Origin: Mytilus galloprovincialis
Taxonomy: Eukaryota > Mollusca > Bivalvia > Mytilida > Mytilidae
Assembly (NCBI RefSeq): GCF_965363235.1
Contig: NC_134849.1
Location: 46,694,122 to 46,758,121 of the forward strand
Reading direction: 5' to 3'
DNA: 64,000 bases
Program-made: the position numbers and the translations under genes
Shown: in pieces, positions 1 to 64,000 of the stretch
Layout: each line of letters begins with the position of its first letter
Position numbering within the stretch: position 1 is the first letter of the stretch
The notes under the pieces: model-generated
Databases searched by the model: none
What the model saw: the letters and a program-made list of their open reading frames with translations, nothing else
Told to the model about the DNA's origin: nothing

Positions 1-1049
1 TGTAATTCTACACAAAAAAAAACAAATGATTTTGTCAGAATGATTTTTTTTTTTTTTTTTTGTTCCTCTTCGTGCTTTATTGCATACATGACGTTTTATC
101 TCGTGTCTCTATTCATTCGTTAAATAACAAGAACAGAAATACCAAAAATGAGAAAAATTTAATTGTCATTTCACTATATAGACATTAAGGGTTGCTTCTG
201 TCATATACGTGTTTATGATTGATTGTTATTGGTTAAATTACTCTTTCGGTTTTCTCATTTGAATGATTGGTGGGCCTTTATTAGGTGATACGATAAAGAT
301 TATGCTCATTGTTAAAGGTTCTTTGTTTATGCATAGTTGCGTACATTGGCACTAATAACACGTCTCGTTATTTTTATAAGCACTATAGGTAAAATACTTA
401 TCTGTGCAGATCTCTACAGAAAAACGGTATATATAAATGACATACTAAAGAAATCTTGTAGAACCATACTCCGATATCTCCTTCCCCGTGAAAGAAACAA
501 AATACAATGTATCTCTTTATTCAAAGCAAATCAGATTTGAGAATTGTCATTTAATTACTTACTAGGTGTAAAAACCTTAATAGAAAACATAGTAAATGAT
601 ATCTTTAAATTGTTATTTGTTCAATTGAAATTTGTTCAAACCTGCAAAAAGTCTGAATAAAATGACCGGTCACAAAACAAACTTAACTTCCATAGCAGGT
701 GTATTGTTCTAAAATACAACAGAAATGGTTTTTAAAACACAAAATGTCGTTTTATTTATTTAGACTAATTGACAATTGTGTCAACTACAGATTTTGGAGT
801 TCGTGAACTTTAAATAAGCTAAGAACATCAGCAATTGTCACAATGGATTCAAATGACATTATGTTTCGATTTTATAGACCCATTAGCGTGTCTAATTGTA
901 CGTAATTGTTCTGTTTTATCAAATACTTTAATTTGTAGTGTTTTCACTAAAACTTCATTAATTTTTAAATAACATGTATTGAACTTCTAATTTTTAAACA
1001 CATCTTTCAATTTGATATTATATTGTATAGATTTGATGAGTTGTGCCCA

Positions 1050-1405
1050 TTTTAACTTATTTTTATAGTTTGTTCTTATGTTGTCCTGTTACACCACTGT
1101 TCAAGTTTATGGGGAGAGTTGGATCTACCGAAATATATAGTTAAGCCCGCCACATTCTGCGTATGTGTCTGTTCCATGATCTGTTTTTAGTTTGTTGTTG
1201 TTTTCGTTCATCATTTTGTAAATATATCTGGCGGTAGTTTTCTCGTTTGAATTGTTTTACATTTGTAATTAAATGGCCTTTTATAGCTAACCATGCTGTA
1301 TTGGTTTAATTCATTGTTAAAGGTTACCTATATTTGTTAATTTCTATGTCATTTAGTCACTTGTGGAGAGTTGTCTTAGTAATCATACCACATCTTCTTA
1401 TTTTG
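1050..1405 (+). repeat. Interspersed repeat family A, diverged copy
   Basis: Shares blocks, in the same order, with better copies at 3265-3790 and 60965-61405: 'TTTGTTCTTATGTTGT', 'CCGCCACATTCT', 'TTTTCTCGTTTGAATTG', 'GTGGAGAGTTGTCT' and 'ATCATACCACATCTTCTT'. A weaker fragment of the central part lies at about 225-325. I know this family as a very abundant bivalve repeat of unclear class; no coding capacity is visible. Confidence 0.7.
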
Positions 1406-3264
1406 ACATGAAAGCGCTCAATGAAATTAAAAATAAAATGTGTACGTGTGGGGTATGCTATACGTCATTGAAACGGCAACTAATGTTTATAATCAAAGTG
1501 TCTGCATTGTTAACTTCCATTGCTTTGTATATGCAAACTGTATATTATGTATCATGTTTTAAGCCATTGGCCCATATGGGCGTAAAGTGCTTTTCAATAA
1601 AGTATAATATCTGATGGTTACCTTCATTAAATTTAAACCAGATATAATGCTCCAAACATTTCGGTTAATTAATTACATTTCTCGAAAAACATTGGAAAAT
1701 AACTCTATTTCGAGTATTATGGAAGCCAATAAAACAACAGCCAAATTTGACGGATAGCTACATTGTAAATGCATTTACATAGAAGTGTTATCATTTATCA
1801 GCAAAAAGAATTAAAATTGGCAATTAAACTATAAAAAATAAAAATAGTACAGGGTTTCATATTACAATTCAAAAGCACGATAAGGTATCAATTTGATGAC
1901 AGAAAAATAGATGCAATGAATTATAATTCAGTCCAAATTCATAATAATAAAACAAACTAAACATGTACCTGGAAATTTTGAGATAATGCCGCTCTTCGTT
2001 TCAAATGAAAACAAATTTCTCTTTTTATAACAAGAGAAAAGATAAAATACTTCTCATGTTTTAGAACTAACGGCCATCTAGTATGAGAAGCTTACATTTT
2101 ATTAATGTGCATATCGCTGATAAAAAGGGCGAATTTAGCTAGATGTATTATATAAAATTATGTTTCAAGTCAGAGACAATCTGAATAGAATTAAACTGAC
2201 AGTCAAAATATATTACTGTCCATCTATATGCATCCAGCTTATAATAAAAATAGTTGATTATAAAATTATATTAAGGGAAAAGATAGAGGGCTACAAATTT
2301 GTTTTTTACATTCTGCATCTTCGAATAATAAAACAATTAGTAGACTATCCTTGGACGTTGAAACAGGGTCGTTTCAATGACCGTATACATGTATATATAT
2401 ACAAACATACATTATGGATTTCATTGTCAAGCAAACAATTAAATGAATACGTATAATTTAGAACATATTTAGTCAAAAATTAATAAATTGATTTCATGCC
2501 TATTTGATCTACTTGTTCGGGTGAAATGATTATTCACAAGGGCTAGACATGCAATACGATATAACCCGTAATAGTTTAGTATAGATCGAACTAGAAACAC
2601 TATTTACAATGTAGATTAACTAATTATAACGTGCAGATGTTGTCTTGTCAATATTTGTATATCCTTTACCACTGATTAAATCATATTTTAACATATTGTT
2701 TACTGATTTTTTTTCTTTGTTGTGGTAAAAGGTGATGTGTATATCTCTTCTTTTTTTTTAATTTGTGAGAAAAGAGTATTTGTAATTTGATTTTTTTTGT
2801 TGATTTTTTTCATCTTAAAAGAATGTTCGCAAACTTTTGTCTTCAATTGTGTTTGCAATTGTATATATATACCCTGCTTTAGCAATTGAAATCGAAATTA
2901 CTAAAATATTTGCTTATTCTCTCAAAAGAAACTTATGCTTTTTGGCCTAGATTCATACTGCATATTGCATTATTTGATTGATCTGCTACCTGAACATAAA
3001 CAATTTGACTAAATAAATAAACTTTCTAGTCAGTCTAGCCTTCGCAAAGATATCAGCAGTCATAATAAATAATAACGGTTAGTGCTGTAATAACAGAGAG
3101 TATAAAGAAATTAAGTTGCATATCTTCCCATCTCAAAAAAAGCTTTTGGGTTCGCAGATGAGCTGCTGCACACAACTATGTCGTTGGTTGTGAGTTAACG
3201 ATTAGTGGTCTTTTACGTCCAGTTGCAATATACTATGTGTACATGCATATTCAAATCTAACCCT

Positions 3265-3790
3265 ACTTACTGATTTTTATAGTTTGTTCTTATGTTGTAC
3301 TGTAACAACACTGTCCCGGGTTAGGGGGAGGGTTCGGATCCCGCTAACATGTTTAACTCCGCCACATTCTTTATGTATGTGCTTGTCCCAAGTAAGGAAC
3401 CTGTAATTCAATGATTTTATGCCTCGTTCACACGTACCTTTAATTCGAATGCGAATTGAATTCGCTAATCCCGTTCACACACTTTTCTTTTTTAATTCGA
3501 ATTAAAAGCTAACGTCGTTAGGACAGTAAAGCGAATTTGACGCGGATTCCAATTCGAATTAGAATTGACGTTAGGACGTTAAATGTTTCGAATGCGAATT
3601 AAACTAAGCCGTTAGTTTTCTCGTTCAAATTGTTTTACATTGTCATTTTGGGGCCTTATATAGCTGACTATTTATATGCGGTATGGGCTTTGATCATAGT
3701 TGAATGCCGTACGGTGACCTATAGCTGTTAATTTCGGTGTCATTTGTGGAGAGTTGTCTCATTGGTAATCATACCACATATTCTTTTTTG
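3265..3790 (+). repeat. Repeat family A copy carrying a palindromic insertion
   Basis: The 5' half (GTCCCGGGTTAGGGGGAGG through the 'CCTGTAATTCA' block) and the 3' half ('GCCGTTAGTTTTCTCG' through 'ATACCACATATTC') match family A. Between them, about 3420-3603 holds unrelated sequence dense in AATTCGAATT-like palindromes, where the 60965 copy has a short TTTGTTTATGTGTTAC segment. This looks like a small element inserted in the repeat. Confidence 0.75.
3420..3603. mobile_element. Palindrome-rich insertion (possible MITE) in repeat A
   Basis: About 184 bases with repeated AATTCGAATT and CGAATGCGAATT motifs. The left end TTTAATTCGAATGCGAATT is inverted near the right end as CGAATGCGAATTAAAC. It interrupts an otherwise recognisable family A copy. 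No coding capacity. The exact ends and any target duplication are unclear. Confidence 0.5.
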
Positions 3791-5085
3791 AAATCCAGCC
3801 GTAATATTCCTATACTCACTATCGATAGCTTGATCAGAGGTCACTGACTGATAGAGGGCACAGCATGATCAATCGAGCTAATTCAGGACGAAAACATCTA
3901 CTGTAACGTTTTGCACCTCGTAGCTTTATACTCGTTTGCCTGTACACTTATCCCGGGTTGGTTTTTTCAAACGCTATAGCTCTCAATAGAACAGGTCATA
4001 CGAAGACACATCACCATACCGAGACATTCAAAAAGACTAGTCTTATCTTTTATTCATAACTTACAGGATTATATGTGGAGCAGCAACATTTGATTTTGAT
4101 CAAATTTATTTTTTCAAATAATACACGAAAAAGATAATGAGAATATCCAAAAGATATTGTAGAAATGACAAACCACAGAATTGATATTATTTTGCAAAAA
4201 GAAGTTTAAAAGACAAAGAAAAACGAACACTTCATGAAAGTTAAAGTTTATGACAACACAATGTGTGAAAAACTTGATGACAGACAATCACGACGACAAA
4301 AATCCTCCATTTCTTCTTCGAATTGTCTGGATGAATATGCAAAGTTTTCTATTCGCAAAGAGAATGTTTATGAACTATCTCTCTCTCTTTCTCTGCATCT
4401 TACAAGTGTATATTTACATAAGATTTGCTTTGAAATCAAACGTTTCTTTAAAAACAATAACGAGCCGAAAGTCAAAGATGGCTTGTGTGAATGTACATTT
4501 TGTCTAATGAGTTACATAAAAGACAAAATAATGATGCTGATCTGTTGCTATTCTGAAGCAGGAAAAATATGATTTTCAAAGGTTTGATCCTCATGTTTGC
4601 ATTTAAATAATGTCTGTATGCTTTTGACTACAACATTACGTTACATGTACTCGTACATGCACCCATTTTTTTTTTATTCATCTAAAAAGTTAAAAAGAAT
4701 TTTAAAAGAAGTAACGCTTTTGTTTATTTCAATTGCACAATACATTTTAGTTGCATTATTACGCAGTATTCAGGTTGCTATTTTAACTGAATTTTAGCCG
4801 ATATCTTCTTTTATTCAATGCAAGCCCATTTCGTAGACATTGAACAGGACATATAACATTGCAGGTGCTATACTGGCTCTGTATGTTTCTCCTTATTTGA
4901 AATAAGGATTGTGGCATACATTGTATATATTGAACTTGCTTCTTTAATTTTCATGAAGTTGGATTTATTAATGATGTGAATCTTTAAATCGAAAGAGATT
5001 TGAAAAAGCATAATTTGGGAAACCAATCAAAAAGGCTTAAAGGCATGACTACTATTTCAATCTTTATTGTTATTTTTTCAGAGAA

Positions 5086-6165
5086 ATGGCTAACTTCACA
5101 ACATCAAATACATCTGCACCGAAAGCTTGCCATACTTGGATTAAGGGTGAATTGGCAGGAGTTAATGTCACATTGGATTTACTTAATGAACAACTTGTAC
5201 GACGTAATTATGGTGGAATAGCAATACTTGTGTGTTTCTCAGTATTTGGACTCCTTGGCAACGTGCATGTGCTATATATTTATTCTAGGCAATATAAGAA
5301 ATCAAATTACAGAATATTTGTTCTATTTCTTGCCATATTGGATGTCATAAATTGCACGATTGTGGCGCCTCTAGTAATAGTGTACTTATTTTTCCCATTA
5401 ACTTTCCCATCAGATGTATTCTGTAAAGTATTTAGAACTATTCTATATTTTGTTTCCATATCGTCAACGTTATCGTTAGTTGCCATAGCGATTGACAGAT
5501 TTCGTAAAATATGCCATCCGTTTAGAGATCAATTTGGGACTGGGCAGGTGAAACTTTTATGTGTAGGAAGTTTAGTTGTTGGAGCGCTATTAACATGGCC
5601 TGCACCAATCTTGTGGGGTCTAAGTACCGTGCAGAGCGGAATTCCAGGAGTAACTGGCCAAAGATGCTTCACGTCTGACAACTTCAAAAGCTATAAAATA
5701 AATTTTCAAGGATTATACAATGCCACGCTTATTTTATTTTACTTCATTGTATCTGGTACACTAGTCGTTATCTATATTCATATAGGTAAAAACATTCGTA
5801 TAAACAACAAATTTAGAGACACTCAACGGCGAAATACACTCAAATCGGAAGAGGAAGTAGCAAAGGCTGCTGGGAATAGTGCGCGAAAATCAACAATAAC
5901 ATTGTGTGCAGTAACAATTACTTATGTACTTAGTGCTTTACCCCATCATCTCCTTGCTACGCTGATATTTCTTGTTCCGAACTTTGATTGCAATTTAAGT
6001 TTGTTAGGGTCGCAGTTGTATTATACTTTTATCTGGTCTTATTTTGTCAATAGTGTCGTAAATCCACTTATTTATGGTATTAGAGACAGGAAGTTCAGAT
6101 TTGCAGTAAAGAGAATTTATAGAAGGTTTGGATCTGGAACTGAAACTCTATCTACATCTGGATAA
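5086..6165 (+). CDS. Class A (rhodopsin-like) G-protein-coupled receptor, paralogue 1
   Basis: A 359-residue seven-transmembrane receptor of the plasma membrane. The N-terminus (1-42) has N-glycosylation sequons NFT, NTS and NVT. Predicted helices are roughly 43-66 (GN at 58-59), 76-101 (D86 in LAILD), 111-137, 156-179 (WP at 171-172), 207-235, 269-296 and 310-331. The expected disulfide pair is C113 and C194. The DRY box reads DRF (137-139), helix 6 lacks the CWxP motif and has ALPHH instead, and helix 7 ends NPLIY (326-330), followed by a basic helix 8. The ATG lies 4 bases after a polypyrimidine tract and CAG acceptor (exon start 5082), implying a 5' UTR intron with an intronless coding region. 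It is closely similar (about 60% by eye) to the receptor at 37133. Ligand unknown; a peptide-type receptor is likely but not shown by the sequence. Confidence 0.93.
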   Translation: MANFTTSNTSAPKACHTWIKGELAGVNVTLDLLNEQLVRRNYGGIAILVCFSVFGLLGNVHVLYIYSRQYKKSNYRIFVLFLAILDVINCTIVAPLVIVYLFFPLTFPSDVFCKVFRTILYFVSISSTLSLVAIAIDRFRKICHPFRDQFGTGQVKLLCVGSLVVGALLTWPAPILWGLSTVQSGIPGVTGQRCFTSDNFKSYKINFQGLYNATLILFYFIVSGTLVVIYIHIGKNIRINNKFRDTQRRNTLKSEEEVAKAAGNSARKSTITLCAVTITYVLSALPHHLLATLIFLVPNFDCNLSLLGSQLYYTFIWSYFVNSVVNPLIYGIRDRKFRFAVKRIYRRFGSGTETLSTSG

Positions 6166-6880
6166 ACACGTTGTAGAGCCAAGTACAATTATAGAGCATC
6201 TATAAGAACTAGAGAGAGGCGATGAAATCATTAGTCCAACGAAGTGAGAGAGACAATGTAATTGACGCTCTCTATTGTCTTGGCGCACATGACATTGTCA
6301 GGTAGTCTGTCTCAATCTAAAATTGTTCTTGCAAAGAATAACTATTTATATCGTTCAGTTCTAATGAAAGATATTCAAAAGCATCTGCTATTGTTATTTA
6401 CAAATTTATCAACCATATATGTTGTGTTAAAGTCACTTAATTATCTAAATTTTTTGCTACATTTTTCTCTATCCTAAGTGAGTTAAGTGTCTTGCAGGTC
6501 CTACATGCCAGGCACCTTGTTTAGGAATGCCAGTCTACTGTGACGGCGTGTAGTTTGGAGAGTTTGCATTTTATTGATCCATTAGTTTCATTTCACTACC
6601 GTCCTCTATGCTGGTATAATCGCCGCTAGTAAACATCGCAGATTGTTCCTGGGCGCGTTGTTGTGCGTTTATGTCTTTGGTGTAGTAAGGATCCCAAATT
6701 ATTGATAAATATTCATACAGTAATCGAATATGTCCCATATATGCTTGTTTCGTGCAATTATTTGGGCAGTGTCGGAGGTTTCATCGTAGAGAGTGTTGTG
6801 TGGAGTTCTTTATTTGTGTAACGGCAACGCCCCATTTCAGATCGTATGAAGTTATCACGCTAAGGTATGGATTGTGTTGT
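6166..6880. other. 3' flank of receptor 1
   Basis: Presumed 3' UTR and flanking DNA. I found no AATAAA hexamer in the first several hundred bases after the stop, so the mRNA end was not placed. Nothing else was recognised before the minisatellite that begins near 6884. Confidence 0.4.
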
Positions 6881-6883
6881 ACT

Positions 6884-7540
6884 TGGTGTACTCGTTTCAG
6901 TAACTTTCATTGGTTACGCTTGTGTCAGATACTTAATAAGATATGCTTGTGACTGTCAGTTACTTCATTTGATACAGTTGTGTCATTTACTTCATAAGAC
7001 AGGTTTGCGTCAGTTACTTTTAAAACAAGATACGATTGTAACTGTCAGTTAATTCACAAGACACACTTCAACAGCTACACTTAAATTGGTGCAGTTATTT
7101 TCATTAAATACGCTTGTTTCGGTAACCTTAATAAGATACGCTTGTGTCAGTTAATTAATAAGATATGCTCGTGGTTGTCAGTTACTTCATTTGATACACT
7201 TGTGCCAGTTACTTCATAAGATACGTTTGCGTCAGTTACTTAACAAGATACGCTTGTAACTGTCAGTTACTTCATAAAACACACTCCAAGTGCATCTGGT
7301 ACACTTGGTTCAGTTAATTTCATTTAATACGCTTGTTTCAGTAACCTTCATTAGATACGCTGGTGTCAGTTACTTCATAAGGATCGCTTGTGTCAGTTAC
7401 CTCATAAATTTCGCTGACTCAGTTACTTCATTATATACAAAAGTTTCAGTTACTTCATAAGATACGCTTTTTCGTTTACTTCATTGACATTATATATAAT
7501 TGTTATTTCAGTCACCTTAAACATAGTAACTATTGTTTCA
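6884..7540. repeat. Degenerate minisatellite with higher-order repeat
   Basis: More than twenty imperfect units of about 27 bases, built on TCAGTTACTTCATAAGATACGCTTGTG. A higher-order period is visible: the variant series starting 'AGATATGCTTGTGACTGTCAG' at 6939 recurs at 7161, about 222 bases later, with the same order of unit variants. The array starts roughly 720 bases after the receptor 1 stop codon. No sensible protein repeat is encoded. Confidence 0.85.
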
Positions 7541-9270
7541 TTTATATTTTATTACTTACGCTTTTGACAAAATGGTTTAGAAGCTAGATCTACATGTATG
7601 CACTCAAGATTTTAAGGGATATCTCAAAGCGTCTTCAGAGTTGTTAATATCATAGTACTAGAAAAGGGGCATCACGAAGAATAAATTCAACTGCAAAATT
7701 TCACTTTGACCGAACGTGACTACATATTATTACATTCAGCATAACTAACTAAACGCACCTTTTAGAAATTATTTGTCTACGGATGAAAAATGCTGTTTGA
7801 TCAAAAAGATCAATTGAAAAATGGTAGCCTCTGTGGTTTGATTATAATAGTTCGTAAAGTTTAACGGTCTATTGGTAGCTATCAACTTTGTCTTTCTATA
7901 GAACATAACACGGTAGCTGATAAAAAGATAACATTTTACAAACATTTTTTGCTCGTTTGTCGAACATACTGAGGTTCAGAGACCTGTAATTTGAAAGTAA
8001 AGAAGAACAGATGTATCAATGATAAATATCTCCTGCAGTATTTACAATATCTCTCTTTTAATTGCAGTTTTATTATGCACGGTCTATTTCACATTAAGCA
8101 TTGTAATTAAACGTTAGCTCAATCCCTGTAATGAGTTAATTGTTTGATGATGATTCTGCAAACTGCATTGATGTTCATACTGTTTTAACACTCACAGGCA
8201 AACTTTAAAATGTTAAATATTAAACTGACCGCAGAATCATTTTTATGTCGATATAGTCATAATGACTTTGTAATAACAAATGAACAGATTACTGTGCATA
8301 AACACACTAACATGTTCAAAAAGAAACGCTGAATATATCCATTAACTTCTATATTTCAAAAAGAATTTTCAATGCAATTATTTTCATCAAATATATCGAA
8401 ATGATATTAAAGAAAACAAGACAAGTCTACTTATAAGAATTATTTTATTCGGAACATTTTAAAAAGAACACATACTTTGAACCTACATGCTTTTATTGCT
8501 TAATTTTCGATAATGAAATGTATCTGTTACAAAAAAGTTATCGCTTTAATGCAACAGAGAAAGTCACATACTTTCCATTGTCTTTATGGTCAGAGATAAT
8601 CCACAAATTGTGATGCCATCTGTGAAGAGAGTATCACATTTTCTGCACGTTACAGAACCCTTTCAGCAACTTTTATAAGGCTCATATGTTATCTGTTCTC
8701 ATGCAAAGTTTTTGTCCCTGACCAATCACCCTCTAATTCCAAGGGTACAATGTAATCATATTTCCCTTTACTCTATTTGGTCATCCTGTTTTGCAAAATC
8801 TACGTATTTGATGTATAAACATAGTATTCGAACTTTGAACTACTCAATGAGAGGAAATAAGAGGCCATACAGTGGAAGGAAGGAGAAAAATAAATGATAA
8901 ATTAATGCTAGATTTTGTCATCCTTATTTAGAAGCTCTTGTATGAAATTTATCTCGTATGAACAAAGAACAAATCGACTAGAAGGGAAACAAAGTTTGAT
9001 TCCTTATGAAAGCCGCCTGTAGTATAAAAAACGTAATAAAAGTTACTGATGACAAAAACCGAGCATCTTGAATATGTCCAATTCAGAGAATTGTTTGTCT
9101 GAATCAGGGTGGGTTTCACAATATATGATTTGCCTCTATCTAAAACAAGATGTTCGTATATACATAATTGTTTGTTATATATTTGTGAACCAAAAGTTAA
9201 AATCCAAGTTCGGATTGTGCTGATCAAAGCAAAGTGAATAATTGATAAAGAGGTTTCATGGAGCAGTGTT
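7541..9270. other. Intergenic stretch without recognised features
   Basis: AT-rich DNA with short, unconvincing open frames (for example 8712-8897 and 8949-9227 on opposite strands). I recognise no exon, RNA gene or repeat family here. Confidence 0.4.
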
Positions 9271-9277
9271 CAGATTA

Positions 9278-9663
9278 CAATCTAATTAAAAACCGATCTC
9301 TCATCGCTCCCGTTTTCAGATATGTCGCGTGGGAGATCTAACGAAACCGGCTTTGAGGTCACATGTCAGTGAACTAAAAGTCATGAATTTATAATGATAT
9401 GCAAATGAGTTGACGACCTATTAATAAGCCAATCAAAAAAGTTTATGAATTATTTTGACTGACGATTTAGTCGTAAATAAAATGAGTTACATCCCTTTAC
9501 CTTACGTTAAACTTTCAAGATCGTGGAAGACTCAATTTCATTGGTCGAAAAAGACACACCTACGAGGTCACTAACATGTGACCTCAAAGCGGGTTTCGTT
9601 AGTTCTCCCACGCGACATATCAGAAACAGGAGCGATGAGAGATCGGTTTTTAATTAGATTGTG
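9278..9663. mobile_element. MITE-like element with ~92 bp terminal inverted repeats
   Basis: The left arm (about 9278-9369) and right arm (about 9571-9661) are near-perfect reverse complements, sharing CAATCTAATTAAAAACC, GATCTCTCATCGCTCC, 'TATGTCGCGTGGGAGA' and TTTGAGGTCACATG. The interior is about 200 bases and has no ORF. CAGATTA occurs directly left of the element (9271-9277) and again at 9664-9670, a probable target-site duplication. A non-autonomous DNA transposon is the simplest reading; the superfamily is not determined. Confidence 0.8.
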
Positions 9664-9756
9664 CAGATTAAAGAACAAAATTAACCATGTTTTTATGATA
9701 GCTTATGTAATTTGAGTATCCCGAAGTGTACATTTTGTAAAGGAAGATCCACTAGT

Positions 9757-9930
9757 ATATAAAAATAAGAAGATATGACAATAAAGCCAAGTAGATAACT
9801 GCCCATCAGACTAAGTGGCATAGACTTTAGATCACCGTACGGCTTTCAACAATGAGCAAAACCCATTACTGACATCAACAAACGAAAACCATTGAATTAC
9901 AGACTCCTGTTATAGGACAGTCGTATATGG
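9757..9930 (-). repeat. Repeat family A, reverse-oriented fragment
   Basis: Reads as family A on the minus strand: 'AAGAAGATATGACAATAAAG', 'CACCGTACGGCTTTCAACAATG' (shown in part) and GAATTACAGACTCCTG correspond to the 3' and middle blocks of the 60965 copy. Diverged, no coding content. Confidence 0.6.
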
Positions 9931-10186
9931 AATACGGCAAGATTAAACAAATTGTTTTTGATCGCTACATGTAAACGCTCTTATCTATTGCTTGACTATC
10001 CAGATTGGAACGAAGCACAACCAAACTAACATAGAGAACGATCTTCAAATGTTAGTTTTCGCAGTTACAGAAATCTAGTTCAAAGCCAATCAAATACCTA
10101 AAAAGGCTGTTTTGTTTTATATCGGATATAATTTAATTTTGGATGTAACGCGTCTTCTGATTGGCTGACGTTATTTGTTATCAGCC

Positions 10187-10258
10187 CATAAAAAATGTGG
10201 TGCACACTGTTAAATAACCCGCTACGCGCGTTATTCAGTGTGCACCAAATTTTTTATG
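10187..10258. repeat. 72-base near-perfect hairpin palindrome
   Basis: The arms 10187-10209 and 10236-10258 are 23 bases long with a single mismatch (CAGTGTGCACCAxATTTTTTATG). The intervening bases continue the pairing (AATAAC against GTTATT, then a GC-rich tip CCGCTACGCGCG), so nearly all 72 bases can fold. The short frame starting at 10195 runs through the hairpin and is not a gene. It may be the end of a foldback element. Confidence 0.8.
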
Positions 10259-11107
10259 TTATTTCGAATAGACAGAAAAAATATTACAGTCATTCTATAA
10301 GTATATTAACGACCTCTCGCTCTTTACCGAATTTTATTTTTCATGTTTTAAAAAGTAGCTTAGAGAGATGTTGTACAATATTTCTATCTTACAACAAACT
10401 GTGTTTGAAGGTGTTTTTTTTTTTTTCTTAATAGCAGAATTGAGATTTAATTTATCAGTGCCAAAATTAAACATACAAATAAGAAGGATAGTTGTATTTT
10501 GTTAATAACAACAACAATTACGTGCACATGTGAAAGACATAAGTTTTAAATTAAAACAACTGCTACAATTTGTTGCTATTCTCGGAGAAATTAATTTGAG
10601 GATAAGTGTTAAATAAAAAATTAAGACATTGAATTATTAGTTATATATTTACAACACAAATTACTTTGGTTATGTGTTACTCACCAGAAGTTCATATTAC
10701 ATAGTAGAAATTTGAAAAAAATCAGACGGTTGTCTATTTTTGAAAAATTCGGAAACGATACAATTGCTTTTTAATGTTCTTTTAAATTTGATGCACTTGT
10801 GAAAGAAATATTTTCTGTGAAAATATTTTCAAATGCAAATGCGACTATAAATAGTTTAGATAGCCACACACGTTCAACATCGTGTAGTTGCAACACAAAA
10901 CGGGTGTTTACTGGAATGTTGTTTTGATGGGCATGCTTATTGTCTTTTTAAGCTTTAGTTCTTGATTATTCCCTTTGCTCCCTACCTTTTTAAAGAATTA
11001 TGTAAAGCCGAAAACTCCACAGGAAAATTTGTCCTTTCTTTTATACAATTATTTAATTTAATAATTGAGCATTTAATGAATGATATTCAAGCTGCGATAG
11101 GTTTTAG

Positions 11108-11400
11108 ATATAGGAAGATGTGGTGTGAGTGCCAATGAGACAACTCTACATCCAAATAACAATTAAAAAAAAAGTAAACCATTATAGGTCAATGTACGGC
11201 CTTCAACACGGAGCCTTGGCTCACACCGAACAACAAGCTATAAAGGGCCCCAAAATTACTAGTGTAAAACCATTCAGTCAAACGGGAAAACCAACGGTCT
11301 AATCTATATAAAATTTAAAAAAAAACGAGAAACGAGAAACACATATAAATTACATAAACAAACGACAACTACTGTACATCAGATTCCTGCGATAGGTTTT
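11108..11400 (-). repeat. Repeat family B copy
   Basis: Starts 'TATAGGAAGATGTGGTGTGA' and runs through 'ACGGAGCCTTGGCTCACACC', 'GGGCCCCAAAATTACTAGTG' and 'AACCAACGGTCTAATC'. A closely matching copy lies at 47330-47600, and reverse copies at 12291-12495 and 23486-23672. Read on the opposite strand, its end (GGCACTCACACCACATCTTC) resembles the end of family A, so A and B look related. Confidence 0.75.
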
Positions 11401-12009
11401 GCATATAAGTATATACAGAATATATTATTTTAAGTATTCACATATTGCCAAGCATTTTCCTGGGCATTATTTAAAGGTTATGCTTGTACTAATTTACACG
11501 TCAATGAGAATACAAAAAAAAAACAGAAAATAGAACAGCTCCGAAATTACGAACACCAACAAAATCTCAAGATCCGATAACAAAAACTAACACCTAAATA
11601 GAAACAAATATAAACTCAGACAAAGTTGTCATGAATTTAGATACATGTCTATTTATAGGTCCCGATTGGTTATACGGCTGCTCATGTATATAGGACTTTT
11701 AAATGTTTGTGCGTTTCTGGTTAAGGGTAAATGAAAATAATTTTCTATGAAAGCATTGCGACCAAAGGGCTATTCTGTATTTAACTTCATTTGGTATAAA
11801 TGCATGGAAATGTCAGGAACTTCATTGTATATGACCAAAATGAAATAAAAAAGGGATATCCAATTAAAAGAAACCTCAGGACAACTTTACTTGAGTGGAG
11901 CTGGAACTTTCGAAAGCACCAAATGTACAAAGTCATTTTCCGAATCCGCACGAGGAATAAGAGTAAGACGAGTGTATGGCTGTGGTGCATGTACATTCAT
12001 TGATTTAGA

Positions 12010-12605
12010 GTGCATTTCTTTCTATCACAAACAATGCAAACGACTAAGCGCGCATATGTTTGGACCATTTGTTTCTAACATACGTTTGCAAAGTTTGCCT
12101 AGACTTTGACAAACTATGCATTCGCTAAAGAAGCGTCTACAGTTTGTCGTTCGTCGTTTGTTAGTACAAACGCTACATTTGTTTCTAACTTGAACTTGAT
12201 TAAACGATATATTTTTTCTACGTTTGTAAAAAATGTCTGTTCACCAACAACATGTGCATGCATTATTGAAAGTTCAAACAGGGTCAATTAATTAGACCGT
12301 TGGTTTTCCCGTTTGAATGGTTTTACACTAGTAATTTTGGGGCCCTTTATAGCGTATTGTTCGGAGTGAGCCAAGGCTTCGTGTTGAAGGCCGTATCTTG
12401 ACTTATAATGGTTTACTTTTATAAATAAATTATAAATTGTTATTTGGATTGAGAGTTTCCCATTGGCATTCACACCACATCTTCCTATATCTATCAATTA
12501 AGACTTATTAAACGTCGTATTTGTTTCTGCTTCTGTAGCATTTAGAAAACAACAACAAACGCCACACAACGTCTGCAAAAGTTTGGTTAGAAAGAAATGC
12601 AGCCT
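12010..12605. mobile_element. Possible inverted-repeat element hosting a family B insertion
   Basis: The left boundary region ('GAGTGCATTTCTTTCTA...') reappears inverted near 12580-12605 ('TTAGAAAGAAATGCAG...'). Between them are further weakly inverted segments rich in CAAACG/CGTTTG and a complete reverse-oriented family B repeat (12291-12495). The terminal pairing is short and imperfect, so the boundaries are tentative. Confidence 0.4.
12291..12495 (+). repeat. Repeat family B copy, opposite orientation
   Basis: 'ATTAGACCGTTGGTTTTCCC' through 'CATTGGCATTCACACCACAT' is the reverse complement of the copies at 11108 and 47330. It sits inside the tentative 12010-12605 element. Confidence 0.75.
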
Positions 12606-12770
12606 TAATTAATTTCAAATGATTTCTGTAGTTTCAAAATTTTAAATCATCCCATCGCGGCGTTAAGGAACACATTTAAAATTAAATTATAAATATTTTA
12701 TTCAGTATCTCGCTGTTAATACTAATTACAAAGCTGAAATAAAACTTTATTTCAACTTTATAAATATTTT

Positions 12771-13232
12771 TATGTCCCACCTACGATAGTAGAGGGGCAT
12801 TATGTTTTCTTGTCTGTCCGTCCGTCCGTTCCTACGTCCGTCTGTTCGTCCAGCTTCAGGTTAAAGTTAATGGTCAAGGTAGTTTTTGATGAAGTTGATG
12901 TCCAATCAACTTGAAACTTAGTACACATGTTCCCTATGATATGATCTTTCTAATTTTAATGCCAAATTATAGTTTTGACCCCAATTTCATGGTCCACTAA
13001 ACATAGAAAATGATAGTAGTGCAAGTTTCAGGTTAAAGTTCTTGGTCGAGGTAGTTTTGGATGAAGTTGAAGTCCAATCAACTTGAAACTTAGTATACAT
13101 GTTCCCTATAATATGATCTTTCTAATTTTAATGCCAAATTAGAGTTTTTACCCCAATTTCATGATCATGGTCCACTAAACATAGAAATGGATAGTACGAG
13201 TGGGGCATCCGTGTACTAGGGACACATTCTTC
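12771..13232 (+). repeat. Bivalve 'GTCC' repeat (family C) with internal tandem duplication
   Basis: Starts ATGTCCCACCTACGATAGTA, contains a GTCCGTCCGTCC microsatellite, and ends 'CGAGTGGGGCATCCGTGTAC'. The central block ('TTCAGGTTAAAGTT...GAACATAGAAA'-like) is present twice in tandem (12855 and 13027, period about 172). The reverse copy at 51187-51515 has only one block. Confidence 0.8.
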
Positions 13233-13239
13233 TTATTCA

Positions 13240-14811
13240 TATTTTCAATCAAGGGGTCGGAAGTCACTTTGTTATACAAAACAGAATTAAATGAAATAAT
13301 AATTCACATACTGGATCTATCCCGTATATAAATCTGATTCGGCAAATCTGACAATGTCTGTGTTTTTGTCTATTTTTTATATCCTCAATAATCTTTTGAG
13401 TTCGTCATATAAAAATATATGTAGAGGGTCTATATGGGTGTATACTAGAGTATAATTGGTAAAAGTGCAAAATAAAAGACAAAAAATGAAGAAAGGAGAA
13501 AAAAGGCAATCAAAAATAGAGAACAGAGAATAATGGGGTGTACAAAAGAAAATCGGCAAAATTTCAAATATAGAAAGATAGGGGGAAATAGCTTAAAAAA
13601 TAAGAAAAAACACAGAATTGAGGGACCCCATCAAATACATTTATATAATGGAGAAAGATATACATAATTGTAATAAAAGATTTTCTAGATGATATTTAGA
13701 AATTTTCAATAAAGCTTATGTATTACAAGAAATCTTCAGTTATACAAAGATTGTTTTTAAAGCTTATAATGATCGTTTCCTCAGTTGGGAAATACATACT
13801 AACCTTGCTTCAGGAATCTGGTGTATTTGTTTTGTTGTGAAATGATTATTTTGTTTGATATAACCCTGCTAAGAATATGACGCCTAGGATCAGGTTTTGA
13901 TTAGAAAGCACTAAACATTGGGTTATGGCGGACATGATTCTACAGAAAGAAGATCTTACAAATCTCCTGGCATTTCCCTAGTATGACTGGTTCTTATTTC
14001 TTGTTGAAGATTGTAAGGTATGAGAATAATTATATATGCAAGTACATTGTAGTTATAGCACTGAGGTTGAGTGAATTTTCAACGTATACAACGGGAAACA
14101 ACTTTAGAAAATCTTACAGATCCATATGATCATGAAACTACATGAACAAATTTTAAAATCGGAAGTGGTTGTTTTCAGAAAAATGAAAATGAAAAAAATA
14201 ATAATTTGATTGTGTTGAAAATGCTTTTATGGTGGACGGCTTTGTGTAACAGTTAGTAGCCAACTGTCATGCTTCCCATTTTAAGTATTTTCCCCAAAAA
14301 AAATACACCAAATTGTGCAAGGAAAGCATTTAGATTTGTTGGTAATTCTCTAATGAAATACAATCTACCATAGGTAAAAGAGTGTTTTGATTTACCTGAT
14401 ACAGTCTTGTAGACGGTTTTCATATTATTCAATAGTATACAGAATCTTATCCATTCTATTGCCGGTTTACAATTACACCTTTTTTCTTTCTCTCTATTCT
14501 TTTCGTTATTAAAACGTGTGTGTGGAGTAAGATGAAGGATTTTCCAACAGACACGCGTGTCGCATACTATGATATCGGAAGAGATATTTATATTTTAGAG
14601 GGGGATAACATATTGGTAAAAATGAATGTTATCCTTTATGAATTGTTTTGCTGCAGCAGGATCTTTGTTTACTATATTTACATGTTATGGTTCTGATCTA
14701 CGTGTGACAACTGGAGTTATCTAGATAACATCATTTAGAATTCGACAATACAAAGATGTTTTCACAGTACCTCGGGCTCTAAATCACCCAAATTCCGAAA
14801 GAGTTGAGTAT
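13240..14811. other. Intergenic stretch without recognised features
   Basis: No exon, RNA gene or repeat recognised. The open frame at 13377-13559 (minus) is low-complexity F/L/S-rich and reads as AT-rich noise. Confidence 0.4.
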
Positions 14812-15500
14812 AAAGGAGTAGGTCAAGTAAGACCCCTTTTGACCCCAAAATATAGCAGTTTTACAAAATTGTTAATATGTAATCTTTAAGTTATTTAATG
14901 GAAAGTAGAATGCTTCTCCTACATAAATATGGGCTGTTTTGACAATACAGTGCACAGTATATGTCGGATACTAGCATCCTTAAGTCATGCTCCATTGCGA
15001 GTATGGTCTTGAGGAAACGATGATAGTCCGTCGGAAGGGGACAATAAATGGCTGACCCGTGTTACGAGAGAGCTATATCTCTTGCACGTTAAAGACACCC
15101 TTGTAGATTTCGAAAAAGAGCGGGCTAATGTCCGGGTACAAGGCAGCACTCGCACCTGCAAAATGGAGAGTTTGTGTTTTAATTTTTCATATTGAAATGA
15201 AAGTTGTATTTGATGATAATACATAACATATATAAAGGTTGAGGATGAACACGGATGCGGCCACTTTCATTTTTGACAATAACCATCTGAAAAGTGACAT
15301 TTTTTGGCATATTTGATAGATTTTTCCTATTAAAGCTTGAATCGGAGCGTTTTTTATGACTAAATCAGTTAAAATCTTTCACATAATCTTATTGAATCAA
15401 CTGAAATAGACACTTAAATGTTTAAAAAGTGTCCAAAATCTTTCGTCAGATGAACCTGAAATTTGAGACCAAAATCGGCCCTTACCGGACCTACTCCTTT
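14812..15500. mobile_element. MITE family D (AAAGGAGTAGG ends), copy 1
   Basis: Terminal inverted repeats are AAAGGAGTAGGTC at the left and GACCTACTCCTTT at the right. The body matches copy 2 at 43193-43775 along most of its length ('CCCCAAAATATAGCAG', 'GAATGCTTCT', 'GATGAACACGGATGCGGCCA', 'CTTTCGTCAGATGAACCTGA'). About 190 bases near 14995-15180 differ and hold a SINE-like insertion. No coding capacity. The target duplication is not clear. Confidence 0.85.
14995..15180 (+). mobile_element. Conserved SINE-like element inside MITE D copy 1
   Basis: A GC-richer block containing GAGGAAACGATGATAGTCCG, 'AAATGGCTGACCCGTGTTAC', 'CTCTTGCACGTTAAAGACAC' and 'AAGGCAGCACTCGCACC'. I recognise this as a recurrent short interspersed sequence of mollusc genomes, possibly the conserved central domain of a SINE superfamily, but cannot verify the name. 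It replaces sequence present in the other MITE D copy, so it inserted after that MITE. Confidence 0.6.
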
Positions 15501-15659
15501 TAGAAAAAAATATTTACAATAAACACCCGTTCCAAAGTATCAAACTGATACAACATGACGACACGATATGTCACAAGATAACTACTTTCGTGTTTTTTTT
15601 TACTTGGGACAATCACAGGAGCAAACACCAGAGTTAAACCAGTTTTTGATTCTAATATA

Positions 15660-15765
15660 CATAGATATAAGAAGGTGTGGTATGAGTGCCAATGAGTCAA
15701 CTCTCCATCCGAGTCGCGATTTATAAAAGTTAACCATTATAGGTCAAAGTACGGTCTGTGCGAAA
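15660..15765 (-). repeat. Fragment of repeat family A/B
   Basis: Begins 'TATAAGAAGGTGTGGTATGA' and continues GTGCCAATGAGTCAACTCTC, then 'AACCATTATAGGTCAAAGTA', as in the 11108 and 47330 copies. It is truncated after the 'TACGGTC' block. Confidence 0.65.
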
Positions 15766-16830
15766 ACTAAGACCTTCTTATTTTAATCTCGATCAGTAGA
15801 GTAACAAAAGATGGGTAAAGCACTTATAAAATAGCAAGTACTGGAAAAGTAATCAATTTTCAACTAACCTTAAAATATATATTAACATAAAAACGCAAAG
15901 TTAGAAATAAGCAACACATTGATATTATGTCATAGAAAACTAGCAGTAAGTGAAAGCAGGTACACAGTGATTAACTTTCTAATGTGAAATCATACTGGCA
16001 TACACTCTAATATCGATAGCTGGACTTCAAAGAAGATTTCAGACATCAAAATCAAATAAAGCACCACAGTACACAGTCTTTGGAAACACATAGCACTAGA
16101 TCAAACTATACAGAATAATTTCAATGCAAAAGTAAAAGAAGCACTTGTGAATTATGAGTTATGAATTATAATATGAAATAACAAAAAAAGGTAGCATTTA
16201 GATGTCACTTGTGTATATTTGAAAGGATTTATGTTTTCTGAGGTAATATCCTTTTTATTCTTACAAAATTTCTTTTAAAATCCATATAAAAGTCAATTTC
16301 AGCAAAAAAGCATTGAGAGCACTTTCTGTTTGATGTATTTAGTACATGTCACGTCTGGTCTTTCTATAATAAATATATTTCAAAAGCTTATAGTTTTCTG
16401 ACATAACTATCTCAATTATACCTACATCGGAACTAATACTTCACTTTTCATCTATAATTATCTCCAATAAAAACAAACATTTTTTATGATTATGTGATAA
16501 TTATAGTTTATGGTTTTCCCCAATAATTCATAGATTTATTTATTTGATGTTACTTCTTACATCAGCAAAGCAAATTAAGATGTCCCTTTGAATCTTTAAC
16601 TTCTTCTAAATCCTTTAATTGGCTTTGAATTGAAGCTAGAATAGAAATGGCAATATTGAAATTTGATGGTTTTCTTAGTCGAATTATCAGAATTAAGCAT
16701 TGTTGAGTTTCTCACTATTGTCAAATGAAGTCCATGTACCATATATCAAAATTTAATTACAGAAACTAATGCATAATTTATTCTACTAATAAAACAAAAC
16801 ATCATCTTGTCTATTTGATGAATTGGCAGT

Positions 16831-16962
16831 GGAGGATCCAGAAATTTTCATAAGTGGGGGCCCCGCTCCCGTCGCGCTTCAGTGATTCCCAATATAACCA
16901 ACCAAATTTTTTCAACAAAAGGGGGGCCTTCCCCCTGCCCCCCCCCCCTAAATCCACCTCTG
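16831..16962. repeat. GC-skewed short repeat with GGATCC-type ends
   Basis: The left end CAGTGGAGGATCCAGAAATT and right end 'AAATCCACCTCTG' are inverted relatives. The interior carries GGGGGCCCC and a run of C. Related fragments with GGCGGATCCAG-type starts occur at 30045, 30268 and 30417 and inside the 39097-41314 element (about 40150-40280). Looks like a small MITE family; no coding content. Confidence 0.6.
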
Positions 16963-17659
16963 ATTGGTTGTTATTGGCCAAACGTAAAATTGCAAAAATA
17001 ACATGTACTTCTTGGACGAGAAGAAACTAACACAATACACTGAAATGACGACATGAAGAGGACGAAACAACTCGACTACCGATGGACTCAATGATAGTCG
17101 GATGGGGGCAAGTTTGCAATCTTCAAATGGACGTGAATGCGAAGTTTTACCTCCGGCACAACCAAACGAACAGTATGCATTGCACTGTCGAAAGAAGGTG
17201 AACATTTTACCCAAGTAAATGATTTATATATTGTTTATTAGCGCAAGGATATGTATTGTTAGTCTTTATCTTTGATCAGCGTTATTAAGACGCTGTAACT
17301 CAAAGATATATCTACAGCCCCAGTTTTCCTTATAAAGATTATGTATCAGTTAAAAAAAAACACTCAAATTTTCAGCAACCCTATGATTCTGAATGCGATC
17401 AAATTAAGCGTATATTGGCACCGAATGTCAGGAAAGATTGATACTCAAATATGCCTCAAAACTCGATATCTCGAACATGATATAATAAAGTGATTCTGGT
17501 GTATCAACTCATAAAAGCTTAAAAAGGATCAGTGTTTTTATTGCTGGTCGTCATCTCAAAGGGATTTTGAAGTCTCTAACCCTGATCAACAGATCACTCC
17601 TCGTTGCAGAACGACGACCCATACTCATGATTGTTTACAGAAAATTAAGTCTAAGTTGT

Positions 17660-17852
17660 CGAATTACTGTATCACTAGCCTGTCAACACTGGGGTTGTGA
17701 GTTCGAATCCCGACTCAACTCGAATCTTATTTGACTACGTTTGTCAGTTTTCTTATCAACCCGAGCTTCCTTCAGCAATAAAAACTGACCGCAACGATAT
17801 AGTGCTAAAGTGATGACAGTGGTGCTTAACACCAATCAAACAATAAATCAAT
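17660..17852 (+). mobile_element. tRNA-like SINE
   Basis: A head with a clear RNA polymerase III B box (GAGTTCGAATCCCG, about 17698-17711) preceded by a degraded A-box region is followed by a non-tRNA body. The element ends in a short (CAATCAAACAATAAATCAAT) simple tail, as many bivalve SINEs do. The head is too diverged to be a functional tRNA gene. Confidence 0.65.
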
Positions 17853-18746
17853 TTTAATTACTATGAAACAAAATCTCACAAATACTGCCATAAGTTCCTC
17901 CACAATCTGATGGTAAAATGCAAAGACAATACAAACATTTTGACAAATATGTCTGATAAAGATATGTTTTAGATGACTTGGCAAGAACAATGTATGAATA
18001 ACTTGGATGATTTACATAACAGTTTCAGTATACATGCAGTTGGAAGAAGGTATTGTGAAGAAATTACATTGGTGTTTATAAATATGTCAGTAATTGTCTT
18101 ATGCCATACCTTAGTGGTTTTGTTGTTGTTGGTATTTGAGGTATGTGGTGTTGACTGCATATCTTCAATTGTTTATTTATGATTTTTTCAATTTTTTTAG
18201 ACTCGGGCGATTTAGAGCTTGACATATTAAAAAATAAATATCTTAACTGTACTTTGTATAGATAATGCTTTCACGTAGAAGGAATATACTTCTTTATCAA
18301 AGGAGCTAGTTGTATATCCTTCTTAGACTGTATGTTCTTTTGAATATTTGTGTCGTTAGGTTTCTGTCTTTCTGATGTAACACTGCATCATCTTTAGTTC
18401 ATTCTAAATACATCACCCTAGTAATACACGTAATGCTTCTCCCTCGTTTTAACTGATCATGATTGGTATTTTAGATTATCAAGTTTACTTAGAATTTTAT
18501 ATGAGTTATATCATAGTGGTGCAGATTGAAGGAGTAGACTCTTCAACTTAGAACGCACTCATCAAAATCAATGTGCATCACTATATAATCTGAGTTATTC
18601 GCGAAGAGGGTGTTTCGCCTACACGTGCAGAGCATAGTTTGGTATTTCTGTATAAATATATTTACTATAACAACAAATTTCCAAACTTAATCCTGCATTA
18701 TAACATCTAAGATTCTATGACTCAGCCTTATAACAGTTATATGAAT

Positions 18747-19242
18747 TAAAATAACAATCCTTGAATCCTTTATGATAAACAAAAGTGAAAACAGCTAAAA
18801 ATTGTTCTCATAAAATATAAAAGTGCGCGTTATTTTAATAATTGAATCTATCTACAATAGTGCACATCTTAGAATAATAGGTATACGTGTTGGCAATATA
18901 CATTTGATGTAACGGCATGGTAAGTAAAATTTTAATCTTTTACGACTAACAAAAAACAGCTGATATGCAAGGTGCCACTTTACATCATATTCTGTGTTAC
19001 CACCCTAGATAAAGCAAACGACTAACGAAATTATTTAGAGTATGTAGCCTAGTTGGTCGAGTGGTCTAGAGTGCAGGCGGCGTTGCCACGATGTCTCAGA
19101 TGCGGGGGTTCGAAAATCTGTTGAAAAAGGAACAAAATTTTCCTATATCATTAAAGTAATGCACAGTTTTATATCTAACAACAACAATTTTGAGCTGTTT
19201 TTACTTTTGTTTATCATAAAAGATCCAAGAAACGTTATTTTA
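18747..19242. repeat. Separated inverted repeat around a tRNA-like insertion
   Basis: The left arm 18747-18806 and right arm 19184-19242 are reverse complements over about 60 bases ('TTTATGATAAACAAAAGT' and 'AACAGCT'), with a handful of mismatches. The 377-base interior contains the tRNA-like sequence at 19040-19122. Probably a foldback element or MITE. Confidence 0.7.
19040..19122 (+). mobile_element. tRNA-like (Ser/Leu-type) SINE head or tRNA pseudogene
   Basis: An A-box-like TAGCCTAGTTGGTCGAGTGG and a B-box-like GGGGTTCGAAAATC are about 55 bases apart, leaving room for a long variable arm as in class II tRNAs. The 3' acceptor strand and TΨC stem do not close properly, so this is a SINE head or pseudogene, not a working tRNA. 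Confidence 0.6.
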
Positions 19243-19249
19243 TTCCATC

Positions 19250-20465
19250 ACTGTTGAGTCTCAGTAGACAAAACGATGGTCTGGCTCAAATATGAAAATG
19301 CACTTACTCTGGTATATTTGATGAGATTATTTGCAGATCTAACATTGTTGGGTTAAATTTAAAACGAAGTATATAGATATCGACTTACAATTTTTGAACA
19401 AGTATATAATAATAGTGTGCTTATTCACCTAGAACACAATTTTAACAACGTGAATTCGATGATATGTAAGTTTTGCTTTTTAAATGCATACTATTAAACC
19501 TTTATTACAGGAAGTAGATATAAATCACAAAAGAAAATGTATTATTTCAAATACAGTGTCCATTGTATAACGACACACTTTTTCAACTACTCTACCTAAC
19601 GAAAGCCATTTTGCTTTTCGGAGTGTTTTTTTTTTCCATTCCTGCATACTGTACAGAACTTCTACGTATAGTCTTGGACTGGCAAATGGTAAGAAAATAT
19701 TTTATTTGATTACTAAAGATTAAATAAGTTAAATAGTCTGATATTTTCATTCTCATTACTGCTTAAAGTATACATTTTACCGATTCGGTTGGTATTGTTC
19801 GGTTGAATAAAAGATTTAACAAAAAACATTCATGTCAGAGTAACATTAGATATACATGCTCTGATTGACTTAAAATATTGGTGAAATGTGTCAAAGAGAC
19901 AACAACCAGACTTAAGATCAGAAACAGCCATAGACCACCAATAGGTCTTCAATGCATCAAAAATCCCGCACCCGGAGGCGTGCTTCAGGTGTTACCCAAA
20001 CAAAAATGTATGCTTGTCCAGTGATATTGGACGTCATAAACTCATAAATATCAAATCGTTGATCATAATGGAAGATTAATCCGTATAGAAACAAACTTGC
20101 GAATAATTTAGTGTTATGTCATTAATGATGTTTAACCGTAATGTTAATATGAAAATATGATGTGCAATGTACAATATACTAAAAAAAAAAGAATACGATA
20201 AAAAGACGCTAAAATATACAGCTGTAAAAAGAAAAAAATATACAGATTAAAATAACATTGCATGACGTTAATCCTCAAAAAGCCTGGGAATGTCACAATT
20301 TTTAGTAGTATATGAATAAGAAAAAAATGGTGACTGTGCATGTGACAATAGACAATCATTGGCATTGGGTAAGTGTACTTGAATATGTGTTGGAATCAAT
20401 CTCGTGTTTGGTATTGTTAATTACAATCCTGTTACCTTTCAATGAATCTGACCTTCCGAATTATA
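19250..20465. other. Intergenic stretch without recognised features
   Basis: AT-rich DNA with small A/T runs. About 19885-20005 resembles a common bivalve dispersed sequence ('AGAGACAACAACCAGACTTA'), but I could not delimit it. No exon was found. Confidence 0.4.
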
Positions 20466-20469
20466 CTAT

Positions 20470-20703
20470 CTACCGGGTTTGTAATAACACGAGCAACACG
20501 ACGGATGCCACGTGTGGAGCAGGATTTGCTTACCCTTCCGTTGCATCTGAAATCACACGCAATGTTTGGTGGAGTTCGTGCTACTTAGACTTTAGTTTTC
20601 TATGTTGTGTCTTTTGTACTTTTGTTTGTTTGTCTGTCTTTTTCTTATTTAGTAATGGATTTTTCAGTTATTTTCCCACTGGTAGCTTTCGCCCCTCTTT
20701 TAA
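20470..20703 (+). repeat. Bivalve dispersed repeat family G
   Basis: Contains 'GAGCAACACGACGGATGCCA', 'GGAGCAGGATTTGCTTACCC', TGGTGGAGTTCGTGCTACTT and ends 'GGTAGCTTTCGCCCCTCTTT'. The reverse complement of its first half recurs at 49105-49245, and pieces of its second half at about 36050-36180, 24330-24480 and 42095-42250. The 131-codon frame at 20312-20707 is read through this repeat and is not a gene. Confidence 0.75.
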
Positions 20704-20709
20704 GTAACA

Positions 20710-23480
20710 ATCATGCTATAAGCTAGGAGAAATCAGTGCGAACGGTTTACGTTTCAGAGAACGACACTGGACAACACACAATCAAGAACAACACTAAGAG
20801 GATGTTAAAAATTAGTATGCTAATATGATAATTAATAGGAGTAATCTCATATTGCAGGCTATCATGAAAACAACCAATACACTATAGGTCATTGCTGTCT
20901 ATTGTGGACATGGTCAAGATGCCAGGTAAGAAGAGTTTTTTTAATCAATAAGTAATTCCGAAAAAAAGATTGGTTAGTTGTGGTTAGTGTTTACTTTTCT
21001 TGATCCGACTATGGATAAATTAATGTGGAATTTCTATATACTTGATGTTTATTTGCTTCGCTGATGTATTATGTCATTTTGTTATAAACTGGTATTTGTA
21101 TTTATTGTGCACTGATAAGCATAAAGTGCTTAAAGAGATGAAAAAAAAGGATGAATTGGAATTGAATATACGCGCACCATGGTCTCTTTGTATAGCTGAA
21201 TTTGTAATATATTGCCCCACATTATTTTCGTTTCTACAAATTTTAACACACGAGAGCTTTAAAGTGGATAGATGTCAACTGTTCTATATGCTCCATTTCT
21301 TTAATGAATTAATGAAATTGACCGACAAATATTCATGAGGATATTTCTGTTTGCAACGCCTAAAATAACAATTGAATCTTTTCCCAAAACGTAAAACGCA
21401 TAGATTTAACGTTTGTACAGTATGTACATATACATTAGAGCGCCTTCCCTTGCTTTTAATATGAAAACACCCTTCCATTCTATATTTAAGAATTCTGTCT
21501 GTCCGTCCATCTACTCTGAGGTGAAGAATGATGAAAAGCTAACTGGTTTGTTAATTCACGCGGTATCTATTCGTGACATAACAGCTGGAATCTTGGTCAA
21601 TACTGAAATATTAATTTAAAAGTAAAAGTTTCAAATTGAATACCCAATAATAGCTTTATCAAACTGCGGTTTAGCAACTATGTTCATATCCGCCTCTGCT
21701 TGCATAAATGTATAATGTATGACAAAGGAAAAATCTATTTAATGAAACAACACCGGAGATTGGGTTTCGATATAAAATAAAAACGAGAAATCGAACGTAT
21801 GAAAACAGACCAGCTAATTGGAACTTTAATACCGATTGTGATTAATTAGCTGATATTGTTTGTCAGTGTACTTTTAATGAGGAATTTTGGATCAGTTACA
21901 CCAAGTTTGAAAACACTGTTGAAAATATAAAAAGAGATACATACTTATGTATGTGATATGTTTAAATGAGAGACAACCCGGCAACAATCAAAATCAAAAC
22001 ACACATATAGAAAGGTCAGCATAGTAATAGTATATCGTTCATAAATAATCCATACTCTAATGAAATATGAATATACACGACAAGATAAAAAGGACTTGGA
22101 AGGTTAAAATTAAAACTCACAGGTCGAATAAAAACTGAAATCACCCATATGCAACTATTCCAGTCATAATTACGTTCGATAACTCTGCATGTTACTGGTT
22201 TAATTATTATGTAAAATTTACTGGTTACCCGATGAATGATTTAAAGAAAATTAAACAATATATTTATTTTACCTCGGTTATTTAATATCCATTCGAGGTC
22301 TTCTTTTATAAATATAAAATAATATCGTAAGGAATTTCATTTAGAATCGGACAACACTAATCTACATTGGTATTATTATTATTTATTAGGTATTGTCAAA
22401 ATTTACATCGTGATTAGGTGCCATGTTTATTTTCAATCTTTGATCACGTTGAAGTAATGACTTAATTAGTATCTCCTTAATCTAGCTATGCCCTTGGCTA
22501 TCATTATAGTGACCATAACATGTCATATTTAATTGAAATGTAAACAGTGAAATTAAATTGAATTATGTGCATGTACAAAATAAGTGTCGAACATCGTCCA
22601 CGTTTGAAAATTATTTGGTCGCCATTTTTTTTCGAAATTTTATAAAATAAACAGCATGTAACAGCTTTATCAAAAGGAACCAATGTTTGATTCCATGCTG
22701 CTTTAAGGTAAGACAATGACTGAAAACGCGAGCATCCAACGGTTATTTGATTTTCAATGTAACAATCCTACAAAATATATTTTTACCAAGTCGTCCCACG
22801 CTGTCAATGAGGTCGCCATCTTGAAAAATAATACCAGATTTTCTGAAAATGACTGATTTTCAAATCAATTTGGACGGGACATAATAAAATATTAAACTAT
22901 TGCATATACTATGTTTCAAATATTTATGAATATAGTAATAAGCACATATTCCCACAATTATTCCATCTGTTTTGGTTTAAATCGCAATTTTAGGTTTAAC
23001 ACGACAGAAAATCCAATATTTATCGGAGTTGGATGATTAACAGTGTGAACTTATCGAGGCAACAAGACAAATTTTCGAAAGCATTTGGAAGGGAGAAGAC
23101 CAAAATTTAAACTTTTTTAAAAGGCATAAATATATTTCTAAATATATGAGGAATAACTATATATTCCCACACTTTTTGTATCATGAACTTAAAGCACTTT
23201 ATTCTATCGATTCTTGAAAGCCCCTGTGCATTTCTATACAGTTTACTTGGGCTTAATACGGGTGATGTGTGACGTCATCAAAGTCACGTGATGACTGCTA
23301 TAGTTGGATATGCATATGAAAAAGTTGAAACGAATTTTGAATGATTTGACATCAGCATTTAATTCGAACAAAATATTGATAGTTAAAGGGACGACCACTG
23401 AAGAAGTTCAAAAATCCTTACTAGAACGTTAATTCATGTATGGGACGAACTGTCTTTGGGAAGACAAGTACAGTACATGT
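20710..23480. other. Intergenic stretch, mostly unrecognised
   Basis: Several small frames (21042-21338, 21413-21619, 22504-22716) show no domain or supporting splice context. A TGACGTCA octamer, identical to a cAMP-response-element core, occurs at about 23271 next to CACGTG; with no adjacent gene its meaning is unclear. Confidence 0.4.
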
Positions 23481-23485
23481 ATACT

Positions 23486-23672
23486 ATTAGACCGTTGGTT
23501 TTCCCGTTTGAATGGTTTGACACTAGTAATTTTGGGCCCTTTATAGCTTATTGTTCGGTTTGAGCCAAGGCTCCGTGTTAAGGGCGGACATTGACCTATA
23601 ATGATTTACTTTTTATAAATTGTTATTTGGATGGAGAGTTGTCTCACACCACATCTTCCTATATCTATATAC
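23486..23672 (+). repeat. Repeat family B copy
   Basis: 'ATTAGACCGTTGGTTTTCCC' through 'CACACCACATCTTCCTATAT' is the same orientation as 12291-12495 and reverse to 11108 and 47330. Confidence 0.7.
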
Positions 23673-25333
23673 TTAAAATAAGATCTGGTTTTCTTGAAAT
23701 CGCTATATATGAAACGCATTATACCTCAATTTTTATTGCAAACTCATAGACAAGTACATTTTGGTTCAAAATGGTCTAAGTATATTTTCTTTCACAAAAA
23801 GTTATATTTCTGGAAATGCTGGTTACTATTGGTAAACAATGACATAGAAAGCACTATTTTGTGTCAGAGTAGGGTTTTTGATATACGTTCTCAATTTGGA
23901 GGGAGTGAAATGATGATCTGACACCCTTATCAATATTAAATATTCCGAGAGAAATGAATCACCCGAGAGTTTAATAATTGTTTATGTTGTGAACTTTCAG
24001 TATATTTTTTTTAAATCTCAGATCTCGGAAACTATTATCTGATTGAAGACCATCATTATGGTCATAAACTAGTATTCATAAGGTAAAATTGAATGAGTTT
24101 TAAAACTGTAGAGGGAAATATTAATCGTTTAAAGAGTTTATTTTCGATATAATTTCTCAATTGTGTTAAAATATTTTAAATATTCGCTCACGAGAATTTA
24201 AATTTTTAAAAAAGGATTAGACTCACTAACAAGAAATACCCGAAAACAACACATTGCAAACAGGTTTGATCTTTGAAATCTCTCAAAAATTAACAATTTA
24301 ACGCAGAACCAGATTACCTATCCAGTTTATGATTGTGGTTTTCTTGGTCAGTTCAATTTTCTACCAGTGGTTTTGTGCACTTCATTTTTTTTTTTTTTGC
24401 CGTCTTTCGTTCTTTGTCATGGTGTTGTCAATTTTCTTTCAACTGATGAGTTTTGAATGTTCTCTTGGTAAATCCGCCCTTTTCAACAGCAACTCTAATT
24501 TATATATGGGTGTCCCATTCAAAATGTTGCTCGACTTGCCATTTTGACAAACAATTATCGTTACATGTAACACAAACTCGTTAAGTCATCATTAGCGATC
24601 ATGTAATCAAATTTCAATGGCATTTTTAAACGAGGAGTGACAGGGAAAATAAGCATTCGTGTAATGGCGGAGGAGTGGGATTATGACGTGTAGTAAAACG
24701 TTTTAACCAGCAACAAACTTTACTTTTAATTAAAAGTCAATATTTGAAACAGTTAGTGAAACATTTTTAGCGGTTTAGAATTAATTGCCAACATCCAAAG
24801 CTCATTGTCAGTAATTGGGTTCTGACAGTGTTTCTTACATCACTCTACTAATTGATCTATTTTGAAACCACACTTACTCTAGAAACTTTGTTAAAATTTC
24901 ACAGAATGATATATTTGCCTCGAAGTCACGTTGTGGATTTTGAAGTATTTATGATATAAACAATATTTCTAATTATAAGGTAAGAATTTATTACGGAATT
25001 TGTTCTCTTTGTGAAAAAAAATATATGACCAGAAGGACATATGTGTTACAATGTAACTGAAATCTTGGCCTATATTCATTCAAATTTGCTTTTTCTAATT
25101 ATATGGGTTATTCTTTTTTGCCTTTGGAATTTCTTTTCAAATCAATGACCTTTTTTTCATCGAAAAAAGGAATCATGAACATTTGTTTGGTCTTAGGTTG
25201 ACATAACTGCAAAATTCATCCTGGAAAGTGTCAAATACATGAAAAATTATTTCGACAATTAGACTTTATAATAATTTAATCCGGAAATCTACCTATAAAT
25301 TGTCTTTGGACTTGTTTTACATTATGCATTATA

Positions 25334-27571
25334 GGTGTAATACCACCATTGATTTTTCCCTATTAGTCTTTGTTAAATTTGTACTTTTAAAAAAAATGTA
25401 CAGAATTTACCTTTATTTCAACCAAAGAAATACTTTGCATGAATAAAGTTTAATCCTTTCCAGTGCTACAGTGAAAATTTCACACTACATTTCATTGCAT
25501 ATAAGAAAGTAACCTGCACCGGAAGTAAACAATCACATTTTTACCAGGTTATTTACTGGTTACCTGCTTTGGCAACTATGTAACCTTAACTTTCCAAAAT
25601 ATTTTATAAGACCATCAAATAAAAAAAGAATGATGCTTTCAGACACCCAACATACATGTTTATGACTCAGAAAAATTTAAGTGCATTGAAATGCAGGGTT
25701 AATTTTCTACAACTGTCAAATTCAAGGGAATATTTTTTTAGACCTACTTTCGTATGCAACCGGATGTGGCGTATCATGATTTGGTGGTATTACACCTAAA
25801 GAACACCTAAATGTCAAATAAACTTAATGTAATTTTTTTCCCTCCAATTGCAAGTTATTTCAAGCATAACTGCCAAGTTTTGTCTCAGTCAGATCTATAG
25901 TTTCAGAGAAAATCACTATAATGTAAGGCCATATCCTACGGCAATTTCAGTCTAATTTCTTCGACAAATCCAAATTTCAGTTTATCATTATAAAATGCAG
26001 TGTTGACTAATATCTGATCAAAAACTCATGATCTATGCATTCAAACAATTAAATAGAATACAAAAGACAACTTTTAGATGATAAACAATTTTATTGCACC
26101 TTTTAGAGTTCATTTGAAGGTCTGTTTTGGTCTGTTTTGGTCCATTTTTCCTCCTTCCTTCCTTTTTCATCAAAACTTGATATCTTTTGTCTAAAAAATA
26201 AAACAAATGTGATTATTTCCCCACAAAAATGATATAAATGTAATGTTAAATCAATAATTAAAGTGTTTTAGTTGAAAGAACTGTCTCTATAAATGTTAAC
26301 AGTCTACACGGAAGTTTCTAGAAGCCCTTATGTGTAACTCGAGTTTTTAGTCTGTTCACCTAGTGTGACAAATAACGGTTCCCTTTCAGTCAACCATTTA
26401 TTGTTACTGGTATCAAAGTCTTTTTATTTACTCATAACAGTATATTTCTAATAGATTTACACAAAGTGTCCACTTTCTTGTATTTTACATTAGAAAATGG
26501 GGAGAAAGAGTAATAAAAAATACCTCAAAATGTTTTTAAAAAGGGTTATGTCCCTTGGAATGCTGGTACAAAAAAATTATTGGTAAGAATTATAAAGTTT
26601 AAGTATGTGAGACTGGATTCTGATGTGTATAAATCCAGGGCAAATAAGTGTTTAGATGATTTATTGTCTGTGCAAAATGTAGATGGCACAATGGCAAATT
26701 GTAAACTTTTGCGGCCAAAAAAAGCACAAAAAACATGATGATAGTTGATACTTACTTTAATGCTGAAGTGTCATCTGCAGACCAATTCACATATAAGATT
26801 TTTCAACAGAATGCTCTTCAGAACATGTGAACACTGAAATAAAAAATTCACATGTTGTATAAACAAAACTGTTAGGGTATTATTTAAAATTTAAAACAGT
26901 AAACTAAATACAGCTTTGTCTGTCCACCCATTTGACTTAGAAAACACCCGTAAACCCCCATTTCAAGGCAATTTTACCTCAAACGTGCTTTCTGTGTCTC
27001 AATCCATTCCGAATAGTCCATGTTTACAATGTATGAACTGGTTTATTAATAACTTTTAAAAATGAAAGTACAATAAGGTCACGAGTGCACATGTAGTTTC
27101 CCTAAATAGGTGTAATACCACCATTGATTTTTCCCTATTAGTCTTTGTTAAATTTGTACTTTTAAAAAAAATGTACAGAATTTACCTTTATTTCAACCAA
27201 AGAAATACTTTGCATGAATAAAGTTTAATCCTTTCCAGTGCTACAGTGAAAATTTCACACTACATTTCATTGCATATAAGAAAGTAACCTGCACCGGAAG
27301 TAAACAATCACATTTTTACCAGGTTATTTACTGGTTACCTGCTTTGGCAACTATGTAACCTTAACTTTCCAAAATATTTTATAAGACCATCAAATAAAAA
27401 AAGAATGATGCTTTCAGACACCCAACATACATGTTTATGACTCAGAAAAATTTAAGTGCATTGAAATGCAGGGTTAATTTTCTACAACTGTCAAATTCAA
27501 GGGAATATTTTTTTAGACCTACTTTCGTATGCAACCGGATGTGGCGTATCATGATTTGGTGGTATTACACC
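25334..27571. mobile_element. 2.2 kb element with identical 463 bp direct terminal repeats
   Basis: Terminal direct repeats 25334-25796 and 27109-27571 show no difference in my reading. Each begins GGTGTAATACCACC and ends GGTGGTATTACACC, its exact inverse. The whole unit is flanked by TTATA on both sides (25329-25333 and 27572-27576), consistent with a 5 bp target duplication of the composite, not of each repeat separately. The layout is LTR-like, but canonical TG/CA termini, a primer-binding site and a polypurine tract were not seen. The 1.3 kb interior has only a small, broken element-derived coding remnant near 26497-26738. Identical ends imply a young, probably non-autonomous insertion; class is undecided (LTR kin or DNA element with unusual ends). 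Confidence 0.75.
26497..26738 (+). pseudogene. Element-derived coding remnant
   Basis: A short stretch inside the 25334-27571 element with protein-like codons: a basic start (MGRKSNKK) and motifs KKGYVPWNAG and LLRPK. Starts of this type (basic MGRKR-like, then KGxxPWNxG) occur in some invertebrate transposon-associated proteins, as far as I recall. It is broken and far too short for a transposase. Family not determined. Confidence 0.4.
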
Positions 27572-27576
27572 TTATA

Positions 27577-29060
27577 TGTACACTGGAATTGCTAATTAAG
27601 TGCGAGTTCAAATGCTATAAATGGAATACATTTACTATAAGCTGGAGTCATTTTCCCAAGCTCTATCAAATATTGTAAGGGTGTCTTTTGTTACTCGTTT
27701 AATGTATTATGGAACTATGCATCGCATATTATTAAACTGGAATCCGCTTGTATTACGTTACACTCTGCGAATACAGTGTAGTAGTCAACCGAGAACCAGC
27801 TTACGTAGATTATCCCATCAGGTTTACTAGATATTATACTGTTCATGGTTTGGATCATTTCAGAATTTTCAGATCAGAACTGGCAGTTTATACATGCACA
27901 TGTAAACGTTTACATGTGCATATAGTCCGGATAATTTTAAAGCACGCTTTTTGTATATAATTGATTTCTACTAGTACTATGTTAGGGCTTCGAAATGTCT
28001 ATTCAAATGAGAAAAAAAAATTATATCGGAAGTACTTCAAAGGATATCCGATTATAAAAATATTCTCATGCGAGTTTTGCAAAAAAGAACGACACATTTC
28101 GATTGTACGTGATGTATTATAAATCGCAAAGAAAAAGTAACGAACACTTGAAAGAAGATTCTGACCGCTGTCCACAATTCCTTATATTTCTGTCTTTCTT
28201 TACAGTCATTTATCCTGTTCGAGCGACTTTTCAGGCATATCTTTTGTAATAATTGTCAAAATTTTATGTATTGGAATACTTGTTTTTTTTTTTTGCATTT
28301 AGTTTCAATTAATTGCTGTTTCATTCTGAATATGTATGAAATACTAGCCCCTGGGCTTAAGCAAACAAGAATTTATTATTCAGTCATAATATCGCAAACC
28401 GGAAACAGGAGAAGTTACAATGGCGTCTTGTAAGGCACTATGTAAAATTCTTGCAGGATAAAACTATTATGTTAGCTTTGTAGTCTTTTTAACAATTTAC
28501 GTTGTTACGAACTCCTTTCATGTCTGCAGTGCTATTTGAAGTTTTAACGCCTTGATGTTGACTTAATTCAAGTAGTTTCTTTGCATATGTTAGTGTTTTA
28601 ATAAAGAAAATCCTTATATTTGATCTTTCGAGAAAACATATAGTAAACAAACATGTTTCATTTGTGATACATTCCTCGTGAATGAACACTGTTTTTGTTT
28701 TTATGTTTGTTAAGATAACAAGCATTGTAGAAATGTAATGTAATTAAAAGAAAATAAGTAGTAAACGAATACATCATGATGCAAATTACTTTCCACTTTA
28801 CGTAGATCTTTTTTATTTCATGTGGATAACTTAATAATACGTTAAGAAGGCATCTATTTTATGCTTAGTCTACAAGTACAATTGTTGTCTCCCCTCTTCC
28901 TTGCTTACCATACAATATAATATAAGTAAATCCAGTGGCCGAGTTTGAATGAAATTAATCAAATTTAAATCTGTAGCTTCTGTAAATATTTGGTACAAAT
29001 CTAAGTCTCCTATTTGAAAATAATGTCTTTAAGTGCATATTTCAATCTTAAATTATCTCC
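27577..29060. other. Intergenic stretch without recognised features
   Basis: Small overlapping frames at 27621-27960 and 28489-28725 show no family resemblance. No repeat recognised. Confidence 0.4.
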
Positions 29061-29061
29061 C

Positions 29062-29215
29062 TTTATTTATATTTCATTCCCCCAGTTCAAGTTCATATTT
29101 ATATTTCATTCCCCCAGTTCAAGTTCATATTTATATTTAATTCCCCCAGTTCAAGTTCATATTTATATTTCATTTTTATATTTCATTCCCCCAGTTCAAT
29201 TCACATTTATTATTT
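29062..29215. repeat. 33-base tandem repeat
   Basis: Four to five units of about 32-33 bases containing ATTCCCCCAGTTCAAGTTCA followed by 'TATTTATATTT'. The units are nearly identical, with one shortened unit. The frame through it (29014-29247) encodes FIPPVQVHIYI-like repeats and is not credible as a gene. Confidence 0.85.
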
Positions 29216-30044
29216 CAAGTGAGCTAGTCTTACCCCTATTCATTTAAAGTGAACTATACTTTTGGGTGGGTTAATTATTCTTATTCGCATTATTCAAATA
29301 CCAGAGTTACTGATATATTTAATTATATTCATGTTTCTATATGTATGTTTTTATTATGTATGTTCATTGTTCATTGTATTATTATAATACACTTGCATTC
29401 GTGACCAGCAAACAATAAACATCTATTTTTATACAAGCTTGTTCTTATTCCAGTATTCTAAGTTCCAGTTCAGTGCAGTTCCAGCACAAGTTCATACAAG
29501 CAGTACACGGTCACCCACACTACATAAACAAACACCAGCAAGTCCAGTAACTCTGTATTACCCTACCCAAACAAAGTTCACATCTTTATGCAATTGAAAT
29601 AATGCATGTGTGGTATTTCAATATTACTTTTATTCTAATTTTCTCCTTGCATCTTGGGTGAAATTGTACTTTACAAATGTATGAGCATTTTCGTGATAAA
29701 CTCGTCGACACCGCGTCGCTCTGTGTTTATTCTTACAACCAGACATTGTTCTGCTATCTTTGAATGGCTGTGCGTCATGTATCTCTATTTATTAAAACAT
29801 GATGTCTTATTTAGCTATTAAGATATGTTTTACTTCCTGTATAAATAACATATATTACCTAGTAGTGCATGGTTAACTTTGACTTATGAGTATCTACCTA
29901 TAATCAGTTGTCGTTTACCTCAGTCGAGTGTTTACATCTCGTTAGATATACTACCTTCTGAATTACAGGTCAGTGCGTGTGTTATACTTTCACTATTCTG
30001 TTATACTGCATTAAGATAATCCGTACTTTGAATTATATACACAA

Positions 30045-30500
30045 GGGCGGATCCAGTTGGGTGTCTGTTTTTAACGATCAATGCATTTGAATGGGGGCAT
30101 ATGGTTGACATACCACTTTCTCCTTGGTTGGTACCCCCTTTAATAAATGGCTGGATCAGCTCCTGGTTCATGTACGTCCGTCCGTAACTTTCGTAGTTTA
30201 TTTCTCAGTTTCTGTAGAATTGAATTAATTGATAAAGAAAATTGGTTTTAGATTTTATCAGGATTGGGCGCGGATCCAACCATTTTACAAGGGGGTTCCA
30301 GCCCATGGAACACCATGAGACAGACGTTTACATGATTAACCAAAGACAGGAGAAAATGAACCCTGGAACTCCCACATGATCCGTCAATGAGAATTAGTTG
30401 TTCATTCAGTCAGAATCGGGCGCTGATCCATCCATTTTGAAAAGATGAGGTGTTCCAATAATTAAAAATAAATCGAAAAAAGGAGAGAATTTAAACCCCT
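30045..30500. repeat. Cluster of degraded GGATCC-type short repeats
   Basis: Three starts, GGGCGGATCCAGTTGGGTG (30045), GGGCGCGGATCCAACCATTT (30268) and 'CGGGCGCTGATCCATCCATT' (30417), each followed by related text ('GGGGGTTCCAGCCC', 'CCTGGAACTCCCACATGATC'). They resemble the ends of the 16831 family and probably derive from nested MITE insertions. Confidence 0.5.
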
Positions 30501-30539
30501 GTGTCTGTAATTACGGATAAATTGTACCTAAGCTACATG

Positions 30540-30615
30540 TTATTTCTTCAGGTCATTTTGGTTTCTTGTGGAGAGTTGTCTCATTGGCAATCATACCACA
30601 TCTTATTTTTTATAT
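30540..30615 (+). repeat. Repeat family A, 3' end only
   Basis: 'CTTGTGGAGAGTTGTCTCAT' followed by 'TGGCAATCATACCACATCTT', the terminal part of family A. Confidence 0.75.
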
Positions 30616-31344
30616 GCACTTAATTTTCCTGTTTGGCGGTGTTTTAATTTTTTCGTCAATGCCAAATAACGAGTGGGTATGTACTCTACACGACATCGCG
30701 TGACTTTTTGTTGATGTTCAAAAACTGACAACGCAATCTTGTTCAATCTGTGAGAACATGAGTCAAAAGTACGGTCTTATTGTTTAATTTTTTTTTAAAT
30801 CTGTTTTTATCTTTATCTTAGAATGGTATTAGTTTACAAACTTTGTGTTCACAGAAGTCTTTCGTCGTCAATGGCAAAATGTTTCACAATTAATTATGTC
30901 CTGTGTATTTGAACATATCTTTTTTTAGATATACATGTACCTCCTGCTTTTTGTAAAGAGCTAATTATATATTGTCACTCTTGGTATAGCTGTTTTATTT
31001 GTATGTGTCTGCTAGAAAACTGACTCTGTTAGGAATCTGGTTAACTGACTAATAGTAACGGCAAGGAAAGCCAACAATTACAAACAAACACATTATTTTA
31101 ACATCAAAAGTATAATTTAGGATCATTTAGTTTGTGAATTTACATTTGGAAATTAATTCTTTGAATATGCCATAATTGATAATTGTATCAAACACTGCCC
31201 GTGGTTTTGGTTTAAAATTATAGAATTATAGAAATTATATTGAATAGCTTGGTCATTAGTCCACAGCTGAGCATATTTATATTATTTTGTGGACAAATAA
31301 TCATCGAGTACTTAGTACTGATTAAAGTATCTGCTAACCACGTG

Positions 31345-31650
31345 CATGGCAACAGATGCAGCTCGTTCACGTTGTGTTTCAAATGTCCATTTCGTATGAA
31401 TATTTTATCTACAACATCTCGTGCAGTATGCGAGAGTTTATATATAATATATCATATATCGATATATAATTTAGAATCAATTTGAACTACCGATTATAGG
31501 CATCAAAGAACAGATGCAACACGTTCACGTTGTGTTTCAAATCTTCTTCTCGTTTGAAAATTTTATCTACCACATCTCGCACAGTATACGAGAGTTTATA
31601 CATCAAATATAGATAGATAAGTAATTTGACCTATCGATTAAAGCCATCAA
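31345..31650. repeat. Two-copy tandem duplication, period ~158
   Basis: The segment beginning near AACAGATGCAGCTCGTTCAC (31351) recurs at 31509 as AACAGATGCAACACGTTCAC. 'CGTTGTGTTTCAAAT', 'ATTTTATCTAC' and 'CGAGAGTTTATA' follow in both copies. Diverged by perhaps 15-20%. No coding sense. Confidence 0.75.
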
Positions 31651-32783
31651 AGAGAATGAGGTAAAAGAAATCGGACTCTTAGCTTATTTTAAACACGGAT
31701 CTAATTGCCCAATTCATAATTTATTTGATTGTCAATACAATCTGACAGTAATTACAAACTGTACCATAGAGACGTTTCTACTATTTTGACAGTATGCTGA
31801 CGAACGTCCAATACAAACAAACTTTATCATAATACTAAGCTGATTTCATAAAAGATATATTTGTTATGGATAAATTACATTGACACTTTATGATTTTTGG
31901 AACAGTGTATTATAGTTTAATAATGGATCATATAATAAATTTAAAACTACAGGTAAGAAAAACAAAATTATTTCGAAGAAAATTGTAACGTTTTCTTCGA
32001 AATTGAAGAACGTTGGACATTCGACCTAGTTAAATATTTTGCGTTCTATTAATTGAATGCTTAACCTATTGGTGTAAAGAAAGGCACATCTCAAGTTCTA
32101 TTATTTAATTATGTGAACTTTTATTCAATAGTTATTTATAAATACCCTTTTGAACATTTTAGTGCTTTTCTTTGTATGTGACTAACTAAATTTGCTTATT
32201 TATAGTTTTAAGCAATACTGAAATGTGTTGTTACTTTTTCTGGTGTCTTCAATTTTATATATTATATTAAGATTATTTCTGAAGTAATTTCATAACTGAG
32301 CTGTGTTTTTTGTTCTAGTAACAGTCTTTTCTTTGCTCGTGTTATTTGTGACGTGCTGTCCTATTTTAATATGCACATTCTATATGGTGTTTTTTTTCGT
32401 ACAATACAATTGAAACAGAAAGAAAGATTTCGTCCGTTTGAAATAAATTCAATATACTAGGTTACACAAAAAAGAGTCTTCAGATATGAAACAAAACGGT
32501 GTGAACAGGAGCGTTGTTATTAGATTCTCGAGTCCTAGTACATGTCGTACATTGAGCATCTATGCTAATGTTATTTTTTTAAGAACGTAAAATTGACCTG
32601 TTGGTGTTTGTTTTGTTTTATCTTAGTGTTGATTTTCAATGTGTAGACAATTTTTTTTTTTTTTTATCAAATATTGAATAACATATCAAAGAATACTGAC
32701 ATTAAGGGTTAGTTATACCTTCTCTATATTATAATAGATTTCCTGGCTGACACCTTTAGCACATTATTTTACAAAAGGTGACC

Positions 32784-33025
32784 GTTCTATGCTAGAACAC
32801 TTTTTTAAGATATACCCTACAGAACCTTTAAAGATAGTTCTACTCTACAACATAATCTGTCGTTTCTATCCTAGAACTATTTTTGACAGTTCTATGTATA
32901 CCCTAGAAAACTTTTATGGTTCTGATAGTTTTCTCCTAGAACTGTATTTGACAGCTGTGTAAACTTTAGACAGTTCTTTCCTAGAACAGTTCAACCTATA
33001 ACATTTAACACAGTTCTATCACGGA
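32784..33025. repeat. Array of GTTCT/AGAAC inverted motifs
   Basis: A perfect palindrome GTTCTATGCTAGAAC at 32784-32798 is followed by imperfect versions near 32863 (TTTCTATCCTAGAAC), 32890, 32930 (TTTTCTCCTAGAAC) and 32976 (GTTCTTTCCTAGAAC), spaced 30-80 bases apart. It could be a decayed minisatellite or a cluster of dimer-binding sites. No gene starts nearby. Confidence 0.6.
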
Positions 33026-33559
33026 CCAATTTGGAACTACGCAATAAAGATTAATATATTCTCTCTTAAGATGGTTTAGGTGAATAATTTGACACATTCA
33101 GCATTTCTAATCTGCGAAATAACATTAACTCAAAGACAAATGATTAGAATTATCAGGAATTTATTAACCATAAGGGGATAATACAGATACTTAAGGCTAG
33201 CTTACCACAAGTTTAGAATATACATTATCCGTTTCGTTTGAGTATGTCACTTAAAGCCAGATGGTACTATAGGGGTATTGATAAGGAAGGAGCCACATTG
33301 TGACCGCTAGAAACGACTTTATCTCTCAAAATGTCTGGACTAGTATAAAAAAAACTTTAACCCTTTTCCTTTCATGATTTTAGACCTTTACTTATCGAAG
33401 TCATTATCGAAGTTTAAATGAATACTGCATTCGCTTTGTTTTTACAAGGGAAAATTCATTGAATTACCAATGCTAGCTTGATCTGGGACACCCTTGACCG
33501 AGCCCGATGGAGCAAGTTAAGTTAAGTTGCATTTAATATACGAAATTATTTTTCCATCT

Positions 33560-33632
33560 CCAGCAGTGAGATTCGAACTCTCAATCTTAGCGTCTTGGGA
33601 TAGATCAGCGTACCCCTGCGCCACTGACATTG
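33560..33632 (-). mobile_element. tRNA-like SINE head (minus strand)
   Basis: On the minus strand, GTCAGTGGCGCAGGGGTACG is an A-box-like start and GAGAGTTCGAATCTCACTGC a B box with TΨC stem. The spacing is tRNA-like, with a plausible anticodon arm between. The body extends towards about 33440 ('GCTCCATCGGGCTCGGTCAA'). The missing acceptor stem closure argues for a SINE or pseudogene. Confidence 0.6.
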
Positions 33633-33639
33633 TAGAGAA

Positions 33640-35150
33640 TTTATTGAAATTTAAGTACTTAAGTCTACTACTACGGAAAAAAATAAAATTAAAAAAAAAT
33701 AATATAAAGATTCTCACCCAGTTTGTTTTCTTTTTGGAATTATGTGTTCAGATGATAATTTTTTGTTGCCAAATGCATGATTTTTACGCAAATCTAGGAG
33801 GAATCCACTCTTTAAAATGTCATTTTTTTCATTGAAATATACATGTTCCTTTATTCAAACAAAAGTGTTTTCAACTTTATCATACCGCAACACTTACGAA
33901 ACAATGTTTTGTTACATCTATTTCAACTTTGCAAAAAAAAATCAGAATATTTTAACGGTTTTTGTCTCTTTTCTCATATCTTTAAGAAATGACTTCGGAT
34001 TTTTAGCGCATTTCAAGTTTGTGATTGCGCTGCTACACTAAAAATTACATTTGCAACTAGTGTACAAGTTAGAACTCACTGCACAGTTATTGAAAAAAGT
34101 TATAAATCCTCTTAAAAGAGCAGTTTTCTTTACACTTCTTTTTGAGAATATTCCTCAAAATTCGAAGAAAAATAAATGGTTTTTACAGAAAAATTGCACA
34201 TCAGTAAGGGGCGACTTGTTTATTAACTAATAATTATAGAGGTTTGATGCACATTACATCGCATTGCTGGTTATCTGAGGATTAATTTGAGCCCTTAACC
34301 ACATCTGTACGTCAGCAAATGGCGATGGAACAAGTCTAAATGCCCCAAAAAAATCTTGAATTTGGTTTCACCGGTAAGCTGTACCGGTGTGAAAGGGAGA
34401 GGATTAAGGTGACCTTCAAGAATAAGATAATTGTAAAACATAATTAAATAGCTTTAGCAGTGCCAACTGTACGTATCTAATCTTTAAGATGAATAATATT
34501 AACTTATAGTTTAAAACGCTAACAATCAACTAGCAGTTCTGGTAGAGAATGTTAATGCCTATACATGTACAAAAATAGAAAAGTAATTAATGCATGTCAA
34601 ATATGCGTAATTACAAAACCAGATTTTTTTCTTGTTTGCTTATGTTTATCCATCATAAGTCATTTTGTTTTAATAAAGTTTTGATTTTCATATACATATT
34701 TGGTCATGTAGACTTCTCATGTCCAGTAATAGTACAAGTATTTAGGTAGCCTCCTCGTGCAGAATGCAATAATATATACATGTAGCTCCATGTTGTCCAG
34801 TCTAAATGGAGCTATCAAACTGATGCTCCAAATTAGAAAAGTGTTCATTCATGTTGACACACTTCACCGAACCTAAATACATGTTTTTGTTGTATATTTT
34901 GATTGAATATGACCGAAATATTTGACACTGAACGTTAACACGAAAAAATGCCTTATTGTCATTTCATCGAACATATTCATAAAATTAAATTGACGACATA
35001 CTATTTACAAACATATACATTTACCACTATCAATACCAAACTAAAAGTTGTATTCTCACGCTCTAGCTAGTTCAAAGTCCCTGTCGTAGAAATACTATCA
35101 TAAATGCATCGTCCAACAAGTATACTGACTTTGATTAGAGATAGACAGTA
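33640..35150. other. Intergenic stretch with one short hairpin
   Basis: No exon recognised. At about 34366-34396, TTTCACCGGTA and TACCGGTGTGAAA form an 11-12 bp hairpin with an AGCTG loop. The rest is unrecognised AT-rich DNA. Confidence 0.4.
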
Positions 35151-35154
35151 CAAG

Positions 35155-35700
35155 AAGGTTATCGAAACACAAAGAATTTACATCTGGGTGTAAACAAACA
35201 AAACAAGATAGAAATAGAGAGAATCGAATCTATTAAAAAATCTAAATACATGTATGTAGGTGTAAGAAAGCATACAATGAATACTTTTGTAAAATCAAAT
35301 TCTTTGTGCATGTGTACCTTTTGATAGAACAGTATCCATGCACTTGCCATGATTTTTTCATCAATATTTAGAATATAAATTAGTCATGCTTAAACAGAAT
35401 GATAATGAAGCCATCTTGACAAAAGACAAACAATACACGAATTAATATTTAGTCGGAACAAGAAAACATTTACACTTAGGTGTTAAAAAAAATAATCCCA
35501 GCAATATACAGAATTAAATACAAGGAAAGTAAAAAAGCATGCTTTCAATTCTTCTGTATTTTTTTGTGTTTGTAGATAAAGATTTTGATAGAACAGTATC
35601 CACTTGCCATGCATGATTTTTATCATCAATGTTTTAAGTATAAAGTAGTCATGATTTAACGGAATGAACTTTATAATTATTCTGAGAGTTTGTAACAAAT
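35155..35700. repeat. Two-copy tandem duplication, period ~264
   Basis: 'TTTTGATAGAACAGTATCCA' occurs at about 35319 and 35584, each followed by 'CTTGCCATG...ATTTT...ATCAAT' and then 'AGTCATG.TTTAAC.GAATGA'. The upstream halves also match weakly ('TTACA.CT.GGTGT'). An old local duplication without coding sense. Confidence 0.7.
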
Positions 35701-35782
35701 TGCTTGATTCATGTCAATCCTGGAATAATTTATCTAACACGTTGAATTAAGTGCATTGACGAAGGAGGATGTGCTAATGTTG

Positions 35783-36052
35783 TTTTTGGTTTGTCTCAGA
35801 ATATCTTAGACAACTGCGTAGGAACATTTCAACACGACTCATCTTAATAGTCAACTGAGATCACCTCAGTTTTTGGTTTGTCTCAGAACATCTAAATCGA
35901 CTGCGTAGGAATGTGTCAATACGACTCATCTTAACAGTCACCTAAGAGTCCCCCCCCCCCCCCCTGTTTTGGTATGTCTCAAAACATCTATGGCAAATGC
36001 GTAGGAACATCTCAATACAACGCATGATTACAGTCACATGATATCACCCCTG
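35783..36052. repeat. Three-unit tandem repeat, ~90 bases each
   Basis: Units start at about 35783, 35870 and 35967 with TTTTTGGTTTGTCTCAGAA or a close variant. Each contains 'CTGCGTAGGAACAT' and 'CAATACGACTCATCTTA'-like text and ends near 'ATCACC'. Unit 2 ends in a 16-base run of C. It is followed directly by a family G fragment (about 36052-36180). Confidence 0.8.
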
Positions 36053-37132
36053 TTTTAGTTGGGTTCGTGTTGCTTAGTCTATAGTTTCCTGTAGGTGTAG
36101 TATTTTTTGAATTTGTTTGTCTTTTTTCTTTGTATTAAATTTGTTTACATAGTGTTGTCAGTTTTTCTTCGATTTGTAATCTTTAAATTGAGTGTAACAT
36201 TGTAACTACAATTCATTTGTCCCCATTTTATCATCCGCCTCTTTATTAAATACAAAGAGAACAGCTTTCAGAAGGAAAACAACTAAATGGATAACAATTA
36301 ACAGATTTGGAAACAACGATCGTTCATATTGAAACAGTAACAATGTAACTTCTTTTCATTATTTGACAGTTGATGAATTGAATGTGTTATATGCCAAGTA
36401 GATAGTTATTCAGAACTGGCATGGTTATGTAATACGTTATAAAATGGTTTGAGGATTTTTCATCGTGTCATGATTAATTAATCGATGACTTCCGAACGTC
36501 AATCGGCATATGTATTCAAGGCGATAACATGTTAATTAATAATAAGATATAAATATATCCTGCTTTGTACTAGACCTGCACTACTTTTAAAAACACTTTA
36601 ATCTTACAAGGTAACAGACAGCAGGAAGATTTATCTCCCGTTGCGGACACATTATTCCGACACTAAGCCAACAAGTACATGTATACATTATACCGTGTAC
36701 AAAGGTACCTTTAACTGAAATGTTCAAATCGTAGGTTTTAAACGAAATACAATAGAACCAGGTCGGATTGCATGGGACAAGTGTAAATATGAAATTTGGT
36801 TTAACTACATGAAAAGCTATTGTTCATTGTGTGTTTAATCATTTGTTTTTAATGTTCGTTAACACAGGGAAGTTATTTATATTTTTTACCTGATGATTCA
36901 GTTGTATAGAATTCAATTGACTTGCACATGATTTTCATATTCATATTTAAAATGGTTATGAGGCTGATTGACGAATTCTGAAGTAAGGAAACGTATTTAG
37001 ATAATACGGCAATAAAGAGATATGAAGAACACAGCGATCTTTTAAACATATGGCGATAAGTTCATAACTACTGAATTCATAGTGCATGTCAAATTTTCAT
37101 AACAACTTTCTGTTTTCTTTTCAGATATGTAA

Positions 37133-38188
37133 ATGGTGGAGTCAGTAACTGATGTCATGGAGAACAGTACGTGTCATACATGGATTCCAGCGGAATTGCA
37201 GGATAGAAATGTCACATTGGAACTTCTCAATGAATTGCATGTTAAACGCAATATCGGTGGAATTATTATGCTCCTCTGCTTTTCGGTAGTTGGGTTGATT
37301 GGAAACACGCACGTGTTATATGTATATTCCCGTCAATATAAGCAATCTAACTATAGGATATATGTGCTATTTCTAGCAATGTTGGATGTGATCAACTGTA
37401 CGGTTGTGGCTCCTCTGGTGGTAGTGTATCTCTTTCATCCGCTGATGTATCCGTCTAATATATTTTGTAAAGTTTTTAGAACAATATTATATTATATGGC
37501 GATTGCAAGTACTTTATCACTGGTATCGATAGCAATAGAAAGATTCCGAAAAATTAGATTTCCATTTAAAGAAAAGTTATCAGAAAGTGCAGTGATAAAA
37601 CTTTGTATTGGGAGCTTAGTTGTTGCCGCCATTTTATCATGGCCTGCTCCGATATTGTGGGGACTAAGTACAGTTGAAACTGGTGTTCCAGGATTTGAAG
37701 GGAAACGATGCTTCACTGATGATAGTTTTAAAGACTCAAAAATTAATTTACAAGCAATGTACAATGCTTGTTTAATATTGTTTTATTTCTTAGTTTCTGG
37801 TACATTGATTGTTATTTATATTTATATTGGAATAAATATTCACAAACAGTACAAGTTTCGGGGTGAGCAGATCGCGTGTCAGACCCGCTTAAATGGAAGA
37901 AAAGATTCAGTGAATACTAATGGAAATAGTGCACGGAATGCAACATATACTTTATGTGCAGTGACTTTTGCGTATGTTGGTAGTGCGCTGCCTCACCATC
38001 TGCTTGCGCTTCTGATTTTCCTTATTCCCAACTTTGACTGCTCAATGAGTTTATTCGGTTCACGTTGGTATTATACATTTGTATGGTCATACTTTTTCAA
38101 TAGTGTCATAAACCCGTTTATATACGGGATCCGTGACCGGAAGTTCAGATTCGCGGTAAAGAATATTTATCGAGTTTGTGGAAAGTAA
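37133..38188 (+). CDS. Class A (rhodopsin-like) G-protein-coupled receptor, paralogue 2
   Basis: A 351-residue plasma-membrane receptor with the same layout as the one at 5086. The N-terminus has NST and NVT sequons and shares the CHTWI and NVTLxLLNE blocks. Helix 1 has GN near 57-58, helix 2 LAMLD, and helix 3 starts near the disulfide cysteine in IFCKVFRT. The DRY box is ERF, ECL2 has KRCF, helix 6 has SALPHH instead of CWxP, and helix 7 ends NPFIY followed by the conserved GIRDRKFRFAVK helix 8. The third intracellular loop and C-terminus are the most divergent parts. A polypyrimidine tract and TTTTCAG acceptor ends 8 bases before the ATG (exon start 37125), the same 5' UTR intron position as paralogue 1. 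An AATAAA lies 58 bases after the stop. Ligand unknown. Confidence 0.93.
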   Translation: MVESVTDVMENSTCHTWIPAELQDRNVTLELLNELHVKRNIGGIIMLLCFSVVGLIGNTHVLYVYSRQYKQSNYRIYVLFLAMLDVINCTVVAPLVVVYLFHPLMYPSNIFCKVFRTILYYMAIASTLSLVSIAIERFRKIRFPFKEKLSESAVIKLCIGSLVVAAILSWPAPILWGLSTVETGVPGFEGKRCFTDDSFKDSKINLQAMYNACLILFYFLVSGTLIVIYIYIGINIHKQYKFRGEQIACQTRLNGRKDSVNTNGNSARNATYTLCAVTFAYVGSALPHHLLALLIFLIPNFDCSMSLFGSRWYYTFVWSYFFNSVINPFIYGIRDRKFRFAVKNIYRVCGK

Positions 38189-38245
38189 ATTGAGCATTTT
38201 ATATATTTTATTTGAAAAATGTTTCAACGTCTTTAAAATCTTTGT

Positions 38246-38251
38246 AATAAA
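38246..38251 (+). other. Candidate polyadenylation signal of receptor 2
   Basis: AATAAA 58 bases downstream of the stop codon at 38188; a second AATAAA occurs near 38345. Position is suitable for a short 3' UTR; usage is inferred. Confidence 0.5.
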
Positions 38252-38259
38252 TTGTTTTA

Positions 38260-39090
38260 TATTATTCAATCTGGTGTACATATTGAAATTTCATCCAAAT
38301 GTAGTATTTCCAAATATTAAACAAATTGGCTATACATTGGAAAAAATAAAATCAGATAAAATTTAAACATGAAAAAACTTAAATAGCAAGCGTGACATTT
38401 CAGAGCTTCAAGTGCGAGACATATCATTGCACAAGGCACTCTGATTATTTACTTGTCATGCATTGTCAGGACGAGAACAAAATAATGAATTAAACAGATA
38501 ATTTTCTGCTACAATATTATTATGTCGGACAGTAGGAAGGCCGGGATTTCGACAGCTACTTTAAAATGCATCTACCTTGCAACAGGCCTACTCCAGACCC
38601 ATTAAACTTTCCTAGAGCGGGACATTATCCTCAAACACATGGGCTTAACTAGTTTTTTTTCTGATCGGACGGATTTACTTTAGGATTGGAGAGGAACAGG
38701 GATATATGCAAATGTATATACACAAAGACAACTCTTGGATAATATAAAACATAAGATAATGTAGAATGATAGCCGGTGGGATAACTCTTATAGAATGTAA
38801 TATCTATGAATCATCGTATGGCATTTAACAATTAGCAGACAACAAATCGCAAAGTAAGCCATGAAAAGCCTCGAAATAACAAATGTTGAACAATTCAAAT
38901 GAGAAAACTAACGGTTTGATTTATGTACATAACAAAAAACTAAAAACAAATATTCGTAATATGGATTTATTATTACAATTTTATATTTTTGATGTTATAG
39001 ACGTTTTTATTCATTTTTTTATATTTGCCGCAACATTTTTTTTAATTTCATATTTTTGTATTGCTTCATGAGTAGGTAACTTTATTATTT
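38260..39090. other. 3' flank of receptor 2, nothing recognised
   Basis: AT-rich. The small frame 38883-39071 is phenylalanine-rich noise. About 38740-38880 has a few words resembling repeat family B ('GAATGATAGCCGGTGGGATA') but is too diverged to claim. Confidence 0.4.
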
Positions 39091-39096
39091 ATTGTA

Positions 39097-41314
39097 ATTT
39101 GTACGACTTTGCCCCCCGCAGAGCTATAGAAAAACAGTACATTAACGGGTGTTACACGGACTCTTTTTAGATGATACACGGACTCTTTTTAGTTGTTACA
39201 CGGACACTTTTTATGAATAGAATCACTCGTGCATGATCAGTGAGTTCATGGGCACTTTAACTTTCAATTAGATTTGAACTTTTTGGTTCACCGACTTATT
39301 TCCTGTCTTTTTATTGAACAAAATATTAACGTTAGCATCAATATCTATTTTCAAACATTTCCATTAAAATACTATTCATATCAGTACACTAAGGGATTAG
39401 ACATTTAACTTCAAAGGGGGGGGGGGGGTATGGTTTTTCCCTAAAAAAAGATATTTTGATCACAAATTTTATCACAAAAAAATTATTATGGTCAAGCAGA
39501 TGACAAATTAATGTTTTGCATGATTCCTTGATTTCCGAATACCGTATATAGTGCTAATTTAAACAAAAACATTTGGGTGATGGCGTTGAAAGTAAATAGT
39601 TAATTAATGTACGATAGCCGAGGACCTTGACCTGACTACAAGTGCAGAAAAAACTATTCGGCTGGTTGTTACCGGCCTCTTTCCTTTGTTACTTTTGATT
39701 TTTATCTGACTTGTACGACGTTTCAAGAAAGTTATAATACATTTTGCAAGACTAAACATTTGAGATATTTAGATAGCCATAAAGCAGTAAATGTAAGTTG
39801 TAGTATAAACATTTTTCATTTCCCTTCAACCGAGATTTTTTTTAAAGAATAAAAAAAACAGGAATCTATTTAGGTAATTATTTGATAAAAAAAAGAGCCA
39901 TTTAAAGGAAAAGATGAATGTTGTACACATTTTAGACTTTTAAAAGGCAACTGTCTTCGTAAAAAAGTAATATACGTTTGATCTTTATGGATGACACGGA
40001 AAGCGGGGAAGAAGGGGGGGGGGGCTAATTTATTTTAAGATAAACAGGCTGTAATCTTTATTTCTGATGAAAAATGCAGGATATGCCATTCCATCCCCCC
40101 ATCCCCCCTTAAAAAAATACGTTTGTTGCCAAATTCATGAATTTAATATTCAGTGGTTGGGGGGGGGGGGGTCCCGGGGGTTGGAACAGCCTTGTTTTGG
40201 ATGATCAATGCATTTAAATGGGGACATAAAGTTGGACCCCCTGTTTTGTCCTGGATTTGGACCTGGATCCGCCACTGAAATAAATTCGATAACAATATAA
40301 ATGTATCAAAAGAATGAATTTCCTACTTCATTAGTAAATGAAATGTTTATGAAAAAATGAATTTTGTCTTAATATTAAATATATTCAGGCATATACTCAA
40401 TTTTTTTTTAAATTCATGCTCGTCTCTAGATCTGCAAGTGTTGATCGGGAATAAACACGTGTTACTATATGATCCAATCGCAGCTTACCGCCCAAAATTG
40501 ATGACATAAGTTGAATGATTTTCTTTTAGATTTGCTGCTTATTTGGACGTGTATTACATGAACACTTTTTGTTTATAGGATCAATCGTGCATTGGTGAGT
40601 TGATAGGGATTTTATCTTTTGATAAGATTTGATTTTTATTTATTTATTTCCTGTCTTAATTTTATTGAAATATACACGTCAGTATCATCATTGCTTTACT
40701 TTGAGCATTGTCCAAAATACTATTCATATCCATATATTGAAGAAAACGTTTATTGACCGAATATTTTGCTTCATAAAGGGGGCGGTATGTTCTTTTTTTT
40801 TTAGTACATTAATTAACTATTTACTTTCAACGCCATCACCCAAATGTTTTTGTTTAAATTAGCACTGTATACGGTATTCGGAAATCAAGGAATCATGCAA
40901 AACATTAATTTGTCATCTGCTTGACCATAATAATTTTTTTGTGATAAAATTTGTGATCAAAATATCTTTTTTTAGGGAAAAACCATACCCCCCCCTTTGA
41001 AGTTAAATGTCTAATCCCTTAGTGTACTGATATGAATAGTATTTTAATGGAAATGTTTGAAAATAGATATTGATGCTAACGTTAATATTTTGTTCAATAA
41101 AAAGACAGGAAATAAGTCGGTGAACCAAAAAGTTCAAATCTAATTGAAAGTTAAAGTGCCCATGAACTCACTGATCATGCACGAGTGATTCTATTCATAA
41201 AAAGTGTCCGTGTAACAACTAAAAAGAGTCCGTGTATCATCTAAAAAGAGTCCGTGTAACACCCGTTAATGTACTGTTTTTCTATAGCTCTGCGGGGGGC
41301 AAAGTCGTACAAAT
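39097..41314. mobile_element. 2.2 kb element with ~515 bp terminal inverted repeats
   Basis: The left arm (39097-39613) and right arm (40804-41314) are reverse complements at about 99% by eye. They start ATTTGTACGACTTTGCCCCC and include a TTACACGGACTCTTTTTAG word repeated twice. Differences are mainly poly-G length. The 1.19 kb interior has no convincing ORF. It contains a GGATCC-type short repeat (about 40150-40280) and, at about 40540-40800, a diverged copy of part of the left arm in the same orientation. Flanks read ATTGTA and ATTGGA, an imperfect possible target duplication. A foldback or long-TIR non-autonomous DNA transposon is likely, recent given the arm identity. Confidence 0.85.
40540..40800 (+). 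repeat. Diverged internal copy of the inverted-repeat arm
   Basis: Shares ordered words with 39190-39430: 'AACACTTTTT', 'ATCAATCGTGCAT', 'GTGAGTT', TTATTTCCTGTCTTAATTTTA, 'CCAAAATACTATTCATATC' and 'CTTCATAAAGGGGG'. Identity is far lower than between the two outer arms. This suggests an older arm or an insertion of a related element before the outer arms were homogenised. Confidence 0.65.
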
Positions 41315-41319
41315 ATTGG

Positions 41320-43190
41320 ATATACATTAAAGAAGCTTATCGTGACTGCAACATACTATATGTGAATGTTTTTGAAAATAATTATGACTTAAGAGCCAAG
41401 TACATTGTATAAGCTATGATCAGTTGTCTTAAGCAATCGTGGACAATTGTTAAAAAAAATACAGAATAAATTTGAAGTTTTATTTGTTTAAAGTGCTTAT
41501 CTGGATTTACCTTCTCCAAGAACGTTTAAAGCCTTAATATGAAAGTGCAGAATTCCTAAGTACCCTGTTAAAAACGTTTGAACATGTATCAATTTATAAA
41601 CCTAAATATTGTATGACATTTATCATATCAAGCTAGGTCAGCTTTACCTGAGGAGTACTTGTATGATAATTATACTTTGTAAATTTATTATTGGGGAAAT
41701 TAAGAACAACTATGTCGCAAACGATATTACGACCAAATTGAAGCACTTACTTCTGAGCTGGAAAAAACATCGGAAACAAGCAGTACACCAGCACAGATCA
41801 TGACAGATCATGGTGCGTTCGAAGCACTTTTCAAAATTAGAACCTTGGACTGAATACCTAAACTAAGCCGAACCAAGATTACATTGAAGTATTAAAGCAA
41901 TGGCACTGCTTTTAAACACTACCTGTTAAGGAAATATTTGAGTCTTTAAACACGAGAAATGCCCTTTTTGAACATCATCGAAAATATATAATTTGACAAT
42001 TCACCCTTCACAATTATGTAAAACATACTATCTACCGAGACCTATGGAGCTGGCTATGCTTGCTCTACTGTACCATTTGAAATTATCCAGGGTCGGGTTT
42101 TATTAGGTTCTTGCTGCTCAACCTTTAGTTGTAAATGTAGTGTTTTAAACCCTGTTGTTTGTTTTTAAACATTTCGGCCACTCTTTGAATCATGAGTTTT
42201 GACTGTTTCGTTGGTATTTTTATCCTCTTTTCACCAAATTATTTGAAATACTCAAAATACGTTTGTTTGCAAAGAATCAAAACTTTACCTTTTGGCAGTA
42301 ATTTACTTGAAACTGTTCATGCCCAAACAACTTGTATGTATAGCGGTTACATGTACTACTAATTTTTTTAAATAATAACATTCTAATTTAGAAAAATCTC
42401 ACAAAGGAAATCTGAAAATTGAGGAAATAAAAGTTCTATGGATATAATAAGGCCAATAATTGGTTTACATGATCCCCACTTAAATATTTATAATATTTCT
42501 ATATTTATAATTATGTTTCATATACCAGTAAATTATTATTGTAATGGTAGATATTTGAGCAGTCAATTGATTTCAGTGAGATTCAAATGTAAATATCAGA
42601 TAAACATAATTTATTTGAAACAAAAATTCATGTTCAAAATGAAAGAAATACTTTACACAAATATCAAACTAAAACTCCGCCAAAAATTGAAAAGGAAACT
42701 TTAAGGCATAAAAACAGCACACATTGAACTAATTAAAAGACGGACTGAATTACGGTATCAAATTTAACTTGCATTCCAGTGACATTGTGAGAAGTCCTCC
42801 TGCACGATATTCACCGGGTCATAACAATATAGATTTCGTTAGACATGTAATGCAATTCATCGTTTTTAAATGTTTAAAGTATCATTGTGGAATTAGATAG
42901 AATGGATTACCATTCACGCAGATCCACTGGTTTTGTAATGGATGTAATAGATGGAAATACTTACCTTGCTGTTACATTAATCTTTGATTGGATTCAGAGC
43001 AAGTGGTATATTTACAAACGGTTGTGGACAGGTCTGAGATTATTGGTGAAGTGCTTCTTTAGAATGTATTTTATACCCAACGCGCACTGAAAAATAGTGG
43101 TATTCTGTTTGGTGTCTGGCAGTCCCTCTGACCGTCCTATGCAATATTCGTCGCATTTTCATAAGGAACTATACAGTTATTTGGAGTTCT
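41320..43190. other. Intergenic stretch, mostly unrecognised
   Basis: No exon is supported. About 42095-42250 carries a diverged family G fragment. The frame 42887-43090 starts with a plausible codon mix but has no recognised motif or splice context. Confidence 0.4.
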
Positions 43191-43192
43191 TC

Positions 43193-43775
43193 AAAGGAGT
43201 AGGTTCAGTATGACCCCTTTTTGGCCCCAAAATATAGCAGTTTTACAAAATTTTTAAAATGTAAACCTTTAGTTATTTATTGGACAGTAGAATGCTTCTG
43301 CTACATAAATATGAGCTGTTTTTGACAATACAATGCACATATATCCGGTACTAGCACCATTAAGTCATGCTAAATTACTGAAATCCTCATAATTCTAGCA
43401 TTTTAGTTAAATTTTAGACGGTCTTCGTGTAAAACGAATGTGGCCGCATTCGTGTTCATCCTTAATATTGAAATGTAAGTTGTATTTTATGATAATACAT
43501 AACATATATAAAGGTTGAGGATGAACACGGATGCGGCCACTTTCATTTTTACCAAAAACCATCTGAAAAGTGACATTTTTCGGCATATTAGGTAGATTTT
43601 CATATTTGAGCTTGAATCGGATCGTTTTTACTGACTAAATCTGTTAAAATCTTTCACATAAACTAATTAATTCAAATAAAATAGACACTTAAGTGTTTAA
43701 AAAGTGGTCAAAATCTTTCGTCAGATGAACCTGAAATTTGAGGCCAAAATCGGTCCTTACCGGACCTACTCCTTT
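43193..43775. mobile_element. MITE family D, copy 2
   Basis: Terminal AAAGGAGTAGGT and 'GGACCTACTCCTTT' are inverted. The body is colinear with copy 1 (14812-15500) but lacks the SINE. Near 43430-43550 it has an internal inverted pair, GTGGCCGCATTCGTGTTCAT and 'GATGAACACGGATGCGGCCA', so the interior can fold. No coding capacity. Confidence 0.85.
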
Positions 43776-44769
43776 GGTATGAAGTAAGCATTGCCGCTTA
43801 TTGACTTCCTTTTACATCATTATTCTTGTTACCGAATGAAGTTTTCTGTGAATTTGCATGCTTGATATGAACTTCGATTCAAATCTTTCTGGAATTTTAT
43901 ATAAAAAGACAATAATAGTGCATTGACTTGACATATCAACGATATAAGGATAAATATACAGTCAACGCATTTTGACTGCTCAAATAGAACGAGTGCAGTA
44001 TAACTCTTTTTATCATGCTTTTACTTGTACATTTTTTGCATCAATTGCTCATCAACTGTTTGTTTACTGAATACTTATATCAGGGGTAACATTTGTAAGC
44101 AAATATTGTGCAAAGTTTATCTAGTCTAAACGTTAACTTTGTTTAGTACTTATATGAAAGACAGTTGCCTTTTGGTGTGAAAGGTTATTTTTTTAAGATG
44201 ACAGAGTAATTTGTTAGTTATTTATTGTGGATTGATTTTTTGTTTGTTTCACGCATTCAAAAATATAACACAGAAGATATTATATACTAAAACCGAAATT
44301 GCACCACGGTATTTTGGTCATTTGTTAGAACTCCATGATAATTAATTTTAAGAGTTTGTTTTATTCCTACAACAGGCAAACTATCATGCATATTATTTTT
44401 TAGACAACTATTTCTATTTTGTAAGGTCTAATATTCGATACCAGCTTATACAACACAAATTCAAATGCATATACATGTATGGCTCAACTATGTAATTTTC
44501 ATGGAATTGAAAATATCGAGTATTTATACAAAAATAAATAACGAGGACAAAACCGACATTCTATGGAAGTAAGCTATGCAGACTCTTTTAGAAAAAAAAA
44601 ATGTGTAAAATATAATATGTGATATAAATCCAGTCGTATTACTAATACAGCCAAATTTTAAATCCATTAGAATGGTTCAACCCATTTGATTTGAAGAATG
44701 TCGGCAAATTTCGAGAACTAGAATGTATAAATGCTGCCAAAAATATTGCAGACAGGAAACCTTGACAAT

Positions 44770-45260
44770 ATGTCTATAGCAAGCTGTAACTGTCCTGTAC
44801 ACACCGTTACCGTAGCTCATTTTTGCTGATATGCTTTGCCTATATGCCTGTATGTGTTTCTCACATATGACGTGGCTCTGTACTTATACATCCTGTCATT
44901 GTGTTGTTGCGCATGGTAAATGTTTTGTTGATATATTTATTTGTTTTATAGTGATTAAGATATAAAACAATTATGAATGCTGTACCCCTATTTTTACATT
45001 TATACCGATTATGTCTGTTTGTTTTGTTCACACATCGTTGCCAATAAAATCGAATTTTATACGACTGTCATACAAGTGAGAGGTTTAGCTTACTATGAAA
45101 ACCATGTTTAATCCATAATTTTCTACATACGATAATGCATGTACCAAGTCAGGATAATGACAGTTGTTGTCCATTCGATTGATGTGTGTTAGCTTTTGAT
45201 TTTGGTATTTATTTAGGGACTTTCCGTTTTAATTTTTCTCGCAGTTCAGTATTTTTGTGA
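44770..45260 (+). repeat. Bivalve dispersed repeat family F, copy 1
   Basis: Contains GTGAGAGGTTTAGC, 'CCATGTTTAATCCATAATTT', 'TGTACCAAGTCAGGATAATG' and GGGACTTTCCGTTTTAATTT. It is colinear with 56700-57175. I know this as an abundant bivalve repeat; class unclear. Confidence 0.7.
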
Positions 45261-45712
45261 TTTTAAGACTTTTAAGATCTTGTCAAGTAAAAAGAGAACT
45301 AAGTGTCTCTAGTTTGATGTCGTCGAAAGAGATGTCAACCAAATTTAAGGTGTTTTTAGTGACCTTCTTGATGATAAAATCCCATCTCATGTCTGCTTCA
45401 TATTTGCCTTATGTTGATGTTAAGTAACGGTTACCAACAACCAGTCCTGTCTTCTTACAAGTCACAAGCATTGAACTTCGTAAATGGATTCTTTATTTGA
45501 TTGAGAGTGAAATTACAGCATTTGCCCTCAGAAACATAATTTAAATTCATTGCAAATCTGAAATTATAGATTAACACTGTATTATTGAAGAGTGGACCTC
45601 TTGGTCACCTTTTGTTTTTGTGTAATTGGTTGCCGTCTTCTAACGTACAGTAAAACAAACTCTCTTATCAAATATACGGATATGATACTCTTTGATATTA
45701 TACAATACTTAA

Positions 45713-46102
45713 GGATGCACTTAGGTGAAATTAAATAAATCAAGAATTTAAAATTGATATTGTAAGCTGGAAGAGTATTAGTTGAGGATCAATATAAGCT
45801 AAAAATATTAATAGGTCATGGAGCTCCTTTTCGAGATATTTGATTTATAAAATATGGCGGGAAAAGGCTGACTCAGACTTTTACCTTATATTTGCATTGA
45901 TATTATTTTGGTCTCAAATTAAAAGAAAGAAAATCAAGAATCTGCTTAAAGTTTGTTAAATGACCTTTGATGAGCTATTAAGTCTTATATGAAAAGATAA
46001 ATGGTTGTTATATGGCAAAATATTTCACCTTGTACCGTATGGAAAAGCACCAAGGAGTCCGAATATCTGACACCAATTCCAAAACCTCAACTTAGTACAT
46101 CC
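45713..46102. mobile_element. TTAA-flanked MITE (family E), copy 1
   Basis: TTAA flanks both ends (45709-45712 and 46103-46106). The ends GGATGCACTTAGGTGA and 'CTTAGTACATCC' are inverted. The 390-base body is colinear with 62059-62429 ('TTTAAAATTGAT', 'GCTGACTCA', 'CTTTTACC', 'AAATGACCTT', AGTCTTATAT). A TTAA duplication is typical of piggyBac and Kolobok superfamilies; which one is not determined. Confidence 0.8.
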
Positions 46103-46678
46103 TTAAGGTAATATATTTTAACATTCTATCCATCGATAAATATTCAAGGGACATACTACTGAAACAGTAGTGGTCTCAAAAGTGATCTTAATATGTTTAA
46201 CTAAAACTATAAACCAACGAAATAAATAAAAACAACATCAGGGGAAATATAAAAAAATAACTACAAGTGAATAACAAACAACAGCGATCAAAAACAATAC
46301 ATTATACAACAGTTTGAGTAACACGAATGCAACCACTCAGATATCTGAGCAAAATCGGACCAAGCTGTTTCTTCTGTCCACATTTAAGGAAGGGTCATAT
46401 CAAGTGACAACATATCGTACACTATAATATCACGATGGCTCTTATTTAAACCGGTGACATAACAATAGACATAAATAATATCATGAAATACAACACGTGA
46501 AATTTAAGATAAATAAAGAAAAAAATCTTCCAAAAAACATCTTGGGATGTTATGATATACAGTGCGGTCTAGTTGCAAAAATGTGCATCAAAACATGATA
46601 CCTTTCATGTTTTAAATGATTACAGAATGCATGTAATTTTCTACTTTGATCTGGCGATAAATGCACCCTCAGTCACCT

Positions 46679-46684
46679 TTTATT
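46679..46684 (-). other. Candidate polyadenylation signal of the lectin-like gene
   Basis: TTTATT on the + strand, that is AATAAA on the minus strand, about 135 bases beyond the stop codon at 46817. Suitable position for the 3' end; usage inferred. Confidence 0.5.
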
Positions 46685-46816
46685 AAAAAAACCGAATGCA
46701 AATAATATTTGAACACACTATTTAGTTACAAAAGCATACATAACCGTATATTGTAAATACGATTCAATGTATATAACAATGTTATGTAAATGCTATGAGT
46801 TGATCTCATTTTATAA

Positions 46817-47270
46817 TTAATTATACACATCTTCAGTATGTTGTCGGCTATGCCTGATATTTGTTGCAGTATTATACGTTGGGTCAGATTCGCATCGTTC
46901 AGCTATACTGCTATCGTACAAATTATTTTCCATGTTATTTGCAAGACATTTCGGTGTAATATTCAACCTGTCATATTCGCTTTCAACGGCTTCTGCTGAA
47001 GCTACTACAGATTTAAACCCAACATGCACAGGTGGCGGGTTATTGTTTTTCATAACAACTGCATACACATCATTCGGCTTCTTTCCTTCCGGTTCAGTAG
47101 CAATTTCAGTTCCCTTTGTTCTCACAGGAACAGGTCTACCAGCATGTGCCTCTTCGTCTTCGTAAAGTTGATTCATTCTTATATTATTTGATGGCGTGTT
47201 TCTCTCGTGATTGTCATTACTTATTTCACTCTGTTCATTATTTTGCCTTTTGGATAAAGCTTGTGTTCTC
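46817..47270 (-). CDS. Lectin-like receptor, exon K (cytoplasmic tail)
   Basis: 454 bases from acceptor ATTGCTAG to the stop codon. Encodes a hydrophilic tail starting RTQALSKRQ. It contains QLYEDEE, DVYAVVMK, SEYDRLN, NLYDSS, PTYNTA and a terminal EDVYN. SEYDRL fits the (I/V/L/S)xYxx(I/V/L) ITIM pattern. The other tyrosines sit among acidic residues, as kinase or SH2 sites often do. Confidence 0.9.
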
Positions 47271-50200
47271 CTAGCAATATATAAAATGACACTATATGTA
47301 AACGTTTATGTTGAAACAATCATTAATAGATATAGGAAGATGTGGTGTGAGTGCCAATGAGACAACTCTCCATACAAATAACAATTTAAAAAGTAAACCA
47401 TTATAGGTTAAAGTACGGCCTTTAACACGGAGCCTTGGCTCACACCGAACAACAAGCTATAAAGGGCCCCAAAATTACTAGTGTAAAACCATTCAAACGG
47501 GAAAACCAACGGTCTAATCTATATAAACAAAACGAGAAACGAGAAACACGTATATATTACATAAACAAACGACAACTACTGTACATCAGATTCTAAATGA
47601 TTAAAACAAGTATGAGGACAAACTTAAACATAACAAACAAAATCCGGTATAAAAACACAACAAGCGGTGACCTATACTTGTTTACTTCTATGCCATATTG
47701 TCTCATTTGCTATCATACCATATCTTCTTAATTTTATAAGCAACAGGTATCAATGTAATATACATAAAACTTTAAGTGAACAACAAAAACACCACCACAA
47801 ACCAGGGACGAATTAAGTCTTCTGAACTGTAAGTTGTTCGCTTATCACCAACCACAGTGGCATGCGTCGTCACTGCTAAAGACAAAGGATGCCGATTCTT
47901 GGTTTCAAATGTTTAGGTTTGAGCGTTCCTAATGAAGATAAATCTAGAAAAGCGCTTCGGATGCACACACTTTTTTAGGAGTATTATTAACATTTTCTAG
48001 CATTAGATCGAAGCTACTGCTGATAGACTTGTAAGTAACCGAGGGTATTATCAACTCGATAGGCATTGCTTCGACACTGAAATTATTTGTGACGTACTTT
48101 TCTAAAATCCCTGTTGAAAAATCAAGATTTAATTAAGAAATTGAGGTCCCAACTCCCTCAAGCAAATATGACCTTAGACTTTGACTATTACTTTAGGTTC
48201 CCTGTGATCACAAAGCTCCCAACGTTTTCATGTATGTATACATCATCCGTTTTAAGTGTTTAGGCTTGCGGGTTGACTATGTGAAACGCTTTGGGCACAC
48301 GATATTTATATAATGTTTTTTTCTTAAACAATTTGGCTGATTATCTAATATAGGTTTATATAATATTAAATCAACACCCTTACAACCTAATCTAAAACAA
48401 ACATTCCTTTCAAATAGGATTTACGAAACAAGATGTTGACAAAGAAAATTAAAAATGTCGAAAACATATTCTAAAAGTAACGTCTACTTTAGCGCTATCA
48501 TTATCTCACACCAAATTAAATATTTGCTTCGAAATAACTTGTTTGTTATGTTAGAAAAAGCTAATATATTACGAATACTGCATATTGATTAAATTGTGCC
48601 ATTTATAAAACAAAATACATGTTTAAAATTTTCTTTAACTGTCTCCTCGGTAGCCTAAATAAAGCCAGTATAAATGACAAATATAACTCCTAAAAATTGA
48701 ACCTTGAAAAAAATGTTAACATTCAATCTAGTTTTATTGACCTCACAACTAAGCGAACACGTACCTTAATTTTAAGATAAGAACTAGGATGACGACACCA
48801 ATAATTGCTAAGGTACCTAGCACTCCTCCGACAATTAAACCTAAAAATAAAACAAAAATGAGTTCATTGTCTAACTGCAGAGTATTTTAACCGCTCCTTT
48901 TGAAAACATAAAATTTGCCCTTAACCACACAGAATGTATAGTAAATGATCGTAAATGATCGTATAACTATAAAACAAAATATTGCATGAATGTTCTGTCA
49001 ATTTTATTTTAACGAAAAACGTAGTTTCAAATATCTTATAATGAAAAAAATACAGCGACTCTAAGTACGAGATAATTCATGTGTCATCAAGGACGTCTCC
49101 GTTTCTCCGCCATGGCTTGAAATAAAAAGACAAACAGTACAGAAGACACAACATAGAAAACTAAAGACTAAGCAACACGAACCCCACCAAAAACTTGGGA
49201 TGATCTCAGGTGCTCCGGAAGGGTAAGCAGATCCTGCTCCACATCTAAGTTTGAAGATGTTTCTTAGTAAATGTTGATTTTACATGTTGTTTTTACTCTT
49301 TTGCTTAAGGATTATAATACACATACTAGGAACAAAACAATATAAAAAGAGAGGATATGCTCTATCAAGGATCAGTGTAACGTTATAGATTTTTCAACAT
49401 TTATTTCTTGTCATTAAAATTCAGTAATACACAATTTTAAGCAATCAATAATGCCAGATGACAATGACGCTGTCAACAACCCAGATTTTAATCGTTGCAA
49501 CGATGCTATATAAAGTTTAGTAACAGTCTGAAAAGCCGAACGTATGGTAAAAAGCGCTCATCACCGTAAACTCACATTCAACACAATTATACATTTTGCT
49601 TATTAAAAAAAATGAGTTCGAATATTGAAGGCAAATCCTAAGGTTTTTTTATGTCAAAGACTGCTTTTTGTTGTTACATTTTTGTCGTTTTATAGAACTC
49701 ACAGTTGGTAATGGAAATAGTGGCACAGAGTTTGCTTTACCTTCATAACTTACTATAACACTATTCATTGACTATTCTGAAACCGGAACTTTTAGTACAT
49801 CCAATTGGCAGCATTTTAGTGTAAAGTTTTATTAAAAACATACCTTTTTAACGTTATAATTTTCCTGGTAAAATTACTATACACTTTTTCTAATTTTCGA
49901 AAAAAACATGAGATGTATGATTTTTTTGTAAATTTCTCAGCTTTTCTTATCAGTTTCTTTTACGGACCAAGTCGTATAACTCAATTTTACTATATAACTA
50001 GAGCAAGACATAAACTTTTGAAGCAAGGTACATCTGTAACTAAAGTTTCAAATGGTTTCTAGAATACATCGGATGCAAGATTATATAGAAACACGGTCAA
50101 CATCGTACTTTTATAAAACATTGTATGACGCTTACTATTATGGAATATATTGTTACTTTGATGTTGTAATATTTACCGATATTAGAAGTTGCGTGGTGTT

Positions 50201-53200
50201 TGGGAATATCTCTGATGTGCCTTTTGTCATCCTGCTTTGTTACTATATTGGTTGTACTTTGAAGCATAGGCGGCGAGTTTATAATCGTTGAAAATGACCT
50301 TTTGCCTAAAAACATGAAATGTAGAAAATGAACACTTCATAATAAAAATAAATTTAGCGTTTATATTTTCTTGTGAATAACCGCCACGTCGAATAGGCTC
50401 TACATATACTTAACTATAGTCTACACTGAAAACAAAACTAAAATAATCAGGGTTTGTATAACATTCTAAATACTAATAGTGTCTTCGGTTTTGAACCTGA
50501 CAACACAATCAAGCTTTATGAAACATTATCGTGATTGTTATCCATCATGTATAACTCAAATTTATTTAGCTATTAACATCACTTTGCCAAAGGGCATGCT
50601 CTTTGGTTGCAGCTATCTAAAATTTCAGATAGACTTTAAAGCTGAAACGATTTTACAGAGAGTTCTCGTATTTTTCAAATTAGCCTTTCTCGTGGAAGCT
50701 TGTTTGAATCTGTAGCGGGATATTGACGATCCACTACTTTCCTATGTCAATCATATGGTTATATTTATAAATTAACTGTTTTCAAAATTTTGAATCGTTG
50801 AAAAACTAAGGCATTTCTACCTCAGGCATAGATTACCTTAGCTGTATTTGGCATGACTTTTAGGAATTTTGGTACTTACTGCTCTTTAACTTCGTACTTT
50901 ATTTGGCCTTTTTATTTTCTTTGGATTCGAGCGTCACTGATGAGTCTTTTGTAGACGAAACGCGCGTCTGGCGAATATACAAAAATATAGTCTTGGTATC
51001 TATGATGAGTTTATTCAAATCATCATTGAAGCGTAATATAAGTCAACTCTGTAAAAGATTCCGTTTTTAAGAATAGAGGTGGAAGACACTAAATGGATAT
51101 TTAAACTAAAAAGATGTTAATAGCATGATCATCTGTTAGCTTTTTCAAATAAACAATTTGTACACAAATATAAAATAATTTATAACAAGAATGTGTCCCC
51201 AGTACACGGATGCCCCACTCGCACTATCATTTTCTATGTTAAGTGGACCGTGAAATTGGGGTCAGAACTCTAATTGACATTAAAATTAGAAAGATCATAT
51301 AATAAGGAACATATATACTAAGTTTCAAGTTGATTGGACTTCAACTTCATCAAAAACTACCTCGACCAAAAACTTTAACCTGAAGCGGGACGAACGAACG
51401 GACGAACGAACGAACGAACGGACGGACGGACGGACGAACGAACGAACGAACGAACGAACGGAGCCACAGACCAGAAAACATAATGCCCCTCTACTATCGT
51501 AGGTGGGGCATAAAAATTGTTGTCTGTTGTTATATGTACCAACCTGTAGTTTTTTTAGCGTTTATTGTTCTTTCGTTAGAGCCATGATAATTTGTTGATT
51601 TATAACTATATATTCCTGGGCACAGTTTAGCAGAATCGGCAACTGTTTTAGTGTTATCTGTTGTCATATTATAAGGTGATGCTGTTAAAAATATCGACAA
51701 AACAGTTTATATTTATTTATATATTTATATACTTTTTATAAAATATAGCACTAAAACAGAATTAACTACAACATATCTTCACCAATCAATATTGACTATT
51801 CTTAAGAATGAAAAAATTATTGAATGGCCAATCATTGAACTGATGAGTAGTTCAGAAGATAATACCAAAGAATGTATTTTTAACTAAAAAGTATTGTGAT
51901 AGCCTTCTTGAGATTTGTGCAAACACATTTAACATAAATGGTAAATTGCAAAACTTGAAATTATAATACCAATGTGGCTTTTAATTATCAATATTCTACA
52001 AGGTAACAGACTTGATGGTCGAACTTCTTTTGATATTTTATCATTGGAGTCCGATTATATTGCTACTCTGCGAAAACGAAATGAATTTATTAGTAAATGC
52101 AACAGGCCTCTATTAACTATTCTGAATGCATTTGAATGATATATGCTTACAAAAAACACAAAAGAAACCATCCGCCTTTTTACTGCAAGGAATATTCGTT
52201 TGAAATGAAGGAACTTCACCAGTATGATAACAGCGGAATGATTCACATTCTGTAACAGATTCGTTAGTTGCAATTCCATCTTCAATGAAAAAAAGGAAAA
52301 ATATTTTTTTCATAAAGATATAATTCGTAAAAAGTAAAACAAAAACTGTTATATTTTCTACGAGATAGTTCAGTATAAGATACATACTATTTCATGCTAT
52401 TTTATAGAACTTCATCTTATTACATGTAATCGCAGAAGGAGGTGAGATAAAACACACCGGTGAAATAGAGAAGTATTGAGTAGGCTCATTAACCTTACCT
52501 TAGTATATTCAATCCCATTCGAAAATTTACTGTTCTTAATTATTGGAGGCGTACTATATTCCGAAAATATTTCCTCTCATTGCAACAACTTCTGCTGGAA
52601 TAATTAAATTCGAATTGATTGATTGATTGATTGCTTGTTAGTTGCTTGATTAACAAGAGGCTATTACTTCATGCAAATTCATCTAAATTCCATTTATTGC
52701 AAAAATAATGTATATTATTTAAAAAAAATAAAAGTACGTGTTTTTGCAACTTCATTAATGAACAATTCAAAGAAATCATTTGAAACAAATTTACAATGCT
52801 GTTTTTGTGCAAATAATACCATACATAGTAATGTAACGGGGTGTCCCCAATGTCGCTTAAATAATAAATGTCCAACTAAAATGTAATTTCCTGAGTTTTT
52901 AAATACAAATTGCTTCAATTATATCCATTATCAATTTTAATCATTCTATAAATGTTATTTTAAAGCAATCCCTATTACTGTACCGAAAATTGACCCTACA
53001 TGGCTATATTAAAGTATGGAATTTTATAAATTCACGCAAAGATGGCACCAAACTTGTTCAACAGTCAATAAGCACCCAAAGCCATTACGATGCTTACAAA
53101 ATGCGAAGACAACGCATGAAAGTAAACTTTCGTATTGAGAGTACGTAGCGTTCAAACTGGGTCTTGAGACCTCATGGTGGCATTGCATATTCGATCAAAC

Positions 53201-56200
53201 ATTGGAAATTTTTTTTCATTGCATAATACTTTGTTTTTTTTAATTAGTATTTAATTCCAATCAAAATTTCAAAAAAAAAAATTCATTACTCCATACACAT
53301 TTTGCTTTACGTAACTGCAGTTTATGAAATATTTTGTTCAACATCACATTCATGCACTGGCACCAAACTAGCATTGGGGTAACATTTTGATACAGGTGTC
53401 TCTTAATGTACATTCCCTCCTGGGATCTAGTGTTCCTTGTCCTCTCGTATACATAAAAAAAAAACTTTGACAATTCATCGATTTTTTGCATGTCTCTTGC
53501 ATCTGGTTCATGATCCTCATGAAAATTTGAAATTTATGTGCCAAGATACTATAGGCATTTTCCTCCACATGCTCATAGTGCTCCATTTTTCTGATAGAAA
53601 ACGGTTTTATCAGGCGCTTGTTGATATCAAAAACTTTGTCCACTACTATATGTAGTGCGAGTCAGGAACGTCATCACCAGGTATAAACTTCTCTTCAGTG
53701 AGACTAAATATGTTATACTGAAATTAATCAAGAGAAGCAAGGCGACTGCGTTCCCCTGGTTGTCTCATCTTCAATGTATGCCAAGAAATTGTGGTTAATT
53801 GTGATTGAAGCTATTAGAGAGACACGTGTATCAGTTCTGTAGTGTGCTCAGGAAGAAACGAGGAAGATGCTCCGATGCTAGACTTTTTTTTGTTATATGT
53901 GAAAAGCTTGAGGCACTGAAAGTTGTCCTTCATCGCCGTGACCGCGGTCTTATCTTGAAGTCATCTTACTACACTTAGTAATACAATGGATAAACGACTA
54001 CATTGTGAAGGTTTCGATTTGTAGTTTTGCCTTTTCACAATAGGGAAGTTTTTTTAATTTTTTATTCAAATTGTCTTTGTGAGGTCAGAAGGCACCGATG
54101 ATTAGTAGTACATACCGGAGATGATACGATTTGACAAGACCAAGCAATGGCATTTCAATGGTAAACGGGACATACAAATTCAACACGAACCTTCGCTATG
54201 TCTGTCGTTAATTTGTTGGCATGTAATAACATTTTGCTACCACGAAGTTGCTGCCGAAGTATGAAAAACTCAACCTGTGATCAAACAATAACTTAAGATG
54301 CCCTTACGAACGGCCCAATGTTTAACGTTCGGACACGAATTTTTATACTTCCTTAACCATGTTAACCATGTTGCCATCTGTTGTCAATTTCAGGACAATG
54401 ACATAGACATAGATATCATTTATCATTTTAAATTATGGTGTCCTAAATTTATCGATATTCTAATATCCCTTTTCAATATTTAATCCATGTGCACTAAATC
54501 GCAAATTACTTTTAATACTCTCCTAATGTTTTCAATGCCAAGCCTCAGATACGTGTCAAGCTGAAAACCAGACTGAAACTTTCTTTATGTTCTATAAACT
54601 TCCAACTTTAGTATTATGTTTATTATCAATATTTAGTTCTTCTGTCCATAAATGTATATTAAATTGTGTATGTAAACAATATTCTATTTTATTCAATATG
54701 CCATTACGTGTTATTTAAAGATCTCTTTTAAATAGATGACCAATGATTTTAAAGTACTAGTAATTCAGAACATGGTAAATATATCCATCCCACCCATGGT
54801 TCTTTCCCTTCTCAAACATATTCCATGATTTATCAAAAGCAGCCTTACGGTGACCTATAGTTGTTAATGTCTGTGTCATTTTGTTTTTTTGTGGATAGTT
54901 GTCTCATTGGCAATCATACCACTTCTTCTTTTTTATATTAATATAAAAATATGAATATGTGATATAATTGACAATGACAGTTATGCTCAGAACATTACAA
55001 AAACTGAACAAAACAATAAACAAACAACGAATATGATAAACAAATATTTATGTATAGTTTATTCCTTTCAAATTTTGCAGACTATACTTTTTTGTACTTA
55101 TAGTGTTTCATGTTTAATAGCAAGTAGTACAAAAAAGCTAAAATTTTAAAAATTTAGTGTGCATCATTTCCATTATAATTTTATCAGTTTACTTTATGAA
55201 ATATTTTGCAGGATCTTTCAGAAATATTTTACTTTTATAGCCTCCCCGTAATGTCCTAGCTATACAATATTACTGCCTTCACTGTATGATTAAATATACT
55301 TACTTAAAGTAATGCTTTGTTAATATAGTGTTGCTATCTTACTAAGCTTATAGATTGCTTGAAATCCTTTATTATCAGTATTTGCATATGAAAATGTGTC
55401 TTATGCAGTAAAGCACAAAACTGGAGATGCATATTCCTAAACACAGTATACAGATATATGCATCTCTAAGTTTGTGTTTTTCTGCATCGGGCACATTTTC
55501 ATATGCAAAAACTGATAATAAAGGATTTCAAGCATAATGTAAGCTGAGATTTAACACATTTGACTAAAGTATCATGATCTAAATTAAGTTTTTTTTAAAC
55601 GACCGGATTTATTAATAATAAGAATCTTATTTATCAATATAAGTATGTAATTGCCATTATCAGAAAATTCATACAATATGTTCAGGTAGTTTTAAAGACC
55701 ACCTTTACCCTTGATAATAAAAAAATCATCAACATAAAGCAAGCAACGAATACTGGTGTAACTGAATGATACTGGATCACAAAATGTGATGATAAATCAC
55801 TATAATATAAGTTAAACAGACTAGAGCTTAGATTGTCACCCTGTTATAGTTAAAATAAAAATATACTTTTTAATTAGGGTCAATAGAGAACTTGCGCCAT
55901 TTCCATCTCGCTCATGGGTATTTTCGCGCTTAAACATTAACCATGGATATGATCAGTTGAGTAACCTTCATTTGACAAAATACATGTCCTTCCTACGCAG
56001 TATACTAGTGTATTTGGGGACTTTTCTAACTAATATGATCCAGCTGTCAAAGTAACAAAAAAGCAACATTGCGGCGAAGTAAAACAATCGAAGACTCATG
56101 AATTATAATGGGAAGATAACAAAGAGCACTTTTGGTTTAATTTCATATAATGAAATGATTAGGATAATCAACAGCAACTATTGGCCGAATCTCACAACCT

Positions 56201-59200
56201 TATATTTGTTTTATACTTTGCTGTGAGAAAACTAGATTTTCCATGGTTTTTTTTTCTTGCATAAAATGTATCAAAACATGCAAACATTTTATTTTGTAAT
56301 TCATTATACACGTTGCCGATACTATCAGAACACACAAACTTACCACATGTTACTTCAGTCCAGAATACTACTCTATGCATGGGTAACCAAGCGTTGCGGT
56401 GTTCATCTGGCAATGTTTTGCAGATATCCCATAAATAGTCTGGGGTCGTATGATATCTGCATTTCTCTTGACTTTGGTACCAATTTGAAAGAAAGGAAAC
56501 GTCTAAAATATGTATAACTAGCATAATTTCTATTTCTATTATGAATTACAATATACGTTGAACCACAAACGTCAAAATCATTCAATCGCGTAGTGGAATT
56601 AACTATTTTTGGATTCTCATAAATTCTATATATAACTTTTGGACTAGTTTAAATCTCGGTCTATTTCTGAAATTTATTCTTACTTACTACTGATTTTTCA
56701 ACCCTGTATGCTAACATTCCTATGTAAATTTTAAAATTGTTTGTATGCACATTGAACGACAAATGTATGTGACGTATAAAATTTTCTGACGTCAGACACT
56801 CAAATCAATGAATGTGTTCGCAGATAGTAGATGTTTTTGTGTACTGTTAAATTGTTTCTTTTAAAATTGTTATACGATGATGACTGATGTACCCATATTT
56901 AGAATATTTTATTTATTGTGTCTGTTTATTTAACGCATCAATGTGAATATATCGGAAATTGATGATACTGTCATTAAAGTGAGAGGGTTAGCGCTATAGA
57001 ACCAGGTTTAATCCACCATTTTCTACATTTGAAAATGCCTGTACCAAATCAGGAATATGACAGTTCTTGTCCATTCGTTTTTGATGCGTTTTGTTATTTG
57101 ATTTTGCCATGTGATTATGGACTTTCCGAATTGATTTTCCTCTAAGTTCAGAATTTTTGTGATTTCACTTTTTATATATGATATGTTTTCGTGCAATATT
57201 GCAAAGCCAAGATAGTTGTTACATATTTTAATAGCTAGCTGTATCTACGTTTAATCAGGTAAACCATGTTTCCCCTAGAGAGAAATACAGTGTGCTAAAA
57301 GGATAGAATAGCAAAAGTTACATTCTTCAATAATTCAATTATGCAAAAAAGGTAATATTATTTGAGAAAGACAACTTTTTGATTTAAATACTGTTTTATC
57401 GACAATACCTAAAAAGGTTGGGTGTACAATACCGCTTCAATGATAAGTCAATACTTACTATAAGTAACAAATTCGATTTTTATTGTCGTTAACTTGATTC
57501 CATATATGTAGTGATTATTTATCGTCATGAAAATTTAATAATTGCAAAGATCAAGTTCGTAAACACTACTTCACATTCACACTTTTTTTGAGAAATTTGT
57601 GTGAAAAATCCATTTATGTCAAACATACAAACTAAATCTTGCATCTTTAGAAGATGTTTTTGTTTACTGCTTTTTTAAATATTCGATTTCAAGTTTTTCC
57701 AACTGTTTTAAAAATGGCTAAAATTAAATGAAGACTTTGAAAAGTGTACTTATCTTAAGTATTGTCATTAACAGTCATCTAAGAAAACTTGCCACAAAAT
57801 GGTGTCCGTTTAGCTTCACAATAATCTGTGCCAATCTCTGGTTTATATCGACAATCAACAAATGCACAGTTTCCGGGACCATTTAATGTTGTGTTCTTAG
57901 TAACTAATAATATAGTCAATATGTAACCATTTATTATTACACTGTAAGTAAGTAAAATATATGAATGACTTGTTTATACACTCAATTATATACACAAAAC
58001 GAGCATTTTAAATGAAGTTGGTACCCACATGTATTTCCTGTGTTGGTTCTACAGATAATGAAAAAAAACCAAGGTAACAAACAAAAACTGCGGAAATCTC
58101 ATTAACTCTATTCTAGAAAGTAGCAAGACGGGGTGCATCGACTGGATACGCGTCTACTACTATGTATGCATGCAACACATGACTTCAATAGAATATATAT
58201 ATATATATATAACTCGTCTAAACATCAACCCAACAATGTTAGATCTATATCTACGTCCAGAAAAACATGAAGCTAGTGAGTTGATACATTGACACATCTT
58301 ATCGACTCAACAATTCGTGATGGTGATCGCGAAATTTAATAGTGTTGGTTTCCGTCCTTCTTCCTCACAACTCGGTTGGAGCATTTGTTGTTCTAAAAAT
58401 CAGCAGCAATACCCTGAGTAGTCATCAGCAGCAGCAGCAGTATCCTAAGTAATCATCATTAGTAGCAAGTATCCTGAATTATCATCATTAATAGGAGCAG
58501 TACCGTGAATTATCATTATTAGTAGCAGCAGTATCCTGAATTATCATTATTAGTAGCAGCAGTATTCTAAATTATCATCATCAGTAGTAGCAGTATCCTT
58601 GATCATAAGTAGCAGAAGTATCCTGACTAATCATTAGAAGCAGAAGTATCCTGAATCACCATCATTAGTAGCAAGTATCCTGAATTATCATCATTAGTAG
58701 CAGCAGTATCCTGAATCATCATCATTAGTAGCAAGTATCCTGAATTGTCATCATTAGTAGCAGCAGTATTCTAATGTATAATCATAAGTAGCAGCAGCAT
58801 CTTAAATTATCATCATGAGTAGAAGCAGTATCCTGAATTATCATCATTAATAGCAGAAGTATCCTAAATAATCATCATAAGCAGAAGCATACTATTGAAA
58901 TGAGCACGACTGGTACAATGAAAAGACTTTTGGAAACAAATTGAAAAAAAAGAAAAGAGCATAACTCACCAGACACATATGACACAAGAATGCACGGTAA
59001 CTTTCAACCATAGCAGCTATCTCTCAAAAAAATGCACAAAAACTCCCGTTGAAAAGGTTTGTACGAAGAAAAAAGAGAATTTTATATTCTTTTATAAACA
59101 AAAAAGAAAATCGTCAAAACCGTGGATGGCTACTTTGGAACACTCAAAAAGGAAATCAAAACTGCTTATAGTAGATATCAGTTGAAAGTCATCATAGAAG

Positions 59201-62200
59201 GTTACCATACATCTAGATTGAATTAGAATTTGAGACAAAAACCTCACCTTGTCTCGAATTTGTTCTTTTTCGTCATACACCGGACGCCAAAGAAGCTCAT
59301 GGAGATAACTTTCATCCGTAATTGTTTTTCCCAAAACCCATATGCAACCTGAAGTGTGTCTCCGTGTACTTATTTAGTAACTTTTCATCAACGCTTTTTT
59401 TATTATATTCATAAGATTGAAAGCAATTATTTAGATGTCGGTTTTTTTTTTTTGGCTGTTTGAGTCGTTCATTTACATATACTTCACATTCATTTTTGAC
59501 ACACAGGTGTATATGTGTTATTTGTAACGATGCTATCGTGTTAGGTTAAAACTAAATTTTATAACAGTTTTGTTCTTGGTTAAAAGATTTGATAAGTTAA
59601 TTAAGTTTGAAAATAAAACAATAAGTAGCAAATATTAAAAAGATTTTGTTGCATAGACAAAAACCAATAATTCATACAACATACCTTTATATACCCAGTA
59701 ACGGTTATTTGAATCCAGAGAGTCAATGCATTCATGAGTGTTAACTGCCTTTTCAAGATGTGCTACATTTTCTGTTATGCACGCACACTTTTTTCCCTAT
59801 GAATATAGGATACAGATATATTTTCAATTATATGTTGTGCTGCTTAAAAAAGTAATTTATTTACAACTTAACAATGCTCGACATATTTTTTTTAACAACT
59901 TGACCTTTGGACAATAAATCATGCCATATATTACTTGTTCGGAAAAAAACGAGTGGATTACCAAAACTCTGAACCAAGTCACTTTATCCACACCAGTGTA
60001 TAAGTGACCTCAGAGTCAACTGAGTTTTAAAGCAAACTAAATATGGTTGTAGTTATTTTTCTGTTTTTAGAGGACTTATTTGTCTGTCCTATACTGTTTT
60101 TATATACAAATTATCCAATCTACACCTTCTTCAATGCCATCATTATCATGAATATGTCTTTCCTTTCTAGAATTCAATTTATCTCATATTTTCTTTTTTA
60201 GATGTTTATCTTTTGGGATCCATCATTGATGACTGATTTCTAATTTTCAGTATTTCTATGGTAATTACCATTGTTCGTTTTAAAAATATTTAACATCTCA
60301 AAAATTGTTGTTATTGTACAATTAGAAAAATATCTCTAACGCATTAAATATAATAATTTGAAATAAAGGTGACATGTGAAACACATACATGTATCAATAC
60401 GAATGCAACAAATCAAATAAAATGAATCAAAAAGATATTTCGGAGGTCATCATAGAACATAATGACAGAAGAAGGTTAATACCAAAATTTCTAGTTTCTT
60501 GACAAAAAATTACCATTAAAGAAAGCAATTACAGCTGACTAAATTCATGACATGAGACACCTGAAAATGGTGGACGATTTACTTATTTTATCAGTGTTAA
60601 GTTTTCCCCATTTTTTCTCAGTTAGAGAACTATCTATGATCCAGACTGAAGTTGTGAATTCGTTGATACTCGTACAACATCCGGACAAAATAAAAATCTA
60701 CCATAAAGTGTAAAAGGTTTCTGAATGTAGTCTCTAATATATAAAAAAAAAGAAGTTTGTGAATTCTTTCTTTATTTTTAGGCAAAATTCATGTCAGACT
60801 TAAGTTTTTATGATATTGCTACATGTACTGGCATTATCTATAAAGTCAATTCAATTTTAAGTCGTTTATGTAATTAAAAAGAATTCACAGCGTCTCCCTA
60901 ACGTAGTTGTACTGACTCATAAATAAACATCTTTTTGTGTTGGGATGTATAAGTACCCGGCCACGTCTACTTGTATTTTTGTCCATCTGATGAGTTAAGC
61001 CTTTTTCAACTGATTTTTATCGTTCGTACTTATGATGTACTTTTATACCACTGTCACAGGTTAGGGGGAGGTTTGGGATCCAGCTAACATGTTTAACCCC
61101 GCCACATTATTTATGTATGTGCCTGTCCCAAGTCAGGAGCCTGTAATTCAGTGGTTGTCGTTTGTTTATGTGTTACATATATGTTTTTCGTTCATTTTTT
61201 TTTATATAAATAAGGCCGTTAGTTTTCTCGTTTGAATTGTTTTACATTGTCTTATCGGGGCCTTTTATGGCTGACTATGCGGTATGGGCTTCGCGCGTTG
61301 TTGAATGCCGGACGGTGACCTCTAGTTGTTAATGTCTGTGTCATTTTGGTCTCTTGTGGACAGTTGTCTCATTGGCAATCATACCACATCTTCTTTTTTA
61401 TATCACCATATATACCAGGATTTAAATTATGTATGTACGCCCGACGCGCGTTTCATTACCAGTGACGCTTGAATAATTTTTTTAAAAGCCAAATAAAGTA
61501 CAAAGTTGAAGAGCATTGAGAACCAAAATTCCTAAAATACAGCAAGGATTTTTTTATATATATATCAATATCATTTTCGTAATATCTGTATTTATGAGCT
61601 CTTACTTTTACAAATTGTTACTTCGAAGGAGACTTGTCTCATGGACACTCATATCACAGGTTTTTTAATATCAATTCACAATCAAATCAAAACATGACAA
61701 CCCAACACGTGCATTGAGTTAAACATCCAAAGGCAGACAAATCATATACGTGAGTTGTCGAGGGGACAATTTAGGAATTTTACTGTAAATGTCATCTATA
61801 AGATACCACATATTATTTGTGAATTACTTACTATGTGTGCTAAAAACTTAATTCTTACATGCTGCTTCCTACAGACTTCAAAACATATTAGCACTGAATG
61901 TGCGGTAGCAACATATGGCCTCCCTAAAATTTCGAAGCAACCTATGAAAATATTAAAAAAGAATAAGCCATTTGTAACTATACACGCTAAATTTGTATCA
62001 AGCACTTGTTACCAATGTGTTCGGTGGTATGACGTAAATACTACACGGAAGCTCTTGAGGATGTAGGTGAAATTTTAAAAAGTATAGAATTTAAAATTGA
62101 TCCTATAAGTCAGAAGAGCATTAGTTAAGAAACAAATTCGGCTAAAAAAAATTAAAGATTATGAAGTACCTTTTTTTCATATATATATTTTTAAATAACG

Positions 62201-63601
62201 TGTAAATGCTGACTCAAACTTTTACCATATTTTAAATTGCATTAGAATTATTTGGGTTTTAAAATTTCTAGAGTTTGCTTGAATTTTGGTAAATGACCTT
62301 CTATGGGTTATAATAGTCTTATATACAAAGACAAATGGGTGTTGCGGGGTAGAATATTGTACCCTGTATCATAGGAAAAGAAAAAAAAAACATCTGACAA
62401 AAATTCCTTAACCTCACCTAAGTACATCCTTAAGAATGAAATCATACATTTAACTACATTCAAGGCCGTTTGGTCCACAGAAAGACAAATAGTTAATAAT
62501 TATGCCATACCACATCTTAGTTTAAAGCATGCTCTTAAAAGTTAAAAGTCCAAGCTATATATTTGCTTCCTAAATTACATAAACAGCTGTTCAAATTCTG
62601 TTTCATTGCTTGTAGTAAGTGTTCTACTTCGAATATGTCTGTGCTGTTAACTAATTCCTTTACTTTATAAAAGAGTTTTTTATTAATTTTGGTACTTTAG
62701 CCTTAGAAAATAATGGAAATAACGTTTTTAGTGTCAACAACTGTATTGATGGTTCGGATAAATTACGTACTCTTGATAGTCCGTTCAAATCAGTTAAGAT
62801 TTTAAGATTTAAACACTTCACTACATCACATTCTACATGTAGGTATAGATTTCATCTGACTTACGTGTTTAAGTTCCCTGTTTTGTCCTTCATAAGGAAA
62901 TTATTTTTCACACTCGTAACCTCTATTGCACGTAAAATATATAGATGTTGTTCAATAGACATGGCACATGAACTTTTTTTTTTTTGGTTCACGCAAAAAT
63001 ATGTATTCCATGAAATTTGCAATCTGATGAAATATAAAATACAAAAACTGTTCTTCAGACTAATTATTTAGTTTAACGATTAACGCGAAGTGAAAGTAAC
63101 GACGATCCGAAATTGTTTTATTATCGCCGCCATCTTTTTTCCATAAGTTTCGAAAAAAGTTCGGTCAACGTCGTCTATTGAAAAATAAACAACGTCAAGA
63201 TTAATAACCGAAAGTCCCCTCAACCAATCATATTTACGTATTTCCTACTATGCAAATCATAAGAATTATTTTATGTGTAAGGGGTATTAAAAGGTCAATC
63301 TTGATAGTATGTTTAAGAATCATTTAAAACAAAGGGGATTCACAAGTCAATTTGATGATAAGCTTCCATTTAAATAAGCTATTGGCACATGCATTTGAAT
63401 ATTTACCTATCCTGGATATCCAGGTGGAAATTATTTTATACTTCCCAGTCCAGTATGTTGATCCGTCACTACCAATATGACCTTTTAATCTATTGCAATT
63501 CAATCCATCTTCATTTGTCGCCAGTCTGCCTCCATGACGATAACAAAACACCTGTGCATCAAACCATGTTTCCTGGTTCGGGAAATAGTGAACAAAATAC
63601 G
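46817..63601 (-). CDS. Lectin-like single-pass membrane receptor with tyrosine-rich tail (5' partial, 11 exons)
   Basis: Exons in transcript order: 63601-63407, 61941-61859, 59796-59685, 59348-59248, 57895-57793, 56466-56344, 52279-52151, 51681-51544, 50305-50177, 48840-48765 and 47270-46817. All ten junctions keep one frame (about 546 residues plus stop). The order is a C-type-lectin-like segment (WFDAQVFC, GGRLA), WSC-like cysteine-rich exons (HSVLICFEVC, GKKCACI), three more Cys-rich exons, an S/T/N-rich stalk, a 24-residue membrane helix with GGVLG, a basic stop-transfer, and a ~150-residue cytoplasmic tail with six tyrosines including SEYDRL (ITIM-like) and DVYAVV. The intron after 57793 uses a GC donor. 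The 5' exons (signal peptide) lie beyond 64000. A surface recognition or adhesion receptor, perhaps in immunity, is inferred; ligand and name unknown. Confidence 0.88.
47330..47600 (-). repeat. Repeat family B copy inside the last intron
   Basis: Almost the same text as 11108-11400 ('ATAGGAAGATGTGGTGTGAG', 'ACGGAGCCTTGGCTCACACC', 'ACCAACGGTCTAATCTATAT'). It begins only about 60 bases upstream of the last exon's acceptor. A weak family A end in the opposite sense follows at about 47670-47735. Confidence 0.75.
47923..47964 (+). ncRNA. Diverged hammerhead ribozyme-like motif
   Basis: Stem I GCGTTC/GGATGC (with G-U pairs), core CTAATGA, stem II AGAT/ATCT, GAAA at 47947-47950, stem III AAG-CG-CTT and C17 at 47958. 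The architecture is complete, but the core differs from consensus CTGATGA at one normally invariant base, so cleavage is probably lost. Confidence 0.6.
48261..48300 (+). ncRNA. Strongly decayed hammerhead-like motif
   Basis: TGCGGGTTGACTATG followed by TGAAACGCTTTGGGCACAC aligns with the 47923 motif and its flanks (GAAA, then CGCTT, then GGxxxCAC), but stem II is missing. Significant mainly through its spacing of one unit from the first motif. Confidence 0.35.
48765..48840 (-). CDS. Lectin-like receptor, exon J (transmembrane helix)
   Basis: 76 bases, acceptor TTTTTAG and donor GTACGT, entry phase 1 and exit phase 2. Encodes LIVGGVLGTLAIIGVVILVL then ILKL and a basic R-R across the junction: one membrane helix with glycine-rich packing face and positive stop-transfer. 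Confidence 0.9.
49105..49245 (-). repeat. Repeat family G, reverse fragment in an intron
   Basis: Reverse complement of the first half of the 20470-20703 copy: 'AGTCTTTAGTTTTCTATGTT', 'AGTTTTTGGTGGGGTTCGTG' and 'GGAGCAGGATCTGCTTACCC' on the minus strand. Non-coding. Confidence 0.7.
50177..50305 (-). CDS. Lectin-like receptor, exon I (juxtamembrane stalk)
   Basis: 129 bases, acceptor GTTTTTAG and donor GTAAAT, phases 1 and 1. Encodes KRSFSTIINSPPMLQSTTNI then a basic stretch DDKRHIRDIPKHH. No cysteine, polar, consistent with a flexible stalk. Confidence 0.83.
50810..51010 (+). mobile_element. Bivalve ribozyme-bearing repeat
   Basis: Contains 'AAGGCATTTCTACCTCAGGC', 'AGATTACCTTAGCTGTATTT', 'GGAATTTTGGTACTTACTGC', the hammerhead at 50932-50973 and then 'AAAATATAGTCTTGGTATC'. 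A diverged relative lies on the minus strand at about 61405-61545. I know this as a common bivalve dispersed sequence; the ribozyme suggests a retrozyme or Penelope-like origin. Confidence 0.7.
50932..50973 (+). ncRNA. Hammerhead ribozyme (type I, minimal stem III)
   Basis: All core elements are present. Stem I CGTCA (50932-50936) pairs with TGGCG (50969-50973, one G-U); core CTGATGA (50937-50943); stem II GTCT/AGAC with loop TTTGT (50944-50956); GAAA (50957-50960); stem III ACG/CGT with a two-base CG loop (50960-50967); cleavage site after GTC (50966-50968). A three-bp stem III is typical of retrozyme and Penelope-associated hammerheads, which usually cleave as dimers. It lies in the intron between exons H and I of the lectin-like gene, antisense to it. 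Confidence 0.85.
51187..51515 (-). repeat. Family C repeat with (ACGA/ACGG)n microsatellite
   Basis: Reverse complement of the 12771-13232 family: starts 'GTGTCCCCAGTACACGGATG', ends CTACTATCGTAGGTGGGGCA. The ACGA/ACGG tetranucleotide tract spans about 51390-51462. It ends only about 30 bases downstream (on the minus strand) of exon H's donor. Confidence 0.85.
51544..51681 (-). CDS. Lectin-like receptor, exon H (stalk with cysteine)
   Basis: 138 bases, acceptor TTTAACAG and donor GTTGGT, phases 1 and 1. Encodes SPYNMTTDNTKTVADSAKLC then PGIYSYKS and NERTINAKKTT, with sequon NMT and one cysteine. Confidence 0.83.
52151..52279 (-). CDS. Lectin-like receptor, exon G (Cys-rich)
   Basis: 129 bases, acceptor CATTGAAG and donor GTAAGC, phases 1 and 1. 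Encodes GIATNESVTECESFRCYHTG then NIPCSKKADGFFCVF, with sequon NES and four cysteines. Confidence 0.85.
52280..53240. other. Intron sequence between exons F and G, left part
   Basis: Intronic DNA of the minus-strand gene. A (GATT)n microsatellite lies at about 52614-52640. Open frames here on both strands (52669-52918) lack any motif. Confidence 0.5.
53260..53715 (-). pseudogene. PIF/Harbinger-type transposase fragment
   Basis: On the minus strand, RLIKPFSIRK, then EHVEENAYSILAHKFQIFM, fits the C-terminal part of Harbinger nucleases (family pattern: LxRPY...RLSRARxxVENxFGILxxRFRxF). Just upstream, in another frame, PGDDVPD resembles the GD(D/E)AF word that holds a catalytic Asp. Only this C-terminal portion is recognisable. 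A fossil DNA transposon inside the intron between exons F and G. Confidence 0.55.
54838..54935 (+). repeat. Repeat family A, 3' end
   Basis: 'TACGGTGACCTATAGTTGTT', 'GTGTCATTTTG' and 'GTCTCATTGGCAATCATACC' match the end of the 60965 copy. Confidence 0.75.
55357..55533. repeat. 177-base hairpin element in an intron
   Basis: Arms 55357-55434 and 55456-55533 (78 bases each) pair with about nine mismatches around a 21-base loop. The outer part (GCTTGAAATCCTTTATTATC) is perfect. No ORF. The size and shape suit a MITE of foldback type or a long inverted-repeat small-RNA precursor. On the transcript of the host gene it would sit in the intron between exons F and G. Confidence 0.8.
56344..56466 (-). 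CDS. Lectin-like receptor, exon F (Cys-rich)
   Basis: 123 bases, acceptor GTCAAG and donor GTAAGT, phases 1 and 1. Encodes EKCRYHTTPDYLWDICKTLP then DEHRN and FWTEVTC. Ends in a cysteine just before the junction, as exons E and G nearly do, suggesting a repeated module. Confidence 0.85.
56700..57175 (+). repeat. Family F repeat, copy 2
   Basis: Contains GTGAGAGGGTTAGCGCTATA, 'CCAGGTTTAATCCACCATTT', 'CCTGTACCAAATCAGGAATA' and 'GGACTTTCCGAATTGATTTT', colinear with 44770-45260. In the intron between exons E and F. Confidence 0.7.
57793..57895 (-). CDS. Lectin-like receptor, exon E (Cys-rich, GC donor)
   Basis: 103 bases, acceptor TTACTAAG, phases 0 and 1. Encodes NTTLNGPGNCAFVDCRYKPE followed by IGTDYCEAKRTPFC, with N-glycosylation sequon NTT. 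The donor is TGTG|GCAAGT, a GC-AG intron; no GT donor keeps the frame. Confidence 0.83.
58401..58892. repeat. ~30-base minisatellite in an intron
   Basis: About sixteen units around AGCAGTATCCTGAATTATCA followed by TCATTAGTAGC, with length variants. It lies in the intron between exons D and E of the lectin-like gene. In-frame stops in most units show it is not coding. Confidence 0.85.
59248..59348 (-). CDS. Lectin-like receptor, exon D
   Basis: 101 bases, acceptor CACTTCAG and donor GTGAGG, entry phase 1 and exit phase 0. Encodes CIWVLGKTITDESYLHELLW and a charged end (EKEQIRDK). No family resemblance of its own. Confidence 0.83.
59685..59796 (-). CDS. Lectin-like receptor, exon C
   Basis: 112 bases, acceptor TTCATAG and donor GTATGT, phases 0 and 1. 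Encodes GKKCACITENVAHLEKAVNT followed by HECIDS and RYWVYK. The CxC after a CxxxC exon completes the WSC-like cysteine pattern. Confidence 0.85.
59860..60960. other. Intron sequence between exons B and C, nothing recognised
   Basis: AT-rich intronic DNA with no supported exon or repeat before the family A copy at 60965. Confidence 0.45.
60965..61405 (+). repeat. Repeat family A, best-preserved copy
   Basis: A nearly full-length copy: 'CATCTGATGAGTTAAGCC', 'GGTTAGGGGGAGGTTTGGGA', 'AACCCCGCCACATTATTTAT', CCTGTCCCAAGTCAGGAGCC, 'GCCGTTAGTTTTCTCGTTTG' and 'ATACCACATCTTCTTTTTTA'. In the intron between exons B and C, antisense to the gene. Confidence 0.8.
61405..61545 (-). mobile_element. Diverged ribozyme-bearing repeat, minus strand
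   Basis: On the minus strand 'GGAATTTTGGTTCTCAATGC', 'TTCAACTTTGTACTTTATTT', 'AAGCGTCACTGG' and GAAACGCGCGTC follow the order of the 50810-51010 repeat. It directly abuts the family A copy. Confidence 0.65.
61438..61467 (-). ncRNA. Decayed hammerhead ribozyme, minus strand
   Basis: On the minus strand CGTCA, then CTGGTAA, then GAAACGCGCGTC and GGGCG. Stem I (one mismatch) and the stem III/cleavage segment match the intact motif at 50932, while stem II and part of the core are absent. Sense to the lectin-like gene, within its intron between exons B and C. Confidence 0.5.
61859..61941 (-). CDS. Lectin-like receptor, exon B (WSC-like start)
   Basis: 83 bases, acceptor TTCATAG and donor GTAAGA, entry phase 1 and exit phase 0. 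Encodes CFEILGRPYVATAHSVLICF then EVCRKQH. The spaced C..SV..C...C pattern is WSC-like. It is the only candidate between its neighbours that restores the reading frame, which supports it strongly. Confidence 0.85.
62059..62429. mobile_element. TTAA-type MITE (family E), copy 2
   Basis: Ends GGATGTAGGTGAAATTTTA and 'CACCTAAGTACATCC' with TTGA at the left and TTAA at the right (62430-62433), so the target duplication has decayed on one side. Body colinear with 45713-46102. In the intron between exons A and B. Confidence 0.75.
62440..63400. other. Intron sequence between exons A and B, nothing recognised
   Basis: AT-rich intronic DNA; the open frame 62865-63071 has no motif and is on the strand opposite to the gene. 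Confidence 0.45.
63407..63601 (-). CDS. Lectin-like receptor, exon A (C-type-lectin-like)
   Basis: 195 bases, acceptor TTTTTCAG and donor GTAAAT, phases 1 and 1. Encodes YFVHYFPNQETWFDAQVFC and GGRLATNEDG followed by STYWTGKY and STWISRI. The W..A..FC...GG.LA and WTG words are those of the first half of a C-type lectin fold. The usual second half with its Ca-site W.D is not obvious, so carbohydrate binding is uncertain. Confidence 0.88.
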
Positions 63602-64000
63602 CTGAAAAATAAGTATTGATATATAAATAAAATAGAGTGCTTCTTATGTTCACCATATGCATTGTAGCAATATTCACTAATACTGTTAAAACTTATTGAA
63701 CCGACTTGGTTGTAATACGCTTTTGATTGCATTTGGTTATAATCGAAAACTGATTTTTTTTATGCTCCTCCACTAAACATATGGCATTTGTGGGGAACAC
63801 TGGTTAATAACTAGTCAAAATATTGTAAACATTTCTTGGTAGAGTATAAACTCTTTATATTGTAAATTACCTTGTGCATGTTGTGAGCTAACACATAAAT
63901 ATCTAGCTCTTTTTGTCTCCTAAAATTCAGTGTTCATAACTCTCATCATCCTGATTATGCATAAGATATTATGCTAAAGTTAAGCCAAATCACATTCATA
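63602..64000. other. Right edge, probably intron upstream of exon A
   Basis: No further minus-strand exon is visible. Exon A begins with a phase 1 acceptor, so at least one upstream coding exon must lie beyond the window. Confidence 0.5.

Follow-up and report, generated by a model that had tools for sequence, protein, structure and literature searches.

The Locus

We describe a hammerhead ribozyme locus in a 64,000-nucleotide stretch of the Mytilus galloprovincialis genome (contig NC_134849.1), the whole of which is referred to as the window. A complete type I hammerhead motif occupies positions 50932 to 50973 of the plus strand, where direct reading confirmed, letter for letter, the original prediction that all parts are present and in order. 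These are the stem I 5′ strand CGTCA (50932 to 50936), the catalytic core CTGATGA (50937 to 50943), a 4-bp stem II formed by GTCT and AGAC (50944 to 50947 and 50953 to 50956) around the loop TTTGT, the core GAAA (50957 to 50960), the final A of which is also the first base of stem III, the octamer ACGCGCGT of stem III (50960 to 50967; ACG CG CGT, giving 2 to 3 bp as a hairpin), the C of the GTC triplet (50968), and the stem I 3′ strand TGGCG (50969 to 50973). Stem I has 5 bp, one of which is a U-G pair. The sequence features of type I membership (RF00163) were found, namely, the core CUGANGA...GAA(A)...NUH, three stems, and an open stem I. By the known hammerhead rule, cleavage is predicted between 50968 and 50969, after C50968. 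No minus-strand ribozyme was found at the site by the Rfam scan or the descriptor search.

The motif lies between two likely exons on the opposite strand. A partial Lectin_C match was found within 63324 to 63689 (minus strand; E value, 0.006; 17.7 bits, under the Pfam cutoff of 22.6), and this weak match, together with splice-like signals, places a lectin-like exon with splice-like borders at about 63407 to 63601 (minus strand). A tail-like exon that runs to a stop was placed by splice-like signals at about 47270 to 46817 (minus strand). A simple motif scan for the second half of the C-type lectin domain found none, with one weak motif at 63401. The ribozyme had been described as intronic and as antisense to the lectin-like gene. 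The opposite strand and the position between likely exons both stand; the gene itself is putative, its Lectin_C match being below the cutoff, and the joining of the two exons into one gene follows from splice-like signals only. Read from these signals, the ribozyme is probably antisense and within an intron of a putative C-type-lectin-like gene. In an antisense position, the pre-mRNA of the putative gene would carry only the complement of the ribozyme, and regulation of the host gene through its own transcript was rejected, as the strand is wrong.

Forty open reading frame (ORF) stretches were searched against Pfam. Of the 47 listed ORFs in the window with at least 80 amino acids, 31 were covered, as were 12 of the 39 that overlap 49500 to 52500 and have at least 35 amino acids. 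No reverse transcriptase or GIY-YIG match was found among these 40 stretches, a search that short fragments could escape, and the ORFs tested near the site matched no Pfam family at its cutoff. Matches to Topo_C_assoc, DUF805, Kei1, BCD1, CD1375-like, and SRP_TPR_like were under the curated cutoffs and were set aside as noise. The GC content is 33.6% at 50740 to 51010 versus 32.2% for the window.

Several other features were noted in the window. Two related long ORFs of rhodopsin-type GPCRs lie at 5041 to 6165 (plus strand; 7tm_1; E value, 6.2e-33) and 37133 to 38188 (plus strand; E value, 3.1e-29). A near-perfect inverted repeat (39097 to 39612 and 40804 to 41314) surrounds about 1.2 kb, with 100% identity over the outer 327 nucleotides and 99% over the inner 192 nucleotides; the whole (39097 to 41314) looks like a young foldback-type element, and no ORF of at least 80 amino acids is listed inside it. 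An exact 467-nucleotide direct repeat (25331 to 25797 and 27106 to 27572) has mutually inverted ends (AGGTGTAATACCA and TGGTATTACACCT), and its two identical units may be copies of a MITE-like element.

Covariance Match and Chance Expectation

The Rfam Hammerhead_1 model aligned over its full length (model positions 1 to 45) at 50931 to 50974 with 28.2 bits. The E value was 0.00029 when 50000 to 52000 (2,001 bases) was searched and 0.0094 when the whole window was searched against 4,227 Rfam families. The gathering threshold of RF00163 is 34 bits, so the curated cutoff was not reached and a default Rfam scan of the window lists nothing. The covariance-model search proposed alongside the original prediction yielded a significant E value and a score short of the gathering value; given the end-to-end alignment and this E value, the claim of a motif stands, and a curated Rfam call does not. 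The consensus stem III of Hammerhead_1 is the same ACGcgCGU that is found at the site. Rfam matches to MIR2646, MIR161, and RsaF were far under their gathering scores and were regarded as noise.

A strict descriptor required the core, NUH, and a minimum of 5 bp in stem I, 3 bp in stem II, and 2 bp in stem III. Searched on both strands of the window, it matched only once, at the 50932 site. The control was first-order Markov sequence with the dinucleotide frequencies of the window, in which one strict match occurred in 37.12 Mb, or about 0.0017 per 64 kb, a rough figure that derives from a single event. A lenient descriptor again matched the 50932 site alone, with 0.16 matches expected per window.

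Related Copies in the Window

The region from 50600 to 51180 was used as an nhmmer query against the window, and two relatives besides the query itself were above the inclusion line. One (61402 to 61540, minus strand; E value, 3.7e-15) is homologous to 50855 to 51009, so that the ribozyme-bearing repeat spans at least 50855 to 51010 (plus strand). It shares upstream sequence with the 50932 copy back to 50855, and by eye the likeness may reach about 50836 (CCTTAGCTGTATTT versus CCTTGCTGTATTT), a part that MAFFT aligned differently. Its ribozyme is broken: CTGATGA is cut to CTGGT, and stem II is gone through a 12-base gap. The other (19246 to 19348, plus strand; E value, 6.6e-5) shares only the ribozyme and the downstream part with the 50932 copy. 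Its core is also broken, reading CTGTTGA with AAAA for GAAA, and its stem III keeps two of the three possible pairs. Rfam found no hammerhead in either broken copy up to an E value of 10. The ribozyme is intact in one of the three window copies, and the broken copies lie about 10 and 32 kb from the 50932 site. A tail of 35 to 65 bases follows the hammerhead, with TGGTATnTnTGnTGA in all three.

Because two homologous copies are present in the window, the hammerhead site belongs to a repeat family, and the original description of its surroundings as a repeat is borne out to that extent; the abundance in bivalves that this description also gave draws on the count published for one mussel. Weaker nhmmer self-matches at 18625 to 18539 (E value, 1.4) and 20737 to 20827 (E value, 4.1) were left uncounted as noise. 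No tandem copy of 50600 to 51180 was found in the window (the descriptor matched once in 64 kb), nor were direct repeats of the flanks found with the same query or a second intact ribozyme for a dimer route with the descriptor. Pattern searches with the ribozyme and with the sequence of the repeat upstream had 0 matches in prokaryotic genome contigs and viral contigs, and a 171-bp repeat had no match in phages or plasmids; both results are uninformative on bivalves. Twelve short strings from the motif gave no printed copy in the literature searched, where main texts rarely print sequences.

Ahead of the 19246 copy, an A box (TGGTCGAGTGG) and a B box (GGTTCGAAAAT) lie 42 bases apart. A-box starts at 19045 and 19054 pair with the same B box, and these are the sole A and B pairs in a scan of the window. 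In random sequence, 10 pairs occurred in 14.08 Mb, which corresponds to an expectation of 0.045 for 64 kb. No such pair was found near the 50932 copy in the search for Pol III boxes. ARAGORN called no tRNA in the window, and no Rfam tRNA match was found in 18950 to 19400, so the tRNA-like head is suggestive only. The stretch from 19054 to 19348 (plus strand) has the layout of a SINE-like relic, in which tRNA-type A and B boxes are followed by a body and then by the broken hammerhead and tail; the body is 81% like an inverted neighboring copy at 18842 to 18732 (minus strand). Schistosome Sm-alpha elements provide a precedent for a tRNA-like head combined with a hammerhead (PMC2770079).

Predicted Folding

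In the monomer, the hammerhead fold has a predicted energy of −5.0 kcal/mol versus −12.4 kcal/mol for the best fold, a gap of 7.4 kcal/mol. Pairing probabilities for stem I were 0.82 to 0.96 in the 47-nucleotide motif, 0.70 to 0.81 in 101 nucleotides, and 0.21 to 0.25 in 172 nucleotides. Those for stem II were 0.004 to 0.005, 0.035, and 0.09, respectively, and always below 10%, and that of the stem III hairpin was near 0 in the ensemble. The letters of the 3-bp stem III with a 2-nucleotide loop, as originally described, are present; as a normal hairpin it does not hold, a monomer forming at most 2 bp with a 4-nucleotide loop. These energies, which ignore magnesium and tertiary contacts, argue for a ribozyme that is a poor monomer, without proving inactivity.

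Because ACGCGCGT is identical to its reverse complement, two copies could pair over 8 bp to give a double hammerhead, as known dimeric hammerheads do. The best two-strand fold has a predicted energy of −33.2 kcal/mol, and the dimer hammerhead one of −28.1 kcal/mol. The gap per ribozyme is 2.6 kcal/mol in the dimer versus 7.4 kcal/mol in the monomer, and the dimer hammerhead is still not the best fold. The palindromic stem III suggests that cleavage would be best when two copies in one transcript share an 8-bp stem III. Published observations bear on this preference from both sides. In agreement with it, hammerheads with a weak helix III are described as working better as dimers (PMC7761336, PMC6155905). 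Against it, most invertebrate retrozyme hammerheads are reported to cleave as monomers (PMC7229834, PMC7761336), and a cloned mussel repeat is reported to do so at about 0.1 per minute (PMC7229834).

The 279-nucleotide region from 50732 to 51010 was compared with 200 shuffles, of which 164 folded as well, so that it is no better than shuffled sequence (z, +0.85). The 156-nucleotide region from 50855 to 51010 folds worse (z, +2.59), with all 200 shuffles as good. A predicted fold pairs 50819 to 50851 (CTCAGGCATAGATTACC...) imperfectly with the tail at 50982 to 51010 (...GGTATCTATGATGAG), with the ribozyme enclosed; the whole region with this pairing is no more stable than shuffles.

Comparison with Known Elements

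About 5,000 type I hammerhead copies in two families are reported from Mytilus galloprovincialis (Cervera and de la Pena 2020, PMC7229834). These families are without most of the classical loop contacts, and the hammerheads usually lie inside 350- to 390-bp repeats, with abundant circular RNA (PMC7229834). The present locus resembles metazoan non-LTR retrozymes in its type I hammerhead and may do so in lying within a low-GC, apparently non-coding repeat, although its GC content is close to that of the window. It is unlike them in that only one ribozyme is present and tandem units of about 150 to 450 bp are lacking. The weak stem III further distinguishes it from most invertebrate retrozyme hammerheads, for which monomer cleavage is reported, and the predicted folding of its region, no better than shuffles over 279 nucleotides and worse over 156, would differ from that of the self-paired circles described for retrozymes. 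In view of the lack of tandem units, we do not classify the locus itself as a retrozyme, although it may descend from one.

Minimal hammerheads of Penelope-like elements were reportedly described by Cervera and de la Pena in 2014 and by Lunse et al. in 2017. The site resembles these in its weak stem III, its dispersed occurrence, and a plausible dimer mode, and differs in that no Penelope protein was found in the tested ORFs and stem III is not absent. Penelope-like elements encode a Penelope reverse transcriptase, with or without a GIY-YIG endonuclease, and have tandem minimal hammerheads in the pseudo-LTR with stem III minimal or absent; at the site, stem III has 2 to 3 bp and a single hammerhead was found. 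Schistosome Sm-alpha SINE-like elements also carry hammerheads (PMC2770079, PMC6155905). The broken 19246 copy is like Sm-alpha in sitting behind tRNA-like A and B boxes, whereas the 50932 copy, with no such boxes nearby, is unlike these elements and their tRNA-derived Pol III head. The site most likely belongs to a known kind, as an ordinary member, and the closest known kind is that of the retrozyme hammerheads of Mytilus galloprovincialis.

Interpretation

Judged by its sequence, the site is a real ribozyme motif by descent, with self-cleavage at 50968/50969 predicted. We consider it probable that this true hammerhead lies in a solitary insertion, now decaying, that stems from a small non-coding retroelement, either a retrozyme or a Penelope-associated element. 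This reading draws on the end-to-end covariance match, the rarity of the motif by chance, the two broken homologues, the palindromic stem III, and the dimer energies, as well as on the lack of a reverse transcriptase or GIY-YIG match and the roughly 5,000 published Mytilus galloprovincialis hammerheads. Against it are the distance of the related copies (about 10 and 32 kb), their broken state, the Rfam score under the cutoff, the folding of the region in comparison with shuffles, and the fact that a 350- to 390-bp unit cannot be delimited at the locus.

By the cycle described in the literature, tandem transcripts of the source element would have been cleaved by the ribozyme after GTC, and the resulting units ligated to circles and reverse transcribed. 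Cleavage would have been best when two copies per transcript shared the 8-bp stem III. The single ribozyme at this locus has no tandem partner; for it to act, a plus-strand transcript would have to cross the site, and cleavage would then probably be slow. Here the ribozyme is probably inert.

A chance resemblance with no ribozyme could appeal to the Rfam score under the gathering threshold and to a monomer for which the hammerhead is not the favored fold. We rejected it as virtually negligible, since about 0.0017 strict matches are expected per window, the E value across all Rfam families is 0.0094, and the homologous copies keep blocks of the same core. The insertion could instead derive from an autonomous Penelope-like element, as what is left of its pseudo-LTR, with minimal hammerheads acting as dimers, rather than from a retrozyme. 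Hammerheads of Penelope-like elements are published as having a minimal helix III or none, and such elements coexist with retrozymes in mussels (PMC7229834, PMC7761336). We regard this origin as unlikely because the ribozyme keeps a stem III of 2 to 3 bp and a 5-bp stem I, and the 40 ORF stretches, a partial set in which short fragments may be missed, gave no reverse transcriptase or GIY-YIG match.

Use by the host, for example, through an active ribozyme that cuts an antisense transcript across the receptor gene intron, would fit a core that is intact while both other window copies are broken, and hammerheads have been published from human gene introns and the 3′ untranslated region of rodent Clec2 genes (PMC6155905). 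The strand is wrong for the gene's own transcript, however, the copy is single and its monomer folds poorly, and a younger insertion would explain the intact core equally well, which makes such a role very unlikely.

Alongside the preferred reading of a lone retroelement fragment, the three copies allow a more speculative one, in which the hammerhead and tail would be a portable 3′ module of different small elements, with a non-tRNA 5′ part in the 50932 and 61402 copies and a tRNA-like, SINE-type head in the 19246 copy. We put this forward as a long shot.

Significance

The locus adds one more mapped animal-type hammerhead, missed at the default Rfam threshold, and comes with a testable prediction, that the 50932 ribozyme would be poor as a monomer and better as a dimer. 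Its probable intronic antisense position indicates that a ribozyme can sit in a gene and yet outside the gene's own transcript. The ribozyme and tail shared with the tRNA-headed relic are the only part that might be new on element mobilization. If the module reading is true, the ribozyme and tail would be a signal for one reverse transcriptase that mobilizes several non-autonomous families.
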